Assembly: GCF_036014175.1 (NCBI RefSeq)
Contig: NZ_CP107917.1
Coordinates: 930,001-994,000 of the forward strand
Source of the DNA: Streptomyces sp. NBC_00443
GTDB taxonomy: Bacteria > Actinomycetota > Actinomycetes > Streptomycetales > Streptomycetaceae
DNA: 64,000 bases
Direction of reading: 5' to 3'
The notes under the pieces are model-generated. The model worked only from the letters and a program-made list of their open reading frames with translations, was not told the origin of the DNA and did not search any database. Position 1 is the first letter of the stretch, and every line of letters starts with the position of its first letter. The translations under genes were made by a program, and so were the position numbers. Below are positions 1 through 64,000 of this stretch, in pieces.

Positions 1-8
1 CGGCAGGG

Positions 9-430
9 TCATTCGCTCACGTCGACGCTGTACCCCCGGGCCAGGTCGGCCAGACCATGGTCGTAGCCTGCCCAACGGCACGCAGCCACCAGCCATCGCC
101 ACGGCGGTAGATCTCGGCGAGGATCATCGTGCGCTCGGTGGTTGCGGCGGCAATGACTACCCTGCGGATTTCCAGCGGCATACGCTCCAAATCCGCGGTG
201 ACGGCCTACTCAGTCGGGCCGTCCACGGCAAGCCTTACGGTGCCCTCCGGGTGCTCGGGTGCGCCGTAGAAGACGAAGTCCTCGTCGCCTGGCCCTGGCA
301 CCTGTTCATTCCCGTCGAGCGTAAAGGCGACGACCTCGACGTCGCAGACGGTGGGCTGAACCCAAGTGGCAGTAACTGTCCAGGCTGTGTCGGTGTCGGG
401 CAGGTCGATGACGGCGCCTCGAACCAACAT
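9..430 (-). pseudogene. Broken TerD-family (tellurite/stress) protein gene
   Basis: The conceptual protein has the TerD hallmark of acidic residues followed by DEDFVFYGAP (in the first third), then a segment matching the end of the family (ILAEIYRRGDGWWLRAVGQ, then GYDHGLADLARGYSVDV). TerD proteins are Ca2+-binding and linked to tellurite and oxidative stress resistance. The reading frame is broken twice. There is an in-frame TAG at 206-208. A one-base loss near position 67 (CAGGC where CAGGGC is needed) throws the last 20 residues out of frame. Start ATG at 430 is chosen because family similarity begins there; an upstream start at 469 is possible. Two lesions make true decay more likely here than in the other frameshifted genes of the window. 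Confidence 0.7.
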
Positions 431-713
431 CTCTGCCGTGGTTCGAGGAGCCGCGGTCAGTTGCACCAAATCAGCGTCGTCCCAGTCGGTGAACCGCCCC
501 TCGAAGGACGCACCACGCTGCCGGTTGGCCCCATTCAGCAGTTCCAGCCCCCCTCTCGGACGTCTTCAGGATCTGCCTCCTGCGGTCATCCGGGGCTGGC
601 CGTGTGACGCCAACGGTGCGCACCCATGCGTACTTGCGTGCGCCCGTCGCTCGACTCGTACCTGCGGCGTTGGCCTCAGAACTCGCTACCAACCACCAAG
701 GAAGGGGGCACCC

Positions 714-959
714 GTGGAACCCGGTGTTCACGTCACCCCGGAACTCTCCGGATGGTTCCGTCACGTCCTCGCACGAACCTCCGCCGCAGGGCTCACAGCC
801 TTCGCCGGCGACGGAAACTCCACCGCTCCGTACCTCACCACCCGCCAGGGAAGCCGACGCTTCTCCGCCGGAATGGCCCACGCGGCCACCGACAGCGTCC
901 AGGACGCCGCATACACACTGCTCGGCCTCCAGCGCAGCGCATTTCGGATCGGACACTAG
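714..959 (+). CDS. Possible small hypothetical protein
   Basis: An 81-residue reading frame starts with GTG, preceded by a purine-rich AAGGAAGGGGG about 5 bases upstream, and ends at a TAG. Codon use is reasonable for Streptomyces (mostly G/C at third positions) though with more A-ending codons than neighbours. I recognise no domain. The C-terminal half (FSAGMAHAATDSVQDAAYTL) could form one amphipathic helix. Nothing around it explains a role: upstream is the broken TerD-like gene and downstream is non-coding DNA. It may be a remnant of a larger gene. Overlapping open frames on both strands show weaker codon bias. Confidence 0.3.
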   Translation: MEPGVHVTPELSGWFRHVLARTSAAGLTAFAGDGNSTAPYLTTRQGSRRFSAGMAHAATDSVQDAAYTLLGLQRSAFRIGH

Positions 960-1352
960 CTGCGCTGCGGACAGATAGCGGTGACATCGGAAATTGTGGA
1001 ATCTCCACAAGGCGGCAGTGTGAGCGACGCTGCCCTTCCGCAACGCCTGACTCAACCGCCAGCCAGGTCAGCATCGGTCCGGACACCACCGAACCTGCAA
1101 ACGCCTACGTAAGCGCCGAAGCTGGGAAAAGAGCCCTCCATCCGAGCCTGATGAGGCGTCAGCAAAGTCAGCATTAGGTCAGCAAGAGTCCTGCCAAAGC
1201 CGCCCCCAGACAGCCACACTGTGGAATCGCCAACCGCACCGGCCTGAGCCAGCCGGCTGTTCGGACGCCTTCCGGCAGGCAGGTGGAAGATGGCGAGAAT
1301 TACCCGCCGACCTTCCGCCCGACGGCCACCAACGCAGACGCGTTCCCGCAGG
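960..1352. other. Intergenic stretch without recognisable gene
   Basis: About 390 bases between the small frame at 714-959 and the pirin gene. Open frames exist but have no start signals or recognisable protein similarity. Between 1158 and 1190 the motif GTCAGCA recurs three times in short order. No convincing terminator hairpin or RNA gene is seen. Together with the broken TerD-like gene this looks like decayed or boundary DNA. Confidence 0.4.
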
Positions 1353-2318
1353 TCAGCGCACCCTTCCCCGCGGTTTCAACGGCACCGGCGGTACGTTCGG
1401 TGCGGGCAAGGGGGCACCGTCGTACCCCTTCACCTCCCCGAACCGCGAGCCTTCCATCCAGTCCCGACGCGCCTGTTCGATCTCCTCCTGCGTCCGCCCG
1501 ATCCAGTTCCAGAACATGATCAGCTCCTCCTCGAACGGCTCGCCGCCGAGGAGCATCAGGCCGGCGTCCGACTCGGCGCGCAGCGGGAGTTCGGTGCGGC
1601 CGCAGCCGAGGTAGAGCATGGAGCCAGGGAGTACGGGCACGCCGTCCACGTGGGCCTCGCCCGACATGGACAGGACGGCGTACTCGAAGTCCGGCTCCAG
1701 GGGGAGGCGTACGTCCGCGCCGCGCGACAGGGTGAGGTCGGCGCCGACGATCGGGGTGTACGTCGTGCCGGGTGAGGTCGCGCCGTCGAGGCCGCCGAGG
1801 ATCAGCGTGGCCCGCAGGCCCGGCGCCGTGACGACCGGCAGGTCAGCGTGGTGTTCGAAGTGCGGGTCGGTGTGGCGGTGGCCGTCCGGGAGGGCGACCC
1901 ACAGCTGGGCGCCGTGCAGGAGGCGGGCGTGGGACTTCGGGCTCTCCTCGGAGTGGCTGATCGCCCGGCCGGAGGTCATCAGGCCCAGCTCGCGCGGGTG
2001 GATCGTCTGGAGGCTGCCCGTGGAGTCCCGGTGCAGCACCTCGCCCTCGTGCAGCCAGCTCACCGTCTGCAGACCCATGTGCGGGTGCGGCGGCACCTGC
2101 ATGCCGGGCTCGTCGGCGATGTCGTCGGGACCGTAGTGATCGACGAAGCACCAGGCGCCGACCATGCGCCGGCCCAGGTTGGGCAGCAGGCGGCGGACTT
2201 CGGTGGATTCGCCGAGCTTGACGCGGCGAGGGCTGAGGAGTTCGCGTACGGGCTCTGCCACGACGAAACCGCGGCCGCCGCAGATGGCAGGCACCGCCTC
2301 GCGATCAAGATTGCTCAT
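1353..2318 (-). CDS. Pirin family protein
   Basis: A 321-residue bicupin of the pirin family. Known members are metal-binding nuclear or cytosolic proteins, and some have quercetin 2,3-dioxygenase activity or modulate redox enzymes. The N-terminal cupin carries the metal-ligand pattern HPHMGLQTV at residues 78-86 and HSE at 122-124, matching the three His plus Glu set of pirins. The C-terminal region has the usual WNWIGRTQEEIEQARRDW signature. ATG 2318 is preferred; a TTG three codons upstream is possible. It is transcribed divergently from the MarR gene at 2431. The shared 112-base gap holds a repeated operator-like element, so control by that regulator is likely (inference). Confidence 0.93.
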   Translation of the reverse strand: MSNLDREAVPAICGGRGFVVAEPVRELLSPRRVKLGESTEVRRLLPNLGRRMVGAWCFVDHYGPDDIADEPGMQVPPHPHMGLQTVSWLHEGEVLHRDSTGSLQTIHPRELGLMTSGRAISHSEESPKSHARLLHGAQLWVALPDGHRHTDPHFEHHADLPVVTAPGLRATLILGGLDGATSPGTTYTPIVGADLTLSRGADVRLPLEPDFEYAVLSMSGEAHVDGVPVLPGSMLYLGCGRTELPLRAESDAGLMLLGGEPFEEELIMFWNWIGRTQEEIEQARRDWMEGSRFGEVKGYDGAPLPAPNVPPVPLKPRGRVR

Positions 2319-2391
2319 GGCGCCCAAACTAGCCCTGTCCGGGCCATCACGTCAGTCCGTCACCCTGCGCTGTCCGGATGCCGTTGAGAAA

Positions 2392-2418
2392 ATAGTAGCC
2401 ATGGATATAGTAGCCATG
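2392..2418. promoter_or_regulatory. Direct repeat ATAGTAGCCATG x2, putative MarR operator
   Basis: The 12-base sequence ATAGTAGCCATG occurs at 2392-2403 and 2407-2418, a period of 15 bases. It lies in an unusually A/T-rich patch of the pirin/MarR divergent promoter and ends 12 bases before the chosen MarR start. The position suggests autoregulation and control of pirin. The ATG inside each copy is in frame with the MarR gene or near it, but ATA codons and the lack of a ribosome site argue against those starts. Confidence 0.5.
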
Positions 2419-2430
2419 TACTGTATTGGC

Positions 2431-2922
2431 ATGAGCAAGGGTTCCGAGAAAGCCACGCCCGGTTTCCTGGTGTGGCGCCTGTCCACGAAGTGGCGGGTCG
2501 CGGTCGACCGAGCCGTGGCCCCGCTGGGGCTCACCCACGCGCAGTACGCGCTGGTGGCCTCGCTGTACGGCATGCAGCGCCACGGAGAGCGCCCCAGCCA
2601 GCGGCGCCTGGCCGACCACACCGGGCTGGAGGCGCTGTACGTGTCCAAGCTGGCGCGCGCCCTGGAGAGCGCCGGCCTCCTCGAACGCACCCGGGACCCC
2701 CGTGACCCGCGCGCGGTGCAGCTGGCGCTGACCGAGCAGGGCCGGGAGCGGACCCGGCAGGCGATCGAGGTCGTGCACGGGCTCCTGCAGCAGTTGCTGG
2801 CACCCCTCGGCGGCCTGGACAGCGCGCGGGCGCGGGAATTCACCCGTGACCTCGCGGTCCTGCTCGACGCACCGCTTGACCTGCTTGCCCCAGACAGCGA
2901 GTCCGACAAGGAGCAGTCATGA
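2431..2922 (+). CDS. MarR family transcriptional regulator
   Basis: A 163-residue winged-helix regulator. The DNA-binding region spans about residues 35-105, with the recognition helix around ADHTGLEALYVSKLARALE and a wing containing DPRDPRAVQLALTEQG, the classic MarR signature. Dimer helices flank it. Such proteins usually repress a divergent gene and release DNA on binding phenolic ligands or oxidation. The start at 2431 (MSKGSEK) is chosen over in-frame ATGs at 2401 and 2416 because those lie within the repeated operator-like DNA. The stop overlaps the next gene by four bases (ATGA), so the two are translationally coupled. Confidence 0.9.
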   Translation: MSKGSEKATPGFLVWRLSTKWRVAVDRAVAPLGLTHAQYALVASLYGMQRHGERPSQRRLADHTGLEALYVSKLARALESAGLLERTRDPRDPRAVQLALTEQGRERTRQAIEVVHGLLQQLLAPLGGLDSARAREFTRDLAVLLDAPLDLLAPDSESDKEQS

Positions 2923-3365
2923 CCACCACCACTCCCCTGCTCGACCCCCGCGTCATAGCTCTGGCCCACTACGCGAGCCGCGCGCTTCTCGAGCGTGTAC
3001 TGGCCCGCCACGGCGCGACGTTCCAGCAGTCCGTCACCCTCCGGCTCGTCAACGTCGCCGACGGACCCGTCGAGCGCGACCGCCTCGTCGACAGCGTCGT
3101 CGGCGCGCTGAAGATCGACGCCGCGCAGGCCCACTCCGTGGTCGACGAGCTGATCGTCGCGCAGCTGCTGGCCCCGCAGGAGCCGTCCCAGGTTCGGATC
3201 ACGGAGGCCGGACGGGAGTTGTACGAGCGGACCTCCGCCGAGACCGCTCCCATCTCCGCCCGGGTCTACGCCGGCATCCCCACGGAGGATCTGGCCGCCG
3301 CCGGGCGCGTACTGACCCTCATCACCGAGCGGGCCGACGCCGAGCTCGCCGCCATGAACGGGTAG
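2919..3365 (+). CDS. MarR-like winged-helix protein, partner of upstream MarR gene
   Basis: A 148-residue protein that looks like a second, divergent MarR-type winged helix. Residues 35-110 contain an HTH-like stretch (VERDRLVDSVVGALKIDAAQAHSVVDELIVAQLL) followed by a short beta wing (VRITEAGRELYERT). Its ATG overlaps the stop of the MarR gene (ATGA), so stoichiometric production and possibly hetero-dimerisation are likely (inference). The recognition region is less typical than in its neighbour, so it could act as an accessory or antagonist rather than an independent DNA binder. The family is commonly annotated as a MarR regulator in streptomycetes. Confidence 0.7.
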   Translation: MTTTTPLLDPRVIALAHYASRALLERVLARHGATFQQSVTLRLVNVADGPVERDRLVDSVVGALKIDAAQAHSVVDELIVAQLLAPQEPSQVRITEAGRELYERTSAETAPISARVYAGIPTEDLAAAGRVLTLITERADAELAAMNG

Positions 3366-3438
3366 CCCCGGCACCCCGCGTCAAGTAGTGGAATATTGAA
3401 CCACTGGGCTCCGTTGACGGCCTCGAAGGAGGTCACGA

Positions 3439-3786
3439 GTGGACACGACGTACTACGACCACGGAGCACCGGCCGAGCGCTGGGAGCGTGCGCGGATGTT
3501 CTTCGACGCCAAGGACTACGCCGCCGCTGCGCGCGTCCTGGGCAAGCTGGTCGAGGAGGTGCCGGAGCAGACCGGGCCCCGGCTGCTGCTGGCGCGCGCC
3601 TACTACCACTCGGCCCAACTGCGGCGAGCGGAGGGCGAGTTGCGGATCGTCGTCGAGCGCGACCCGGTCGAGCACTACGCCCGGCTGATGCTGGGCCGCA
3701 CCCTGCAACGGCAGGGCCGGGACGAGGAGGCGGAGCCGCATCTGCGCCTCGCCTCGGCGCTCGCGGGTGACTTCGAGCAGCTCTGA
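3439..3786 (+). CDS. Small tetratricopeptide-repeat protein
   Basis: A 115-residue protein made of about three TPR units: ERARMFFDAKDYAAAARVLG, then RLLLARAYYHSAQLRRAEGEL, then YARLMLGRTLQRQGRDEEAEPHL. TPRs form helical scaffolds for protein-protein contacts. It starts with GTG behind a clear GAAGGAGG ribosome site at 3425-3432. No signal peptide or enzyme domain is present, so it is probably a cytoplasmic adaptor. It follows the MarR pair by 73 bases with its own A/T-rich spacer (GGAATATTGAACC near 3390-3402), so it may have its own promoter. A strong hairpin at 3818-3862 ends transcription. Confidence 0.8.
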   Translation: MDTTYYDHGAPAERWERARMFFDAKDYAAAARVLGKLVEEVPEQTGPRLLLARAYYHSAQLRRAEGELRIVVERDPVEHYARLMLGRTLQRQGRDEEAEPHLRLASALAGDFEQL

Positions 3787-3817
3787 GCAGGGTCGAGTAG
3801 CAGCTCTTTGCGACATC

Positions 3818-3862
3818 GAGACGAGGGGCCCGGTTCCCTCTCGGAACCGGGCCCCTCGTCTC
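3818..3862. terminator. Perfect 20-bp hairpin, likely bidirectional terminator
   Basis: Arms 3818-3837 and 3843-3862 are perfectly complementary over 20 bases (GAGACGAGGGG... pairing with ...CCCCTCGTCTC), with a five-base loop CTCTC. It sits between the convergent TPR and PepSY genes. Streptomyces terminators often lack a U-tract, as here. Confidence 0.85.
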
Positions 3863-3901
3863 GTCCGTCGGCTCTTGCGGCCGTCCGTCGGCTCTTGCGG
3901 C
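3862..3901 (+). repeat. Tandem duplication of a 20-base unit
   Basis: Two exact adjacent copies of a 20-base unit (beginning CGTCCGTCGGCTC) at 3862-3881 and 3882-3901, directly after the terminator arm and 16 bases before the end of the PepSY gene. It looks like a recent slippage duplication in non-coding DNA. Confidence 0.8.
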
Positions 3902-3916
3902 CGGCTTCCCGGCTGC

Positions 3917-5316
3917 CTAGTTCACTTCCGCGGGCCCTCGCTTGTCCCGCCGATGGGCCACCTCGCCGAGGACGACATCCACGACGACGAACGCGGCCAG
4001 CGAGATGCCGAGCAGCGGCACGAAGTAGCCGACCACGGCGACGACCGCCACCAGCGGGACCAGGATCTGCGGGGGCACCTGCTGCCAGGCGCCGCGTGGG
4101 ATCGGCCGGCCGAACGCGGAGCCGCGGCCGCGCTGCCACCACATGCGGTAGCCCCACACGATCAGCAGGATCAGCGAGAGCGCGAGCGCCATGAGGGCGA
4201 TCTGGTTGACCAGACCGAAGAGGACCCCGGTGTGCAGGTCGATGCCCCAGCGGGTCAGCTTGGCGAGCACCGGGTATTCGGCGAACCTCAGCACGTCGAC
4301 GACCTCGCCGCCGGCCGGGTCGATGGCGACCGAGTCCTGCTTCGTCGGCCAGGTGCGCTGCACCTGCCGCACCACGTACGCGGACGAGTCGTCGGCGGGC
4401 GGCACGATCTCCACGGGATCGCCAAGGCCCTCGGCGCGGGCGGACGCCAGCACCTTGTCGAGGCCCACGCCGTGCTCGCCGCTGCCACCCGTGCCGGCGG
4501 CGCTGCCGTGACCCCCGTGTTCGCCGCCCGCCGTCGCCGAGATGGACGGCGTGGCCTGGCCGAGGAGGTGCGCAGTTCGTCGATGTTGGCACCGGCGTAG
4601 GCCGACCAGGTGAGGCCGGTCGCCGAGAGGAAGATGAACCCGATCGCGGCCCAGACGCCGACGGTGCCGTGCAGGCCTAGCGTGCGGCGGCGCCCGCTGG
4701 TGCCCCGCACCTTGCGCAGGGCGCGGCGGCGGGAGAACCACAGCACCAGGCCGCCGGCCGCGATCACCCACAGCCAGCTGGCGGCGAGCTCGCTGTAGTA
4801 GCGGCCGGTCTCACCGAGGTGCAGGTCGCGGTGGAACTCGTCGATCCAGGTGCGCAGGGGCAGCGCGCCGGTCGAGCCGTACTGCTCCAGGGCGCCGCGT
4901 ACCTCGGCGGTGTACGGGTCGACGAACACGGCCAGCGCGTGCTCGGCGTCGACGCCCTTGACGCCGGACAGCATGACCCTGGTCGACTCGTCGTCGGCCG
5001 GGGAGGGTCGTATCGCCGAGACCGTGCCCTCGGGGTGGGCCTTGCGCGCGGCGGCGACCTGCTCGGATATCGGCAGTTTCGCGTCACCGACCGGGACGTA
5101 CATCTCGTGGGCGTACACGATCTTCTCGGCCTGGAATGCTCCGGCGTACAGGAAGCCGGTGGCCGCGGCGACGAGCAGGAACGGCGCGACGAGCACTCCG
5201 GCGTAGAAGTGCAGACGCAGAATCAGCGGGCGCAGCGGTGCCCATCTGCGGGGCGGCGACGCCGGGGCGTCGGGCTGCGTCGCCTCCTCCGTGGTGGTGG
5301 CGGGAGCGGTGGACAT
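3917..5316 (-). pseudogene. PepSY-associated membrane protein, frameshifted
   Basis: A membrane protein of about 466 residues (once repaired) of the PepSY_TM family, often linked to iron or copper reduction and uptake. The N-terminal part has a membrane helix (FYAGVLVAPFLLVAAATGFL) and PepSY-like repeats with KAHPEGTVSAIRPSP. A helix around WLWVIAAGGLVLWF follows, then a periplasmic loop rich in His and Gly (GGEHGGHG). The C-terminal half has VNQIALMALALSLILLIVWGY and two more helices. The frame is lost near 4567, where a C appears missing from an ACCC run, so residues after NIDELRT continue in another frame. Nothing else looks damaged; a sequencing error is plausible. A divergent deformylase gene lies upstream. 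Confidence 0.75.
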
Positions 5317-5477
5317 CGGCGGCTTCTCCGGGGGTGGGACGGGGAGTGGGGACGTTTCCTTCGGTGCTGCTGTGGTCCAGTAGTCGGACGAAGGGGCCGT
5401 CGAGTTCCAGGCGTGTTAAGTGGCGTGCGTCACACGGGAGTCGGCGAGCGGCGTGGGTGCCGTGGCATGCTGGCGCG

Positions 5478-6125
5478 ATGGCACTTCCGAACGAGCGCGC
5501 CCCCTTGGCCGAGCAGGTCGAGCAACTCCTGGCCACCGAGGGACCGTTGCCCATCGTGGCGGCCGGCGACCCGGTGCTGCGGCGCCCCACCGAGCGCTTC
5601 GACGGCCAGCTGGACCCGGCGCTGCTGTCCCGCTTCGTCGAGGCGCTCCGGGTCACCATGCGCGCGGCACCGGGCGTCGGCCTCGCCGCGCCGCAGGTCG
5701 GCGTGGGGCTGCGGATCGCGGTGATCGAGGACCCGGCGCCGGTGCCGGAGGCTGTGCGGCTGGTGCGCGGGCGGGTGCCGCAGCCGTTCCGGGTGCTGGT
5801 GAACCCGTCGTACGAGCCCGTCGGTGGCGACCGTGCCGCGTTCTTCGAGGGCTGTCTGAGCGTGCCGGGCTATCAGGCGGTGGTGGCCCGGCCGGCCGAG
5901 GTGCGGCTGACCGGCGAGGACGAGCACGGGCACGCGGTCGACGAGGTCTTCACGGGGTGGCCCGCCCGTATCGTGCAGCACGAGACGGACCACCTCGACG
6001 GCGTGCTCTACCTGGACCGGGCCGAGTTGCGTTCACTCTCCTCGAACCAGGCGATGGCCGAGCTCTGGGCACAGCCCTCCCCGGGCGAGGCGGCGCGGGC
6101 CCTCGGCTTCGAACTGCCCGACTGA
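5478..6125 (+). CDS. def: Peptide deformylase
   Basis: A 215-residue deformylase that removes the formyl group from N-terminal methionine of nascent proteins. All three motifs are present: GVGLAAPQ at 66-73, EGCLS at 124-128 and QHETDH at 167-172, giving the Cys and two His metal ligands and the catalytic Glu. It has a slightly extended N-terminus. ATG 5478 is chosen because the protein reads naturally from MALPNERAPL; longer upstream frames lack similarity. Streptomycetes carry several def paralogues. This one stands alone rather than next to fmt, so it is probably an accessory copy. Its stop is five bases from the convergent flavoprotein gene. Confidence 0.95.
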   Translation: MALPNERAPLAEQVEQLLATEGPLPIVAAGDPVLRRPTERFDGQLDPALLSRFVEALRVTMRAAPGVGLAAPQVGVGLRIAVIEDPAPVPEAVRLVRGRVPQPFRVLVNPSYEPVGGDRAAFFEGCLSVPGYQAVVARPAEVRLTGEDEHGHAVDEVFTGWPARIVQHETDHLDGVLYLDRAELRSLSSNQAMAELWAQPSPGEAARALGFELPD

Positions 6126-6130
6126 GTACG

Positions 6131-7564
6131 TCAGTTGTCGCGGTACGACTCCAGCAGCCGCAGCCACACCTCGCTGATCGTCGGATATGACGGAACCGCG
6201 TGCCACAGCCTGCTGATCGGCACCTGCCCGACGACCGCGATCGTCGCCGAGTGGATGAGCTCACCGATGCCGGGGCCGACGAACGTGACGCCGAGCAGGA
6301 TCTCGCGCTCCAGGTCGACGACCATGCGGGCACGGCCCTTGTAGCCCTCGGCGTACACGGACGCCCCCGCGACCGAGGCGAGGTCGTAGTCGACGGCGCG
6401 GACGCGGTGACCGGCCTGTTCCGCTTCGGCCAGGGAGAGGCCCACGGAGCCGGCCTCGGGGTCGGTGAAGACGACCTGGGGGACGGCGGCATGGTCGGCG
6501 GTGGCCGAATGGGCGCCCCACGGGTCGGATTCCAGGAGCGGGACTCCGGAGGCGCGGGCGGCGATGGCCGCGCCCGCGATACGGGCCTGGTACTTGCCCT
6601 GATGGGTGAGAAGGGCACGGTGATTGATGTCCCCCACCGCGTACAGCCACTCGCTGCCGGTGACGCGCAGACTGTCGTCGACCTCCAGCCAGGAACCGGG
6701 CGTGAGGCCGACGGTGTCCAGGCCGAGGTCGTCGGTGCGCGGGGCGCGCCCGGTCGCGAAGAGGATCTCGTCGGCCTCGATACGGCCGCCGTTGTCGGTG
6801 ACGACCACGACCGTGCCGTTCTCACGGGTCACCGACTCGACCGAGGTGCCGGTGCGGACGTCGACGCCGGCCTCGGTGAGCGCCTCGGCGACCATCTCGC
6901 CGGCGAAGGGCTCCATGCGGTTGAGCAGGCCCTTGCCGCGCACGAGGAGCGTGACGCCGGAGCCGAGGGCCTGATAGGCCGTGGCCATCTCGGTGGCGAC
7001 CACTCCCCCGCCGACCACGACCAGCCGGCCGGGCACGGACTGGGCGCTGGTGGCCTCGCGGCTGGTCCACGGCCTGACCTCGGCGAGTCCGGGCAGGTCG
7101 GGGAGCATGGCGCGGGTGCCGGTGGCCAGGGCGACGGCGTGCCGGGCGGTCAGCAACTGGCGTGCGCCGTCGGGCCCGGTCACCTCCACCGTGCGGGGTC
7201 CGGTGAGGCGGCCGTGGCCGCGGTGGAAGTCGGCGCCGATGCCGGCCAGCCATTGGACCTGGCCGTCGTCGTTCCAGTTCGAGGTGAATTCGTTGCGCCG
7301 GGCGAGGACAGCGGCCGCGTCGAGGGGGCCCTGTACCGAGTCGCTGAGGCCCGGCAGGCGGCGGGCGTCAGCCTGGGCGATGACCGGGCGCAGCAGTGTC
7401 TTGCTGGGCATGCACGCCCAGAACGAGCACTCCCCGCCGACCAGCTCGCTCTCCACCACCGCGGTGGTCAGACCGGCCGCACGGGTGCGGTCGGCCACGT
7501 TCTCCCCCACCGGTCCGGCTCCGACCACCACGACGTCGTACACGTTGGAATCCGTTTCCGTCAT
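6131..7564 (-). CDS. Pyridine nucleotide-disulfide oxidoreductase (mercuric-reductase / lipoamide-dehydrogenase type)
   Basis: A 477-residue two-dinucleotide-binding-domain flavoprotein. It has the FAD site VVGAGPVGENVA near residue 13, a redox-active pair Cys46/Cys51 in GGECSFWACMPSK, the NAD(P) site VVGGGVVATEMATAYQALG in the middle, a second FAD motif (YAVGDINHRALLTHQGKYQA) and a dimerisation domain at the end. The spacer between the two cysteines (SFWA) differs from the LNxG of lipoamide dehydrogenase and glutathione reductase, a variant common in actinobacterial paralogues of unknown substrate. The usual C-terminal His-x4-Glu active-site pair is replaced by WHAVPSYPTISE, consistent with the class. 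Start ATG 7564. Thioredoxin is divergent across a 120-base gap. Confidence 0.9.
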   Translation of the reverse strand: MTETDSNVYDVVVVGAGPVGENVADRTRAAGLTTAVVESELVGGECSFWACMPSKTLLRPVIAQADARRLPGLSDSVQGPLDAAAVLARRNEFTSNWNDDGQVQWLAGIGADFHRGHGRLTGPRTVEVTGPDGARQLLTARHAVALATGTRAMLPDLPGLAEVRPWTSREATSAQSVPGRLVVVGGGVVATEMATAYQALGSGVTLLVRGKGLLNRMEPFAGEMVAEALTEAGVDVRTGTSVESVTRENGTVVVVTDNGGRIEADEILFATGRAPRTDDLGLDTVGLTPGSWLEVDDSLRVTGSEWLYAVGDINHRALLTHQGKYQARIAGAAIAARASGVPLLESDPWGAHSATADHAAVPQVVFTDPEAGSVGLSLAEAEQAGHRVRAVDYDLASVAGASVYAEGYKGRARMVVDLEREILLGVTFVGPGIGELIHSATIAVVGQVPISRLWHAVPSYPTISEVWLRLLESYRDN

Positions 7565-7684
7565 GTGGTCAGTCTTACGGGTGGTGTGCGCAGTGGCCAC
7601 ACGGGTACGCGCGCGGAATACGCGGCCGTACGGCCCTGTTGACGCCGACGGCACCGCCCCGACACCAGGAAGAGGGAAAACGCC

Positions 7685-8071
<387 letters not shown>

Positions 8072-8080
8072 GGCGCTGCT

Positions 8081-9517
8081 CTAGAAGGGGTACGCCGCCA
8101 CGTCACCACGCACCGTCGTCCAGCGCACGTCGGTGAACGCGTCCAGGTTGGCCTCGCCGCCGAACCGGGCGCCGGTGCCGGAGGCGGCGATTCCGCCGAA
8201 GGGCGCGACGGCCTCGTCGTTCACGGTCTGGTCGTTGATGTGCACGATGCCGGTCGGGATGCGCTCGGCCAGGTCGAGGCCCCGGGCGGCGTCCCTGGTG
8301 ACGATGCCCAGGGAGAGGCCGTAGGAGCCCGCCGCGGCGAGGGCGGCGGCCTCGTCGGCGGTGGTGAAGGGGCGTACCGGCGCGACGGGCCCGAAGACCT
8401 CCTCGGTGTACGCGGGGGTCGCGTCGTCGACGCCGGCGAGCACGGTCGGCCGGTAGAACAGCTGCTCGTGGCTGCCGCCCGCGGCGAGCTTGGCTCCCCG
8501 GGCCGTACTGGCCTCGACGAGGCCGTGCACCTTCCCCAGCTGACCGGAGTCGATGAGCGGGCCGAGGTGGACCTCGGCGCGGTGCGGGTCGCCGACGGCG
8601 AGGGCGTCCGCCTTGGCCGCCAGGCGCTCGACGTACTCCTCGTACAGCGACTGGTGGACCAGGTGACGGCCGGTCGTCATGCAGATCTGGCCCTGGTGGA
8701 AGAAGGAGCCCCAGGCGGCGGTGGAGATCACCGCGTCGAGGTCGGCGTCCTCCAGCACGATCAGGGCGGAGTTGCCGCCCAGCTCCAGGTGGACCCGCTT
8801 GAGATGACGTCCGGCGGCCTCGCCGACGGCCCGGCCCGCGGCCGTGGACCCGGTGAAGGAGATGACGGGCACTCGGGGGTCGGCGACCAGCGCCTGGCCC
8901 GCCTCCGCGCCGCCCGGCAGGATGTGCAGCAGCCCCTCGGGCAGACCGGCCTCCGCGAAGATCGCGGCAAGCGACAGCCCGCCGCAGACCGCCGTGCGCG
9001 GGTCCGGCTTCAGCACGACCGCGTTGCCGAGCGCGAGGGCCGGGGCGACGGAGCGGATGGACAGGATCAGCGGGGCGTTGAACGGCGCGATCACGCCGAC
9101 GACACCCGCGGGAACCCGGCGCGTGTACGACAGCCGGGGCGCCTCGCTGGGCAGGACCTGCCCGGCCGGGCGGGAGGCGAGTGCGGCGGCCTCGTAGCAC
9201 TCCTGGGAGGCCACGTGCAGCTCGAAGTCGGCCTTGCCGGGGATCGACCCGGACTCGCGGACCAGCCATTCGCGCAGCTCGTCGGCGTGCGCGGCGAACA
9301 GGTCACCGGCCTTGCGCAGCACCCCGGCGCGCACGAAGTGCGGGACGCGGGCCCACTCGGTCTGGGCGGCGCGGGCGGCTTCGGCGGCCGGGGCGACGTC
9401 CTCGGCGGTGGCCAGGGTGACGGTGCCGAGCGGGTCGCCGGTGGCGGGCTCGGTGACGGTGTACTCGTCTCCCGACAGGGGGTGGGACTGCCAGGCCTTG
9501 GGGTCGAGCAACGGCAT
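8081..9517 (-). CDS. Aldehyde dehydrogenase, benzaldehyde/vanillin type
   Basis: A 478-residue NAD(P)-dependent aldehyde dehydrogenase. Key sites are FTGSTAAG at 221-228, the general base Glu245 in LELGGN and the nucleophile Cys279 in GQICMTTG. The HQGQICM context and PFGGIAASGTGARFGG near the end resemble benzaldehyde and vanillin dehydrogenases rather than betaine or succinate-semialdehyde enzymes. It follows pobA in the same direction with a 31-base gap. The pair can turn 4-hydroxybenzaldehyde into 4-hydroxybenzoate and then protocatechuate. Substrate choice is inferred from context. Confidence 0.88.
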   Translation of the reverse strand: MPLLDPKAWQSHPLSGDEYTVTEPATGDPLGTVTLATAEDVAPAAEAARAAQTEWARVPHFVRAGVLRKAGDLFAAHADELREWLVRESGSIPGKADFELHVASQECYEAAALASRPAGQVLPSEAPRLSYTRRVPAGVVGVIAPFNAPLILSIRSVAPALALGNAVVLKPDPRTAVCGGLSLAAIFAEAGLPEGLLHILPGGAEAGQALVADPRVPVISFTGSTAAGRAVGEAAGRHLKRVHLELGGNSALIVLEDADLDAVISTAAWGSFFHQGQICMTTGRHLVHQSLYEEYVERLAAKADALAVGDPHRAEVHLGPLIDSGQLGKVHGLVEASTARGAKLAAGGSHEQLFYRPTVLAGVDDATPAYTEEVFGPVAPVRPFTTADEAAALAAAGSYGLSLGIVTRDAARGLDLAERIPTGIVHINDQTVNDEAVAPFGGIAASGTGARFGGEANLDAFTDVRWTTVRGDVAAYPF

Positions 9518-9548
9518 GTGCGACTCTCCGTTCGATCACCGGCGGGAC

Positions 9549-10727
9549 TCACAGGGGGAGCGGAAGTCCCGAGTAGTTCGCCGCCAGTTCGGCGGCGGCG
9601 TGACGGGATGCGGTGATCCGGCGCAGACGTGCGAGCTGCATCCGGTGGTCGAACGCATCCCCGTCTGGTTGAGCGTGCAACATCCTAGTCATGTCGTCGG
9701 AGAAACGGGTCGCCTGCCACACCCGCCGGAGGCACAACTCGGAGTAGCTGTCGAGGAGTTGTGTGTTCCCTGTGCGGTACCGCTCGATGAGGGCACGGGC
9801 CAGGACCCGGACGTCCGACACGGCGAGGTTGAGTCCCTTGGCACCCGTCGGCGGGACGATGTGGGCGGCGTCGCCGGCGAGCAGGAGCTGCCCGTGGCGC
9901 ATCGGTTCATGGACGTAACTACGCATCGAGGTCACGGACTTGGCGGTGATGGGCCCACGGTTCAGGGTCCAGTCGGCGTCGATCGCGAAGCGGGCGGCGA
10001 GTTCGTCCCAGACGCGGTCGTCGGGCCAGTCGCCGGGATCGGTGCCGACCGGGACCTGGAGGTAGAGCCGGGAGACGGACGAGGAGCGCATGCTGTGCAG
10101 CGCGAAGCCGCGTTCACCGCGCGCGTAGATCAACTCGTCGCCGGACGGCGGCACTTCGGCCATGATGCCGAGCCAGGAGTACGGATAGTCGTGCGCGTAC
10201 GAGCTTCCGATCCCGGCCGGGAGGGTGGCGCGGGAGATGCCGTGGAAACCGTCACAGCCGGCGACCCAGTCGCAGGTCAGCGTCTGCTCGCGGCCCTCGC
10301 GCAGGAACCGTATGACGGGCGTGGCGCTCTCCGGCTTCTCGACGGCGAGCGCCTCGGCCTCGAACAACAGCGGTGGTCCGTCGGCGAGTTGGAGCGCGAC
10401 GAGGTCCTTCACGATCTCGGTCTGGGCGTAGATGGTGACCGTGTGGCCGCCGGTGAGGGCGGGGAAGTCGAGGTGGTGGCGTTCACGGTCGAAGCGCAGC
10501 TCGATGCCCTGGTGCACCAGGCCCTCCGCCTCCAGCCGCTGGGCGGCGCCGGCCTCGTGCAGCGCGTCCACCGTGCCCTGCTCCAGCATTCCGGCCCGCT
10601 GGCGCTGCTCGACGTAACTGCGCGTCCTGCTCTCCAGGACCACGCAGTCGATGCCCGCGCGGTGCAGCAGGCGGGCGAGGAGGAGCCCGGCGGGGCCGCC
10701 GCCGATGATGCCGACCGTCGTGCGCAT
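9549..10727 (-). CDS. pobA: 4-hydroxybenzoate 3-monooxygenase
   Basis: A 392-residue class A flavoprotein that hydroxylates 4-hydroxybenzoate to protocatechuate using NAD(P)H and O2. The FAD motif is GGGPAG at 9-14 and the second motif GDAAH begins at 285. The substrate-site residues of the Pseudomonas enzyme fall at the same numbers: Tyr201, Ser212, Arg214, Tyr222, Pro293 and Tyr385. That is very strong support for the exact function, not just the family. It is followed by the aldehyde dehydrogenase and preceded, 48 bases upstream, by a LacI-type regulator in the same direction, so the three may form one unit. No protocatechuate ring-cleavage genes are in the window. Confidence 0.96.
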   Translation of the reverse strand: MRTTVGIIGGGPAGLLLARLLHRAGIDCVVLESRTRSYVEQRQRAGMLEQGTVDALHEAGAAQRLEAEGLVHQGIELRFDRERHHLDFPALTGGHTVTIYAQTEIVKDLVALQLADGPPLLFEAEALAVEKPESATPVIRFLREGREQTLTCDWVAGCDGFHGISRATLPAGIGSSYAHDYPYSWLGIMAEVPPSGDELIYARGERGFALHSMRSSSVSRLYLQVPVGTDPGDWPDDRVWDELAARFAIDADWTLNRGPITAKSVTSMRSYVHEPMRHGQLLLAGDAAHIVPPTGAKGLNLAVSDVRVLARALIERYRTGNTQLLDSYSELCLRRVWQATRFSDDMTRMLHAQPDGDAFDHRMQLARLRRITASRHAAAELAANYSGLPLPL

Positions 10728-10775
10728 TCCACGCCTCCCTGGCTTCGACGGTACGTCGGCCGGACGCCGGCTGCC

Positions 10776-11810
10776 TCAGCTGGACTCGCGGTGCACGACC
10801 GTCGCTCCCAGCACCTTGTGCGTCTGGGGTGCGGCGCCGGGGTCGCGCACCGCGTGGTCGACCAGCTCCGCAAGGTCGCGGCCGGAGGGCAGTTCGATGT
10901 GGACCGTGCTCAGCCTAGGCCGCAGCAGCCGTCCGAGCATCAGGTCGTCGGCGCCGATGACGGCCGTGTCGGCGGGGATGCGGACGCCCTCGTCCTGCAG
11001 GGCGCGCATCAGGAGCATCGCGTACTCGTCGTTGTAGGCGAACACGGCGTCGAGGCCGCGGTCGCGCCAGCTGCGGGCGAGCCGCGCGGCGGACTCCTCG
11101 TCATGGGCGAGGGGCAGCTCGGTCACGGTGGCGTCCGTGCCGTGCAGGGCGCGGCGCACCCCTTCCAGACGTGGCGTGGAGAAGGACTCCAGGCCGTCCT
11201 CCTCGGGGACGACGACGCCGACTCGGCGCCTGCCGCGGTCGTAGAGGTGACGGCCCGCGCGGTACCCCACGGCCTCGTAGTCCATGAGCAGGGCGTGGGC
11301 GCCGTCGACGGACTCGGGGCCGAGCGAGACCACGGCCCGGGCGCCGGAGCGCTTGAGGACCGTCACGCCCTTCGGGCCGAGGCCGGAGCCCGAGAACAGG
11401 ACCGCGACGGGGCGCAGCTCGGCCCAGGCGCGGGCGGCCTCGTCACCGTGCAGACCGACGCTGCCGTGCTGCACGACGGTGTAGTCGAGGCGGCCGAGCG
11501 CCATCTGGAGCTCGCTGAGGAATCGGCCGTACAGGGAGCCGACGGGGAAGCTCGGGGCAGGCATCAGGACCATCCGGCTGTGCCCGGCGCGCAGGCTGCG
11601 GGCGGCCGCGTGCGGGACGTACCCGAGCTCCTTCGCGGCCTCGTGGACGCGGCGGCGGGTGGGTTCGCTGATCCGGACGGCGCTGGTGTTGTTGAGGACG
11701 TAGGAGACGGTCGCGCGCGAGACGCCGGCCAGGCGGGCCACATCGGCGCTCGTGGGTACCGAGCGCTGTGCGGGCAGAGCGGGCGCGGGCGTTTTCGGTA
11801 TCTGCACCAT
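10776..11810 (-). CDS. LacI family transcriptional regulator
   Basis: About 344 residues. An N-terminal LacI helix-turn-helix (TSADVARLAGVSRATVSYVLNN) with a hinge helix (PHAAARSLRAGHS) is followed by a periplasmic-binding-protein-like sensor. The sensor is somewhat short and its pocket (FSGSGLGPKGVTVLKRSGARAVV) does not reveal the ligand. It is directly upstream of pobA and the aldehyde dehydrogenase in the same direction, so it probably controls aromatic-acid genes. That is unusual, because pobA is more often governed by IclR, AraC or MarR proteins. ATG 11810 follows AAGGATG; ATG 11822 is an alternative. An inverted AACCTG...CAGGTT at 11831-11853 just upstream could be an autoregulatory site (weak). 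Confidence 0.9.
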   Translation of the reverse strand: MVQIPKTPAPALPAQRSVPTSADVARLAGVSRATVSYVLNNTSAVRISEPTRRRVHEAAKELGYVPHAAARSLRAGHSRMVLMPAPSFPVGSLYGRFLSELQMALGRLDYTVVQHGSVGLHGDEAARAWAELRPVAVLFSGSGLGPKGVTVLKRSGARAVVSLGPESVDGAHALLMDYEAVGYRAGRHLYDRGRRRVGVVVPEEDGLESFSTPRLEGVRRALHGTDATVTELPLAHDEESAARLARSWRDRGLDAVFAYNDEYAMLLMRALQDEGVRIPADTAVIGADDLMLGRLLRPRLSTVHIELPSGRDLAELVDHAVRDPGAAPQTHKVLGATVVHRESS

Positions 11811-11868
11811 GACGTACCGCATCCTTGCAGAACCTGTGCGTAGCGCTCAGGTTAGGGTCCCCGCCCGG

Positions 11869-12525
11869 TCACGCCTCGGTGCGCGTCACGCGGGTGACCA
11901 GGTCGGACCAGCCGTGCTCCAGCCGCTCCATGGGCATACCGCACTGCTTGGTCAGGTGGTGGACGAGGCCGGGGTCGAGATACGCCATGAGCGTCTGGGC
12001 GAGGAGATCGCAGTCGGCATCCGGCGTGATCTGCCGCAGCAGCATCGCGACGTGGGTGTGCAGCGCCCGGTACGAGGGGTGGGCGAAGCGGCGCGTCGGC
12101 TCCGGCTGCGCGGCCAGTTGCAGGTCCAGTTGCTCGGCCGCGCGGTACAGCACCGCGACACCGAAGGCCCGCAGCCGCTCCACCGGCGGCGCGCCCGGAC
12201 CCAGCGGCGGCGGCCCGCCGATGAAGTCGGCCTGCAGCTTCCGCGCGGAGTGGTCCAGCAGCGCGGTCAGCAGGCCGGTGCGGTCGCCGAAGCGGCGGAA
12301 GACCGTGCCCTTGCCCACGCCGGCCGCCGCGGCCACCGCCTCCATGGTGACCCCGGCCGCCCCGTGCTCCGCGATCAGCTTCGTCGCCGCCTCCAGCAGC
12401 CGGGCGCGGTTGCGGGCCGCGTCGGCGCGCAGGCAGGGCTCGTCGGGGGCGGAGCCGACCTCCAGCAGCTGGGGCTTGCCCTCGGGCTCCTGAGACTGCG
12501 GGAACGGCGGCAGTACGGCGGACAT
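11869..12525 (-). CDS. TetR family transcriptional regulator
   Basis: About 218 residues. After a variable N-terminus, residues 32-85 hold a TetR helix-turn-helix (ARLLEAATKLIAEHGAAGVTM, then VGKGTVFRRFGDRTGLLTALL). The C-terminal ligand domain includes YLDPGLVHHLTKQCGMPMERLEHGW, typical of streptomycete TetR proteins next to FMN reductases. It is divergent from the FMN reductase at 12643. Two near-identical palindromes lie in the gap, so it almost certainly represses that gene and itself. ATG 12525 is chosen because the upstream in-frame start at 12543 adds only MLYPGF. Confidence 0.92.
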   Translation of the reverse strand: MSAVLPPFPQSQEPEGKPQLLEVGSAPDEPCLRADAARNRARLLEAATKLIAEHGAAGVTMEAVAAAAGVGKGTVFRRFGDRTGLLTALLDHSARKLQADFIGGPPPLGPGAPPVERLRAFGVAVLYRAAEQLDLQLAAQPEPTRRFAHPSYRALHTHVAMLLRQITPDADCDLLAQTLMAYLDPGLVHHLTKQCGMPMERLEHGWSDLVTRVTRTEA

Positions 12526-12556
12526 GAAGCCAGGGTAAAGCATCGGGAATGAAACT

Positions 12557-12603
12557 GGACCGCGGTCCGGTTAAGGTGCTAGAAAATAAACGGACCTCGG
12601 TCC
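12557..12603. promoter_or_regulatory. Two TetR-type operators GGACCxCGGTCC
   Basis: GGACCGCGGTCC at 12557-12568 is a perfect 12-base palindrome. GGACCTCGGTCC at 12592-12603 matches it with one central change. Their centres are 35 bases apart, with an A/T-rich stretch (AGAAAATAAA) between that could hold a -10 region. They lie in the divergent gap between the TetR gene and the FMN reductase. Confidence 0.85.
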
Positions 12604-12642
12604 GGATCGTAACGGCAGTGTTTCAGCACCCTTGGAGTTCGC

Positions 12643-13205
12643 ATGTCTGTTCGCATCCTCGCGCTCGTCGGCAGTCTTCGCGCCGGTTCGCACAACCGTC
12701 AGCTGGCCGAGGCGGCCGTCAAGCTCGCCCCCGAGGGCGCTGAGGTCGTGCTCTTCGAGGGCCTGGCCGACGTCCCCTTCTACAACGAGGACATCGACGT
12801 CGAGGGAAGCGTCCCCGCCACGGCGGCCAAGCTGCGTGAGGCCGCGCAGGCCGCGGACGCCTTCCTGCTCTTCTCCCCGAGTACAACGGCACCATCCCGG
12901 CCGTGCTGAAGAACGCCATCGACTGGCTGTCCCGCCCCTACGGCTCCGGCGCCTTCGGCGGCAAGCCGGTCGCCGTGGTCGGTACCGCGTTCGGCCAGTA
13001 CGGCGGCGTGTGGGCGCAGGACGAGACCCGCAAGGCCGTGGGCATCGCCGGCGGAAAGGTGCTGGAGGACGTCAAGCTGTCCATCCCCGGCTCCGTGACC
13101 CGCTTCGCCGAGACCCACCCGGTCGACGACGCCGAGGTCGCCGCGCAGCTGACCGAGGTCATCGCGCGCGTCCACGGGCACGCGGGCGAGGTCGTCGCGG
13201 CCTGA
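12643..13205 (+). pseudogene. NAD(P)H-dependent FMN reductase, frameshifted
   Basis: A flavodoxin-fold NADPH:FMN reductase of about 187 residues once repaired. The phosphate-binding loop GSLRAGSHNRQ lies near residue 10. The FMN-contact motif SPEYNGTIPAVLKNAIDWLSRP is recovered only by joining two frames. The C-terminal part (GKPVAVVGTAFGQYGGVWAQ) is intact. The break is near 12878, where CCCCGAG needs one more C. Such enzymes supply reduced flavin or reduce quinones. The gene is divergent from the TetR regulator and controlled by the double operator. A hairpin follows at 13225. The reading is otherwise undamaged, so a sequence error is more likely than decay. Confidence 0.85.
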
Positions 13206-13224
13206 CCTGACCCGAGGCCCTGAA

Positions 13225-13257
13225 GGAGGGGCGGGAGCCGAGCGCTCCGGCCCCTCC
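13225..13257. terminator. Hairpin between convergent FMN reductase and LysR genes
   Basis: Arms 13225-13238 and 13244-13257 pair over 14 bases with one mismatch (GGAGGGGC... with ...GCCCCTCC), loop of five bases. It lies 20 bases after the FMN reductase stop and can serve both converging genes. Confidence 0.65.
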
Positions 13258-13300
13258 TCGCATGCCCGGCCCCTCCTCGCACGTCCCCCCTCCTCCCGCG

Positions 13301-14214
13301 TCACGCCACCGCCGTCGACGCCAGCCCCCGCAGCTCCTCCAGCGCCGCCGCCACCGCCGGCCGCTCCCGGCAGCCCCGGCGAGTACAGGTCAGCACCTTG
13401 CGGTGCGGGTCGCCGACGCAGCGGACCCGGGTGATCGGTAGCTGCGGGGTCAGCTGGGCCAGCCGTGGGATCAGGGCGACGCCGAGCCGGTTCGCGACCA
13501 GGTGGGCGGTGACGTTCCAGTCCAGCGCGTGATGGATCACGTCCGGGGTGAACCCGGCCGCCCCGCACGCCGACATCACATGCGGGCGGCAGGGACTTTC
13601 CGGCACCGGCGCGATCCAGTCCTCGTGCGCCGCCTCCGCGAGGTCGACGCGCCCGAGTCCGGCCAGCGGATGGTCGTCGGGGACGACGAGGTCGTACGGG
13701 TCGTCCAGCAGCGGCTGCTGGTCGAAGCGCGCGTCGCTCAGCGGCGGGTTGTGCGGGGTCACCTCCACCACGGCCAGGTCGACCTCCCCTCGAAGAGCAG
13801 ATCGAAGCTCTCCGGTACACCCGTCTCCCGGATCCGTACGGTCAGCTGCGGATGCCGCTCCCGCATCCGTACGGCCATCGGCGCCAGCAGCACCGACACG
13901 GCCATCGGAAAGCCGCTGACGCGCAGTTGCCCGGCGGGGGCGCTGTACTCGGCGCGCAGGTCGAGCTCGGCCGCCTCCCAGCGCTCCGCGATCGCGTCCG
14001 CGTGTGCGAGCAGGCTCTCGGCCGCCGCGGTGAGGCGCACCCCGCGGCCCTGGGGTTCGAGGAGGTCGACGCCCAGGTCGCGGGCCAGCTGACGGATCTG
14101 CTGGGAGGCGGCGGACGGGGTGAAGTGCAGGGCGCGGGCGGCCGCGGTGACCGTGCCGTAGTGCGCCACGGCCCTCAGTACGTGCAGTCGGCGCAGGTCA
14201 ATCATGAAGCCCAC
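13301..14214 (-). pseudogene. LysR family transcriptional regulator, frameshifted
   Basis: About 304 residues after repair. The N-terminus is a LysR helix-turn-helix (LRRLHVLRAVAHYGTVTAAA, then TPSAASQQIRQLARDLGVDLL). The effector domain runs through LRVSGFPMAVSVLLAPMAVRM and continues in another frame with VEVTPHNPPLSD and DPYDLVVPDDHPLAG. The join is at about 13788: GAGGGGAGGTC needs one more G to read EGEVDLAVVEVTP. Everything else is intact, so a lost G in a run is likely. It stands alone. The nearest divergent gene is the small zinc-ribbon-like protein at 14320, a possible target (inference). Confidence 0.85.
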
Positions 14215-14319
14215 GCTTCAAGGTGACGTCCGGAAAGTCAACCTGGACGTGCACGAAGGCGCATCGCACCCTTGGTTGTGTCGCGACGGTCAACCAGCCA
14301 CGAGGTACGAGGAGTCGCC

Positions 14320-14538
14320 ATGACCAGCACGACCGGCACCGTGTGCCCGCACTGCGGGTGGCCCGACGGAGCCGAGCCCTATCAGGTGGTGTCCCGGCAC
14401 ACCACGGCGGCGGGCAGCACGGTGTGGACGCGGTGCGCCTGCGGTTCGTTGCAGGTGCGCATGGTGGACGCCCGCGGCATGCGCGTCGTCTCCCGCAGCC
14501 GGCCCACGGGGACTCCGGCGCACTCGCCCGGCCGGTGA
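14320..14538 (+). CDS. Small zinc-ribbon-like protein
   Basis: A 72-residue protein with two cysteine pairs, CPHC at residues 9-12 and CAC about 30 residues later (TRCACGSLQVRM), a likely zinc-binding fold. Basic residues dominate the rest, with a flexible Arg/Ser/Pro tail. ATG 14320 follows GAGGAGTCGCC, a good ribosome site. Similar short proteins are widespread in streptomycetes without known function; nucleic-acid binding is a guess. It overlaps no other gene and ends eight bases before the convergent F420-type oxidoreductase. Confidence 0.75.
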   Translation: MTSTTGTVCPHCGWPDGAEPYQVVSRHTTAAGSTVWTRCACGSLQVRMVDARGMRVVSRSRPTGTPAHSPGR

Positions 14539-14545
14539 CGTCGGT

Positions 14546-15427
14546 TCAGTCGAGCCCGGCCAGCCGCTGTACGGCAGGAGCCGCGAAGTTCTCGATGAAG
14601 GCCGCCGGTTCCCCGGTGCGCGGGCCGAGGATCACCGTGTCGATGCCGAGCCCGGTGTAGGCCGCGATGCCCCGGGTGAAGGCGTCCAGGTCGCCCCGGA
14701 CGACGGCGTCTCCGGCGTGGAGCACGGTCTTTCGGATCCCGTCGTAGTCGCGCTCCTCGGTGTCGCAGTGACCGCGCAGCACGTCGAGCTTGTGCCGGAC
14801 CTCCTCAGGCGAGGAGGCGAACAGGTTGCACGCGTCGCCGTACCGGGCGACCAGCCGGAGCGTCTTCTTCTCGCCGCCCCCACCGATCATGATTTCGGGG
14901 TGCGGGGCGCTGATGGGCGCCGGGACGCAGAGGGTCTCGGTGAGCCGGTAGTGCTTGCCCTCGAACGGGCCGTCGGCCTGCGGGTCCCACATCTGGAGGC
15001 AGATCCGCAGGGTCTCCTCCAGCCGCTCGAAGCGCTCGGCGACCGAAGGGAACGGCACGCCGAGCCCCTCGTGCTCGCGGCCGTACCAGGCGGCGCCGAT
15101 CCCGAGGGTGGCCCGGCCGCCGGACAGCACGTCGAGCGAGGTGGCGATCTTGGCGAGCAGGCCGGGGTGACGGTAGGTCACGCCGGTCACCAGGGCGCCG
15201 AGGCGGACGGTGGAGGTGTGGGCGGCGAGGTAGCCGAGGGTCGTGTAGGCCTCCAGCATGGGGTCCTCGGCGCGGTCGTTGATCTCCATCTGGAAGTAGT
15301 GGTCCATCACCGACAGCCAGCTCAGGCCTGCCGCCTCGGCCGCGGCGCCCGCGGCGGCGAGCTCGGCGCCGAGCGCGGGGCCTCCGCCGGGATGGTCGAA
15401 CCGGTTGATGTGCACGCCGACCCGCAT
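14546..15427 (-). CDS. LLM-class F420-dependent oxidoreductase
   Basis: A 293-residue luciferase-like (TIM-barrel) oxidoreductase expected to use coenzyme F420. Features are MRVGVHINRFDHPG at the start, the metal- or substrate-loop SVMDHYFQM, VTGVTYRHPGLLAKIATSLDVLSGGR and GIGAAWYGREHEGLGV, all typical of the F420 subfamily (TIGR03560-like). ATG 15427 sits behind GGAGACAGGCC. Substrate unknown. Its neighbours, an ArsR-type regulator and the small Cys-rich gene, give no pathway hint. Confidence 0.9.
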   Translation of the reverse strand: MRVGVHINRFDHPGGGPALGAELAAAGAAAEAAGLSWLSVMDHYFQMEINDRAEDPMLEAYTTLGYLAAHTSTVRLGALVTGVTYRHPGLLAKIATSLDVLSGGRATLGIGAAWYGREHEGLGVPFPSVAERFERLEETLRICLQMWDPQADGPFEGKHYRLTETLCVPAPISAPHPEIMIGGGGEKKTLRLVARYGDACNLFASSPEEVRHKLDVLRGHCDTEERDYDGIRKTVLHAGDAVVRGDLDAFTRGIAAYTGLGIDTVILGPRTGEPAAFIENFAAPAVQRLAGLD

Positions 15428-15546
15428 GGCCTGTCTCCGTTCACCCGGACTTTCAGCGACCCTGCCGACGCTAGATCTTCGAGTCCGCTCGAGGTCAAGC
15501 CCCACCGCCGGGAGCCGCCGTCGGGCCACGCCATTGGGCGACACCG

Positions 15547-16527
15547 TCAGGCCACGCCAGCGAGTTGGTCGCCCAGTGCCGTACGCCGGTACAGCACGCG
15601 CCGTCCGTCGCGGGTCCGGGCGACGAGTCCCGTCGCGTGCAGCACCTTCAGGTGCTGGGAGACCGCGCTGGGCGTCACGCCGAGGCGCCGGGCGAGCTCG
15701 ACCGTGGGGAGCGGTTCGGCGAGCAGCCGCAGGACCGTGGTGCGGGGTGCGCCGAGCAGCGAGGTGAGGGCTGAGGCGTCGGGCTCGGGCAGCGGTTCCC
15801 ACAGGGTCGCGGCGCCCCTGCTGGGATACGCCAGCATCGGGGCTTCGTCGGCGCTGAGCGGCGGAGCGGGTTTGTGTGAGAACAGCGACGGGACCATGCG
15901 CAGTCCCCGCCCGGAGCCTTCCACCTCGTGCCGGCCGATCATCCGGTCGACGTGCAGAATGCCGTCGCGCCAGCGGACGTTGCGGTGCAGGTCGGAGAAG
16001 AGGAGGTGGGCCCCGCCCGTGGCCAGCTGCCGGGCGCGGTGCGTGATGTCGGCCTCCAGTACGAGCCGCATCCGTGGCCAGTCGGGGCGTATCGCCAACT
16101 CCCAGTACCGCTGGAGGAGTTCGCACAGCTCCTCCAACAGCTCCGCCACGGGCGCGTCGCCGGGCGCCGTGATCTGCCGCAGGGCCTCCGGGAGGGGGTG
16201 CGGGGCATGGGTCGCGAGCAGGTCGCGCCGTACGAGATCCGGTGGCGTCGCCCCTACGACGGTGACCTGGTCGGCCAGCATGGGCGCGAACGTCGTCGGG
16301 CGCGGGGTCAGGAAGTCGGGCAGGGTCAGGGTGGGTCCGACCAGGGCCCGCAGCAGCCCGGCGTCGGCGGGGTCGAGGCGTTCGAGGACCGAGCGGCGCC
16401 ACGGGGTGTGCAGGGGATAGAGGCCCGGGGCGCGCAGGGCCCGCAGGCTCCCCATGACCTCCCGCAACGGCGAGATCGCGAACCGGGTGTCCGCGAGGTC
16501 GTCGACGTCGAGCAGGAAGCTGATCAT
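15547..16527 (-). CDS. ArsR-like winged-helix regulator (DUF5937 type)
   Basis: About 326 residues. A long N-terminal domain begins MISFLLDVDDLADTRFAISPL, typical of streptomycete regulators annotated as DUF5937. The C-terminal 75 residues form an ArsR helix-turn-helix (TVELARRLGVTPSAVSQHLKVLHATGLVARTRDGRRVLYRRT). ATG 16527 follows GGAGG at good spacing. The gene is divergent from the MFS transporter at 16584 with only 56 bases between, an arrangement that strongly suggests it regulates the transporter. The ligand is not evident; no metal-binding cysteine pair is seen in the HTH, so it is probably not a metal sensor. Confidence 0.85.
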   Translation of the reverse strand: MISFLLDVDDLADTRFAISPLREVMGSLRALRAPGLYPLHTPWRRSVLERLDPADAGLLRALVGPTLTLPDFLTPRPTTFAPMLADQVTVVGATPPDLVRRDLLATHAPHPLPEALRQITAPGDAPVAELLEELCELLQRYWELAIRPDWPRMRLVLEADITHRARQLATGGAHLLFSDLHRNVRWRDGILHVDRMIGRHEVEGSGRGLRMVPSLFSHKPAPPLSADEAPMLAYPSRGAATLWEPLPEPDASALTSLLGAPRTTVLRLLAEPLPTVELARRLGVTPSAVSQHLKVLHATGLVARTRDGRRVLYRRTALGDQLAGVA

Positions 16528-16583
16528 TAAGCCTCCGGCTACATCCTTTGGCAACCGTCCGTCACTGCCGTGGACTTCGGGGT

Positions 16584-17852
16584 ATGACGGATCACAACTC
16601 CCGGCAGGCTACCCCGGCGATCGCACTGCTCGCCTTCGCCTGCGGAGTCGCGGTGGGCAATGTCTACTTCCCGCAGGCGATCGGCCCGTTGGTGGCCTCG
16701 GGCCTGGGCGTCTCCCCCGACGCGGGCGCCACGGTGGTGACCGCGACCCAGTTCGGCTACGCGGTCGGCATCTACCTGTTCGTGCCGCTCGGCGACCGGC
16801 TGCGCCCCCGCCGGCTGCTCGTCACCCTGCTCGCGCTGACCGGTCTCGGTCTGCTCGCCGCGAGTTCGGCGCCGGCGCTGCTGCCCCTGGTCGTCGCGAG
16901 CGCGCTCGTCGGTGCGGTGACCGTGATCGCGCCGCTCGCCGGTGTGCTGGCAGCCGGCCTGGTGCCCGCCGAACGGCGCGGAGTCGTGAGCGGCACCCTG
17001 CTCAGCGGCTCCCTGGCCGGCATGCTGCTGTCCCGTGCCGTCGGCGGCGCCCTCGGTGACTGGCTGGGCTGGCGGGCGCCGTACGTCCTCGCTGCCGCGC
17101 TCTCCTTCACGGTCGCCGCCCTGCTGGCCCGCATGCTGCCGACGCTGCCCCCGCCGGCCCGGGCCCCCTACCCGGCGCTGCTCGCCGCGCCGCTGCGTCT
17201 GCTGCGCACCGAGCCGGAACTGCGCCGCTCGTGCCTGTACCAGGCGACGGTGTTCGCCGGGTTCTCCGCGGTGTGGACGGGCGTGGCGCTGCTGCTCACG
17301 GGACCGGTGTACGGCATGAGCGCGAGGGCCGCCGGGCTGCTGGCGCTCGTCAACGCGGCGACGATGCTGTGCACGCCGGTCGCCGGGCGGCTGGTCGACC
17401 GCCGGGGTCCGGACCGGGTCAACCTCGTGTGCTTCCTCGTGGTCGGCGCATCGGCGGTGGTGCTGGCCTTCGGCGGCGTGGGCGGCCTGCCCGGGCTGAC
17501 CGCGCTGGTCGTCGGCACGCTGCTGCTCGACGTCGGCATGCAGTCCGGGATGGTCGCCAACACGGTGCGGATCTACGGCCTCGGCGCGGACGTCCGCAGC
17601 CGCCTCAACACCGCGTACATGACCTGCGTCTACCTGGGTGGCACGGCCGGCTCGTGGCTGGGTGCCCGGGCCTACGGCCGCTTCGGGTGGACCGGCGTGT
17701 GTGCACTGGTCGCGACGCTCACCGCGGTGGCGGTCGCCCGCCATGTGAGCCGTCGCAACGCCGTCACTGTGCCGTGTGCTCCGACTCCGAATCCGACTCC
17801 GCCTGCTCCTGCTCCTGCTTCTTCGAAGCCCGCAGGCTGGTCACCGTCGTGA
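16584..17852 (+). CDS. MFS transporter
   Basis: About 422 residues and twelve predicted helices, with motif A-like GDRLRPRRLL between helices 2 and 3 and VDRRGPDRVN in the second half. It belongs to the drug:H+ antiporter-like group (inner-membrane efflux of a small molecule). ATG 16584 is preferred over an upstream in-frame start. The last roughly 30 residues (PTPNPTPPAPAPASS) are low complexity and overlap the 3' end of the convergent terC gene by 89 bases, so the true end may be earlier or a late frameshift may exist. The divergent ArsR-like gene probably regulates it. Confidence 0.85.
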   Translation: MTDHNSRQATPAIALLAFACGVAVGNVYFPQAIGPLVASGLGVSPDAGATVVTATQFGYAVGIYLFVPLGDRLRPRRLLVTLLALTGLGLLAASSAPALLPLVVASALVGAVTVIAPLAGVLAAGLVPAERRGVVSGTLLSGSLAGMLLSRAVGGALGDWLGWRAPYVLAAALSFTVAALLARMLPTLPPPARAPYPALLAAPLRLLRTEPELRRSCLYQATVFAGFSAVWTGVALLLTGPVYGMSARAAGLLALVNAATMLCTPVAGRLVDRRGPDRVNLVCFLVVGASAVVLAFGGVGGLPGLTALVVGTLLLDVGMQSGMVANTVRIYGLGADVRSRLNTAYMTCVYLGGTAGSWLGARAYGRFGWTGVCALVATLTAVAVARHVSRRNAVTVPCAPTPNPTPPAPAPASSKPAGWSPS

Positions 17853-18753
17853 TGGCCAGGACGAGCACGATGAAGCCGAGCGAGAAGGGGATGCTGATCT
17901 CCGGGACGTGGACGCCGGACTCGTGCAGCGCGTGCAGGACGAGCTTGACGCCGATGAAGCCGAGGATGATGGACAGGCCGTAGCTGAGGTGGACCAGTTT
18001 CTTCAGCAGGCCACCGATCAGGAAGTACAGCTGCCTGAGGCCCATCAGAGCGAAGGCGTTGGCGGTGAAGACGATGTACGGGTCCTGGGTCAGCCCGTAG
18101 ATCGCGGGGATGGAGTCGAGGGCGAACAGGACGTCGGTGGAGCCGATCGCCAGCATGACGACCAGCATCGGGGTCATGACCCGCTTGCCGTTCTCCGTGA
18201 TGAACAGCTTGGTGCCGTGGTACCGGTCGGCCACTCCGAAGCGCTTCTCGACGGCTTTGAGCAGCTTGCTCTCCTGGTACTCCTCCTCGTGCTCCTCCTT
18301 GCGGGCGTCCTGGATCAGCTTCCAGGCGGTCCAGATCAGGAAGGCACCGAAGAGGTAGAACACCCAGGAGAACGCGGAGATGATTGCCGCGCCGGCCGCG
18401 ATGAAGCCGGCGCGCAGCACGAGGGCCATGATCACGCCGACCATCAGGACGCGCTGCTGGTACTGCGAGGGCACCGCGAACTTGCCCATGACCAGGACGA
18501 AGACGAAGAGGTTGTCGACGCTGAGCGACTTCTCCGTGATGTACCCGGCGAAGAACTCGCCGGTGGGCCCGCCACCCCCGTAGAAGAACAGGCCGAGGCC
18601 GAACAGACAGGCCAGGACGACCCAGACGATCGTCCACGTCCCCGCTTCGCGGATGGAGACGTCGTGGGGTTTGCGGCCGATGAAGAAGTCCACGGCGACG
18701 AGCGCGCACAGGGCGACGACGGTCAGCAGCCAGCCGGAGAGGGAGATGTTCAC
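17764..18753 (-). CDS. TerC family integral membrane protein
   Basis: About 329 residues and seven to nine helices. The TerC signature includes EFFAGYITEKSLSVDNLFVFVLVM and LAIGSTDVLFALDSIPAI, the acidic intramembrane residues being a hallmark. The family is tied to tellurite resistance and manganese export/secretion-linked metalation. GTG 18753 (VNISLSGWLL) is chosen, with ACCAGGAGTACAACCC just upstream; a longer ATG frame at 18816 adds an unsupported 21 residues. A charged loop (KEEHEEEYQESKLLKAVEKR) lies mid-protein. I looked for a yybP-ykoY manganese riboswitch upstream and do not see one. Confidence 0.92.
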   Translation of the reverse strand: MNISLSGWLLTVVALCALVAVDFFIGRKPHDVSIREAGTWTIVWVVLACLFGLGLFFYGGGGPTGEFFAGYITEKSLSVDNLFVFVLVMGKFAVPSQYQQRVLMVGVIMALVLRAGFIAAGAAIISAFSWVFYLFGAFLIWTAWKLIQDARKEEHEEEYQESKLLKAVEKRFGVADRYHGTKLFITENGKRVMTPMLVVMLAIGSTDVLFALDSIPAIYGLTQDPYIVFTANAFALMGLRQLYFLIGGLLKKLVHLSYGLSIILGFIGVKLVLHALHESGVHVPEISIPFSLGFIVLVLAITTVTSLRASKKQEQEQAESDSESEHTAQ

Positions 18754-18999
18754 GGGTTGTACTCCTGGTGCAGGTGGGGCCTTGACAGCGTTGTCTCCGA
18801 CTGGCATCCCTGCCACCTACGACAGGTGAACAACGGGTCATGTCCTGGCAAGCTCCAGGATCACGCGGGTGCCACCCGCCGGACGGCGGGGAGGTCCCGC
18901 CGAACGGCGGCACTCTGGACGGGTACCGCTGCGCGGATCATGACCGCAGAGCCGCAGAACCGTCCGGCACACCCGCGTACTGCCGTGTGAGGAGACCCC

Positions 19000-19980
19000 A
19001 TGACCCAGGCCCCGCCCCCGCCACCGTTCGACCCCGAGCTCGCCGCCGCCCTGGAGCTCATCAAGGACATGATCTCGCCCGGCCTCACGATGGACGAGAT
19101 AGCCGACGTCCGCCAGGGGCCGGGGATCGAGATGCTGGCCCAACTGGACCTCACCGTGGACGGCTTCTTCGAGGTCGAGGACCGGGTGGTGCCCGGTCCC
19201 GAGGGCGCGCCCGAGATCTCCCTGCTGATCTGCCGACCGGCTGCCGCTGCCGGCGCAGGACCGCGGCCCGTGATCTATCACGTCCACGGCGGCGGCCTGA
19301 TCATCGGCAACAACCGCGTCGGCGTCGACGTGCCCCTGGCCTGGGCGAAGGAACTGGACGCGGTCGTGGTGTCCGTGGAGTACCGGCTGGCGCCCGAACA
19401 CCCGTATCCGGCCCAGATCGAGGACGTGTACGCCGGGCTGGAGTGGACGGCGAAGCATGCGGCAGAGCTGGGAGGTGACCCGCAGCGGATCGTCGTCGCC
19501 GGTGCCAGTGCGGGTGGCGGCCTGTCCGCGGCGCTTGCCCTGCTCACCCGGGATCGCCGGGGGCCCGAGCTGATCGGGCAGATGCTGATGTGCCCGATGC
19601 TGGACGACCGCAACGACAGCCCGTCCGCCCACCAGATGGCCGGGCTCGGTATCTGGGACCGTACGGCGAACGAGACCGGCTGGACGGCGCTGCTCGGCGA
19701 GCGGCGGGGCGGTCCCGACGTCCCCGCGTACGCCGCGCCGGCCCGTGCGGAGGTGCTGTCCGGGCTGCCGCCGGCCTTTGTGGACGTCGGTTCCGCGGAG
19801 ACGTTCCGCGACGAGGTCGTCGCCTATGCGTCCCGGATCTGGCAGGCCGGAGGGGTGGCCGAGCTGCATGTGTGGCCCGGTGGTTTCCACGGGTTCGACG
19901 GCTTCGCGCCGCAGGCGGCGGTTTCGCAGGCCTGTCGGGGGGCTCAGCTGGCTTGGCTGAAGAGGTTGTTGAGCGGGTGA
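19000..19980 (+). CDS. Alpha/beta hydrolase, HSL-type esterase
   Basis: A 326-residue hormone-sensitive-lipase family esterase. Oxyanion motif HGGG is in VIYHVHGGGLIIGNN (around residue 94). The nucleophile elbow is GASAGGG (Ser near residue 168). The catalytic Asp lies in the VDVGSAETFRDE segment and the His in GGFHGFD near the end. Members hydrolyse short acyl esters in the cytoplasm. ATG 19000 follows GAGGAGACCCC. It is next to the PucR-type regulator but separated by a dispersed repeat, so they are probably independent. Confidence 0.92.
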   Translation: MTQAPPPPPFDPELAAALELIKDMISPGLTMDEIADVRQGPGIEMLAQLDLTVDGFFEVEDRVVPGPEGAPEISLLICRPAAAAGAGPRPVIYHVHGGGLIIGNNRVGVDVPLAWAKELDAVVVSVEYRLAPEHPYPAQIEDVYAGLEWTAKHAAELGGDPQRIVVAGASAGGGLSAALALLTRDRRGPELIGQMLMCPMLDDRNDSPSAHQMAGLGIWDRTANETGWTALLGERRGGPDVPAYAAPARAEVLSGLPPAFVDVGSAETFRDEVVAYASRIWQAGGVAELHVWPGGFHGFDGFAPQAAVSQACRGAQLAWLKRLLSG

Positions 19981-20029
19981 GATGTGGGGGCGGGGGGTTG
20001 CGCCTACTCGCCTGCCGGGTTGTGGTGTC

Positions 20030-20082
20030 GTGCGGGTGCGGGTTGTTCGTGGCTCGTCGCGCAGTTCCCCGCGCCCCTGGGT
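20030..20082 (+). repeat. Dispersed streptomycete intergenic repeat
   Basis: The stretch around TCGTCGCGCAGTTCCCCGCG followed by CCCCTG is, from memory of the genus, a common intergenic motif found in many copies between genes in Streptomyces. Only one copy is seen here. It lies between the esterase and the PucR-type gene. Function unknown; it may contribute to transcript ends, since the following GGCCGCCGGCC can pair. Confidence 0.45.
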
Positions 20083-20151
20083 GGGCCGCCGGCCCTGGGG
20101 TTTTGAGTCGGGGTGGGTTCGGTCCTTGACCCCGTGCCGCACCATGGGCCT

Positions 20152-21144
20152 ATGAAAGAGCTGGCCGGACGTCTGACCGCGTTGGATCCGGATGCCGGGG
20201 CGGCCGTGCGGGTCATCGCCTACTTCGATCGGCTCGCCGAGTCGCGGGCCGGGCTGGAGGCGTTGGTGCGAGGTGCCGCCGTGCTGGCCGGGGTGTCGGC
20301 TCGGCTGGTCGACGTGGACCGGCGGGTTCAGGTCCGGGTCGAGGTCGACGGTACGCGGCGGGACAGCGATGTGCCGCCGGATCCCGCCTGGCCGTCCGCC
20401 GCGCTCACGCCGGACGGCGTTCCGGCGCTGTGGCTGGAGCGGGCCCAGGAGGCGGAGCCGAGCGTCGTGGACGCGGTGATCCTGGAGCGGGCCGCCGGGG
20501 CCGTACGGCTCGTGCTCGACCGGACCCGGGGGCGGGCACCGGCCGATGATCCGGCCCTGGTCGAGACCGTCCTCGACGCCACGGCACCGGAGGCTGCGCG
20601 ACTGCATGCGGCCCGCCGCCTGGGGTTCGACCCCGCCGCGGCGGCACGCGTCGTGGCCCCGCTCGACGGCCGGCCCCGCATCGTCCCTGCACACTCTGAC
20701 GCCGAACCGCCCGTCGGCCGCGTGGGCGTGGGGCCCGCCGTCCCGGTGCTCGACCTGCCGCGCTCCTGGTCGATGGCCCGCGTCGCGCTGCGGTTCACGG
20801 CCGAGGGCACCGCGCACGACCCCGGCCCCGGCGTCGTCCACGCCGACGATCTGGGCGGCATCGCCCTCCTCGCCGACCTCGTACGGCCGGGCGCCGAGCC
20901 ACCGCACGACGTACAGGTCCTGGAGGCGGCCGCGGCCGCCGCGCCCTGGCTGCTCACCACGCTGCACGCGGTCGCCTCGACGGCGAGCCTGCGGGCCGCG
21001 GCGGCCGAGATCAACGTCCACCACTCCACACTCCAGGAGCGCCTGGCCCACGCCGAGCACGTCCTGGGCTGGCCGCTGCGCACTCCACAGGGCAGGTTCC
21101 GGCTGGGGCTGGCACTGGCGATGCGGCACCTGGCGCGGAACTAG
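20152..21144 (+). CDS. PucR-type helix-turn-helix regulator
   Basis: About 330 residues. The C-terminal 70 residues hold a PucR/CdaR-type helix-turn-helix (STASLRAAAAEINVHHSTLQ, then ERLAHAEHVLGWPL). The rest is a poorly conserved sensory region rich in Ala and Arg, and no GGDEF-like core motif is obvious. ATG 20152 gives MKELAGRLTALDPDAG. Such regulators usually respond to catabolic intermediates. Neighbours do not identify a target; the convergent gene beyond has an unrelated product. Confidence 0.8.
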   Translation: MKELAGRLTALDPDAGAAVRVIAYFDRLAESRAGLEALVRGAAVLAGVSARLVDVDRRVQVRVEVDGTRRDSDVPPDPAWPSAALTPDGVPALWLERAQEAEPSVVDAVILERAAGAVRLVLDRTRGRAPADDPALVETVLDATAPEAARLHAARRLGFDPAAAARVVAPLDGRPRIVPAHSDAEPPVGRVGVGPAVPVLDLPRSWSMARVALRFTAEGTAHDPGPGVVHADDLGGIALLADLVRPGAEPPHDVQVLEAAAAAAPWLLTTLHAVASTASLRAAAAEINVHHSTLQERLAHAEHVLGWPLRTPQGRFRLGLALAMRHLARN

Positions 21145-21198
21145 CGGGCTTCTTCTGGACCATGCCGGCGAAGGCACCCCTGGCGGCCGTGCCCGCCG

Positions 21199-21552
21199 TC
21201 ACCGGAATTCGCGGACGACCTCGATCGTGCCGACGATGTGCGCGTTGAACTCGTCCAGTTCCCCGGCCGGCACCCACAGTTCGAGGATCGTCTCGCCGCC
21301 CGCCTGCTGGACGGGGTAGCGGCTCAGGAATTCCGACTCGACCTCGAACCGGGTCACGAAACCGGCGCCGTCGTGCTTGACGTTCCAGTCCCTGGCGATC
21401 TTCACGGCGTAGTCCTCGTCGAGCACCGGGTAGAAGATCGGCTGCTCGGGCAGTCTCGGTGGCCAGGCCCGCCAGTTCAGCTCGCGGACGAGATCCAGCT
21501 CCTTGGGGCCGGTGGGTCGCCACAGGGTGGTGGTCGGGGTCGGGCTGCTCAT
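21199..21552 (-). CDS. Conserved hypothetical protein (annotated ADP-ribosylation/crystallin J1-like in relatives)
   Basis: A 117-residue protein with the recognisable run LWRPTGPKELDLVRE, then PRLPEQPIFYPVLDEDYAVKI, VTRFEVESEFL and LELWVPAGELDEFN. Homologues I recall carry the name ADP-ribosylation/crystallin J1, but the true ADP-ribosylhydrolase motifs are absent, so the name should not be taken as a function. It is probably a cytoplasmic single-domain protein. ATG 21552. A MarR gene diverges 160 bases away. Confidence 0.75.
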   Translation of the reverse strand: MSSPTPTTTLWRPTGPKELDLVRELNWRAWPPRLPEQPIFYPVLDEDYAVKIARDWNVKHDGAGFVTRFEVESEFLSRYPVQQAGGETILELWVPAGELDEFNAHIVGTIEVVREFR

Positions 21553-21711
21553 GGGCGGCGACGATATCCACGCCCCGGCTCGGCGGCCACGGAGTTTCCG
21601 GCGGCGGCGCCGGCCCACTGCTTGCATGCGCGCTATACGCGCACTCGCCGGAAATTTCACGGATGGCCTATCCTGGAGGTCATTCACCTCGGGACGGAGG
21701 ACTCCGGCGCC

Positions 21712-22170
21712 ATGACTGCCACGGACCCCGCGCTCACCGCGCTCGCCCAGGGCTGGTGCGCCCTGTCCCTGCTGCACGGGAGGATCGAGGCGCAGATCGA
21801 GCGCGCCCTGCAGACCGGGCACGACCTGAGCGTGCGCGAGTACTCCCTGCTCGACGTGCTCAGCCGCCAGCACAGCGGCGAAGGCGGCCACCTGCAGATG
21901 AAGCAGGTCGCCGACGCCGTGGTCCTCAGCCAGAGCGCCACCACCCGACTCGTCACCCGGCTCGAGGACCGCGGCCTGCTCTCGCGCTACCTCTGCCCCA
22001 CCGACCGCCGCGGCATCTACACCGACGTCACCGAAGCAGGCCTCACCCTCCTCGAAGAGGCACGGCCCACCAACGACAAAGCACTGCGCCAGGCCCTCGA
22101 CGAGGCCGCGACCAACCCCGAGCTGGCCCCGCTGGTCCGAGCCGTCGAGACGCTCCGCATCCCCGCCTGA
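21712..22170 (+). CDS. MarR family transcriptional regulator
   Basis: A 152-residue MarR protein. Helices begin at residue 10, and the winged helix spans about 42-110 with QMKQVADAVVLSQSATTRLV and the wing CPTDRRGIYTDVTEAG. ATG 21712 follows GGGACGGAGG. The wing carries a Cys (YLCPTDRRG), which could make it redox-responsive, though that is only a suggestion. It is convergent with a broken zinc-free quinone-reductase-like gene, and MarR-quinone reductase pairs are common, so that gene may once have been its target. Confidence 0.9.
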   Translation: MTATDPALTALAQGWCALSLLHGRIEAQIERALQTGHDLSVREYSLLDVLSRQHSGEGGHLQMKQVADAVVLSQSATTRLVTRLEDRGLLSRYLCPTDRRGIYTDVTEAGLTLLEEARPTNDKALRQALDEAATNPELAPLVRAVETLRIPA

Positions 22171-22195
22171 GAGCCCCCGGCCGCCCCGCTTCGCG

Positions 22196-22910
22196 CTACC
22201 CCTGGTCCCCGACCGACAGCACCAGCTTTCCGCGCACCCGCCCCGCGCTGCTGATCCGCCACGCCTCGGCGGCCTCGGCGAGCGGCAGCACACGGTCGAC
22301 GTGGACGGCGAGCCGGCCCGCGTCGGCCAGTTCGCCGAGGGCCGTCGGATCGGCCGGGTCGGGGCGCACCCACAGGACGTGGCCGCCCTTCGCCAGGACA
22401 TCGGGGTCGGCGATGGACACCACCCGGTCACGGCGCTTGAGCACCTGCTGGGACACGTCCACGGCGTCGCCCCCGACCGAAGTCGAGCGCCGCGTCGACG
22501 CCGTCCGGGGCCAGCTCGCGAAGCCGGTCGGCCAGACCGTCGCCGTAGGTCACGGGCTCGGCGCCGAGCTCCCGGACGAACTCGTGGTTGCGCTCGCTCG
22601 CGGTGCCGATGACCCGGGCGCCGAGCGCGACGGCGATCCGCACGCCGAACATGCCGACCCCGCCGGCCGCGGCGTGCACCAGGACCGTCCCGCCCGCACG
22701 CACCCCCACCCGCTTGATCGACTGGTCGGCGGTCAGTCCCGCCGGCGGCACGCCCGCCGCCTGCTCCCAGCTGAGCGAGGCAGGCTTGCGCGCCACCAGC
22801 CGCACATTCGCCGACACCGGCTCGGCATAGGTGCCGAGCTGCACGGACTTGCGGACATAGCCGTACACCTCGTCACCGGGCGCGAACTCGTCGACGTCCA
22901 GCCCGAGCGG
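22196..22910 (-). pseudogene. Quinone-reductase-type NADP oxidoreductase, 5'-truncated and frameshifted
   Basis: A medium-chain dehydrogenase/reductase fragment. Similarity starts abruptly at LGLDVDEFAPGDEVYGYVRK, which in intact members follows 60-70 residues of GroES-like N-terminus that are missing here. The Rossmann motif HAAAGGVGMFGVRIAV is present. Near 22476 an extra G shifts the frame between DGVDAALDF and VDVSQQVLKRRDRVVSIADP, and the remaining C-terminus to LVLSVGDQG is normal. Upstream DNA is the divergent CoA-transferase gene, whose start lies about 60 bases beyond the break, so the lost 5' end was probably removed by deletion. A genuine pseudogene is likely. Confidence 0.8.
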
Positions 22911-22969
22911 TGGCCTCGCCCTCGGCCCCGCATTGACGCGATCTCCGATGTGGCCGTACACATGGCCCC

Positions 22970-24163
22970 ATGAGCCCGCCACACCTTCCCCTGTCCGGCA
23001 TCACCGTGGTCAGCCTGGAGCAGGCCGTCGCCGCCCCGTACGCCACCCGGCAGCTCGCCGATCTCGGCGCGCGTGTGATCAAGGTCGAGCGGCCCGGGGA
23101 GGGGGACTTCGCCCGCCGGTACGACACGACGGTGCACGGTCACTCCAGCTATTTCGTGTGGCTCAACCGGTCCAAGGAGTCCCTGACGCTGGACCTCAAG
23201 GATCCGCGTGGCCGCGAGATCCTGCACCGGCTCCTCGACGACGCCGACGTGTTCGTGCAGAACCTGGCGCCGGGCGCCGCCGACCGCCTCGGCCTGGGAG
23301 TCGAGGCGCTCGGCGCGCGGTGGCCGCGGCTGATCCCGTGCACCATCTCCGGGTACGGCACGTCCGGGCCGTGGGCCGACCGGAAGTCGTACGACCTGCT
23401 GGTGCAGTGCCAGACCGGGTTGGTGTCGCTGACCGGAACCCCCGACGAGACCGCGCGCGTCGGCATCTCCGTCGCCGACATCGCAGCCGGGATGTACGCC
23501 TACAGCGGCATCCTCACCGCCCTCTTCACGCGCGCCACCACGGGCACGGCCCACCCGGTGGAGGTCTCCCTGTTCGAGGCGCTGGCCGAGTGGATGGGCC
23601 AGCCCGCCAACTACACCCGGTACGGAGGCACCCAGCCCCCGCGGCTCGGCACCCAGCACCCCACCCTCGCTCCCTACGGCGCCTACCCGGCCGCCGACGG
23701 CAGGGAGGTGCTGTTCTCCATCCAGAACGAGCGCGAGTGGGCCGTCCTGTGCGATCGGTTCCTCGGCCGGCCCGAGCTGACCGACGACCCGCGCTTCGCC
23801 ACCAGCTCCGCGCGGGTGGAGCACCGGGAGGAGGTCAACGCCGTCGTCGCCGAGCGCTGCGCCCGCTCCGGCGCCGAGGAGATCCTCAAGGAGCTGGAGT
23901 CCATCGGCATCGCCTGCGCCGGGGTCAACGACGTCACCGCGTTCCTGGACCATCCGGTCCTCGCCGCCCGCGAGCGCTGGCGCGACGTGCCCGTGCCCGG
24001 CGGCGCGACGGTGCAGGCCCTGCTCCCGCCGGCCGACCTCGCGGGACTGCCCGCGCGTATGGATCCGGTGCCTGCGGTGGGCGAGCACACGGAGGCGATC
24101 CTTGCCGAACTCGGCCGCACCGCCGAGGAGATCGAGGCCCTGCGCGCCGACGCGGTGATCTGA
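22970..24163 (+). CDS. CaiB/BaiF family CoA transferase
   Basis: A 397-residue class III CoA transferase. It starts LSGITVVSLEQAVAAPYATRQLADLGARVIKVERP, with the nucleotide/CoA-binding pattern and the catalytic Asp expected in the motif ISVADIAAGMYAYSGILTAL. ATG 22970 lies close to the promoter-less side of the broken oxidoreductase. The enzyme moves CoA between carboxylic acids; with nothing else in the neighbourhood the acid is unknown. Members of this shape act on succinyl-, formyl- or mesaconyl-type acids. Confidence 0.92.
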   Translation: MSPPHLPLSGITVVSLEQAVAAPYATRQLADLGARVIKVERPGEGDFARRYDTTVHGHSSYFVWLNRSKESLTLDLKDPRGREILHRLLDDADVFVQNLAPGAADRLGLGVEALGARWPRLIPCTISGYGTSGPWADRKSYDLLVQCQTGLVSLTGTPDETARVGISVADIAAGMYAYSGILTALFTRATTGTAHPVEVSLFEALAEWMGQPANYTRYGGTQPPRLGTQHPTLAPYGAYPAADGREVLFSIQNEREWAVLCDRFLGRPELTDDPRFATSSARVEHREEVNAVVAERCARSGAEEILKELESIGIACAGVNDVTAFLDHPVLAARERWRDVPVPGGATVQALLPPADLAGLPARMDPVPAVGEHTEAILAELGRTAEEIEALRADAVI

Positions 24164-24274
24164 CCACCGGCAACCCCGGTGTGACCGAACGCGGCCCGCC
24201 CTCAGTGCGTCACAGTGTCGGGCGGCTGCGGCACCGCCCTTCCCGTGCCTGCCGCTGTCCGCTCAGGGGGATCC

Positions 24275-25168
24275 ATGCGTACGACCGCTTCACGCACCGC
24301 CTCGCTGCTCACCGCCCTCGGTCTGCTCGCCGCCGGATGCGGCGCCGTCACGGCAGGATCCGACGACGCGGACCCGGCCCCGGAGACGAGGGCACGCGCC
24401 CACGAGGTCGCCGAGGCCTGGGACGGTTCACCGGCCGCCGACGCCTGGCGCAAGGGCTACTACCCGATGGCGGACGCGGTGCAGCCGCCCGAGGACGCCT
24501 TCCACAACGAGGACGACAAGAAGGCCTACGACCGCCAGAACTTCGAGCTGCGCGGCGACCTCCCCGACTCCGAGCAAAGCGAAGGGAAGGTGACGTGGCG
24601 GAACGGCGGTTCGCTCACCCTGCCGCTCATGGGGGCGCGGGAGGCGTACAAAACGGTGGACCGCACGGACGCGCCCGCGCCGCGCCTCGTCGTGACCGGG
24701 GCGAAGCTGGGCGAGACGACGCTGGTCACGAGCCGCGGCCCGGCCACCGTCCCGGCCTGGCTGTTCACCGTCGAGGGCTACGACACCCCGCTCAAGCGGG
24801 TCGCCGTGACCCCCTCGAAGCTCCCCAAGCCGCCCATCGGGCCGGCCCGGGACACCGCCACCGAGGGCCTGTGGGAGCTCAACCGGCTGGTGGAGATCGC
24901 CGCGGACGGCCGCTCCGTCACCGTGCTGGCCCACCACGGGGCCTGCGACGACGGTCCCGCAGTGGACGTGCTGGAGACGGACGGCAGCGTCGTCCTGTCC
25001 GGCTACGTCGTCGGGATGAAGGACGGCCCGTGCGCCTCAGTTCTCAAGGCGAAGAAGGTGACGGTCGAGCTGGACAGCCCGCTCGCCGACCGGCTCCTGC
25101 TGGACGCTTTCACGGGCCGCCCGGTGCCGCAGGGGAACCCCAAAGGGCCCTCCAGCAGTTGGAGCTGA
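24275..25168 (+). CDS. Secreted lipoprotein, function unknown
   Basis: A 297-residue protein with a lipoprotein signal: Arg-rich start, hydrophobic LLTALGLLA and lipobox AAGC at about residues 20-23, so it is anchored outside the membrane. The mature part is hydrophilic, with EAWDGSPAADAWRKGYYPM and regular beta-prone segments (ATVPAWLFTVEGYDTPLKRV). I do not recognise the fold. ATG 24275 is chosen because it starts the signal peptide; the upstream in-frame start adds 20 non-signal residues. It follows the CoA transferase by 111 bases and may be independent. Confidence 0.8.
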   Translation: MRTTASRTASLLTALGLLAAGCGAVTAGSDDADPAPETRARAHEVAEAWDGSPAADAWRKGYYPMADAVQPPEDAFHNEDDKKAYDRQNFELRGDLPDSEQSEGKVTWRNGGSLTLPLMGAREAYKTVDRTDAPAPRLVVTGAKLGETTLVTSRGPATVPAWLFTVEGYDTPLKRVAVTPSKLPKPPIGPARDTATEGLWELNRLVEIAADGRSVTVLAHHGACDDGPAVDVLETDGSVVLSGYVVGMKDGPCASVLKAKKVTVELDSPLADRLLLDAFTGRPVPQGNPKGPSSSWS

Positions 25169-25214
25169 CCGCCCGTCACAGCATCCTTGTGTGCCCGGAC
25201 CGATTCCTGCGCCG

Positions 25215-26081
25215 TCAACTGCGCAGGGCACCCTCGGCCGCCGCCACGGCCTGCCCGGCGTAACCGCCGCCGAAGAGCACGGCGTGCACCAGGAGCGGGA
25301 AGAGCTGGTGGAGGCCGATCCGGTCGGACCAGCCGTCCGCGAGGGGCGCCGCGTCCTGGTAGCCGTCCAGGATCCGGTCCAGGTGGGGACAGCCGAAGAG
25401 GTGGAGCATGGCCAGGTCGGTCTCGCGGTGGCCGCCGTGCGCGGCCGGGTCGATCAGCCGGACGTGCCCGTCGGCGCCCCAGAGGACGTTGCCGTTCCAC
25501 AGGTCGCCGTGCAGCCGGGCAGGCGGCTCGGCGGGGCCGGCCAGCTCGGGGAGTCGCTCGCAGACCCGCTCGATCACGGGCGCCTCCGAGCCGCGGACCG
25601 TGCCGTCGTCGACTGCGCGGCGCAGGTACGGCCAAACCCGGTGCTCGGCGTACCAGCGCGGCCAGTCCTGGCCGGTGACGTTGCGCATCGGGGCGAGCCC
25701 GATGTACGCGTCCTCGGGGCCGCCGGGCGGTGCGGCGCCGAACGCCGGTGCGCCGGTGGCGTGCAGTGCGGCCAGGTCCCGGCCGAACCGCTCGGCCGCC
25801 TCGGCAGTGGGAGGGCCGGTCGCCACCCGGTCCGTGACCAGCCAGTGCCCGTCCTGGCCGTGTACGGCGGGGACACGCACCGTGCCGGCGTCGGCCAGCC
25901 AGCGCAGCCCGGCCGCCTCGGCCTGTGCGGCGCCGTCACCTTCGCCGCGTTTGACCATCACGACCGGCCCGCCGGCGAGGGTGACTTCGGCGAGCGTTCC
26001 GGAGAGCCGGCGCTCACCGGTGACCGCAAGCCCGGTGAAGCGCGCGGCCGTGGCGCCAGGGTCGTCGAAGGAGTCGTACAC
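25215..26081 (-). CDS. Fructosamine kinase-like / aminoglycoside phosphotransferase-fold protein
   Basis: A 288-residue kinase-fold protein. Motifs fit the fructosamine-3-kinase group: a nucleotide Lys in VVMVKRGEGDG, PPARLHGDLWNGNVLW (catalytic HGDLxxxN) and the metal site RLIDPAAHGGHRETDLAML. Such enzymes phosphorylate sugar-amine adducts on proteins (deglycation). GTG 26081 is chosen because the conserved sequence begins at YDSFDDPG; a longer ATG frame overlaps the downstream ferredoxin gene. Residues PHLDRILDGYQ near the end are the usual tail. It is not clearly part of the molybdenum-enzyme operon. Confidence 0.88.
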   Translation of the reverse strand: MYDSFDDPGATAARFTGLAVTGERRLSGTLAEVTLAGGPVVMVKRGEGDGAAQAEAAGLRWLADAGTVRVPAVHGQDGHWLVTDRVATGPPTAEAAERFGRDLAALHATGAPAFGAAPPGGPEDAYIGLAPMRNVTGQDWPRWYAEHRVWPYLRRAVDDGTVRGSEAPVIERVCERLPELAGPAEPPARLHGDLWNGNVLWGADGHVRLIDPAAHGGHRETDLAMLHLFGCPHLDRILDGYQDAAPLADGWSDRIGLHQLFPLLVHAVLFGGGYAGQAVAAAEGALRS

Positions 26082-26130
26082 GGGCCACAGGGTACGGCGG
26101 CCCCCTGCCGTACCGAAGGCACCCGCTCGG

Positions 26131-26586
26131 TCAGCTGTTGACGGCGGCCTTCTTGATCGCCTCACGGATCCTGGCGTACGTGCCGCAGCGGCAGACGTTC
26201 TCGATCCGGTCGATGTCCGCGTCCGTCGGCCGGGGTGTCTTCTTCAGCAGCGCGGCCGTGGCCATGATCTGACCCGGCTGGCAGAAGCCGCACTGGGCGA
26301 CGTCGCAGTCGAGCCAGGCCTGCTGGACGGGGTGGAGCCGGTCGCCGTCGGCCAGGCCCTCGATGGTGGTGACCGCACGGCCGGCGCAGTCGGCGACCGG
26401 GACGACGCAGGGCTGGATCTCGTCGCCGTCGAGATGGCTGGTGCAGGCACGGCAGGCGCCCACGCCGCAGCCGTACTTGGGGCCGGTGACGTTCAGCAGG
26501 TCGCGCAGCACCCACAGCAGGGGCATGTCGGCGGGCGCCTCGACGGTGACCCGCTCGCCGTTGAGGGTGAAGGAGTAGGACGGCAT
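26131..26586 (-). CDS. iorA: (2Fe-2S) subunit of molybdenum hydroxylase (isoquinoline 1-oxidoreductase alpha type)
   Basis: A 151-residue electron-transfer subunit with two [2Fe-2S] clusters. The plant-ferredoxin site is YGCGVGACRACTSHLDG (residues 38-54, with a fourth Cys at PCVVPVADC) and the helical second site is CGFCQPGQIM with NVCRCGTYARI. It passes electrons from the molybdopterin subunit to an acceptor. It lies 18 bases downstream of the large subunit in the same direction, giving the usual two-gene unit. No FAD subunit is present, matching the isoquinoline oxidoreductase type, which lacks FAD. Confidence 0.93.
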   Translation of the reverse strand: MPSYSFTLNGERVTVEAPADMPLLWVLRDLLNVTGPKYGCGVGACRACTSHLDGDEIQPCVVPVADCAGRAVTTIEGLADGDRLHPVQQAWLDCDVAQCGFCQPGQIMATAALLKKTPRPTDADIDRIENVCRCGTYARIREAIKKAAVNS

Positions 26587-26604
26587 CGGTACCTTCTCGG
26601 GAGC

Positions 26605-28772
26605 TCAGAAGTTGAGGGGGAAACGGCGCGGCTTGGTGCCGGTCGCCCGTGCGTAGGCGTTGGCGACGGCGCCGGACGCGGCCGGGACGCCGAGTTCGCC
26701 GGCGCCGCCGGGAGCCCGCCGGGAGGGCATGATGTGCGCCTCGAAGTGCTGTGGGGCATGCTGCTGGCGCGCGTAGTGGAAGTCGGCGAAGCTGCTCTCC
26801 CGGACGGCGCCCCGGTCGATGTGCAGGCCGGCTCGGAGGATGGTGGAGATGCCGTCGACGGCCGTGCCCATCAGCTGCGCCTCCAGGCCCCGCGGGTTGA
26901 CTGCCGTGCCTACGTCGGCCGCCATCACCACCTTGGTCACCCGGGGGTTCTTCGGGTCGCCGGCGTCGATCTCGACCAGGCAGGCCACACAGGAGTCGTA
27001 CTCCTCGTGGACCGCGACGCCCTGGGCGTGCCCCTCGGCATGGTCCGGCCCCACTTGCCGGCGCTCGCGACCTTGTCCAGTACGGCCCTGACGGTCTTGC
27101 TCCGCAGGGTCGTACGGCGGAAGGCGACGGGGTCCTGGCCGAGGCTGCGGGCGACCTCGTCGACGACGATCTCCTCGGCGGTGCGCACCGTGCCGGAGTC
27201 CACCGAGCGCCAGGCGCCGAGGGGCATGGCCAGGTCGACCGAGCCGGAGTTCCCGGAGAGACGGCCGAAGTTGTAGAGGCCGCTGTCGCTGGGGAGCGGG
27301 GCGGCGGGGGCGCGTACTGGCGAGTTCGCGCCGACCTGAGTGCGACCCACGGCGCCTTCAGCGGAACGCAGGCCACCCTGCGTGGACAGCCCCTGTGTCT
27401 CGAAGGCCTCGCTGACCGAGGCCGTCGCGTGGACGAAGGCGACCACCCTGCCCCGCGCATGGCTGGCCCGGATCCGGTGGTGGGAGGCCGGGCGCATCCT
27501 GCCGTGCCGGATGTCGTCGGCCCGGCTCCACATGAGCTTGACCGGCCGGCGTGCCTGCTTGGAGATGAGAGCCGCCTCGATCGCGGCGTCATGGTTCAGC
27601 CGCCGCCCGAACGAGCCGCCGCCGCGCAGCACATGGACCTGCACCTTCGACACCGGAAGGCCGAGCCGCGACGCGATGTCCTCCCGCGCGGACGTCGGGG
27701 TCTGGGAGGAGAACCAGATCTCGGCCCGCCCCGTGCGCACGTCCGCCACGGCTGTGAGCACTTCCATCGGCGCGTGGCTGACGAAGGCGAACTCGAACTC
27801 GGCCTCGGTCTGCGCCGATCCGCGCGGCGGGGTCCCGAGCTTCGGGACCGCGGCGCGCAGCCGGGAGCGGATGCCGGAGTCGGAGAGGTTCGCCAGCGGG
27901 CCGGGTGCCCACTTGATCCGGAGGGCGTCCCTGGCCTGGAAGGCGTGGTGGAAGGTCTCCGCGACCACGGCCACTCCGCCGTCGATCTGGACGACCGCGT
28001 GGACACCGGGCATGGCGCGGGCCGCCACGGAGTCGACCGAGAGGACCTTCCCGCCGATCGTCGGCGGCCGGGCCACGACGGTCGGCCTGGCTCCGGCCAC
28101 CGTGAGGTCTCCGGTGTACTTCGCCTTGCCGGTGATGAGGTCACGGGCGTCGATCCGGGTCGTCGGCCGCCCGATCAACCGGTGTTTCGACGCCGGCTTG
28201 GGATCGGTCGGCACGGCCGGCCGTGTGATCCGGGCAGCGCTCCTGGTCAGTGAGCCGAACGTGGCCGAGCGCCCGTCCGGTGCGAAGACTCTCGTGCCGC
28301 GGGTGCGCAGGGTCCGCGCGGGGACGTGCCAGCGGCGGGCGGCCGCGGTCACCAGCTTGGCACGTGCGGTGGCGGCCAGTTGCCGCGCCGGTCCGTACAG
28401 CGAACTGACCGAACTGGAGCCGCCGGTGAACTGGTTGCCCTCGTTGCGGGCATCCGCGAGCGGGATGTCGACGTCGGCGAGCCGGGCGTCCAGTTCCTCG
28501 GCGATCATCATCGCGACGGCGGTGGTGACGCCCTGGCCGACCTCGACGCGGGGCAGCCGGACGACGACCTTGTTGGCCGGAGTGACCTCCAGGACCAGCA
28601 TCTCCGCGTCGGTGCCGGTGACCAGGACGTCGGAGGGCCGGCGGTCGCCGTCCACGGCCCGCTCGGCGCCCTCCGCGGTCGCGGAGTCGCAGCCGAGCGG
28701 TGCCGCGACGGTCAGGGTGGTCGCCGCGAGCGAATAGACCACGAACTGTCGACGGGACAACTGACGGGCCAA
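26605..28772 (-). pseudogene. iorB: Molybdopterin large subunit (isoquinoline 1-oxidoreductase beta type), frameshifted
   Basis: About 722 residues after repair. A Tat-type signal (SRRQFVVYSLAATTLTVAAP) is followed by molybdenum hydroxylase segments PRVEVGQGVTTAVAMMIAEELD, LITGKAKYTGDLTV, LNHDAAIEAALISKQ and LGAWRSVDSG. The C-terminal part DPKNPRVTKVVMAADVGTAVNP lies in another frame. The break is near 27026, where ACGCCCAGG needs ACGGCCCAGG. The start is a TTG at 28772 behind GGAGAGGAG (the long in-frame ATG at 28895 adds unsupported residues). The substrate is an N-heterocycle or aldehyde in principle. The Tat leader suggests export of the folded enzyme. Likely a sequence error. Confidence 0.82.
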
Positions 28773-28861
28773 CAGGCGCTCCTCTCCGCGAACCGGACTG
28801 GTTCGACCTGTATGAGGGGTAGGTGCACCGCGGGGTTGCGCCGGTTGGTCGTTCCTTCGGA

Positions 28862-30031
28862 CTACGGCGCGAGTTGTGAGAGGTCGGAGCTCCACTCCAG
28901 GTGCCGTATGAGCTCGTCGTCGCCCGGCCGGTCCGCACTCGCGCCCCGGGGACCGGGGCCCGACGACGGGGTGTGGGCGCCGCGGGAGATGTTGCCGCTG
29001 ACGGTGATGTTGTGTTCCACGCGGGGGCGGCGGAGTGTCTCGTACAGGGAGAGCGCGGCGTCGGTGTCCGGCGCGTCCCGCAGGGACTTGGCGAGGACGA
29101 CGGCGTCCTCGAGGGCCATCGATGCGCCCTGCCCGGTGGCGGGGGACGCCGCGTGCGCCGCGTCGCCGATGATCAGGGTGCGGCCCGAGCGCCAGGGTGT
29201 TCCGGCGGGCAGTTCGGTGGCGTTGGTGACCATGAGGTGGTCGGGGGGGGCCGCCACCAGGTCAGCGGCCGGGGTGGAGTCCTTGCGCAGCAGCGGCAGG
29301 AGCAGGTCGCGCCATTGGGCGGGGGTGCCCTGCGCGACGGTGTCGGCGGCCAAGGGCGCGTCGGTGACGCGGGCGAACCAGTACGTCTCCCCGTCCGGCG
29401 ACACCGCGTACCCGAAGGCGACGGAGCTGCCGCGCACCATGGTGATGGTCTCGGGCCAGGCGGGTCCGGGGACGGCGCCGGTGTAGCCGTAGAAGACGTA
29501 CTGCCCGGCGTAAGCCGGCCGCGCGTCGGGGGAGATGAGCCGGCGGACGGTGGAGTTGAGGCCGTCGGCCCCGATGAGCAGATCGCCGGCCGCCGTGGTG
29601 CCGTCGGCGAAGTGGGCGGTGACGCCGCCCGGGCCCTCGACCACCGACATCAGGCGCGCGCCGTGCCGGATGTCGATGCCTCTGCGCTCGACCTCGGCCT
29701 GCAAGGCGGAGTTGAGATCGCCGCGCCGCAGGCAGCGGTACTGCAGGTGCGGGGTGCCTGCCTCGCCGAGCGGCACCTGGGCCAGCTCGGTGCCCGTGTC
29801 GTCCATGACCCGCATCGAGGTCAGCGGGAAGCCGATCGCGGTCACCGCGGCCGAGGCGTCCACCTGCGCCAGGGCGCGCATACCGTTGCTCGCGAGCGTG
29901 AGGAACGCGCCGATGTCCTCGGCGGAGTCGGGGTGCGCCTCGTACACGACGACGTCGAACCCGGCCTTGTCCAGCGCCAGAGCCGCGCCCGCGCCCGCGA
30001 TTCCGCCCCCGATGACCAGCACCTGTGCCAC
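28862..30031 (-). CDS. FAD-dependent aromatic monooxygenase
   Basis: About 389 residues of the class A flavoprotein hydroxylase fold. FAD motif VIGGGIAGAGAALALDKAGFDVVVYEAHP at the start, a DG segment LLIGADGLNSTVRRL and GDAAHAASPATGQGASMALEDAVVLAKSL. It resembles TetX/rebC-type and salicylate-hydroxylase-like enzymes of streptomycetes; the exact substrate is unknown. GTG 30031 follows GGGGGAGCGAC. A 31-base tandem duplication covers this start region and could provide a second start further upstream. The stop is 90 bases from the Mo-hydroxylase large subunit on the same strand, so co-transcription is possible. Confidence 0.85.
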   Translation of the reverse strand: MAQVLVIGGGIAGAGAALALDKAGFDVVVYEAHPDSAEDIGAFLTLASNGMRALAQVDASAAVTAIGFPLTSMRVMDDTGTELAQVPLGEAGTPHLQYRCLRRGDLNSALQAEVERRGIDIRHGARLMSVVEGPGGVTAHFADGTTAAGDLLIGADGLNSTVRRLISPDARPAYAGQYVFYGYTGAVPGPAWPETITMVRGSSVAFGYAVSPDGETYWFARVTDAPLAADTVAQGTPAQWRDLLLPLLRKDSTPAADLVAAPPDHLMVTNATELPAGTPWRSGRTLIIGDAAHAASPATGQGASMALEDAVVLAKSLRDAPDTDAALSLYETLRRPRVEHNITVSGNISRGAHTPSSGPGPRGASADRPGDDELIRHLEWSSDLSQLAP

Positions 30032-30092
30032 GTCGCTCCCCCGCTCGTACACACACGACCCCGTCGCTCCCCCGCTCGTACACACACGACCC
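30031..30092 (-). repeat. 31-base tandem duplication at the monooxygenase start
   Basis: Two exact adjacent copies, 30031-30061 and 30062-30092, each containing the ribosome-site-like sequence of the monooxygenase (in gene orientation GAGCGGGGGAGCGACG) and the ACACAC run that reads GTGTGTGT. A partial third beginning follows. Three helical turns of DNA (31 bases) per unit would also suit a repeated protein-binding site. Confidence 0.85.
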
Positions 30093-30350
30093 CCGTGAGC
30101 CGCCCAGGTACATCATGGAACGTCCGGCCTCCGGCGTCGGTTCCCGACCGGATCGTCGACGTGGGGCGGGCCCCATCCCTTCGGCGCCGCACTCACGGTG
30201 GCGGCATTCCCCATCCTGCTGTGGGCGCTGGTCATGTGCGCTCTCGCCGTCTTCCGGATGATTCCCGCCATCTCTTGCGAGGAGTGCAACCATTGGCACG
30301 ACCCGGGTGTCTCACCAGATATCAGACAGTTAGCCTCCCCGGGGGACGCA

Positions 30351-30935
30351 ATGGTACAAAAGCGAACGGCATGGGCGACAGTCGCGCTCATGGGCATCAC
30401 CTTGGGAGTGGCGGCGGTCCCTGCCGACGCAGCCCCCGCCCGCACCACCCAGGCCACCACGGCCTGCCCCACCGGCTGGGGCAGCCAGGCCGAGACCCGC
30501 TCCGCCGCCACGACGGAGTCGGTGACGAACGTCCGGACCGGCCGGCACGCCTGCTTCGACCGCATGGTCGTCGACGTCCCCGGCGCGGGCAGCGGCGACC
30601 TCGGCTATTCCGTCAGGTACGTCAGCCGCCTCTATCAGGACGGTTCGGGCGACCACATCGCCGTCGGCGGCGGAGCCGTCCTCGAGGTACGGGTGACCGC
30701 ACCGGCCTACGACACCGACACCGGCAAGCCCACGTATCCCGTGCGGGCCGGACAGCGCCTGAAGGGCGTGGACCTCACGGGGTACCGCACCTTCCGGGAC
30801 GGCCGGTTCGTCGGCAGCTTCGAAGGGGACACGCAGATCGGGCTCGGCGTCCGGGCGCGGCTGCCGTTCCGGGTGTGGGTGGCCGACAACCGGATCGTGG
30901 TCGACGTGGCGCACAACTGGACCGGGGCACGCTGA
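30351..30935 (+). CDS. Secreted AMIN-like domain protein
   Basis: A 194-residue exported protein. Signal peptide KRTAWATVALMGITLGVAAVPADA, then the AMIN-like pattern: GWGSQAETRSAATTESVTNV, RTGRHACFDRMVVDVPG, a beta core with YSVRYVSRLYQDG and, at the end, TQIGLGVRARLPFRVWV plus RIVVDVAHNW. AMIN domains bind peptidoglycan. Two conserved Cys (CPTGWG, HACFDR) may form a disulfide. ATG 30351 is chosen as the start of the signal peptide; an upstream in-frame start adds unrelated residues. Confidence 0.85.
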   Translation: MVQKRTAWATVALMGITLGVAAVPADAAPARTTQATTACPTGWGSQAETRSAATTESVTNVRTGRHACFDRMVVDVPGAGSGDLGYSVRYVSRLYQDGSGDHIAVGGGAVLEVRVTAPAYDTDTGKPTYPVRAGQRLKGVDLTGYRTFRDGRFVGSFEGDTQIGLGVRARLPFRVWVADNRIVVDVAHNWTGAR

Positions 30936-30958
30936 GGGCGGTCATGGGCGGGGAGCGA

Positions 30959-32737
30959 TCAGAGCGCCCCGCCCCGGATCGCGGCATCCCGCCCCTGGTA
31001 CTCCCGCAGCTTCCGGTAGAGGGTCGCCCGGGCGATGCCCAACGCCGCCGCGGCGCGCGCCTTGTTGCCGCCGTGGCGGCGCAGCGCCTCCAGGATCGCG
31101 GCGCGTTCGGCGACCTCCATCGGGCTGAGGTTGCGTCCCGCGGGTCCTTCCCGGACGGGATCGGGCAGTTCGCTCCGCCGCACCGGTCCGCAGATCCGGC
31201 GTTGACGCGCCAACGCCCGCACGAGATGGGCGAGTTCGGTGACGTTGCCGGGCCAGGGATGCCGTTCCAGGGCCCGCAGCGCGTCCAGCGACCAGGTCAA
31301 CGGCGGGCTGCCGGGGGCGGGCCCGGGAGCGAGGGCGGGGAGCAGCTCCCGGATGTCCTCGGGACGTTCACGCAGGGCCGGCAGTGTCACCGAGCGGGCC
31401 GCGAGGGTGTCGAGGAGGCGCTGGAGGCAGGGGCCCGGTGAGGTTCCTGGCGTGTAGGTGACGACCATGCGGGCGTCGGGGCGCTCGTCCAGGAGCGAGT
31501 TGAGGGCGGCGACGTCGGACTGGGCGAGCCGTTCGGCGTGCCGCAGCAGCAGCGGGCGATCGCCTGCTGTCCCCCATCCTTCGGCCGGGGCGGCCCCCAT
31601 CTCGCCCCGCTCGTCGTCCTTCAGGCGGGGTTCGGGTGATTCTGCGGCATCCACGACCAACAGGGGCGTGCCGTCGAGCAGTTCGAGGGCCAGCGTGGTC
31701 TTGCCGGTTCCCCGTTCGCCCACGACGAGCAGGGGTCCCGCGGTCCGGGCCAGGGCCGTCGCCCGCGCGACAGCGTGCCGCCACGGCACCGAGTTCCCCA
31801 CCAGTTCGCTCTCCGGGCGGGGCAGGGACGGCGGCCCCGGCTCCACGGAACGGGGTGCGAGCACGGCGACCAGGCCGACGGCGCGCCCCTCGTGCCGTAC
31901 CGGAATGATCTCGGCGCTGCACCCGGCGTCCTCGGGGAGCGAGGCCTCGTACGACTCGCCGGTCCCCCTCCCCCACGCCCGCGCGCCCCGCTCAAGCGCC
32001 TCCAGCACCTGCGGCGAAGCAAGACGTGCGGCCGCCTCGCTGATCAGGCGGCTACGGCCGTCCAGCGCGACGACGGCCCGTTCGCGCCCACGCGCGGCCC
32101 GCTCGTACGCGTCGAGCAGCTCCCGTTCCGCGGAACGCGTGCGTGCCCGCAGTTCGGCCTCCACCGCCGCGGCGGCCGCCTCGGCGAGGGCGGCGCCGGG
32201 GTGCGGTCGGCAGCCCGCGCACAGACCGGAGGCGACCGTGACCGTGCCGAGCACCTGTTCCGCGTCCGGGGACAGCAGCGGCACGCTGACGGCGGAGACG
32301 TCCTGCCACACGTCGAGGAAGTGCTCGGGGCCGTGCACCTCGGCCCGGCGCCGGGTGCGCAGGGCGAGCGCGGCACTGTTGTGGCCGACCGCGCGCTCGG
32401 ACAGGTCGCTGCACGTGTCGTCGCCGGGGGCGCTGCCCGTCGACCACAGCACCCTCAGCCGTTCGTCCGTGAGCACGAGCGCCGAGCGTCCGGCGTCCAG
32501 GGCCGGGGCGATCCGGGCGAGCACAGGACGCGCCGCCTCCAGCAGGGGCGAGTCGACGGGGTGGGCCGGCTCCCGTACCGGGCCGTCGAGATCGGGCCGT
32601 ACGCCGAAGAACCGGGCACGCCGCCAGGCGGCGACGACGTCGTCCGGCACGCCCGCCGGGAGCGGTCGCCCCGTCAGGAATCGTTCGCGGGCATGGCGCA
32701 GCGGGGCGAGGGCAGGAGGATGTTCCGCGGTGGTCAT
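30959..32737 (-). CDS. GAF/AAA/Fis-type activator of the hydroxyquinol operon
   Basis: A 592-residue regulator. Residues 60-200 form a GAF-like sensor region. A degenerate AAA+ domain follows with Walker A VGERGTGKTT at about 339-348 and a remnant Walker B in LLLRHAERLAQSDVAALNSLL. The last 45 residues are a Fis helix-turn-helix (RRHGGNKARAAAALGIARATLYRKLREYQG). The sigma-54 contact loop GAFTGA is missing, in keeping with the absence of sigma-54 in actinomycetes. ATG 32737 follows GGTGAGGAGCGCC. It is divergent from the phenol hydroxylase, so it most likely activates the hydroxyquinol operon in response to a phenol. Confidence 0.9.
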   Translation of the reverse strand: MTTAEHPPALAPLRHARERFLTGRPLPAGVPDDVVAAWRRARFFGVRPDLDGPVREPAHPVDSPLLEAARPVLARIAPALDAGRSALVLTDERLRVLWSTGSAPGDDTCSDLSERAVGHNSAALALRTRRRAEVHGPEHFLDVWQDVSAVSVPLLSPDAEQVLGTVTVASGLCAGCRPHPGAALAEAAAAAVEAELRARTRSAERELLDAYERAARGRERAVVALDGRSRLISEAAARLASPQVLEALERGARAWGRGTGESYEASLPEDAGCSAEIIPVRHEGRAVGLVAVLAPRSVEPGPPSLPRPESELVGNSVPWRHAVARATALARTAGPLLVVGERGTGKTTLALELLDGTPLLVVDAAESPEPRLKDDERGEMGAAPAEGWGTAGDRPLLLRHAERLAQSDVAALNSLLDERPDARMVVTYTPGTSPGPCLQRLLDTLAARSVTLPALRERPEDIRELLPALAPGPAPGSPPLTWSLDALRALERHPWPGNVTELAHLVRALARQRRICGPVRRSELPDPVREGPAGRNLSPMEVAERAAILEALRRHGGNKARAAAALGIARATLYRKLREYQGRDAAIRGGAL

Positions 32738-32954
32738 GGCGCTCCTCACCGTATCGGGGGCCACGCGCAGGCGACGGCGGCGGGCTGTGCCGGCGGAGGT
32801 TGTCTCGTATTGAGACACCCATGACCGACCCCGGCGCTCCATGATCTTGAAAGGCATGGGTCCGTTCTCAACTCTCGGCTCCTGCCCGGATCCGGGCTCA
32901 TGCCATGGCTCGTCCGCTTGCTCACCCCTGACTCGCCTCCTGGAGCGTTCTGTC

Positions 32955-34694
32955 GTGCACACCGTTGTCGAGACCGACGTACTGATCGTGGGAAGCGGCC
33001 CGGCGGGCGCGTCGGCCGCGCTCGCGCTGAGCACCTACGGCGTGCGCAACATGGTCGTCACCCGGTACGCGAGCCTCGCCGACACGCCCCGGGCGCACAT
33101 CACCAACCAGCGCACCATGGAGGTGCTGCGCGATCTGGGCGTCGAGCAGGAGGTCGTCGCCAAGGCGACGCCCCAGCACCTGATGGGCAACACCACGTTC
33201 TGCACGAGCCTGGCCGGCGAGGAGCTCGGCCGGGTGCGCTCCTGGGGCAACGACCCGCGCGTGCAGGCGGCGCACGAGCTGGCCAGCCCGACGCGGATGT
33301 GCGACATGCCGCAGCACCTGATGGAGCCGGTGCTGGTGAACGCGGCGATCGCGCGCGGCACCGACCTCCGGTTCAGCACGGTCTACAAGTCCTTCGTACA
33401 GGACGAGTCCGGCGTCACGGTCACCGTCGAGGACCGGTTGCGCGGCGACGAGTACGCGATTCGCGCCACATACCTGATCGGCGCCGACGGCGGCCGTTCC
33501 AAGGTCGCCGAGGACGCCGGGCTGCCGATGGGCGGTCAGATGGGCGTCGGGGGCAGCATCAACATCGTCTTCGACGCGGACCTGAGCAAGTACACCGCGC
33601 ACCGCCCCTCCACCCTCTACTGGGTCCTCGCGCCCGGCGCCACGGTCGGCGGCATCGGCGCGGGCCTGGTGCGCTGCGTACGGCCCTGGAACGAGTGGCT
33701 GATCGTGTGGGGCTACGACGTGACCGCCGGCGCCCCGGACCTCACCGAGGAGTACGCCCTGTCCGTCGTACGTCAGTTGGTCGGCGACGACGAGATACCG
33801 GTGACCATCAAGTCGTCCTCGGCGTGGACGGTCAACGAGATGTACGCGCAGAAGTACGCCGACGGCCGGGTCTTCTGCGCCGGTGACGCCGTGCACCGCC
33901 ACCCGCCGTCCAACGGGCTCGGCTCCAACACGTCCATCCAGGACTCCTACAACCTGGCCTGGAAGCTGAAGCTGGTCCTCGACGGCGTCGCCGCGCCGCG
34001 GCTCCTCGACAGCTACGACGCCGAGCGCGCTCCGGTCGGCAGGCAGATCGTGACCCGCGCCAACAAGTCCATCGCCGAGACCGCCCCGGTCTTCGAGGCG
34101 CTCGACGGGCTGTCGCCGCAGACGCCGGAACAGTTGTGGGCCAACATCGCCGCCCGCACGGCCACCACCGAGACGGCGGCCGAGCAGCGGGCCGCGCTGC
34201 GCGAGGCGATCGCCTTCAAGGTCTACGAGTTCAACGCGCACGGCGTCGACCTCAACCAGCGCTACGCCTCCGAAGCGGTCGTCCCCGACGGCACGCCCGA
34301 CCCCGGCTTCACCCGCGATCCCGAACTGCACCACCAGCCCACCTCCCGCCCCGGCGCCAAGCTTCCGCACGCCTGGATCACCTCCGGGCCCCGGACCCTG
34401 TCCACCCTCGACACCGTCGGCCGGGGCCGCTTCACCCTGCTCACCGGCATCGGTGGCGAGGCGTGGCTGCGGGCGGCCGAGGCGCAGCCCCTCGACATCG
34501 CCACGGTCGTCATCGGACCGGGCCGGGAGTTCGAGGACCCCTACGGCGACTGGGCCGGCCTGAGCGAGATCTCGGACGCGGGCGCCCTCCTCGTACGTCC
34601 CGACGGGTACGTGGCGTTCCGGCACGCCGACGCGGCCGTGGACGCCGAGCGGTTGCTCACGGACGCGCTGCGGCGGATTCTCGGGCACGGTTGA
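32955..34694 (+). CDS. FAD-dependent phenol hydroxylase (TfdB / resorcinol hydroxylase type)
   Basis: A 579-residue class A monooxygenase. GSGPAG at residues 13-18 binds FAD, followed by TPRAHITNQRTMEVLRDLGV and the conserved middle motif LIGADGGRSKVAEDAG. The second FAD motif is CAGDAVHRHPPSNGLGSNTSIQ with DSYNLAWKLKLVL. The C-terminal thioredoxin-like domain is typical of large phenol hydroxylases (2,4-dichlorophenol 6-monooxygenase, resorcinol hydroxylase). GTG 32955 is chosen where similarity begins. The downstream genes encode hydroxyquinol cleavage, so the product is expected to be hydroxyquinol, from resorcinol or a related phenol. Confidence 0.9.
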   Translation: MHTVVETDVLIVGSGPAGASAALALSTYGVRNMVVTRYASLADTPRAHITNQRTMEVLRDLGVEQEVVAKATPQHLMGNTTFCTSLAGEELGRVRSWGNDPRVQAAHELASPTRMCDMPQHLMEPVLVNAAIARGTDLRFSTVYKSFVQDESGVTVTVEDRLRGDEYAIRATYLIGADGGRSKVAEDAGLPMGGQMGVGGSINIVFDADLSKYTAHRPSTLYWVLAPGATVGGIGAGLVRCVRPWNEWLIVWGYDVTAGAPDLTEEYALSVVRQLVGDDEIPVTIKSSSAWTVNEMYAQKYADGRVFCAGDAVHRHPPSNGLGSNTSIQDSYNLAWKLKLVLDGVAAPRLLDSYDAERAPVGRQIVTRANKSIAETAPVFEALDGLSPQTPEQLWANIAARTATTETAAEQRAALREAIAFKVYEFNAHGVDLNQRYASEAVVPDGTPDPGFTRDPELHHQPTSRPGAKLPHAWITSGPRTLSTLDTVGRGRFTLLTGIGGEAWLRAAEAQPLDIATVVIGPGREFEDPYGDWAGLSEISDAGALLVRPDGYVAFRHADAAVDAERLLTDALRRILGHG

Positions 34695-34776
34695 GATGGA
34701 CGCCCAGGAAGCCGAAGAAGGACATGAAGCCGCGGGACGGGCAGCCGCACCACAAGTAGCCTGGGAAGGAGCCGAC

Positions 34777-35640
34777 ATGACCGGTGACGCGCCGGACACG
34801 GTCACCGACGAGGTCGTCGCGAGTCTGCGGGGCACGGACGATCCGCGACTGCGGGAGCTGCTGACCGGTCTGGTCCGGCATCTGCACGCCTTCGCGCGGG
34901 AGTCGCGGCTGACGCAGGAGGAGTGGGAGCGGGCGGTCGGGTTCCTGACGGCGACCGGGCAGGCATGCACGCAGACCCGCCAGGAGTTCATCATGCTGTC
35001 CGACGTGCTCGGTCTGTCGATGCTCGTCGAGACGATCAACGAGCGGCACGGCCCCGGCGCCACCGAGTCGACGGTCCTCGGCCCGTTCCACATGACCGAG
35101 TCGCCGGTGCGCGCGCTCGGCGCGAACATCGACCTGGTCGGCGGCGGCGAGCCGTGCGTGGTCAGCGGGCGCGTGCTGTCCCGGGACGGCGCCCCGCTGC
35201 CCGGCGCGGTCGTCGACGTGTGGCAGGCCGACGGCAACGGCTTCTACGACGTGCAGCAGCCGGACGTACAGCCTCCGGGCAACGGCCGCGGCCTGTTCAC
35301 CGCGGACGGCGAGGGACGGTTCCGGTTCCGTACGTGCGTGCCGAGCCCGTACCCGATCCCGACGGACGGACCGGTCGGCACACTGCTGCGGGCCACCGGA
35401 CGGCACCCCTACCGGCCCGCGCACATCCACTTCATCGCCTCGGCCGACGGACACACCCCGGTGACCACGCACATCTTCGTGGCGGGCAGCGACTACCTGG
35501 ACTCGGACGCGGTGTTCGCCGTCAAGCCGGGCCTCGTCAACGACTTCGCGCCGATCGACGACCCGTCTGCGGCAAGGGAGTTCGGCGTGCCGAACCCGTT
35601 CCGGCACGCCCGCTTCGACCTCGTACTGGAGCGGTCGTGA
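34777..35640 (+). CDS. chqB: Hydroxyquinol 1,2-dioxygenase
   Basis: A 287-residue intradiol ring-cleavage dioxygenase that converts hydroxyquinol to maleylacetate. The iron ligands are visible: Tyr157 (NGFYDVQ), Tyr192 (SPYPIP), His216 and His218 (AHIHFI). A helical N-terminal dimerisation domain of about 100 residues with QEFIMLSDVLGLSMLVE is typical of the hydroxyquinol enzymes rather than protocatechuate ones. ATG 34777 follows GGGAAGGAG; a longer in-frame start at 34696 lacks one. It overlaps the next gene by four bases (GTGA), so the operon is tightly coupled. Confidence 0.95.
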   Translation: MTGDAPDTVTDEVVASLRGTDDPRLRELLTGLVRHLHAFARESRLTQEEWERAVGFLTATGQACTQTRQEFIMLSDVLGLSMLVETINERHGPGATESTVLGPFHMTESPVRALGANIDLVGGGEPCVVSGRVLSRDGAPLPGAVVDVWQADGNGFYDVQQPDVQPPGNGRGLFTADGEGRFRFRTCVPSPYPIPTDGPVGTLLRATGRHPYRPAHIHFIASADGHTPVTTHIFVAGSDYLDSDAVFAVKPGLVNDFAPIDDPSAAREFGVPNPFRHARFDLVLERS

Positions 35641-36719
35641 ACGACGCCCTCGACTTCTCCTACGACGCCCTGCCCGTCCGCGTCGTGTTCCGGCCCGGCG
35701 CGGCGGTGTCCGCGACGCCGGGCGAGGTCGAGCGGCTGGGGCTGCGGCGGGTGCTGGTGGTGTGCGGGACTCGGGGCGCGGACACCGCGCGGGCGGTCGC
35801 CGACGCGCTCGGCCCGGCCTGCGTCGGTGTGCACGACCGGGCGCGGATGCACGTCCCCGTCGAGGTCGCCGATGTGGCCGTCCAGGCGGCTCGCGCGGCC
35901 GGCGCCGACGGGTGCGTCGCGGTGGGCGGCGGCTCGTCGATCGGGCTGGGCAAGGCGATCGCCCTGCGCACCGGGCTGCCGCTGATCGCGGTGCCCTCCA
36001 CGTACTCGGGCTCGGAGATGACCCCGGTCTGGGGCCTGACCGAGCATGGCGCCAAACGGACCGGCCGCGACCCGAAGGTGCTGCCCCGCAGCGTGGTCTA
36101 CGACCCCGAGCTCACCCGCTCGCTGCCCGTCCCCCTCTCCGTGACCAGCGGCATCAACGCGCTCGCGCACGCCGTCGAGGCCCTGTACGCCCCCGACACC
36201 TCGCCCCTCGTCGCGCTGATGGCCGAGGAGGGCGTACGGGCGATGGCGCGGGCACTCCCGGCGGTGGCCGAGGAGCCGGCGTCGCCGGCCGCCCGCGGTC
36301 GGGCGCTGTACGGGGCCTGGCTGTGCGGGTCCTGCCTGGGCGCCACCACCATGGGCCTGCATCACAAGCTGTGCCATGTCCTGGGCGGCAGCTTCGGCCT
36401 CCCGCACGCCGAGACGCACACGGTGGTGCTGCCGTACGTCCTGGCCCACAACGCGCCGGCCGCCCCGGACGCGGCCGCCGCCGTGGCCCGCGCCCTGGAA
36501 GCCGCCGACGCTCCGACGGCCCTGTGGGAACTGGCGGGACGCCTCGGCGCGCCCCGCTCGCTCGCCGAACTGGGCCTCACCGAGGCCGACTTGGCAGCAG
36601 CAGCCGCGCAGACCGCGGGCTCGGCGTACGCCAACCCCCGCCCGGTCACCGCCGACGGCGTACTCGCCGTGCTGCGGGCGGCGTACGAGGGCGTGGCACC
36701 GGCCCCGGCCGCCCGCTGA
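35637..36719 (+). CDS. Maleylacetate reductase
   Basis: A 360-residue iron-alcohol-dehydrogenase-family enzyme that reduces maleylacetate to 3-oxoadipate with NAD(P)H. Signature motifs are AVGGGSSIGLGKAIALRTGLP (nucleotide binding), VPSTYSGSEMTPVWGL, and the metal region GLHHKLCHVLGG plus GLPHAETHTVVLPYV. Many maleylacetate reductases lack metal dependence; the His-rich sites here look intact. GTG 35637 overlaps the preceding stop. The position after hydroxyquinol dioxygenase fixes the role. The 3-oxoadipate then needs pathway enzymes not present in the window. Confidence 0.95.
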   Translation: MNDALDFSYDALPVRVVFRPGAAVSATPGEVERLGLRRVLVVCGTRGADTARAVADALGPACVGVHDRARMHVPVEVADVAVQAARAAGADGCVAVGGGSSIGLGKAIALRTGLPLIAVPSTYSGSEMTPVWGLTEHGAKRTGRDPKVLPRSVVYDPELTRSLPVPLSVTSGINALAHAVEALYAPDTSPLVALMAEEGVRAMARALPAVAEEPASPAARGRALYGAWLCGSCLGATTMGLHHKLCHVLGGSFGLPHAETHTVVLPYVLAHNAPAAPDAAAAVARALEAADAPTALWELAGRLGAPRSLAELGLTEADLAAAAAQTAGSAYANPRPVTADGVLAVLRAAYEGVAPAPAAR

Positions 36720-36806
36720 TCCGTGCGCGACCTCAGCCGCCCGCTCCCGCACCCCCTGCTCCCCCACGCTCGAAGATCCCCCCACGACGGAAGAAAGGTG
36801 ATCAGC

Positions 36807-37727
36807 ATGCCCCTCGGTCTAATCAGGAGCCGGAACTCCCGGGGGAGTCGACGCTCGCGAGGAGCGCCGGGCGTCCCATTGCCCGTGCCGGCCGGTGCGG
36901 GTGTCGTGGGCCGTGAGGTCGTGGATCCGGTCGGGCTGCCGATGCGCGGCGCCGACGTGACCGTGACCGCGATGGACTCGCACCAGGTCGTGGCGTCCGG
37001 TACGACGGACCCGTACGGCCTCTTCTTCGCCGCGCTCCCGCCGGGCCGCTACAGCCTCATGATCACGGCCGAGGGCCTGACACCGCACCGGGAGTCGCTG
37101 GACGTCGTCGCCGGTGCGCCGCAGCCCTCCGCGCAGGTCCAGCTGACGTCGGGCCGGCAGCTGGAACTGCCGGCTGCGGGCACCTGGCTGTTCGACCCGC
37201 CGCACACGGCGATCCGGTTCATCGCCAAACATGTCGGCATGGCCCATGTCCACGGCCGCTTCGAGCGGTTCACCGGCGGCATCCGGGTGGCGCCCGACAT
37301 GGCCGATTCCCAGGTGTCGGTGCGCATCGAGGCGGCCAGCATCACCACCGGCAACAACACCCGGGACAGCCATCTGCGTTCGGCCGACTTCCTGGACGTC
37401 CAGCGCTACCCGTACATCGACTTCACCAGCACGCGCTTCGCCTTCCGCGGCGGCGCCAAGTGGACGCTGCAGGGGTCGCTCACCATGCACGGTGTGAGCC
37501 GCTCGGTGGAGCTGGACACCACCTACCTGGGATCGGTCAACGGCGGCTACGGCGAGGAGCTGCGGTGTGCGGCGCTGGCCAGGGCCGAGCTGCACCGGGA
37601 GGACTTCACCCTGAACTGGCGCAGCATGCTGGCCCGCGGAATCGCGGTGGTCGGGCCCACGGTCCAGCTGGAGCTGGACGTCCAGGCGATGTACCGCACG
37701 CACGACACGCCGACCCCTCCCGACTAG
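36807..37727 (+). CDS. YceI family protein with N-terminal carboxypeptidase-regulatory-like domain
   Basis: A 306-residue two-domain protein. Residues 20-120 are a beta-sandwich of carboxypeptidase-regulatory type (GLPMRGADVTVTAMDSHQVV, GLFFAALPPGRYSLMITAEG). Residues 130-300 are a YceI lipocalin-like domain (DPPHTAIRFIAKHVGMAHVHGRF, FLDVQRYPYIDFTST) that binds polyisoprenoids or other lipids. No clear signal peptide is seen. ATG 36807 follows GAAAGGTG. It lies at the end of the hydroxyquinol operon on the same strand, 87 bases after maleylacetate reductase, and may bind a hydrophobic ring compound or a quinone (inference). Confidence 0.88.
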   Translation: MPLGLIRSRNSRGSRRSRGAPGVPLPVPAGAGVVGREVVDPVGLPMRGADVTVTAMDSHQVVASGTTDPYGLFFAALPPGRYSLMITAEGLTPHRESLDVVAGAPQPSAQVQLTSGRQLELPAAGTWLFDPPHTAIRFIAKHVGMAHVHGRFERFTGGIRVAPDMADSQVSVRIEAASITTGNNTRDSHLRSADFLDVQRYPYIDFTSTRFAFRGGAKWTLQGSLTMHGVSRSVELDTTYLGSVNGGYGEELRCAALARAELHREDFTLNWRSMLARGIAVVGPTVQLELDVQAMYRTHDTPTPPD

Positions 37728-37814
37728 GCCAGGATGGCTGAGAGGTACCTCACGCCCCGGTTACGAATTGCTCAACCTCTGGTTGCGACGCGGTGATCGG
37801 GTGACTATGGGGGC

Positions 37815-38201
37815 ATGACACTGGCCCAGCGCGCCATGAAGCAACTGGAAGTCTGGCCCGATCTGAGTTCGGGCCCTGCCAGCTGCGGTGCAGGGCGGGC
37901 ACTGCGCTCCGTCCACAGCGAGATCGTGCACTTCCACTCCGACCATGACGTGGACCTGCACCTGACGGTGTCGGCCATCCGACGTTTCCACGACGACCTC
38001 CGGGAGTCCACCGCGATCAGGCTGGTCCCCGGCTCCGGCTGGGTGACCGTGCATCTCGACTGCGACACGGACGTCGATCTGCTGATGAGCCTGGTCAGCG
38101 CCGCGCTCAAGGCCCACCAGAACGTGCCGTCCCCTGCCGGGAAGCGTCCAGCAGGGGGCGAGTGCAACTTCGGCCGGGTCACGGTGCTGCACCGCCGCTA
38201 G
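37815..38201 (+). CDS. Luciferase-family (DUF5519-type) hypothetical protein
   Basis: A 128-residue protein with the features of the family annotated luciferase domain/DUF5519: EIVHFHSDHDVDLHLTVSAI, WVTVHLDCDTDVDLLMSLVSAAL and a Gly-rich end. The name comes from weak similarity; no light-producing chemistry should be assumed. It shows conserved His and Asp positions that could bind a ligand. ATG 37815 has a Gly-rich upstream run (ATGGGGGC). It is next to but separate from the YceI gene and is convergent with polyphosphate kinase. Confidence 0.7.
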   Translation: MTLAQRAMKQLEVWPDLSSGPASCGAGRALRSVHSEIVHFHSDHDVDLHLTVSAIRRFHDDLRESTAIRLVPGSGWVTVHLDCDTDVDLLMSLVSAALKAHQNVPSPAGKRPAGGECNFGRVTVLHRR

Positions 38202-38210
38202 GCCCTGTCG

Positions 38211-39092
38211 CTAGGAGTCGTCCTCCCCCGCCTCCAGCAGGCCGGCGGCCGCGCCGACTATCCGGGGGTCGGCGGCACCGACGACTTCCTCGTCCTTGTC
38301 GTTGTAGTCGAAGCGGGCCAGCACGCTGCGCATCGCCTCGACGCGCGCACGCTTCTTGTCGTTGCTCTTCACCACGGTCCAGGGCGCGTGCTCGGTGTCC
38401 GTCTCACGGAACATGGCGACCTTGGCGGCGGTGTAGTCGCCCCAGCGGTCCAGCGACGCCAGGTCCATCGGGCTGAGCTTCCACTGCCGTACGGGATCGA
38501 CCTGGCGGATGGTGAACCGGGTGCGCTGCTCGCCCTGGGACACCGAGAACCAGAACTTGATCAGGTCGACGCCGTCGTCGACGAGCATGCGCTCGAAGGC
38601 AGGCGCCTGCCGCATGAAGCGCCGGTACTCGTCATCCGCGCAGAAGCCCATCACCCGCTCCACGCCGGCCCGGTTGTACCAGGACCGGTCGAACAGCACG
38701 ATCTCGCCCGCCGTGGGCAGATGCTCGACGTACCGCTGGAAGTACCACTGCCCGCGCTCCCGCTCGGTCGGCTTCTCCAGCGCCACGACCCGGGCGCCGC
38801 GCGGGTTGAGATGCTCCGTGAACCGCTTGATCGTGCCGCCCTTGCCGGCCGCGTCCCGCCCCTCGAAGACGATGACGAGCCGCCGGCCGCTCTCCTTGAT
38901 CCAGCTCTGCAGTTTCAGCAGTTCTATCTGCTGCAGCCGCTTGTGCCACTCGTACTCCGGGCGCTCCATGCGCTTGTCGTACGGGTAGTTCTCGCGCCAC
39001 GTGTCCACCGGACTTCCGTCCGGCCGGATCAGCACGGGGTCGTCCTGGTCGGTGTAGTCGACGCGCAGCCCTGACAGCAGTTCGGTGTCCAT
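38211..39092 (-). CDS. ppk2: Polyphosphate kinase 2
   Basis: A 293-residue class I PPK2, which uses polyphosphate to phosphorylate nucleoside di- or monophosphates. Walker A EGRDAAGKGG is at residues 77-86, with the lid EKPTERERGQWYFQRYVEHLP and Walker B-type FDRSWYNRAGVERVMGF. The active-site Asp and Arg pairs are intact. ATG 39092 (MDTELLSG) is chosen; two codons earlier is another Met. The C-terminus is Asp/Glu rich. Polyphosphate metabolism helps long-term survival and fits the stress genes around. Confidence 0.95.
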   Translation of the reverse strand: MDTELLSGLRVDYTDQDDPVLIRPDGSPVDTWRENYPYDKRMERPEYEWHKRLQQIELLKLQSWIKESGRRLVIVFEGRDAAGKGGTIKRFTEHLNPRGARVVALEKPTERERGQWYFQRYVEHLPTAGEIVLFDRSWYNRAGVERVMGFCADDEYRRFMRQAPAFERMLVDDGVDLIKFWFSVSQGEQRTRFTIRQVDPVRQWKLSPMDLASLDRWGDYTAAKVAMFRETDTEHAPWTVVKSNDKKRARVEAMRSVLARFDYNDKDEEVVGAADPRIVGAAAGLLEAGEDDS

Positions 39093-39166
39093 ACACACCC
39101 ATGAGAGCGAGCGCTTTCATACGCAGGGCGAACCCAAGGCAAAGATCACGTAACTCCCGGAACGGA

Positions 39167-39631
39167 TCAACGTGATCCGGGCTCGACCAGCCGGGCGAGG
39201 TTGGCCAGCGCCATCCGCGTGCCGGTCTCGTTGTCCGCGGCGGGCACCACGTCGGGGATTCCCTCGTGCACGACGAGGACGTCCGTGCCGCCGTCGGCAT
39301 CCGTGAGGGTGGTGGTCATGGTCATCGTGGAGCGCAGGGCGGGGTCGTCGGTCTCGAACTCGACCTCCTCGACGACCTGCTCGTCCGGTACGAGCCGCAC
39401 GAAGCGGCCGTGGTACGTGTCGGTGTGCGCGTCCGACTTCCCGGTGCCGGTCGGCAGGTCATAGGTGAGCGAGACCCGGAACGCTCCGCCTTCGCGCCCC
39501 TCGAACTCGTACACATGCCCGCTCATGCCGTCCGGAACCCGCCACTTCTCGACGGCGTCCGCGTCCAGCAGCGCCCGGTAGACGGCCGCGCGCGAGGCAT
39601 TCACATGCCAGGAGACCCGCGTCGAGTACAT
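39167..39631 (-). CDS. SRPBCC (AHSA1-like) domain protein
   Basis: A 154-residue START/Bet v1-type fold. It begins with VSWHVNASRAAVYRALLDADAVEKWRVPDGM, the usual opening of activators of Hsp90-type AHSA1 proteins, and ends with the C-terminal helix TGTRMALANLARLVEP. These proteins bind hydrophobic ligands or act as regulator partners. It stands between ppk2 and a MarR gene on the same strand and overlaps neither. Because AHSA1 proteins often pair with ArsR regulators, and none is adjacent, the context is uninformative. Confidence 0.85.
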   Translation of the reverse strand: MYSTRVSWHVNASRAAVYRALLDADAVEKWRVPDGMSGHVYEFEGREGGAFRVSLTYDLPTGTGKSDAHTDTYHGRFVRLVPDEQVVEEVEFETDDPALRSTMTMTTTLTDADGGTDVLVVHEGIPDVVPAADNETGTRMALANLARLVEPGSR

Positions 39632-39659
39632 GGCCTCACGATAGCGGCGGGTGTACGGG

Positions 39660-40088
39660 TCAGGGGGACTCCCAGGAGGCCAGTGCGCGCATCGCCGCCG
39701 CCGTCCGCGTGAACCCGTCCTCGCCCAGCAACGCCCTCGCCTCGGCGTTGAACCGGTCGACCTCCGGCTGCGCGGCGTCGAGTGCGGCGGCCCCGTCGCC
39801 GGTCAACTCCAGCACCACGGCGCGGTGCTCTCGCGGGTGCGCCTGCTTGGCGACCAGACCGGCCGTGGTGAGCCGGCCGACCAGCCCGGTGACCGCGGAC
39901 TCGCGCAGCCCGAGGGTGCGGGCCAGCGCCTGCTGGGTGACGCCCGGCTCGTCACGGATCGCGAACAGTGCGCCGAGCTGGGCCGTGGTGATCCCGGCGG
40001 TGGCCAGCAGGCGCCGGTCGGAGGCGGTGCGCAACTGGTGTGCCGCCCGCTGGAGCAGGAAGAACAGACGCTGATCGGGCTCGGGCAT
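39660..40088 (-). CDS. MarR family transcriptional regulator
   Basis: A 142-residue MarR protein: LFFLLQRAAHQLRTASDRRL at the start, recognition helix TQQALARTLGLRESAVTGLVGRL and wing PREHRAVVLELTGDG. ATG 40088 sets a good N-terminus. The gene is divergent from the hotdog thioesterase, and an ACTTCA/TGAAGT palindrome lies in the gap, the probable operator for both. MarR plus acyl-CoA thioesterase pairs often respond to aromatic or fatty acyl-CoA. Confidence 0.92.
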   Translation of the reverse strand: MPEPDQRLFFLLQRAAHQLRTASDRRLLATAGITTAQLGALFAIRDEPGVTQQALARTLGLRESAVTGLVGRLTTAGLVAKQAHPREHRAVVLELTGDGAAALDAAQPEVDRFNAEARALLGEDGFTRTAAAMRALASWESP

Positions 40089-40128
40089 GGACCGATGTTG
40101 ACAGAGGGGACGGCACGGCGCCATCCTC

Positions 40129-40144
40129 ACTTCACTACTGAAGT
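40129..40144. promoter_or_regulatory. Palindrome ACTTCA-N4-TGAAGT, likely MarR operator
   Basis: Perfect 6-base arms at 40129-40134 and 40139-40144 with spacer CTAC, in the MarR/thioesterase divergent gap. A second feature just downstream repeats GTGACYTACGAT at 40145-40156 and 40158-40169. Confidence 0.7.
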
Positions 40145-40188
40145 GACTTACGATGACGTGACCTACGATCACGGTGGACGGTGGTCTC

Positions 40189-40632
40189 GTGGACAACACC
40201 CTCGATCTGCCTCTCGCCCGCAAGGTGCTGGCCTCCCAACCCTTCAGCGTGCTGCTGGGTGCCAGGCTGACGGCCTTCGGCGACGGCGAGGCGACACTCG
40301 AACTGGACCTCCGTGAGAATCTGCTGCAGCAGCACGGCTTCGCCCACGGCGGTCTGCTCGGCTACGCGGCGGACAACGCGCTGTCGTTCGCCGCGGGCGC
40401 CGCGGTCGGCTTCGGTGTGATGACCGCCGGTTTCACCATCGACTTCCTGCGCCCCGCCAAGGGCGAGACCCTGCGCGCCCATGCCCGGGTGATCCGGGCC
40501 GGCCGTACCCGCGCGGTGTGCCGCTGCGACCTGACGACGGTCGCCGCCGACGGCACCACGACCCTGTGCGCCGTGGCCCAGGGCAGCATCGCGGTCACGG
40601 AACCGGCCCGGGACAGCGAGCGCGACGCCTGA
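40189..40632 (+). CDS. PaaI-type hotdog thioesterase
   Basis: A 147-residue hotdog-fold thioesterase, family of phenylacetyl-CoA and hydroxybenzoyl-CoA thioesterases. Motif QQHGFAHGGLLGYAADNALSF contains the active-site Gly/His and Asp region. Strands follow in TAGFTIDFLRPAKGETLRAHARVI. GTG 40189 is the likely start (an in-frame GTG at 40174 is possible). Beside the divergent MarR gene it suggests a small regulated module that clears CoA esters, perhaps from aromatic acids. Confidence 0.85.
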   Translation: MDNTLDLPLARKVLASQPFSVLLGARLTAFGDGEATLELDLRENLLQQHGFAHGGLLGYAADNALSFAAGAAVGFGVMTAGFTIDFLRPAKGETLRAHARVIRAGRTRAVCRCDLTTVAADGTTTLCAVAQGSIAVTEPARDSERDA

Positions 40633-40647
40633 CGGCACCCCTGAGGT

Positions 40648-41976
40648 TCAGCGCACGAGACAGGGCCGCTTCGCGTCGAAGGTCCAGCCGTCGACCAGGT
40701 ATCGCATGCCGACGGCGTCGTCCCGGCCCGACAGCGCCTTCTCCTTGTAGAGCTCGTGTGCCGCCAGGAGTCGGTCCATGTCCAGGTGGATGCCGAGTCC
40801 GGGCGTGTCCGGTACGGCGACCTCGCCGCCGGCGATCCTCGGCGGCTCCACGGTGAGACGCTCCAGCCCCTCCTGCCAGATCCAGTGGGTGTCCAGGGCG
40901 TTGTACTCGCCGGGTGCGGCCGCTCCGCAGTGGGCCATCATCGCCAGGGAGATGTCGAAGTGGTTGTTGGAGTGGCAGCCCCAGGTCAGCCCCATCGCGT
41001 TGCACAGCTGGGCGACGCGCACCGACCCCTGCATGGTCCAGAAGTGCGGGTCGGCGAGCGGGATGGACACCGACTGCAGCGCCAGGGCGTGGGTGAGCTG
41101 ACGCCAGTCCGTGGCGATCATGTTGGTCGCCGTGGGCAGCCCGGTGGCCCGGCGGAACTCCGCGAGGATCTCGCGCCCCGAGTAGCCGCCCTCAGCCCCG
41201 CAGGGGTCCTCGGCATAGGCCAGGGTGCCGAGGAGGGGACGGCACAGCTCGACCGCCTCGTGCAGCGACCAGGCGCCGTTGGGGTCGAGGGTGATCCGCG
41301 CCTCGGGGAAGCGGTCCTTGAGCGCGGTGACGGCCTTGACCTCCTCCGCGCCGGGCAGGACACCGCCCTTGAGCTTGAAGTCACGGAAGCCGTAGTGGTC
41401 GTAGGTGGCCTCGGCCTGCCGGACGATCGCCTCGGGGGTCAGCGCCTCCTCGTGCCGGATGCGGTACCAGTCGACGTCGGCGTCGGGTGCGCGGACGTAG
41501 TCCAGGTCGGTCCGGTCCGGGTCGCCGACGTAGAAGAGGTAGCCGAGTACCCGTACGGAGTCGCGCTGTTGCCCGTCGCCGAGGAGGGCGGCGACCGGGA
41601 CTTCGAGGTGCTGGCCGAGCAGGTCGAGGAGGGCCGACTCGACGGCGGTGACCGCGTGGACGGTGGTGCGCAGGTCGTAGGTCTGGGCGCCGCGGCCTCC
41701 CGTGTCGCGGTGGGCGAAGGTGGACTCTATGGCGCTCAGGACGCGCTTGTAGTCGCCCACGCGCGCTCCGACGACGAGCGCTGCGGCGTCGCGCAGGGTC
41801 CGGGTGATCTTCTCGCCGCCGGGCACCTCACTGAGGCCCGTACGCCCTTCGGAGTCCTCGAGGACGACGACGTTACGGGTGAAGTACGGGGCGTGCGCGC
41901 CGGAGAGGTTGAGGAGCATCGAGTCGTGGCCGGCGACCGGATAGACAGAGAAGCGGGTGACGACGGGCTGGGTCAT
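40648..41976 (-). CDS. gudD: Glucarate dehydratase
   Basis: A 442-residue enolase-superfamily enzyme that dehydrates D-glucarate to 5-keto-4-deoxyglucarate. Features are [10 protein letters not shown] (catalytic Lys), metal ligands in ITLDPNGAW and [25 protein letters not shown], and [11 protein letters not shown] with the catalytic His. The N-terminal capping domain begins [29 protein letters not shown], as in known GudD. It is 38 bases downstream of the GntP-type permease, so substrate uptake and first step are in one operon. Confidence 0.95.
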
Positions 41977-42014
41977 GACGGGCGGATGCCGTTCTCGTGA
42001 GGGGGGTGGGCGGG

Positions 42015-43352
42015 TCAGATGCCGAGGGCGTCGAGGACCGGTTCCAGGACCAGTACGCCGGCCAGGCCGAGGAGTGCGAGCACCGTCGTGTACGTGGTGC
42101 GCGCCTTGATCGCGTCGAGGACGGACAGGTTGAAGTACTCCTTGAACATCCAGAATCCCGGGTCGTTGACGTGGGAGAAGGCGATCGAGCCGCAGGAGAC
42201 GGCGAGCACCATCACCTCGGGGTGGACGCCGCTGCCCGCGAGCAGGGGCAGTGCCACCCCGGAGGCGGTGACGACGGCGACGGTCGCGGAGCCGAGGGCG
42301 ATGCGCAGGATGGCCGCGATCAGCCAGGCGAGGAGGATCGGGGAGATCGACCAGCCGTCGGTGGCGTCCTTGATGTAGTCGGATATGCCGCCTTCGACGA
42401 GTACGTTCTTGAAGGCGCCGCCCGCCCCGATGACGAGCAGGATCATCGCCATCGCCTGGGCGGCCTCTTTACACGAGGCGCTGACCTCGGCCAGGCTGCG
42501 GCCGATGCGCGGGCCGAACGCCCAGATCGCCACGAGCAGGGTGAGCAGCAGGGCGATCGGCGCGGACCCGATGAAGGCGACGAAGTGCAGCAGGCCGTTG
42601 TCGCCGGAGGAGGCGAGGTCGGTCACCGCGGCCCCGGCGATCAGGACCACGGGCAGCAGGGCGACGGACAGCGACCAGCCCATGCCGGGCATCTCGTCGT
42701 CCTCGAAGACCCGGTCGCTGACCAGACCCTTGGGGATGGCGGGGTTCATCGCCCGGACGAAGGGGAGGCGCGGCCACAGCAGGGCGATGAACGCGCCGAC
42801 CGGGACGGCGATGAACAGGCCGTAGAACAGGGTGAGTCCGACGGACGCGTGGAAGGTGGCGGCCACCGCGGTGGGGCCCGGGTGGGGCGGCAGGAAGCTG
42901 TGCATGGTGGACAGGGCGATCGACATGGGCAGCCCCACCCACAGCAGGTTGGCCCGAGTGACCCGGACGAGGGTGAAGGCGATCGGCACGATGATGACGA
43001 AGGCCACCTCGTAGAACATCGTGACGCCGATGAGCATGGCCGTCAGCACCATGGCCACCTGCACCCAGCGCGGCCCGCACACGTCGAGGAGCCGGGCGGC
43101 TATTCGCTGGGCGGCACCGGAGTCCCCCATCACCCGGCCGACCATCGCACCGAGCCCGATGGTGAGCATGGTGTCACCGATCTGGTCGCCGATGCCCTCG
43201 GCGAGGACGTCCGGGATCGTCTCCAGCCCGATCCCCTGGACCAGGCCGACGCCCACCGCCACCAGGAGCAGGGCGGCAAAGCCGTTCAGGCGGAGTTTGG
43301 TCATCAGGACGAGCAGGACCAGGACGCTGATCCCGACCACCACGAGCGGCAT
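42015..43352 (-). CDS. GntP family permease (gluconate/glucarate type)
   Basis: A 445-residue, 12-14 helix permease of the GntP family. Runs include [43 protein letters not shown], the [26 protein letters not shown] motif and SFLPPHPG, all typical of gluconate:H+ symporters. Followed by gudD, so glucarate or a related aldarate is the probable substrate rather than gluconate. Its 5' region carries paired palindromes and is A/T-rich, the main control point of the operon. Confidence 0.93.
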
Positions 43353-43404
43353 ATGTCAGTTCTCCTTTGAACGCCGACCGCCTACGTTCACCCCGCTGAA
43401 CGGG

Positions 43405-43439
43405 GTCTTCACATGAAGACGTCGTCTACATATGAAGAC
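43405..43439. promoter_or_regulatory. Two tandem palindromes, consensus GTCTTCATATGAAGAC
   Basis: GTCTTCACATGAAGAC at 43405-43420 and GTCTACATATGAAGAC at 43424-43439 each match the 16-base palindrome GTCTTCATATGAAGAC with one difference. They are spaced 19 bases apart, immediately upstream of the GntP permease and glucarate dehydratase. Likely a regulator binding site, possibly of GntR or IclR type; no candidate regulator gene is adjacent. Confidence 0.8.
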
Positions 43440-43489
43440 GGAGATTATGTTCATGGATGGTCAAGGTCAATGGGTCTGCGCCTGTTGAT

Positions 43490-43945
43490 TCACGTGGGGT
43501 CCGGTGCGGCCCGCCAGCCGCTCCACCGCAGGACGGTGATCACCGTCACCGGCCCTTCCGGCGGCCGCCCCTGGTAGTGGCGCGGATACTTCTGCCGCAG
43601 CGACTCGACGGCGGCTGCGTACTCCTCACGCGCCGCCCGTTCGGTGGCGTCGGGCGGCACGATCCGCGCGTCGCCGTCCGCCCGGACCCACCACAGGCGG
43701 TCCCAGTCCTCGTCGTACACGTCCGCCAGCAGGCAGACCGCCGGGTGCGCGGCGATGTTGTGCAGCCGCCTGAGCCGCTGGGACCGCTTCGGCTTGTGGT
43801 CGACGGCGGTGACGATCTCGTCGCCGCGCAGGGCGAACACGACCGGCACCAGGTGCGGCCGGCCTTCCCGGTCGACCGTCGCCAGCCGCGCCACGGGCGC
43901 CTCGGCGAACCGGCGGCGCGCCTCGTCCCGCTGCATGTCCGGCAT
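43490..43945 (-). CDS. PPOX-class F420-dependent oxidoreductase (TIGR03668-like)
   Basis: A 151-residue split-barrel flavin/F420 protein. The N-terminus has MQRDEARRRFAEAPVARLATVDREGRPHLVPVVFAL, and LRRLHNIAAHPAVCLLADVYDEDWDRLWWVRADGDARIV follows, the signature of the TIGR03668 group. Such enzymes bind F420 and can reduce small substrates. ATG 43945. Divergent from the archease-like gene across about 100 bases. Confidence 0.9.
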   Translation of the reverse strand: MPDMQRDEARRRFAEAPVARLATVDREGRPHLVPVVFALRGDEIVTAVDHKPKRSQRLRRLHNIAAHPAVCLLADVYDEDWDRLWWVRADGDARIVPPDATERAAREEYAAAVESLRQKYPRHYQGRPPEGPVTVITVLRWSGWRAAPDPT

Positions 43946-44048
43946 GTCGGCTCCCTTCGTCCCGGCGGTACGCCGCGCCCTGTGGCGGGTACCCCTATCC
44001 GTGTGGCCCTGAGCGGCCCGGACGGCATGAGCGGATCAGGTGGTGCCG

Positions 44049-44504
44049 ATGGTCGGCGACACGGACGACGACATCGAGACCCGGCGGCGCGGCGGAAGCG
44101 GGCACCGGGCGGTGCCGCACCCGGGCGACGTACGGATCGAGGCCTGGGGCGTGAGCCGTGAGCGCTGTCTGGTGGAGGCGGCTCTGGGCATGGCGGAGTG
44201 CTTCGCCGATGTGACGGCGGTACGGCCCACCTCGATGGAGCGGGTACGGCTAGCCGAGGAGGACGACGAGGGGCTGCTGACAGCCCTGCTCGACGAGGTC
44301 GTCCGCAGGCTCGACGTGGACGGCCGGGTGGCCGTCGACCTGGAGGCCGACACCGCGGACGGCGACCTCGACGTACGGATCGCGCTCGCCGAACTGGCGG
44401 ACGTGCCCGTCACTGGCGCCTCCCCGAAGGACGTCTCCTGGCACGGGCTGCACATCGGGCCGGATCCGTACGGGTGGTCGTGCGCGGTGACCGTGGACGT
44501 GTGA
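44049..44504 (+). CDS. Archease family protein
   Basis: A 151-residue protein. The opening HPGDVRIEAWG matches archease HTADVxIxAWG, and the C-terminus GASPKDVSWHGLHIGPDPYGW SCAVTVDV matches the second archease motif (written with a break; the run spans residues 125-151). Asp residues of these motifs normally bind Ca2+. Archease speeds up the RNA ligase RtcB, but no rtcB gene is in the window. ATG 44049 is preferred; GTG 44040 is possible. It could serve a distant rtcB or have another role. Confidence 0.85.
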   Translation: MVGDTDDDIETRRRGGSGHRAVPHPGDVRIEAWGVSRERCLVEAALGMAECFADVTAVRPTSMERVRLAEEDDEGLLTALLDEVVRRLDVDGRVAVDLEADTADGDLDVRIALAELADVPVTGASPKDVSWHGLHIGPDPYGWSCAVTVDV

Positions 44505-44565
44505 GGGGTCGCCCGCAGGAAGTGCGGGTCCCCCGGGAACCGCCCCACCCCCGTACGGTTGAGGC

Positions 44566-45732
44566 ATGAGCGGCGGCACGGTGACGCTGTTCGTCTGTGG
44601 TGACGTGATGCTCGGACGCGGCGTCGACCAGATCCTGGCCCGGCCCGGCGACCCGGCGCTGCGGGAGGGGTACGTCACGGACGCCCGCTCCTACGTGCGC
44701 ATGGCGGAGGCGGTGAACGGCCCGATCCCGGCGCCCGTCGATCCGTCGTGGCCGTGGGGCGAGGCGCTGCAGGTGCTGGAGTCGAGCGGCCCGGACGTGC
44801 GGATCGTCAATCTGGAGACGTCGGTCACGCGCAGCGACGCGTTCGAGCCCGGCAAGGCCGTCCACTACCGCATGCATCCTGCGAACCTGCCCGCCCTCAC
44901 CGTCGCCCGGCCCGACGTGTGCGTCCTGGCCAACAACCATGTGCTGGACTTCGGCCGCACGGGCCTGGAGGAGACCCTCGACGTGCTCCACGCAGCCGGA
45001 CTGCGCACGGCGGGCGCGGGACGGAGCGCGAAGGAGGCGTACGCGCCCGTGGCACTCCCGCTCCCCCACGGCGGCCGCGTGCTCGTCCTCGCCCTCGGCG
45101 TCAGCACGAGCGGCGTCCCGGCGGCCTGGGCGGCGACGGCGGACCGGCCCGGCGTCGCCCACGTGCCCGAGCTGTCGCATGCCGCGGCCGGCGAAGCGGT
45201 ACGGCACATACGGCAGGTGAAGCGGGCCGGCGACATCGTGATCGTCTCCGTGCACTGGGGATCGAACTGGGGCTACTCCGTCCCCCGCGACCAGCGTCGC
45301 TTCGCGCACGCCCTGGTGGAGGGCGGCGCCGACCTCGTCCACGGGCACTCCTCGCACCACCCCCGCCCCGTCGAGGTCCACCGCGGCCGGCTGATCCTGC
45401 ACGGCTGCGGCGACTTCATCGACGACTACGAGGGCATCCCCGGCTACGAGCAGTACCGCGACGACCTGCGCCTGGCCTGCTTCGTCACCCTGGCGGCGGA
45501 CACGGGTGAACTCGCCGGCCTGCGCATGGTGCCCCTGCTCGCCCGCCGCATGCGCCTGGAGCCCGCCCCGCCCGAGGACCGCGCCTGGCTGCACTCCACT
45601 GTCGACCGCATCAGCGACGGCGTCCGCCTCGCCCTCGGAGCGGACGGCGCGCTCACTCTCCCCGCAATGCCTCCAGCACATCAGCGTCGGTCAGCTGCCC
45701 GAAATCCTCGTACCACTCGCCGACCGAGCTGA
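44566..45732 (+). CDS. CapA family protein (metallophosphoesterase-like fold)
   Basis: A 388-residue CapA/PgsA-type protein. Motifs CGDVMLGRGVDQIL near the start, IVNLETSVTRSD, VLANNHVLDFGRTGLEETLDVL, VSVHWGSNWG and VHGHSSHHPRPVEVHRG carry the Asp/His metal ligands of the fold. In capsule systems CapA helps make poly-gamma-glutamate, but no other pgs genes are here; many streptomycete homologues are of unknown role. No signal peptide is obvious. The last about 27 residues are low complexity and overlap the convergent phosphoribosyltransferase by 80 bases, so the true end may be earlier. Confidence 0.88.
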   Translation: MSGGTVTLFVCGDVMLGRGVDQILARPGDPALREGYVTDARSYVRMAEAVNGPIPAPVDPSWPWGEALQVLESSGPDVRIVNLETSVTRSDAFEPGKAVHYRMHPANLPALTVARPDVCVLANNHVLDFGRTGLEETLDVLHAAGLRTAGAGRSAKEAYAPVALPLPHGGRVLVLALGVSTSGVPAAWAATADRPGVAHVPELSHAAAGEAVRHIRQVKRAGDIVIVSVHWGSNWGYSVPRDQRRFAHALVEGGADLVHGHSSHHPRPVEVHRGRLILHGCGDFIDDYEGIPGYEQYRDDLRLACFVTLAADTGELAGLRMVPLLARRMRLEPAPPEDRAWLHSTVDRISDGVRLALGADGALTLPAMPPAHQRRSAARNPRTTRRPS

Positions 45733-46294
45733 ACAGCCTCGGCTGGTGCAGGCAGACGAAGTCGTCGACCTCCCGGCGCAGTTCCTCGGCGACCTCGGGT
45801 GCGCAGACCGGTACGGCAAGCACCAGGTGCTCGGGGTGCTGGTGGCGCAGGGCGCGCAGGGCGACCCGTGCGGTCGAGCCGGTCGCGACGCCGTCGTCGA
45901 CGATCACGGCCGTACGGCCACGCAGCTCGGGAGCCGGCCGGCCCTGCCGATAGCGCTCCTCGCGCCGCCGCAGCTCGTTCTGCTCCCGCTCCACCACGGG
46001 CGCCAGGTCGGCCTCGTTCAGCCCGAGCCGCAGCAGCGTCTGCTCGTCGAAGAGCGGAGGCCCGTCGCCCGCGAGCGCGCCGACCCCGAACTCCTCGTGG
46101 AAGGGGGCCCCGATCTTGCGTACGACGAGCACATCCAGCGGGGCCTGCAGCACCCGGGAGATCTCCCGGGCGACCGCGACACCGCCACGCGGCAGCGCGA
46201 GGACCACGGGATGCGGAAGGATGCCCTTGTCCTGCCGGACACGCAGCTGCTCGGCCAGCTCCCGCCCGGCCGCTGCGCGGTCACGGAACTGCAT
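45653..46294 (-). CDS. Phosphoribosyltransferase family protein, copy 1
   Basis: About 213 residues with a type I phosphoribosyltransferase core. PRPP loop is AVIVDDGVATGSTARVALRAL (mid-protein) after VLALPRGGVAVAREISRVLQAPLDVLVVRKIG. The C-terminus ends SVGEWYEDFGQL. Such stand-alone proteins in actinobacteria are frequently found in stress islands; the base partner is unknown. ATG 46294 is chosen over the upstream in-frame Met. A second homologous gene lies at 50388. Confidence 0.9.
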   Translation of the reverse strand: MQFRDRAAAGRELAEQLRVRQDKGILPHPVVLALPRGGVAVAREISRVLQAPLDVLVVRKIGAPFHEEFGVGALAGDGPPLFDEQTLLRLGLNEADLAPVVEREQNELRRREERYRQGRPAPELRGRTAVIVDDGVATGSTARVALRALRHQHPEHLVLAVPVCAPEVAEELRREVDDFVCLHQPRLFSSVGEWYEDFGQLTDADVLEALRGE

Positions 46295-46363
46295 GGGCTT
46301 CCCCTTCCGTCCGTCGCCGCGTACCCCGCCCATCCGTGTCGGACACCCCGTCGGCTTCGGGCG

Positions 46364-46723
46364 CTACTGGATGCTCCAGCCGACGCTGCCGACGCCGGAG
46401 CTGTAGATCGCGCAGACGCCCGACGACTCGCCGTACTGGCCCGGCGCCAGCGTCACCCACTGGCCGGAGACGTCCGGGGCCCAGCCGCAGACGACCTCGG
46501 CGCGGAAGGTGACGGTGCGGTCGGTGTTGTTCTTGCAGCCCGCGATGCCGTGGTCCGGGTTGTTGTTGTGCACCCAGCCGTCGCAGTCGACGGTGCCCAC
46601 CATGACGGCGGCATCGCCGGCTGCCGCGGCCTGGGCCGGGGCTGCCAGCCCGCCGGCGGTGAGGGCCAGGGCGGAAACGGTGGTGGCGAGGCCGGCCGCG
46701 AAGATGCTCGTCCTGCGGTTCAT
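46364..46723 (-). CDS. Small secreted protein, function unknown
   Basis: A 119-residue protein with a clear Sec signal: NRRTSIFAAGLATTVSALAL then APAQA cleavage region about residue 32. The mature 85 residues contain four Cys (VDCDGW, AGCKNN, VVCGWAP, GVCAIY), likely two disulfides, and end VGSVGWSIQ. No known domain. Streptomycetes secrete many such small proteins in stationary phase. It follows the phosphoribosyltransferase in the same direction but is probably independent. Confidence 0.85.
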   Translation of the reverse strand: MNRRTSIFAAGLATTVSALALTAGGLAAPAQAAAAGDAAVMVGTVDCDGWVHNNNPDHGIAGCKNNTDRTVTFRAEVVCGWAPDVSGQWVTLAPGQYGESSGVCAIYSSGVGSVGWSIQ

Positions 46724-46832
46724 GTGTATCCCCCGTGAGGTGGTGGTCCCGTTCGGACCTGCTGCCTTCAGTCAAGGTCAGCGGGGCTCCGACGGGAACC
46801 TCAGACCTCCGAGGGTGGGGCCTGCCCCACGT

Positions 46833-47081
46833 TCACCCGTTCGCCGTGTCGGACGTGTCGGTGCTGTCGGTGCCGTTCCAGTCGTACGGACCGCCGCCGC
46901 GCCACTCGATCAGATCGGGGTCGTCGACGGCCCGGTCCTCGCCGGGCAGGCCTGCGCGGTGCACCAGGTCCATGACGTCGAACAGGCTGTACGCGGTGCC
47001 CGTCGGCTCGCCGCGGATCGTCACCTGACGCCCGCCGTCCGACGCCGGCGGCTGCACCACCACAAGGGGACGCGTGCTCAT
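46833..47081 (-). CDS. Small conserved hypothetical protein
   Basis: An 82-residue acidic protein: STRPLVVVQPPASDGGRQVT at the start, a beta-rich middle and LIEWRGGGPYDWNGTDS near the end. No signal peptide or membrane helix. I recall similar short proteins in streptomycetes but not their function. ATG 47081. It lies between the secreted protein and the PEBP-like gene on the same strand. Confidence 0.7.
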   Translation of the reverse strand: MSTRPLVVVQPPASDGGRQVTIRGEPTGTAYSLFDVMDLVHRAGLPGEDRAVDDPDLIEWRGGGPYDWNGTDSTDTSDTANG

Positions 47082-47124
47082 GCCACCACCATGCGCTCTG
47101 CGCGCCGGAAACGCAGCCCGGCCG

Positions 47125-47575
47125 TCACCGTTTGTAGAGCCCGACGAGTGTTCCGCTGGCCAGCTGCTGCTCGTCGAACACCCGGTGAGCCTCCACGGCC
47201 GAGGCCGACTCCGGTATGGAAACGGGGCCCGGGAAGGCGTACAGGCGGAAGAAGTACCGGTGCGCGTCATCGCCGACCGGGGGCAGGGGCCGCCCCACCC
47301 CGATTCGCCGTAGCCGTTGGTGTGCGGGTGACTGCCCGGGGTCGTTCCACCCGCCGGCAGCCCGTCCGCGTGCGGATCGATGCCGGTGAGCAGCCAGTGG
47401 ACGAAGGTCCCCGACGGCGCGTCCGGGTCCTCGCACAGCAGGGCCAGCTCCACCGCCTCGTCGGGCACTTTGGACCAGGCCAGCGGTGGGGAGAGGTTCT
47501 CCCTTCCAGGGCGTGCCGCCGCGGGATCATCGCGTGGTCGTCGAACGCGGAGCTCTTGAGTTCGATGTCGGTCAT
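47125..47575 (-). pseudogene. YbhB/YbcL (PEBP) family protein, two frameshifts
   Basis: A phosphatidylethanolamine-binding-protein fold of about 150 residues when repaired. The start is MTDIELKSSAFDDHAMIPRRHAL, then NLSPPLAWSKVPDEAVELALLC, FVHWLLTGIDP, and the end YFFRLYAFPGPVS with ASGTLVGLYKR, all PEBP-like. Two one-base losses break it: near 47501 (GAAGGGAGAAC needs another G) and near 47280 (TGCCCCCGG needs another C). Both lie in runs, and no stop-codon damage other than that caused by the shifts is seen, so errors are likely. Confidence 0.85.
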
Positions 47576-47662
47576 GTGCGCCGCAGTACCCGTCGGTACG
47601 CGGACCACACGCGGCGCATCCATTCGGGTGGCCGGGCGGACGCCTGCCGGGTACCGCACCGG

Positions 47663-48739
47663 TCAGTTCACCGGGGCGGCGGGCTCGGAAGTCCCCGTCA
47701 CCTCGCGCCAGGGGCGGGCCGCGCGATGGCGCCACAGTCCGCCGAGGCGATGGCAGACGGCGGCGGGCGGGATGAGGACGCTGGTCACGAGCATCGTGTC
47801 GACCTCGTACCGGGTTCGGGGCCCGGGGGCGATCCGCTTCCAGGCGAAACGGGCCGTGCCGAGGGTCCAGGCACCGGCGGCGAGGCCCGCGGCCGCGGGC
47901 CTTCGGGCCGCGAGGAGCGCACAGGCGGCGACGCCCGCCGAGGTGACCGCCGCATGAGCGCGGATACGGCCGCGCTGCGACGCCGTCTTGTACCACCAGT
48001 CGGGGCCGTGCAGCCGGACCATGAGCGCGTCGTCGGCGTTGCCGCGCTCATCGTGCAGGGAGTCCCATCGGTCGGCGGGGCGGACGGGGTGGCGGGTGGT
48101 GCGCCGGCCGCGCCGGATGCCCCAGCCGGCGTCCAGGACGCGCAGAGCGAGGTCGGTGTCCTCGTGCTGTGCGTGCCGGAAGCGTTCGTCGAAGCCGCCG
48201 ACCTCCCTCAGGACGTCGGTGCGATAGGCCATGTCGGAGGTGATCCAGCGGGCCGTGGCGAGGCCCACAATGCGGCGCTCGCAGTCGGTGGGGCGGCGCC
48301 CGCCGGGCAGGGGCACAGTGATCACGCCCTGGACGCCCGCGGTGGTCGTCGGCGCCTCGGCCAGGTCCCGCACCACCTCCTCGCACCAGTGCGGTCCCAC
48401 CTGCACGTCGTCGTCGAGGAAGACGACCCAGTCCGCGGTACGCACGCCCCACAGACCGGCGTTGCGCGCGACGGCCGGACCGTGGCCGCCGCTGCGCACC
48501 ACCGTGGTGCGGGCCCGCAGGTCGCCGAGCACGTCGAGCGGATGGCCCAGGCCACCGTGGTGCGGCACGGGGCGGTCGTCGACGAGGACGATCTCGTCCG
48601 GCGGTGGTCCGGTCGCGGCGGCGAGCGCGCCCAGGCAGTCCGCGAGCGTGTCGCGCAACAGGGTCGGCACGACCACGGCGTAGGAGAGCGGCGGCGCTGT
48701 GGGGTCCGCGCCGTCCGCCACCCGGCTCGGCCTCGTCAT
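47663..48739 (-). CDS. Glycosyltransferase family 2
   Basis: A 358-residue GT-A fold. The N-terminal Rossmann-like segment reads SYAVVVPTLLRDTLADCLGAL, with DEIVLVDDRPVPHH and the metal-binding DXD site DWVVFLDDDVQV. HEDTDLALRVLDAGW follows. The C-terminal third contains hydrophobic stretches (AAVTSAGVAACALLAARRP) and may touch the membrane. ATG 48739 follows GAGGAGGACCC. It modifies an unknown acceptor with a sugar; the neighbours give no hint of an assembly pathway. Confidence 0.9.
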   Translation of the reverse strand: MTRPSRVADGADPTAPPLSYAVVVPTLLRDTLADCLGALAAATGPPPDEIVLVDDRPVPHHGGLGHPLDVLGDLRARTTVVRSGGHGPAVARNAGLWGVRTADWVVFLDDDVQVGPHWCEEVVRDLAEAPTTTAGVQGVITVPLPGGRRPTDCERRIVGLATARWITSDMAYRTDVLREVGGFDERFRHAQHEDTDLALRVLDAGWGIRRGRRTTRHPVRPADRWDSLHDERGNADDALMVRLHGPDWWYKTASQRGRIRAHAAVTSAGVAACALLAARRPAAAGLAAGAWTLGTARFAWKRIAPGPRTRYEVDTMLVTSVLIPPAAVCHRLGGLWRHRAARPWREVTGTSEPAAPVN

Positions 48740-48779
48740 ACGAGGGTCCTCCTCTGTCGGCATCGGCCACGTCCCCCGG

Positions 48780-49670
48780 CTACGGCAGTGGCGTTCCGCC
48801 CGTCGCGTTGAGGATCTCGGCGGTGACGAAACTGGCCTCCTGGGAGGCGAGATAGACGTAGGCCGGGGCGAGTTCGGCGGGTTGTGCCGGGCGGCCCAGC
48901 GGGCTCTGCTTTCCGAACTCGACCGTGTCGGGCATCGTCGCGGGGATCAGCGGCGTCCACACCGGCCCCGGCGCGACCGCGTTGACCCGGATGCCCCGGT
49001 CGACGACCATCTGGGCCAGCCCCTGGGTGAAGGTCACGATCGCGCCCTTCGTCATCGCGTAGTCCAGCAGATGCGGACTGGGCTTGTAGGCCTGCACCGA
49101 GGTCGAGTTGATGACGCTGCCGCCCTCGCGCATGTGCGGCAGGGCGAACTTCGTCAGCCAGAACATCCCGTAGAGGTTGGTGCGCATGACCCGGTCGAAC
49201 TGCTCGGTCGTGATCGCCTCGATGCCGTCCGGCTGGGACATCTGGTAGGCGGCGTTGTTCACCAGGACGTCGATGTGCCCGAACTCCGCGACGGCGCGCT
49301 CGATGAGCGTCCGGCAGTTGTCCTCGTCCCGGATGTCGCAGGGGACGGCGACCGCCTTGCGGCCGGCGTCCTCGACGAGCCGGGACGTCTCGCGTGCCTC
49401 GTCCGCCTCCTCCTGGAGGTAGGTGAACAGCACGTCGGCGCCCTCCCGGGCGAAGGCCAGCGCCACCGCCCGCCCGATGCCGGAGTCGCCGCCGGTGACG
49501 ACGGTCTTGCGGCCGTCCAGTCGGCCGCTGCCGCGGTAGCTGTCCTCACCGTGATCGGGCGGCGGGTCCATCGGCCCGGTCCACCCGGGGTGAGGCTGGT
49601 CCTGCGCGGGGAATTCGGGCCGCGGGTGCTGGGTGGCCGGGTTCTGCCGGCTGTGCTGCGGATCGGTCAC
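48780..49670 (-). CDS. SDR oxidoreductase (GSP39-like)
   Basis: A 296-residue classical short-chain dehydrogenase with an extended N-terminus (PDHGEDSYRGSGRLDGRK) of the general stress protein 39 type. NAD(P) motif TGGDSGIG, VNNAAYQM, and catalytic YAMTKGAIV (Tyr-x3-Lys). Members of this type are stress-induced. ATG 49670. It precedes a glycosyltransferase on the same strand with 40 bases between, possibly an operon. Confidence 0.92.
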   Translation of the reverse strand: MTDPQHSRQNPATQHPRPEFPAQDQPHPGWTGPMDPPPDHGEDSYRGSGRLDGRKTVVTGGDSGIGRAVALAFAREGADVLFTYLQEEADEARETSRLVEDAGRKAVAVPCDIRDEDNCRTLIERAVAEFGHIDVLVNNAAYQMSQPDGIEAITTEQFDRVMRTNLYGMFWLTKFALPHMREGGSVINSTSVQAYKPSPHLLDYAMTKGAIVTFTQGLAQMVVDRGIRVNAVAPGPVWTPLIPATMPDTVEFGKQSPLGRPAQPAELAPAYVYLASQEASFVTAEILNATGGTPLP

Positions 49671-49750
49671 GACGGCCTCCTGACCGCTGGCGGACTCGGA
49701 CGGCTGACCGGGTTCCCGCCTCGCAGCCGCCGAAAAGCGAGGTCAGCCGG

Positions 49751-50149
49751 TCAGCCCTCTTCCCGGTCCAGCAGTGCCTTGACGCCGTGGGCCGTCAGCG
49801 CGAGCTGCTCGGGGGTGCCGGCGTCGATGACGAGGGACAGGTTGTCGGAGGGCCAGCCGTGGGCGAGGGCACCGAGTTGCACACTGCGGTGCCGGTGCAT
49901 CCGGGGCAGGGCCTGCTCCATGCGTTCCTGGGTGGTGAAGACCGGCACCAGCTCGGTCCCGTCCTCCTGCTCGAACACCGGAAGCGTCAGCGCCTTGGGG
50001 GCCGGCCCCTCCGCGTCCGCAGCCGCCGGTACGAGTACCTCGCTGTGGGCCAGCGTGCTCAGCGCCGCCTCGTCCGCGCCGTTCTCGACGACCGTGCGCA
50101 GAGCCTGCTGTGCCGCGAAGGCGCCGCTCTCGAAGTGGGGGTCAGTCAT
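49751..50149 (-). CDS. SseB-like domain protein
   Basis: A 132-residue SseB family protein. VLVPAAADAEGPAPKALTLP is followed by TELVPVFTTQERMEQALPRM and LSLVIDAGTPEQLAL, the beta-alpha layout of SseB domains. No catalytic motif is apparent. ATG 50149 chosen over the long upstream frame. It is divergent from a phosphoribosyltransferase copy 2 and may share its control. Confidence 0.85.
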   Translation of the reverse strand: MTDPHFESGAFAAQQALRTVVENGADEAALSTLAHSEVLVPAAADAEGPAPKALTLPVFEQEDGTELVPVFTTQERMEQALPRMHRHRSVQLGALAHGWPSDNLSLVIDAGTPEQLALTAHGVKALLDREEG

Positions 50150-50387
50150 GGTCCATCCCCTTGCCGTGTCGTGCCCGTCCGTCCGGTACGCGCCGCATGA
50201 TGCGGGTACCCGCTCCACCGTCCCTCATGTGTTCGCACGCCTCATGTGCGCATCGTCGCCCCCGCACTCCCCGCACTCCCCGCGCCCCCCGCACTCCCCC
50301 GGACGCTCACGTCGCGGACCGTGCGTCGTTTCACGGACCGCCGCGCCGGGAACCCGGCCCCCGCGCCGAGCGCGAGGGAGGTGCGCC

Positions 50388-51041
50388 GTGCCATTCCGCG
50401 ACCGTACCCACGCCGGACAGGCACTCGCCCTGCGGCTGGTCGAGTGGGCCGACTCCGGTGATCTGATCAATCTGCTCGTGCTGGCCCTGCCGGGCGGCGG
50501 TGTGCCCGTCGCCGCCGAAGTGGCCCGTGCCCTGCACGCTCCGCTGGACGTGCTGGTGGCCCGTGAGATCAGCACGCCCATCCAGCCGCAGACGCCGATC
50601 GGGGCGGTGGTCGCCGACGATCCGCCGCTGTACGACCGGCAGAGCCTGGCCATGATGCACCTGTCCGAGGACCGGCTCGGCGATGTCGTCGCCCGCGAAC
50701 GCAACGAGCTGCACCGCCTCGAACACGTCTACCGCGGTCGCCGCCCGCTCCCGTTTGTCGACGGCCGCACGGTCGTCCTCGTCGACGACGGCCTGTCCAC
50801 GGGCCTCACCGCCACCGCGGCACTGCGCTTCCTGCACCGCCACCGCCCGGCGCGCCTGGTCATGGCGGTCCCCGTCGGCAGCCCACGCACCCTGTCCGCG
50901 CTGCGCGCCCGGTGCGACGACCTCGTGTGCCTGGAACAGCCGGCGTCTCTCCACGCTGTCGGTGAGTGGTACGAGGACTTCGGCCGGCTCTCGGAGACAG
51001 AGCTCGCGGACATGCTGCACAGGTTTCGCGCCACGGCGTGA
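50388..51041 (+). CDS. Phosphoribosyltransferase family protein, copy 2
   Basis: A 217-residue paralogue of the gene at 45653. The PRPP loop is TVVLVDDGLSTGLTATAALR, where Leu replaces the usual Ala/Ser after the TG pair, and the early motif is LALPGGGVPVAAEVARAL rather than PRGG. The shared ending is HAVGEWYEDFGRL. GTG 50388 lies behind GAGGGAGGTGCGCC. The divergence of key residues could mean altered activity. It stands alone between SseB and PPC-domain genes. Confidence 0.88.
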   Translation: MPFRDRTHAGQALALRLVEWADSGDLINLLVLALPGGGVPVAAEVARALHAPLDVLVAREISTPIQPQTPIGAVVADDPPLYDRQSLAMMHLSEDRLGDVVARERNELHRLEHVYRGRRPLPFVDGRTVVLVDDGLSTGLTATAALRFLHRHRPARLVMAVPVGSPRTLSALRARCDDLVCLEQPASLHAVGEWYEDFGRLSETELADMLHRFRATA

Positions 51042-51057
51042 CGCGCCCCGGCGGATG

Positions 51058-51492
51058 TCATTCCGGGTCGATCAGCGCAAGTCCCAGGTCAGGCCGGTGG
51101 ATCTTCGCCAGGGCCGCCGGGCTGTCGCGGACGATCACCTCCAGGGTCGGCCACACCCGGCCCTCCAGCAGATGGCCGCCCCGCGTCGTACCGTCCGACA
51201 GGCCCAGCACGGCGTGCAGGTGAGCGGTGGGCCCGTCCTCTCCTACGGCGATGTCTCCCAGGAGGGACAGGACCTCGCACTGCTCGTCGATCCGGATGCG
51301 GCGATAGTCCTTGGCCTCGCGGTCGAACCACCCCACGACGGCCTGTGAGAAGGCCCCGACGGCCGTCACCTGCGACGCCCCGAGCCCCTGCTCCCGGGCG
51401 AAGCCGGTGATCCCGGCGAGGGCGTCCTCGCCGGGAGCCGCCACCAGGACGTACACCGATGCCGGAGAAGCCTCCACCTGTTGCCACTTCAT
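51058..51492 (-). CDS. PPC/DUF296 domain protein
   Basis: A 144-residue single-domain protein of the plants-and-prokaryotes-conserved (DUF296) fold. SVYVLVAAPGEDALAGITGFA leads into GASQVTAVGAFSQAVVGWFD and AHLHAVLGLSDGTTRGGHLLEGRVW, the conserved core with its His residues. In plants the domain accompanies AT-hook DNA binding; bacterial stand-alone forms have unknown function. ATG 51492. Convergent with phosphoribosyltransferase copy 2. Confidence 0.85.
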   Translation of the reverse strand: MKWQQVEASPASVYVLVAAPGEDALAGITGFAREQGLGASQVTAVGAFSQAVVGWFDREAKDYRRIRIDEQCEVLSLLGDIAVGEDGPTAHLHAVLGLSDGTTRGGHLLEGRVWPTLEVIVRDSPAALAKIHRPDLGLALIDPE

Positions 51493-51563
51493 GCGCCTCG
51501 GGTACCCGCATTGCGCGGTGCCACCACGCGGCGCAGGCGGGCGCTCCGTGAAAGGGTGGTGCC

Positions 51564-52136
51564 ATGACCATGGAGGTTCGCCCGGCTTCGGACTTCGAGG
51601 CCGTCCGCGCTGTGCTGGGCCCGAAGTCGCCCGGCGCGAACGTCTGTTGGTGCCTGAGCTACCGGATCCCGTCCAAGCTGAACAACGAGCTGCGGGGGCC
51701 GGCCCGCGGTGAGTACGTCGCCGAGTTGTGCCGCGCCGATCCTCCTCCCGGAGTGATCGCCTACGACGGTGACGAGGCGGTCGGCTGGGCCGCGGTGGCG
51801 CCGCGCTCGGCCACGTCCTTCGCGCGCAACCGCAAGATCCCGCACGTCGACGACCTGCCGGTCTGGTCGCTGTGGTGCATCCGTGTCCGTCCCGGCCACC
51901 GCAAGCAGGGGATCTCGCACGCCCTGATCGCCGGCGCGGTCGAGTTCGCCCGCGGCAGGGGCGCCCCGGTGGTCGAGGCGTACCCCCTCGACAACGGGGA
52001 CGCGAGGGTCGACCTGACGATGGCGTACGCCGGGATCCGGAAGAACTTCGAGCGCGCCGGCTTCGTCCACGCCGCCGACACGACCTCCGTCCTGGCCGGT
52101 CACCCCCGCATCCTCATGCGGCTCGACCTGCGCTGA
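51564..52136 (+). CDS. GNAT family N-acetyltransferase
   Basis: A 190-residue GNAT protein. MEVRPASDFEAVRAVLGP, the aromatic-rich NVCWCLSYRIPSKLNN and the acetyl-CoA loop VRPGHRKQGISHALIAGAVEFAR. The family member type with CWCLS is common in actinobacteria. Its substrate is unknown. ATG 51564 follows GGTGGTGCC; a second in-frame Met three codons on is possible. Confidence 0.9.
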   Translation: MTMEVRPASDFEAVRAVLGPKSPGANVCWCLSYRIPSKLNNELRGPARGEYVAELCRADPPPGVIAYDGDEAVGWAAVAPRSATSFARNRKIPHVDDLPVWSLWCIRVRPGHRKQGISHALIAGAVEFARGRGAPVVEAYPLDNGDARVDLTMAYAGIRKNFERAGFVHAADTTSVLAGHPRILMRLDLR

Positions 52137-52155
52137 CGGGACAGCCCTGCGGGGC

Positions 52156-52935
52156 TCAGTGCACGGAGAACCCGCCGTCGACGAAGAGCGCCTGCCCGGT
52201 GACGTAGGCGGAGGCGCTGCTCGCGAGGAACACCGCGGCACCGGCGAAGTCCTCGGCCAGGCCGTTGCGCCCGACCATCGTGCGCGCCGCGAGCCCCGCG
52301 ACCTTCTCGGGGTCGGACGACAGGCGTGCGTTGAGCGGCGTCATCACGAACCCCGGCACGAGCGTGTTGCAGGTGACGCCGTACGGCGACCATGCCTCGG
52401 CCTGGGAACGGGCCAGCGACTCCAGCGCCCCCTTGGACACCCCGTAGGCACCGCTCTGGACGAACGCCCGATGGGCCTGCTGGGAGGTGATGTGGATGAT
52501 CCGGCCGAAGCCCCGCTCGGCCATGCCGGGCCCGAAGCGCTGCCCCAGCAGATGGGGCGCCTCCAGGTTCACGGCCATCGTGGTGTCCCACACGTCCTCA
52601 CCCAGCTCGCCCATCGGCGGCCGCAGATTGATCCCGGCGCTGTTCACGAGGATGTCGGGCTCACCGAACGCCATGACCGCCTCCTCGGCCGCCGCCCGCA
52701 CGCCGTCGCGCGTGCCGAGATCGGCGCTGACCCAGGCCGCCCGGCAGCCTTGTGCCTCCAACTCGCCGACCGTCGCGGCCAGTTCCGCCTCCCTGCGGGC
52801 CACGACCACGACACTCGCGCCCGCGCGGGCGAGGGCCTCGGTGATGGCCCGGCCGATGCCGGAACTGCCACCGGTCACCACGGCGACCCGGCCTTCCAGG
52901 GAGAACAGTTCGGAGAGGTATGCCTGCGACGTCAT
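52156..52935 (-). CDS. SDR family oxidoreductase
   Basis: A 259-residue classical short-chain dehydrogenase: TGGSSGIG, NSAGINLRPPMG, ITSQQAHRAFVQSGAYGVSK with the Tyr-x3-Lys pair and FVDGGFSVH at the end. It is closest to 3-oxoacyl-ACP reductase/gluconate 5-dehydrogenase type proteins; substrate unknown. ATG 52935. Upstream DNA (52936-53412) has no recognisable gene, so the promoter should lie there. Confidence 0.92.
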   Translation of the reverse strand: MTSQAYLSELFSLEGRVAVVTGGSSGIGRAITEALARAGASVVVVARREAELAATVGELEAQGCRAAWVSADLGTRDGVRAAAEEAVMAFGEPDILVNSAGINLRPPMGELGEDVWDTTMAVNLEAPHLLGQRFGPGMAERGFGRIIHITSQQAHRAFVQSGAYGVSKGALESLARSQAEAWSPYGVTCNTLVPGFVMTPLNARLSSDPEKVAGLAARTMVGRNGLAEDFAGAAVFLASSASAYVTGQALFVDGGFSVH

Positions 52936-53412
52936 GTTCGCACCCTAGGCGGCTCGTTCGGGGGACAGCGCTCGGGGGCGTCGTCGTCAGGGCGGCCGCA
53001 GGGCGGGGGTGCCCGGTTCGAGGCGCAGGTGGGCGCCCTGACGCACCAGCGTGCGGTGCACAAGGTGGTGGGGCACCCGCGCGGACCGCGGGCCGGCCGG
53101 ACGGGTCGTGCGACGCCGGGGGCCTGTCCCGGGCGTCGGCGCGATGCGCTTGAAGCCGTAGGGAGAGTGGGCCGCGTGCGAGCTGGATACAGCGTCCGGC
53201 GACGAGCGGGCGGCCGTTGTCCCTGGGCAGCAGACGGCGCAGCGGGAGGTCGTGGACGAGGCTTCCGACGGGCAGGCGCCGGGCGCGACGCGTCCGGCAT
53301 GCGGCGCACAGGCCCTCCTTTCCGCGGCCCCGTGTGAGCCCGCCGGGGGCGGGCACTCGGAGGCCGCGGCGCGTCCGACCGGAGCGCCGCCCGACTCTGG
53401 AGGTGGAGAGCA
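52936..53412. other. 477-base gap, possibly a decayed small gene
   Basis: No gene with convincing homology is found in this very high-GC stretch. Minus-strand frames contain the segment LCAACRTRRARRLPVGSLVH and nearby basic runs that look semi-conserved, but no start and family are recognisable. The end nearest 53413 carries the upstream region of the hemerythrin gene with GGAGGTGGAGAGCA close to the start. A remnant gene or RNA cannot be excluded. Confidence 0.35.
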
Positions 53413-53976
53413 ATGGGTCATGGTGGGAACGTCATCGACGAGCTGGTGACCGATCACCGCGAGGTCGAGGAGTTCTTCGGCCGGATCGAGGCGCTTCCGT
53501 CCGGTGACAAGGACCGCAAGCTGTACGCGGACCAGGCCACGATGGAGCTGGTGCGGCACTCGGTGGCCGAGGAGGCCTATCTGTACCCGGCCGTGCGCGA
53601 ACATGTGGCGGGCGGGGACGTCATCGCCGACCGGGAGATCGACGACCACTCCCGGGCCGAGCGGCTCATGAAGGACCTGGAGGGGTGCGACGCCGACGAC
53701 CCCGACTTCGACCGGCTGATCGCGATGCTGATGACCGAGGTCCGCTCGCATCTGGCCGACGAGGAGCAGAACCTCTTCCCGAGGCTGCGCGCGGCGTGTC
53801 CCCCGGAGACGCTGGACGAGCTGGGCGACAAGGTGCGTCAGGCGAAGAAGCTGGCGCCGACCCGCCCGCACCCGTCCGCCCCGGACACCCCGCCGGCGAA
53901 CAAGCTGCTGGCTCCGGGCGCCGGCCTGGTCGACCGGCTCCGCGACGCGCTGTCGGGACGCGGCAAGAAGGCCTGA
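53413..53976 (+). CDS. Hemerythrin domain protein
   Basis: A 187-residue protein whose first 130 residues form a hemerythrin four-helix bundle that binds a di-iron site. Ligands: His15 (TDHREVEEFF), His49 with Glu53 (VRHSVAEEAYLYPAV), His79 (DDHSRAERLM) and a later HLADEEQNLFPRL. The C-terminal 50 residues are Pro/Ala/Lys-rich and probably disordered. Possible roles are oxygen, nitric oxide or iron sensing or storage. ATG 53413 follows GGAGGTGGAGAGCA. Confidence 0.9.
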   Translation: MGHGGNVIDELVTDHREVEEFFGRIEALPSGDKDRKLYADQATMELVRHSVAEEAYLYPAVREHVAGGDVIADREIDDHSRAERLMKDLEGCDADDPDFDRLIAMLMTEVRSHLADEEQNLFPRLRAACPPETLDELGDKVRQAKKLAPTRPHPSAPDTPPANKLLAPGAGLVDRLRDALSGRGKKA

Positions 53977-54081
53977 CCACGGCGTATTTCCCATGGTCGG
54001 CTCCCGGCAGAGGCTCGGCGACCGCTCCGGTGAGACGAGTCAGGTGAGAGCCCGCTCAGGCGAGTGCGCTCAGCCGAGGGC

Positions 54082-54609
54082 TCAGGCGATGAGTGCCCGT
54101 CCCGGGTCGAGGCGCGCGTGCAGGGCGGGGCGGTGCAGGGCCGCCACCGGGTCGAGGAGGTCCGGGTGGCGCAGCAGTGCCGCTGCCTGGCGGTCCTGGG
54201 TGTCGGGGGCCACCAGGCGGCGGAACTCGACCGGTACGCCGGTCGCGTGGCTGCCCTCGGCGATCTCGGTGACCGCCACCCGGGCCAGGTCCGTGTCGGT
54301 GAGCAGGCAGGCCGCCCAGCTCGCCACGACCTCGTCCACCCAGGTGCGCCACGCGAAGTCGTCCGCGTAGAGGGGCGCAGCCGTGTCCGCGCCGGTGATC
54401 CAGTCCAGGCCTGCTGAGCCGCCCGGCCCGGCCATCGCGACGAGCGCGGCGTCCGTCGGCGTCGGGTAGCGCAGCCAGGCCGCCACCGTGACGGCCTGGC
54501 GGGCCTGCACCTCGCCGAGGGCGGCGGCGAACGCGCCACCGCACGCGGGGTAGGAACACGTCAGCCATTGGGTGGTCGCCGCGATGAGCGGGGAGAGATC
54601 TGCGAGCAC
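54082..54609 (-). CDS. Conserved hypothetical protein
   Basis: A 175-residue acidic protein. LTCSYPACGGAFAAALGEVQ and EIAEGSHATGVPVEFRRLV are the most distinctive segments, with one pair of cysteines early (TCSYPAC). No known domain, signal or membrane helix is recognised. ATG 54609. It is transcribed on its own after the convergent hemerythrin gene. The three-copy repeat lies beyond its start. Confidence 0.7.
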   Translation of the reverse strand: MLADLSPLIAATTQWLTCSYPACGGAFAAALGEVQARQAVTVAAWLRYPTPTDAALVAMAGPGGSAGLDWITGADTAAPLYADDFAWRTWVDEVVASWAACLLTDTDLARVAVTEIAEGSHATGVPVEFRRLVAPDTQDRQAAALLRHPDLLDPVAALHRPALHARLDPGRALIA

Positions 54610-54730
54610 TGCAGGGCCGTCCGAGGTACTGGCGGGAACGGGGATCCCTCACACGGTAGCCCGGCGATCCTGGCGTCCGACATGCCCTTGACCTCGTGAC
54701 CGACGTGGCCTCGCCCACACCGGCACGGTG

Positions 54731-54778
54731 CGCCGAAGGACCGTAACGCCGAAGCACCGTAACGCCGAAGCACCGTAA
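54731..54778 (+). repeat. 16-base unit, three tandem copies
   Basis: CGCCGAAGSACCGTAA occurs at 54731-54746, 54747-54762 and 54763-54778 (first copy differs at one base). It is intergenic, between the hypothetical at 54609 and the metallophosphoesterase stop at 54787. It looks like recent slippage; no clear hairpin. Confidence 0.85.
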
Positions 54779-54786
54779 CGGCGTGC

Positions 54787-55551
54787 TCAGCGCGCCCGGC
54801 CGGGCGCCGCACCGGCCGCCGTCCGGTCGGGCCGCGCGAGGTGGTAGACGTGGAACGCCCGGCCGATGACCGGCTGGGCGACGTTGCGCACTTTCACGCC
54901 CCCGCTGGTCATGCCGTGCTCGGTGCCGAGGTGGGCGTGCCCGTGCACGGCGAGGTCGGCGCCGGCCGTGTCGATGGCCTCGGCCAGCAGATAGCTCCCG
55001 AGGAACGGATAGATCTCGGGCGGCTCCCCGGCCAGCGTGTCCGGCACCGGCGAGAAGTGGGTCAGGGCGATGCGTACGTCGCAGTCCTGCTCCTGAAGCT
55101 CCTGCAGACAGGCCCGCAGGCTGTCGGCGCGGCGACGCGAGTAGCGGACGAACTCCTTCATGATCGGCTCCCCGAACTCGCCCGCGCAGCGGCCCACGAA
55201 CCCGCCGCCGAACCCCTTGGTACCGGCCACGCCGATGCGTGTGGAGCCGTTCTCCACCACGGTGGCCTGGCCCTCCAGGACCCGCGCGCCCGCGTCCTGG
55301 AGCACGGCGGTGACCTCCTCCGGGCAGTCGGCATGGTGGTCGTGGTTGCCCAGGACGGCGACCACGGGAACCGCAAGGTCCTTGATCTCCCGTGCGACGA
55401 CCTGGGCCTCCTCGGGGGTGCCGTGCCTGGTGAGGTCCCCGGCGAGCAGCAGGACGTCGGCGCTCTCGTGCAGGGTCTCGAACGAGGGCCGCAGCGCGCC
55501 CTGGCTATCGGGGCCCATGTGGATGTCCCCGACGGCCGCGATCCGGATCAT
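54787..55551 (-). CDS. Metallophosphoesterase
   Basis: A 254-residue calcineurin-like phosphoesterase. Metal motifs VGDIHMG near residue 8, LLAGDLTRHG, VLGNHDHHAD and AVHGHAHLGTE are all present. The ATG overlaps the stop of the BON-like gene (ATGA), so the two are coupled. Its substrate is a phosphoester or nucleotide; being in an operon with a nucleotidyltransferase-fold protein suggests a nucleotide-related job (inference). Confidence 0.92.
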   Translation of the reverse strand: MIRIAAVGDIHMGPDSQGALRPSFETLHESADVLLLAGDLTRHGTPEEAQVVAREIKDLAVPVVAVLGNHDHHADCPEEVTAVLQDAGARVLEGQATVVENGSTRIGVAGTKGFGGGFVGRCAGEFGEPIMKEFVRYSRRRADSLRACLQELQEQDCDVRIALTHFSPVPDTLAGEPPEIYPFLGSYLLAEAIDTAGADLAVHGHAHLGTEHGMTSGGVKVRNVAQPVIGRAFHVYHLARPDRTAAGAAPGRAR

Positions 55552-55835
55552 TCGACCTCCTCGGCGTGGTCGGGCGCGGCGCTGTCCGCGACCACGATGT
55601 CGCAGTGCACCGGGTGTCCCACCAGTTCCGCGCGGGCGGTGCGCAGGACGTCGTCGCGGTACCGGGCGGACGGCACGGTGCCGGTCAGCAGGATCGCCTC
55701 GCCACGGATCTCGATGCGCACCCCCAGCTCGCCGAGGGGCCCGGCGGCCAGCTGGTCCGTCAGATGGGCCACGAGGTAGTCCAGGTTCTGCGCGCCGCCC
55801 GGGCCCTGGGCCGGCTCAGCGCCGGGGCGGCTCAT
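55548..55835 (-). CDS. BON-like small protein
   Basis: A 95-residue protein with a BON-type pattern: VRIEIRGEAILLTGTVPSAR and VLRTARAELVGHPVHCDIVV, the alpha/beta motif of OsmY-like domains that can bind phospholipids or form complexes. It has no signal peptide, so it is likely cytoplasmic. Its ATG overlaps the preceding stop (TGATG) and its stop overlaps the next ATG. It is the middle gene of a tightly coupled three-gene operon. Confidence 0.75.
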   Translation of the reverse strand: MSRPGAEPAQGPGGAQNLDYLVAHLTDQLAAGPLGELGVRIEIRGEAILLTGTVPSARYRDDVLRTARAELVGHPVHCDIVVADSAAPDHAEEVE

Positions 55836-56560
55836 CAGGACTGCTCCCTGGGGGCGATCACGTCGAGGCGCTCCAGGAGGAAGAAGAACGCGCCGGGCAT
55901 CGGCTCGTCCCCGCAGGATCCGCGTACGTCCTCCCAGTCGACCTTCTCGCGCAGGGCCCGGGCGGCGGCGAGCACCGGCCCGAAGTCGCAGTAGTGCTCC
56001 GAGAAGGCCTCGATGAGCCCGCGCATGAGATCGGTCGGCGCGACGACGGGCATGTGCACCGAGTCGACCGGGACGTCCTGCGCGCGGGTCAGCAGGTCCG
56101 TGGTGACCGGGCGGTGGGCCATCTCGAAGAGGAAGTCGACCTCCTGTCCGAGGCACGTCGTCTTCATCAGCCAGTCCTCGGGCGGCATACGGACCGTGAG
56201 GCCCGCCTCGGCGAGTGTCCGGGCCACCGCGTCGGCGTCCGAGCGCAGCACACAGAAGTCGGCGTCGTGCTGCAGATGGCCGCTCCCGCCGTGGGCGTAC
56301 ACCGCCACGCTGCCGGCCAGGGCGAACCTGTGCCCGTTGCGTTTCAGCAGCGCGCCCACCTGCTTCGCCGCCTCCAGGATCGCCTGGCTGCGGTCATGGG
56401 GCAGCTCCTGGCTGTTCAGCGAGCGTGATCCGCCCGGCGACGGCTCGAACGGGCTGTTCCCGACCGACTCGCCGGGCTCGACCGGTCCGTCCCCGACCGG
56501 GTGCAGCTCGGTCAGCCCGGGTCGCCGAGCCGGTGTCGCGCTCTGCTGGTTCTGCGTCAT
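55835..56560 (-). CDS. Nucleotidyltransferase-fold protein (AbiEii-like)
   Basis: A 241-residue protein. Residues 1-55 are Pro/Gly-rich and probably disordered. From residue 60 the motif FALAGSVAVYAHG and HDADFCV, then TCLGQEVDFLFEM and a later MPVVAPTDLMRGL, resemble nucleotidyltransferase AbiEii-type proteins (GG/GS then DxD metal site). Whether it is active is unclear; the second acidic residue of the DAD site is present. First gene of the coupled operon with BON-like and metallophosphoesterase proteins. ATG 56560. Confidence 0.8.
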   Translation of the reverse strand: MTQNQQSATPARRPGLTELHPVGDGPVEPGESVGNSPFEPSPGGSRSLNSQELPHDRSQAILEAAKQVGALLKRNGHRFALAGSVAVYAHGGSGHLQHDADFCVLRSDADAVARTLAEAGLTVRMPPEDWLMKTTCLGQEVDFLFEMAHRPVTTDLLTRAQDVPVDSVHMPVVAPTDLMRGLIEAFSEHYCDFGPVLAAARALREKVDWEDVRGSCGDEPMPGAFFFLLERLDVIAPREQS

Positions 56561-56656
56561 GCCCACTCCGTTCGCCGCACGGAGGTCCGGTACGAGCCCT
56601 GGGCGGGCTCGGTAAGGGGACCGAGTACCCGGCACGGGGGTTTCGATACGGCAGGG

Positions 56657-57763
56657 TCACGCCGCGGTGTAGCCGAGCTGGCGTCTCATGTAGGGCGTCA
56701 TGAGGGTCTTGGACTTGGCCAGCGTGGTGGTACGGCCGCCGAGAACCGCCGTCTCGCCGCCGGGCACGGGCAGCATCGTCACTCCGTCGGCCGGGCCGAA
56801 CGGGACGATGAGCGGGGTGCGGTGGACGGCCCGGTAGGAGCGGGGCTCCTTGCGGTGCTTGCCGGCGCTGTTCAGATAGGCGCGGATGTTGTGTGCGGCC
56901 AGGTCTGCCTGGGCGAGCGCGGCCGGGGTGATCTTGACCTCGGTGGCGTCGTTCACGTCACCGACCGCGAACACGTCCAGCCACCCCTGCACCCGGAGCG
57001 CCTGGTCGACCTTCACATGGCCGGTCCCCGTCAGCCAGTTCCCGAGCCCGGCCAGCCGCAGCCAGAGCGTGTTGGGCGTGGTGCCGGTCGCCCAGAAGGA
57101 GCGGTCGGCCTCGATGACGTTGCCGCGGGCGTCGCGGTAGGTGTCGAAGTCGGTGCCGGGGGACATGAAGGAGTCCAGCCACACGTCCACGCCGTGGGAC
57201 TCCAGCCAGGACCGCGCCTTGCGCCCGGCCCGCGCACTGCCCGTCGCGTGCAGCAGCTCCGGCCCGGAGTGGGCGAGTGTGACGCGGGCGTCCGGCCGGG
57301 CGAGGCGGATCTCCGCGCTGAGTTCGACCCCGGAGGGTCCGCCGCCGACGACGAGGACGTGCTCGGCCGCGGCGATGTGCTGCTGATGGGCGACGAGGGA
57401 CTTCACCGCCTCCTCGGTGGTGGTGCCGGTGAAGCGGGCCGGTTCGGGGTAGTCGGCGCCGGTGGCGATCACCAGCACGTCGTACGGGAGCCGCTCCCCC
57501 GTCGCGAGCGTCACCTGCCGCTCGGTGGTGTCGATGCGGACCGCCTTGCCCACGGCCACCCGCCCGTTGCGCAGCAGCCGGTCGTACGGGATGAAGGGGC
57601 TGTGCGACCAGTCCGGACGCACCCCTGCGCGCAGGGCCGCGATGCGGTGGAAGAAGACCTCCTTGCGGTCCACCAGCGTGACCCGCGCCGTCGCGTCCAG
57701 TCGCTTGGCCAGACGGACGCCCGCATAACCGCCGCCGATCACCACTACGTCGCCGTCGAGCAC
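56657..57763 (-). CDS. NAD(P)/FAD oxidoreductase (NDH-2/AIF-like)
   Basis: A 368-residue pyridine-nucleotide-dependent flavoprotein: VVIGGGYAGVRLAKRLD at the start, LVVGGGPSGVELSAEIRLA mid-protein and the second FAD motif VFAVGDVNDATE. It belongs to the NDH-2/apoptosis-inducing-factor-like group and probably transfers electrons from NADH to a quinone or protein. GTG 57763 follows GGAAGGAGACTCGGC. Its promoter region contains the A/T-rich element at 57798. No membrane anchor is obvious at the C-terminus. Confidence 0.9.
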   Translation of the reverse strand: MLDGDVVVIGGGYAGVRLAKRLDATARVTLVDRKEVFFHRIAALRAGVRPDWSHSPFIPYDRLLRNGRVAVGKAVRIDTTERQVTLATGERLPYDVLVIATGADYPEPARFTGTTTEEAVKSLVAHQQHIAAAEHVLVVGGGPSGVELSAEIRLARPDARVTLAHSGPELLHATGSARAGRKARSWLESHGVDVWLDSFMSPGTDFDTYRDARGNVIEADRSFWATGTTPNTLWLRLAGLGNWLTGTGHVKVDQALRVQGWLDVFAVGDVNDATEVKITPAALAQADLAAHNIRAYLNSAGKHRKEPRSYRAVHRTPLIVPFGPADGVTMLPVPGGETAVLGGRTTTLAKSKTLMTPYMRRQLGYTAA

Positions 57764-57797
57764 GCCGAGTCTCCTTCCTCCGACGGGGAGCCTAGCG

Positions 57798-57817
57798 ATT
57801 GAAACTTAAATAATTGA
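57798..57817. promoter_or_regulatory. A/T-rich element ATTGAAACTTAAATAATTGA
   Basis: An unusually A/T-rich patch about 35-55 bases upstream of the oxidoreductase start, with ATTGAAA and AATTGA suggesting imperfect symmetry. Could be a promoter or an operator of a redox regulator. No matching regulator is adjacent. Confidence 0.4.
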
Positions 57818-57877
57818 TGGAGACGGGTGCGCGTTCTGTGAAAGCTGCGGCTGATGCGGCACGAGTACCCAAACGAC

Positions 57878-57915
57878 GGCGTCCGGACCGGCCCCTGCGG
57901 GCCGGTCCGGACGCC
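57878..57915. terminator. Perfect 17-bp hairpin after katG
   Basis: Arms 57878-57894 and 57899-57915 pair perfectly (GGCGTCCGGACCGGCCC with its complement), loop CTGC. It lies 30 bases beyond the katG stop in the direction of transcription. Classic G/C terminator. Confidence 0.85.
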
Positions 57916-57925
57916 GTGTTCGGTA

Positions 57926-60176
<2,251 letters not shown>

Positions 60177-60185
60177 CTAGGTGGA

Positions 60186-60635
60186 TCACAGTGCTCGGGG
60201 TGCACTGCGGGCGGTGGAGCAGTCGGGGCACAGGCCCCAGTAGATGACCTCGGCCTCGTCGATGGTGAAGCCGTGGTCCTCGGACGCGGTCAGACAGGGC
60301 GCCTCGCCGACCTCGCAGTCGACGTCGGCGACGACACCGCACGACCGGCACACGATGTGGTGGTGGTTGTCGCCGACCCGCCCCTCGAACCGGGCCGGGC
60401 TGCCGGCCGGCTCGATACGGCGTATGAGTCCCGCCGCGGTGAGTGCGTGGAGGCCCTCGTACACGGCTTGCAGGGAGACATGACCTACGCGATCACGCAC
60501 CCCTGAGGCGATGGCCTCGACACCGAGGTGGTCACCGGCACGGACGGCGTCCAGCAGCGCGACACGCGCCGCCGTCACCCGCAGGCCGGCACCGCGGAGC
60601 TCCTCGGCAGGGGTCGGAGTCTGGGATGCGGTCAT
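60186..60635 (-). CDS. furA: Fur family regulator of katG (FurA/CatR type)
   Basis: A 149-residue Fur protein: winged helix with GVRDRVGHVSLQAVYEGLHALTAAGLI and two CxxC pairs (CRSC, CPDC) that hold structural zinc. HHHIVCRSC marks the metal-sensor hinge. It represses katG and itself, de-repressing on peroxide. ATG 60635; katG follows. The probable operator is the inverted repeat at 60663-60684. Confidence 0.95.
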   Translation of the reverse strand: MTASQTPTPAEELRGAGLRVTAARVALLDAVRAGDHLGVEAIASGVRDRVGHVSLQAVYEGLHALTAAGLIRRIEPAGSPARFEGRVGDNHHHIVCRSCGVVADVDCEVGEAPCLTASEDHGFTIDEAEVIYWGLCPDCSTARSAPRAL

Positions 60636-60662
60636 GGACCCAACCTACAGCGCTAAACATGA

Positions 60663-60684
60663 ATCATTCAAGAAAACGAATGAT
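60663..60684. promoter_or_regulatory. Inverted repeat ATCATTC-N8-GAATGAT, likely Fur/CatR operator
   Basis: Seven-base arms at 60663-60669 and 60678-60684, spacer AAGAAAAC, about 30-50 bases upstream of the fur start. Position and A/T-rich sequence fit the operator of a FurA/CatR-type repressor. Confidence 0.7.
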
Positions 60685-60835
60685 GAAACTCTGGCGCGGC
60701 CGGGCGCGGCATCCCCTACACCGCCCCCACACCCCCCAAAGCGCGAAAAATCATCTTTTCTGACATTGAGTCATGCCTTTTTGTCAAGGCCTTCATTGGT
60801 CGTAACCCCACCTGTACTCGATGGAGGTACAACGC

Positions 60836-62208
60836 ATGCTCGGCAGACATACCGCGGCGGGTCGCCGCGTCGCTCTCACCGCTCTCGGTGCCCTCGCGCT
60901 CACCGGCGCCACCTCGGCCGCGGCGGCCGAGCCGCCCCCGCGGTGCCCGCGTCCACCGCGGCGCTGACGCTCGGCGCCGACCGGCCGCCGGCCGCGCTGT
61001 TGCGGGCCCTGGAGCGTGACCTGAAGCTGAAGCCGGGGCAGGCGGCCGAGCGGCTGGTCAACGAGGCGGAGGCGGGCGTTCGCGCAGGTCGCCTCCGCAA
61101 CTCCCTGGGCGAGCGCTTCGCGGGGGCCTGGCTGCGGGGGGCGACCGCGGCCGAGCTCACCGTCGCCACCACACACGCCGGCGACGTGGCCGCCATCCAG
61201 GCGCAGGGCGCGAAGGCCGCGGTCGTCAAGCGGCCACTGAGCGAGCTGCGAGCCGTCAAGAAGAAGCTGGACACCGCCTCCGCCCGGGTCAAGACGCGCG
61301 ACACACCGGTCTGGTATGTCGACGTGCCGACGAACCGGGTCGTCGTGCAGGCGACCAAGAGGTCGGCCGCGACCGCCTTCATCAAGTCCGCGGGTGTCCG
61401 GGGCAAGGGCGTCGGCGTGCGCCTGTCGGAGCACCGGCCGCGGCTCTTCGCGGACGTCGTCGGCGGCGAGGCCTACTACATCAACGGCTCCGCCCGCTGC
61501 TCCATCGGGTTCTCCGTCACCAAGGGCACCCAGCAGGGCTTCGCCTCGGCGGGCCACTGCGGCAGCCCGCAGGACGAGACCACCGGCTCCGACATGTCCG
61601 AGCAGGGCACGTTCCAGTCCTCCACGTTCCCCGGCAAGGACATGTCCTGGGTCGCCGTGAACAGCGACTGGACGGCCACGGCCGACGTCAAGGGCGAGGG
61701 CGGCCAGCGGACGCAGGTCACCGGCTCGGTCCAGGCGCTCGTCGGGGCGTCGATCTGCCGCTCCGGCTCCACCACCGGATGGCACTGCGGCACCATCGAG
61801 CAGCACGACACGAGCGTCAGCTACTCCGAGGGCACCGTCGACGGCGTGACCGAGACGACCGTGTGCGCGGAGCCGGGCGACTCCGGCGGCCCGTACCTCT
61901 CAGGCTCCCAGGCACAGGGCGTGACCTCGGGCGGCTCGGGCAACTGCACGTCCGGCGGGACCACCTTCTACCAGCCGATCAACCCGATCCTCAGCGACTT
62001 CGGCCTCGTCCTGAAGACCGCGTCCGCCCAGAAGGGCGTTCCCGCTCCGAAGGACAACGGGGCGGCCGACACCTGGGCCGCGGGCCGCGTCTACGAGGCC
62101 GGCTCCACGGTGACCCACGCGGGTGTGCGCTACCAGTGCCTGCAGACCCACCAGGCCCAGGGCAGGTGGTCGCCGGTGGCCACTCCGGCCCTGTGGCAGA
62201 AGATGTAG
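60836..62208 (+). pseudogene. Streptogrisin-C-type serine protease with chitin-binding tail, frameshifted
   Basis: About 457 residues after repair. Signal peptide RRVALTALGALALTGATSA. A propeptide domain (LERDLKLKPGQAAERLVNEA to LKKLDTASAR region) as in alpha-lytic protease follows. The S1 domain has the His in SAGHCGSPQ and the Ser in CAEPGDSGGPYL. The last 45 residues (DTWAAGRVYEAGSTVTHAGV, QGRWSPVATPALW) are a CBM5/12 chitin-binding module. The frame breaks near 60938: CCGCCCCCGCGG needs one more C. ATG 60836 follows TGGAGGTACAACGC. Confidence 0.85.
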
Positions 62209-62297
62209 GCGGTCCAAGGAGTCGTACGGCTTCCGGTGCGGGGCGCTGTCCCCGCACCGTCCGCTCCCCCGTCCCCGCCGCCCCAGCCACTCCCCCG

Positions 62298-63377
62298 CTA
62301 CTCCTCCGCCAGGAACCCGTACGCGGTGGTGACGAAGGGGTCGTGGGCGCGGAAGCGGCGGGTGCACACCGCGGCCAGGGCCGTTCCCGTGTCGGGCCGG
62401 AAGCCCAGGAAGGCCTGCTGGCCGAGGGTGGCCCCGCTGTGGAAGTACATCGGCCCGCCGTCGGTGGGGTGCCGGAACCACGCCACCGTGTGCACGTGCC
62501 GGCGGCCCAGGCCGCGCCGCAGCACGGGCGTGCGCACCGCCCGCAGCGCGTCGGCCGGCGGGAAACCGGCCGGGTCGAGGTGCGCCTCCAGGAATGTGAG
62601 CAGGTCGTGCGGAGTGGCGCGGACGGCACCTGCCGCCTCGAAGCCGCCCGCGTCGAAGGCGAGGGTGGGGGTGCTCCCGTCCTTGCCGTGCCCGACGGCG
62701 TCGGTCTTCGGGTCCTCCGCCCGCAGGGCCGTGCCGCTCAGACCGAGGGGACGCAGTACGTGCGTGGCGAGCAGTTCCTCCCACGCCGTACCGGACACCG
62801 CCGCGAGGGCGTGACCGAGCACGGCGACGCCGAAGTTGGAGTAGTGCCACCGGGTGCCGGGCCGGTGCCGTGGGCGGTACCGCAGGAAGGCGTCCGTGAC
62901 CCGCTGGGCCGGATAGCGGCCGTAGGGATTGGTGCGCCAGGCGGGCAGCGCCCGGCGGTAGAAGTCGGCCGGCAGGGCGGGCAGCCCGGCGGTGTGCGTG
63001 ATGAGGTGGGCCAGCGTCACCGGGTCCGCGCCGGTCCGCCGGCCGGGGTCCAGGCAGGCGGCGGCCGGTTCGCCCCCGGTCAACAGGCCTCGCCGGACGA
63101 GCTGGGCCAGCAGCAGGCCGGTGAACGTCTTCGAGGCCGAACCGATCTCGTAGCGCAGGTCCTGCCGGGGGACCGGCGGGGGCGGGGCCGTCCCGGCGCA
63201 GTGCACCGTGCGACGGCCGTGCCGGGACACCGCGAAGACGACGTCGGGTGCGTCGACGGCATCGGCGGCGCTCTCCAGGCGCTCGCGCAGGGTGTCGTCG
63301 TCGCCGGGACCGCCGTCCACGCCGGGCTGGTCCACGTCGTCGGCGAGGCCCGGCCAGGGCGTGGACCGGCCGGTCAT
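62298..63377 (-). CDS. Beta-lactamase-family serine hydrolase
   Basis: A 359-residue class C beta-lactamase/DD-peptidase-like hydrolase. SxxK is in GSASKTF (Ser near residue 80), the YxN motif is YSNFG, and the later HSGATLGQ gives the HxG. No clear signal peptide, so probably cytoplasmic or with an unusual export route. Its ATG overlaps the stop of the upstream gene (ATGA), showing coupling with the uncharacterised protein. The substrate may be a peptide or ester rather than penicillin. Confidence 0.88.
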   Translation of the reverse strand: MTGRSTPWPGLADDVDQPGVDGGPGDDDTLRERLESAADAVDAPDVVFAVSRHGRRTVHCAGTAPPPPVPRQDLRYEIGSASKTFTGLLLAQLVRRGLLTGGEPAAACLDPGRRTGADPVTLAHLITHTAGLPALPADFYRRALPAWRTNPYGRYPAQRVTDAFLRYRPRHRPGTRWHYSNFGVAVLGHALAAVSGTAWEELLATHVLRPLGLSGTALRAEDPKTDAVGHGKDGSTPTLAFDAGGFEAAGAVRATPHDLLTFLEAHLDPAGFPPADALRAVRTPVLRRGLGRRHVHTVAWFRHPTDGGPMYFHSGATLGQQAFLGFRPDTGTALAAVCTRRFRAHDPFVTTAYGFLAEE

Positions 63378-64000
63378 GAGGTGGCGTGCGTCAGCTCGGA
63401 CAGGGCGCGGGAGGTGGCCAGCACGGAGGCGAAGGCGGCGACCAGCGTCGGGTGGTAGATCATGTCGAACAGTTCGTCCGGCTCGCCCTCGGGCATGTCC
63501 CGTACGGCTGGCATGGCGCCGTCGGCCTGCTGCGCGGCGGCGAAGCCCTCCCAGCCCCGTTCGTCCAGGGTGGGGCGCGGCAGGCAGGCGTCGACGACGA
63601 GAAGTTCGCCGAGCAGGTCCCAGCGCTTGAGGTCCAGCCAGTCGTCGATCCAGGCCGGCAGCCACATGGCGAGGTAGTCGGCGATGTCCGGCGGCAGGCC
63701 GTCGGGGTTCGCTCCCCAGTCGGTGAGGTGGAACACCGTGTGGGTGAGGTCGTAGGCGATGTGCCCGCTGACCGTCCAGGGCTCGGGCCTGCTGCCCAGC
63801 CACGTGGAGCCGACGATGTCCGCCTCGGGCATCCGGGGCGTCAGGCCGAAGCGGCGCTGGAACGCGGACAGTCCGAGGCGTCGGGTCGGGTCCAGTTCGA
63901 GGGCCGACCAGCTGTTGAGCCGCTGGTAGAGGACGGTCGCACGCTCCACCTCGGGCTCGCTGTACCCGAGTTCCTTGTACGGCAGGTACACCTCGAACGG
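63374..64000 (-). CDS. Uncharacterised protein, DUF6895-like (partial, runs off the window)
   Basis: At least 205 residues, continuing beyond the window end. The motif GHIAYDLTHTVFHLTDWG resembles the DUF6895 family, with LPPDIADYLAMWLPAWIDDWLDLKRWDL and RALSELTHA at the end. Helix-rich and probably cytoplasmic. Function unknown. It lies upstream of and coupled to the serine hydrolase. Members are known in streptomycetes, but I do not recall an experimentally shown role. Confidence 0.7.
   Translation of the reverse strand, partial: PFEVYLPYKELGYSEPEVERATVLYQRLNSWSALELDPTRRLGLSAFQRRFGLTPRMPEADIVGSTWLGSRPEPWTVSGHIAYDLTHTVFHLTDWGANPDGLPPDIADYLAMWLPAWIDDWLDLKRWDLLGELLVVDACLPRPTLDERGWEGFAAAQQADGAMPAVRDMPEGEPDELFDMIYHPTLVAAFASVLATSRALSELTHATS

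Follow-up and report, generated by a model that had tools for sequence, protein, structure and literature searches.

How a Fis/AAA-type regulator could control a phenol hydroxylase gene without sigma-54, and which step of the pathway a YceI protein beside hydroxyquinol ring-cleavage genes would serve, are the questions raised by a catabolic locus of Streptomyces sp. NBC_00443. The window analyzed here (the whole stretch of DNA, 64,000 nucleotides) carries a regulator gene, REG, divergent from HYD, HQD, MAR and YCE, and all five genes lie where the initial annotation had placed them. The locus comprises the following features.

30959..32737, minus strand: REG, regulator with GAF, PAS-like, degenerate AAA and Fis-type HTH_8 parts, 592 aa, ATG start
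32748..32753, minus strand: TACGGT, possible -10 of the REG promoter, a putative function read from the sequence
32801..32817, no strand: 17-bp palindrome TGTCTC-GTATT-GAGACA, predicted REG operator, from conservation across loci with REG and HYD
32840..32845, plus strand: CATGAT, -10-like element, 22 nt downstream of the palindrome
32955..34694, plus strand: HYD, FAD phenol hydroxylase of the HbpA/TfdB type, from Pfam and best solved relatives
34777..35640, plus strand: HQD, hydroxyquinol 1,2-dioxygenase, from Pfam, solved relatives and iron-ligand alignment
35637..36719, plus strand: MAR, maleylacetate reductase, starting with a GTG that overlaps the HQD stop codon, from Pfam and solved relatives
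36807..37727, plus strand: YCE, carboxypeptidase-regulatory-like domain and YceI barrel, from Pfam, structure model and Foldseek

REG was assigned from Pfam, a motif alignment with PspF, TyrR and DhaR, and Foldseek, with its PAS-like part deduced from the structure model; the GTG start of HYD was chosen by eye. On the plus strand, CACCGTA overlaps the possible REG -10, and 11 of 12 aligned loci retain it. Pfam domains and solved relatives confirmed a hydroxyquinol module (hydroxylase, HQD and MAR) divergent from a GAF/AAA/Fis regulator. The proposal that these genes form a coupled operon holds for HQD and MAR, which overlap by 4 nt, but gaps of 82 nt and 87 nt separate HYD from HQD and MAR from YCE. 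Rfam gave no match in positions 25000-45000 of the window, and no tRNA was found in the window.

HYD contains FAD_binding_3 and Rng_hyd_C domains, and its best solved relative is HbpA (2-hydroxybiphenyl 3-monooxygenase, E 8e-201), with 2,4-dichlorophenol 6-monooxygenase also matched (E 6.5e-164); its domains and closest relatives place it among the HbpA/TfdB class A flavin phenol hydroxylases. Pfam recognized Dioxygenase_N and Dioxygenase_C in HQD, whose best solved relatives are 6-chlorohydroxyquinol and hydroxyquinol 1,2-dioxygenases. Of its top five solved relatives, four bear the name of a (chloro)hydroxyquinol enzyme or of PnpC, whose structure is titled hydroxyquinol 1,2-dioxygenase, and the fifth is unnamed; these names support a preference for hydroxyquinol over catechol. 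Both Tyr and both His positions of 1tmx, which we take to be the iron ligands, align in HQD, which by this alignment is an intradiol dioxygenase with a Tyr2His2 iron site. MAR carries Fe-ADH domains; its top solved relative is an unnamed iron-containing alcohol dehydrogenase and the second and third are maleylacetate reductases (E 3e-104 and 2e-99), so that MAR is assigned, by sequence match only, to the maleylacetate-reductase group of iron-type alcohol dehydrogenases.

In REG, Pfam recognized GAF (65-178), AAA_lid_14 and HTH_8, while the AAA core was weak and Sigma54_activat fell under its cut-off. Its motifs were compared in 35 sequences, namely the window REG and 34 intact orthologues, leaving out copies interrupted by in-frame stops and those aligned over no more than 480 residues. 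GAFTGA is missing from all 35 (among the controls, it is present in PspF and absent from TyrR and DhaR). Walker A, G-E-x-G-x-G-K, is retained throughout the set, whereas in every member Walker B D-E is changed to R-H, loop-2 fills 3 of 12 columns, the sensor-II arginine is substituted (T in 34, S in 1), and arginine occupies neither finger position, the second being T in 24, K in 9, I in 1 and S in 1. These motifs suggest an AAA domain in which nucleotide binding may persist and hydrolysis is probably lost. Thiol sensing by REG was considered and rejected as too weak (Cys437 is kept in 35/35 sequences, and Cys109, Cys173, Cys176 and Cys273 in 20, 27, 24 and 32).

A Sigma54_DBD profile search of the 9.45-Mb source genome gave no match, the same search being positive in 4 of 14 control genomes. 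When the window was scanned with a -24/-12 consensus, none of the 15 matches at up to two mismatches fell between 23.5 and 40.0 kb, and a sigma-54 promoter for HYD was rejected on these grounds. The attributes of a sigma-54-dependent enhancer-binding protein (GAFTGA, active ATPase motifs, a genomic sigma-54 and a -24/-12 promoter) were thus all missing, which bears out the initial annotation in its claim of a regulator with neither GAFTGA nor sigma-54. Judged from its motifs and its genome, REG acts independently of sigma-54. Compared to HbpR and DmpR, which control phenol hydroxylases (HbpA in the case of HbpR) through the same plan of sensor, AAA and Fis parts and depend on GAFTGA and ATP hydrolysis at -24/-12 promoters, REG has neither the motifs nor a nearby -24/-12 match, even though HbpA is the nearest solved relative of HYD.

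A close parallel is E. coli DhaR, which likewise combines a Fis-type HTH with degenerate AAA motifs and no GAFTGA. DhaR (NF008485) is the best NCBIfam match for REG, over residues 441-581 at 74 bits against a cut-off of 551; REG is below the DhaR equivalog cut-off and is hence classed as DhaR-like and not as DhaR proper. Confidence in the REG model is only moderate (mean pLDDT 69, pTM 0.42), and its top Foldseek match, for the sensor part, is E. coli DhaR(N) (4lrz, with 4lry and 4lrx) at low TM-scores of 0.24 by query and 0.46 by target. Unlike DhaR, REG appears directed at aromatic catabolism, has no adjoining DhaK/L genes and carries R-H at Walker B where DhaR has E-K. TyrR also lacks GAFTGA but, unlike REG, retains Walker B D-E and the sensor-II arginine; it has a Fis-type HTH, and its operator, TGTAAA-N6-TTTACA, differs from the predicted REG box. 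Actinobacteria have been described as lacking sigma-54, and the GAFTGA-defective TyrR, DhaR and HupR as sigma-70 dependent (PMC3162934). With these precedents, activation by a Fis/AAA protein without sigma-54 is less unsettled than the initial annotation had held. GAFTGA-less Fis/AAA regulators are present in actinobacteria devoid of sigma-54, and databases often label them wrongly as sigma-54 activators, false identifications which the same source reports (PMC3162934).

About 150 HQD matches were listed, and the 78 at no less than 59% identity were scored, 70 first and then the other 8. The palindrome TGTCTC-N5-GAGACA occurs at up to one mismatch in 40 of 41 loci with REG and HYD, exactly in 36; the single locus without it (L127) has broken REG and HYD. 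CAnnnT follows the palindrome by 22 nt at 61/61 scored sites (43 before HYD, 18 before YCE), its A and T being invariant. Six of these sites were looked at only after the spacing pattern was known, and in the initial set of 55 the second base was A and the sixth T at 40/40 HYD and 15/15 YCE sites. All six later loci carry the box at up to one mismatch and with identical spacing, and one of them is a YCE located 370 kb from REG. The distance from operator to HYD start is variable (86-179 nt), as is that from operator to REG (27-1462 nt). A(-11) and T(-7) are the two key positions of a -10 element. This arrangement predicts a sigma-70-like promoter with the centre of the operator at about -43, from where REG would activate.

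The initial annotation had suggested promoter mapping for a -10/-35 site near 32740-32950; the conserved operator and the -10-like element do fall in this stretch. A consensus sigma-70 scan of 32600-38300 found no match, so no consensus -35/-10 pair is claimed, and T(-12) is missing from the -10-like element. At up to two mismatches, the box lies within 500 bp upstream of 0/26 HQD loci without REG, and it was found within 300 bp of 0/4 YCE orthologues (L072-L075) whose genomes contain no REG orthologue. On its own, the exact palindrome could well arise by chance: its reversed control has one match in the genome too, and at up to two mismatches the window has 2 matches against 2.35 expected by chance. 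Because the palindrome alone matches at chance level, the case for the operator rests on conservation and spacing. A composite search of the genome (up to three mismatches) gave 73 matches, only one of them exact, against 34 for the reversed control. One composite match with three mismatches lies directly upstream of a paralogous regulator, and the core GTCTC-N5-GAGAC was found again near distant paralogues.

The same promoter geometry could be read in other ways. The predicted operator lies near the expected -35, and a repressor that blocks this region until a phenol binds could likewise occupy about -43, TyrR and DhaR themselves being annotated as dual regulators. Repression is nevertheless an unlikely role for REG, as a poor -10 with no consensus -35 fits a need for activation and the operator/-10 spacing, invariant at 55/55 sites, is stricter than repression would usually require. 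CAnGATC might instead belong to a more extended operator or be bound by a second protein, since its GATC is near-invariant and conservation extends to about +34, beyond the needs of a -10 alone. The invariance of A(-11) and T(-7), and the fact that strong conservation stops roughly where the start site would fall, leave little room for this second possibility. We retain activation from about -43 as the preferred reading.

In YCE, Pfam placed CarboxypepD_reg at 39-114 and YceI at 128-295, the latter at 136.5 bits against a cut-off of 23.7. By sequence, its best solved relative is TT1927b/YceI, and Foldseek matched its model (mean pLDDT 77.5) to TT1927b, E. coli YceI and BcnB, with a TTR/CnaB-like N domain; these matches assign it to the YceI family, with a YceI barrel. 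E. coli YceI is exported to the periplasm, and no hydrophobic secretory leader was visible by eye in the window YCE and its orthologues. Of 120 relatives, 114 have YceI homologues, many of these being full-length matches at about 45-51% identity with the N-terminal domain also covered, so that by sequence the CarboxypepD_reg-YceI fusion is not rare.

YCE accompanies REG closely. Of the 68 HQD loci that could be scored, 40 carry both genes, 2 have REG only, none has YCE only and 26 have neither (Fisher 8.6e-17); all loci are from one genus and non-independent, and the tree supports six independent changes only. For these counts, L133 and L134, on contigs ending before REG, were left out of both Fisher count and tree; L127, with broken REG, HYD and YCE, entered the Fisher count as positive for both genes and was kept out of the tree counts; and L146, carrying a REG fragment, was counted as having REG. 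On the HQD tree, in 6 independent pairs differing in REG, YCE agrees in 5.8 on average and is never opposite (median p 0.031 over pairings, range 0.031-0.125). The 8 loci scored later have no REG, HYD, YCE or box at up to one mismatch, one of them (L224) with only 1.5 kb before HQD. In the 120 relatives, YCE is present in 12/12 genomes with REG and stands alone in 4 (4/16). The YCE alignment excluded L052 and L054, and L060 (wrong frame) was dropped later.

Furthermore, YCE tends to carry its own REG box when it stands apart. With gaps measured between alignment ends, a box precedes YCE in 14 of 17 loci with a MAR-YCE gap of at least 150 nt, and in L070, compared to 0 of 25 with a shorter gap; L120 and L153 (gaps of 154 and 173 nt) have no box ahead of YCE. 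REG-HYD-YCE units without adjacent HQD-MAR occur in L071, L196, L216 and L218, and one genome (G055) has REG-HYD-YCE with HQD absent at E<=1e-40, so hydroxyquinol is not always the fate. In L217, REG and YCE stand back to back with HYD gone, and in L070 they flank an unrelated gene. L125, which around the module is for the most part collinear with the window, retains HQD-MAR and misses the flanking REG-HYD and YCE; it also lacks the window stretches at about 24.2-28.9 and 38.2-40.6 kb, so more than REG-HYD and YCE has been lost. Collectively, the gene distribution indicates that YCE is inherited with REG and not with ring cleavage. The role as a ring-cleavage partner given to YCE in the initial annotation was abandoned in view of this co-inheritance, of L125, of the units without HQD-MAR and of the absence of YCE from all 26 and 8 HQD loci without REG.

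What YCE does may be approached from its relatives. BcnA, which has the YceI fold, captures rifampin and other antibiotics and also binds Nile red, and vitamins E and K2 are described as bound in its tunnel (PMC5350466); a yceI gene beside monooxygenases, adjoining sadA, has already been published for sulfonamide degraders (PMC6868719). Both would suit a protein that ferries hydrophobic phenols or quinones to the ring-cleavage step, but with YCE failing to track HQD this is very doubtful, and a shuttle, if any, would rather serve the hydroxylase or the sensor. In that broader sense, YCE may shuttle or sequester a hydrophobic phenol or quinone. YCE could also be a general envelope or stress lipocalin, linked only and with no pathway role; YceI proteins are common and L072-L075 do without REG, yet relocated copies keep the REG box, even at 370 kb, and YCE changes with REG in most independent pairs, which makes mere linkage rather unlikely. 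By analogy with DhaL and DhaK acting on DhaR, for which complex structures exist, YCE might be a soluble cytosolic co-sensor that binds a hydrophobic phenol or quinone and passes the signal to the GAF/PAS module of REG. Such a co-sensor, a speculative idea of low probability, would account for the joint gain and loss of YCE and REG, for the REG box that YCE usually keeps after moving, and for the arrangements in L217 and L070. If true, REG and YCE would together act as a switch of two proteins, to which each strain could couple its own set of catabolic genes.

The locus is probably best described as a small catabolic regulon, in which DhaR-like REG activates HYD (with HQD-MAR where these lie downstream of HYD) and YCE through the operator and a sigma-70-type polymerase. 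The GAF/PAS front end of REG would sense a phenolic (or quinone) signal, directly or via a partner, and its AAA domain would serve as a dimerization or signal-transfer block because ATP hydrolysis is probably lost. The Fis-type HTH would bind TGTCTC-N5-GAGACA about 43 bp upstream of the start and recruit ordinary sigma-70/HrdB-type RNA polymerase, in the manner of a class II activator, to promoters with a poor -10 (CAnnnT) and no recognizable -35. HYD would ortho-hydroxylate a phenol, most likely resorcinol- or hydroquinone-like; HQD would convert hydroxyquinol to maleylacetate and MAR maleylacetate to 3-oxoadipate. YCE would be a cytosolic barrel that accommodates a hydrophobic ligand and acts at the regulator/hydroxylase step, not in ring cleavage.

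Resorcinol and 4-nitrophenol clusters of Rhodococcus and Corynebacterium also keep a hydroxylase, a hydroxyquinol 1,2-dioxygenase and a maleylacetate reductase together, under regulators of the TetR, IclR and AraC types, and we know of no YceI protein in them. The sad cluster resembles the present locus in having yceI beside flavin monooxygenases, and the available text on it mentions no REG-type regulator (PMC6868719). AcoR/Fis-type regulators adjoin actinobacterial alkane monooxygenases, an assignment made by sequence analysis only; they differ from REG in substrates, and the available text describes no operator/promoter spacing (PMC8784404). Among the matches listed from the open PMC literature, none dealt with this operator or with YceI in a Streptomyces hydroxyquinol locus.

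These results provide a concrete, predicted promoter logic for a GAFTGA-less Fis/AAA regulator, consisting of a 17-bp operator and an invariant 22-nt spacing to a -10-like box. As the core of the operator recurs near distant paralogues, this rule could be of use in interpreting further catabolic regulons of actinobacteria. It would also give a YceI protein, from a large family with mostly unclear roles, a defined regulon.

The module lies on a genome assembled as a single 9.45-Mb contig, and the closest named homologues of the window are on Streptomyces plasmids. Its features are as follows.

30959-37727, whole module: genes REG, HYD, HQD, MAR and YCE
30959-32737, minus strand: REG, GAF/AAA/Fis regulator, divergent from HYD
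32801-32817: exact 17-bp palindrome TGTCTC-GTATT-GAGACA, predicted REG operator
32840-32845: -10-like CATGAT
32955-34694, plus strand: HYD, GTG start; best named, from relatives of solved structure, an HbpA/TfdB-type flavin hydroxylase
34777-35640, plus strand: HQD, hydroxyquinol 1,2-dioxygenase
35637-36719, plus strand: MAR, maleylacetate reductase
36807-37727, plus strand: YCE, CarboxypepD_reg-YceI protein

The gene names of the initial annotation agree with Pfam and the solved-structure library: (chloro)hydroxyquinol enzymes are four of the five best relatives of solved structure for HQD, and named maleylacetate reductases are two of the three for MAR. The operon, described there as coupled, is so at the HQD/MAR overlap, but gaps of 82 nt (HYD-HQD) and 87 nt (MAR-YCE) separate the other genes. 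Adjoining the module, at 26131-30085, are a molybdenum-hydroxylase-like oxidoreductase, an Fe-S subunit and another FAD monooxygenase, as judged by eye.

REG and YCE are inherited together. We selected 70 loci on HQD alone from 78 matches of at least 59% identity; none of the other eight matches has REG, HYD or YCE. With two truncated contigs excluded, and with degenerate L127 and L146 (a REG fragment) counted as REG-positive, the 68 remaining loci comprised 40 with both genes, two with REG only, none with YCE only and 26 with neither (Fisher 8.6e-17). The genomes of the two REG-only loci (L121 and L141) do hold YCE, at another site and with its own copy of the palindrome. On a maximum-likelihood HQD tree, from which L127 and both truncated contigs were left out, REG changed six times. 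When six independent pairs were drawn at random 200 times, REG and YCE changed in the same direction in a mean of 5.8 pairs and never in opposite directions (median p 0.031, range 0.031-0.125). REG and HYD gave 5.3 pairs in the same direction and 0.7 with no difference, and the HYD-YCE association was weaker (5.9 same, 1.0 opposite and 2.1 no difference, of nine). Among 14 genomes searched whole, which were picked as exceptions or REG-less cases, both genes were found in five and neither in nine at the cut-offs used. Among 120 relatives, 12 held REG orthologues (at least 59% identity) and 16 held YCE orthologues (at least 64%); all 12 REG genomes hold YCE. L125, collinear with the window in the surroundings of the module (the three closest blocks share 77-84% DNA identity), retains HQD-MAR and is missing REG-HYD and YCE on either side, although it also lacks other window stretches; L139, compared with L068, likewise keeps HQD-MAR without REG, HYD and YCE. 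In genome G055, REG-HYD-YCE is present but a search at E<=1e-40 found no HQD, and HYD may therefore supply other pathways in that genome.

The weight of the palindrome as evidence comes from its conservation across loci, as the exact sequence alone proves little. A reversed control pattern also matches the genome once, and matches within the window at up to two mismatches are at chance level. The palindrome is present at no more than one mismatch in 40 of the 41 loci having REG and HYD (exact in 36); the one without it, L127, has broken genes. It is followed 3' by CCC, then 19 bases of lower conservation, then CAnnnT. At one offset, A at -11 and T at -7 (positions 2 and 6 of CAnnnT) occur in 40/40 HYD sites and 15/15 YCE sites, compared with 30 and 3 at the runner-up offset. 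The distance from palindrome to HYD start varies (86-179 nt), as does that to REG (27-1462 nt). The middle of the palindrome is predicted to fall at about -43, where a class II activator would sit.

The distribution of this box suggests that YCE is likely a direct target of REG. When the MAR-YCE gap, measured between alignment ends, is below 150 nt, a box precedes YCE in 0/25 loci; at 150 nt or more it does so in 14/17 (misses L120, L127 and L153), and YCE in L070, which is without MAR, also has one. Six further loci lay outside the set that revealed the pattern: YCE is about 14 kb from HQD in G175 and 370 kb from REG in G126, REG-HYD-YCE is separate from HQD-MAR in G240 and G131, REG and YCE are back to back in G322, and REG-HYD-YCE is present on a named plasmid (L196). 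In all six, the box is present with at most one mismatch, and the spacing to A(-11) and T(-7) is unchanged. As controls, no box at up to two mismatches occurred within 500 bp upstream in 26 REG-less HQD loci, nor any within 300 bp of four YCE orthologues from genomes without a REG orthologue (L072-L075). On a plasmid having a shortened REG (L195, L197), YCE has no box.

Other genes near YCE were identified by eye. An NAD(P)-binding-type gene lies between MAR and YCE in L068 (6799-7677) and L069 (11700-12536), where YCE has its own box. Related genes directly before YCE in L070 (9467-10939) and L135 (10423-11916) are glycosidase-like and probably secreted; that of L070 occupies the usual place of HYD-HQD-MAR.

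The missing GAFTGA motif of REG, noted earlier for the window, extends to all 35 aligned sequences (the window REG and 34 other intact orthologues, with E. coli PspF, TyrR and DhaR as controls). Walker A is invariant in 35/35. R-H replaces the Walker B acidic pair in 35/35, the second pore loop has 3 of 12 columns filled, and no sequence has arginine at either finger position (second position: T 24, K 9, I 1, S 1). Sensor II has likewise lost its arginine (T 34, S 1). Read from this alignment, the losses are fixed family traits rather than recent decay, which makes nucleotide hydrolysis by REG unlikely and leaves binding possible. The top NCBIfam match is DhaR (74 bits, residues 441-581), far under its cut-off of 551, and the first fold match of the predicted model (pLDDT 69) is the DhaR sensor module, with low TM-scores. 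Sigma54_DBD has no match in the window's own 9.45-Mb genome, and Actinobacteria are described as lacking sigma-54 (PMC3162934). How a Fis/AAA protein activates without sigma-54 was called unsettled in the initial annotation; the same source describes TyrR, DhaR and HupR as GAFTGA-defective yet sigma-70 dependent, and these are precedents.

The YCE model (pLDDT 77.5) combines a TTR/CnaB-like N domain with a YceI barrel. By eye, the N terminus shows no hydrophobic leader, so YCE is probably cytosolic, whereas E. coli YceI is exported. YceI-fold BcnA is described as capturing hydrophobic antibiotics, with vitamins E and K2 bound in its tunnel (PMC5350466); yceI adjoins the sadA monooxygenase gene, with a suggested uptake role (PMC6868719); YceI is reported as up in a phenylphenol degrader proteome (PMC5527002); and a transcriptome table for R. 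opacus 1CP includes a YceI protein (PMC13101518).

The core GTCTC-N5-GAGAC, which may be a family-wide operator, occurs at up to two mismatches near six of nine distant REG paralogue genes (L014, L015, L016, L017, L018 and L020, and not L013, L019 or L021; expected 0.03-0.15 per locus). It lies directly upstream of a paralogue in the window's own genome (G000:C1:129978-131726). Among plasmid loci of Rhodococcus/Cnuibacter, a two-mismatch match occurs in two of the four and is absent from the others. On the Streptomyces sp. NBC_00055 plasmid (L195, 8696-10624), one gene is annotated as a maleylacetate reductase-hydroxyquinol 1,2-dioxygenase fusion; many weaker HQD matches lie in 660-920 aa frames, perhaps the same fusion.

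The module is a genuine regulon with good anatomical support, in which REG likely acts as the activator, with the YceI protein YCE as its partner.
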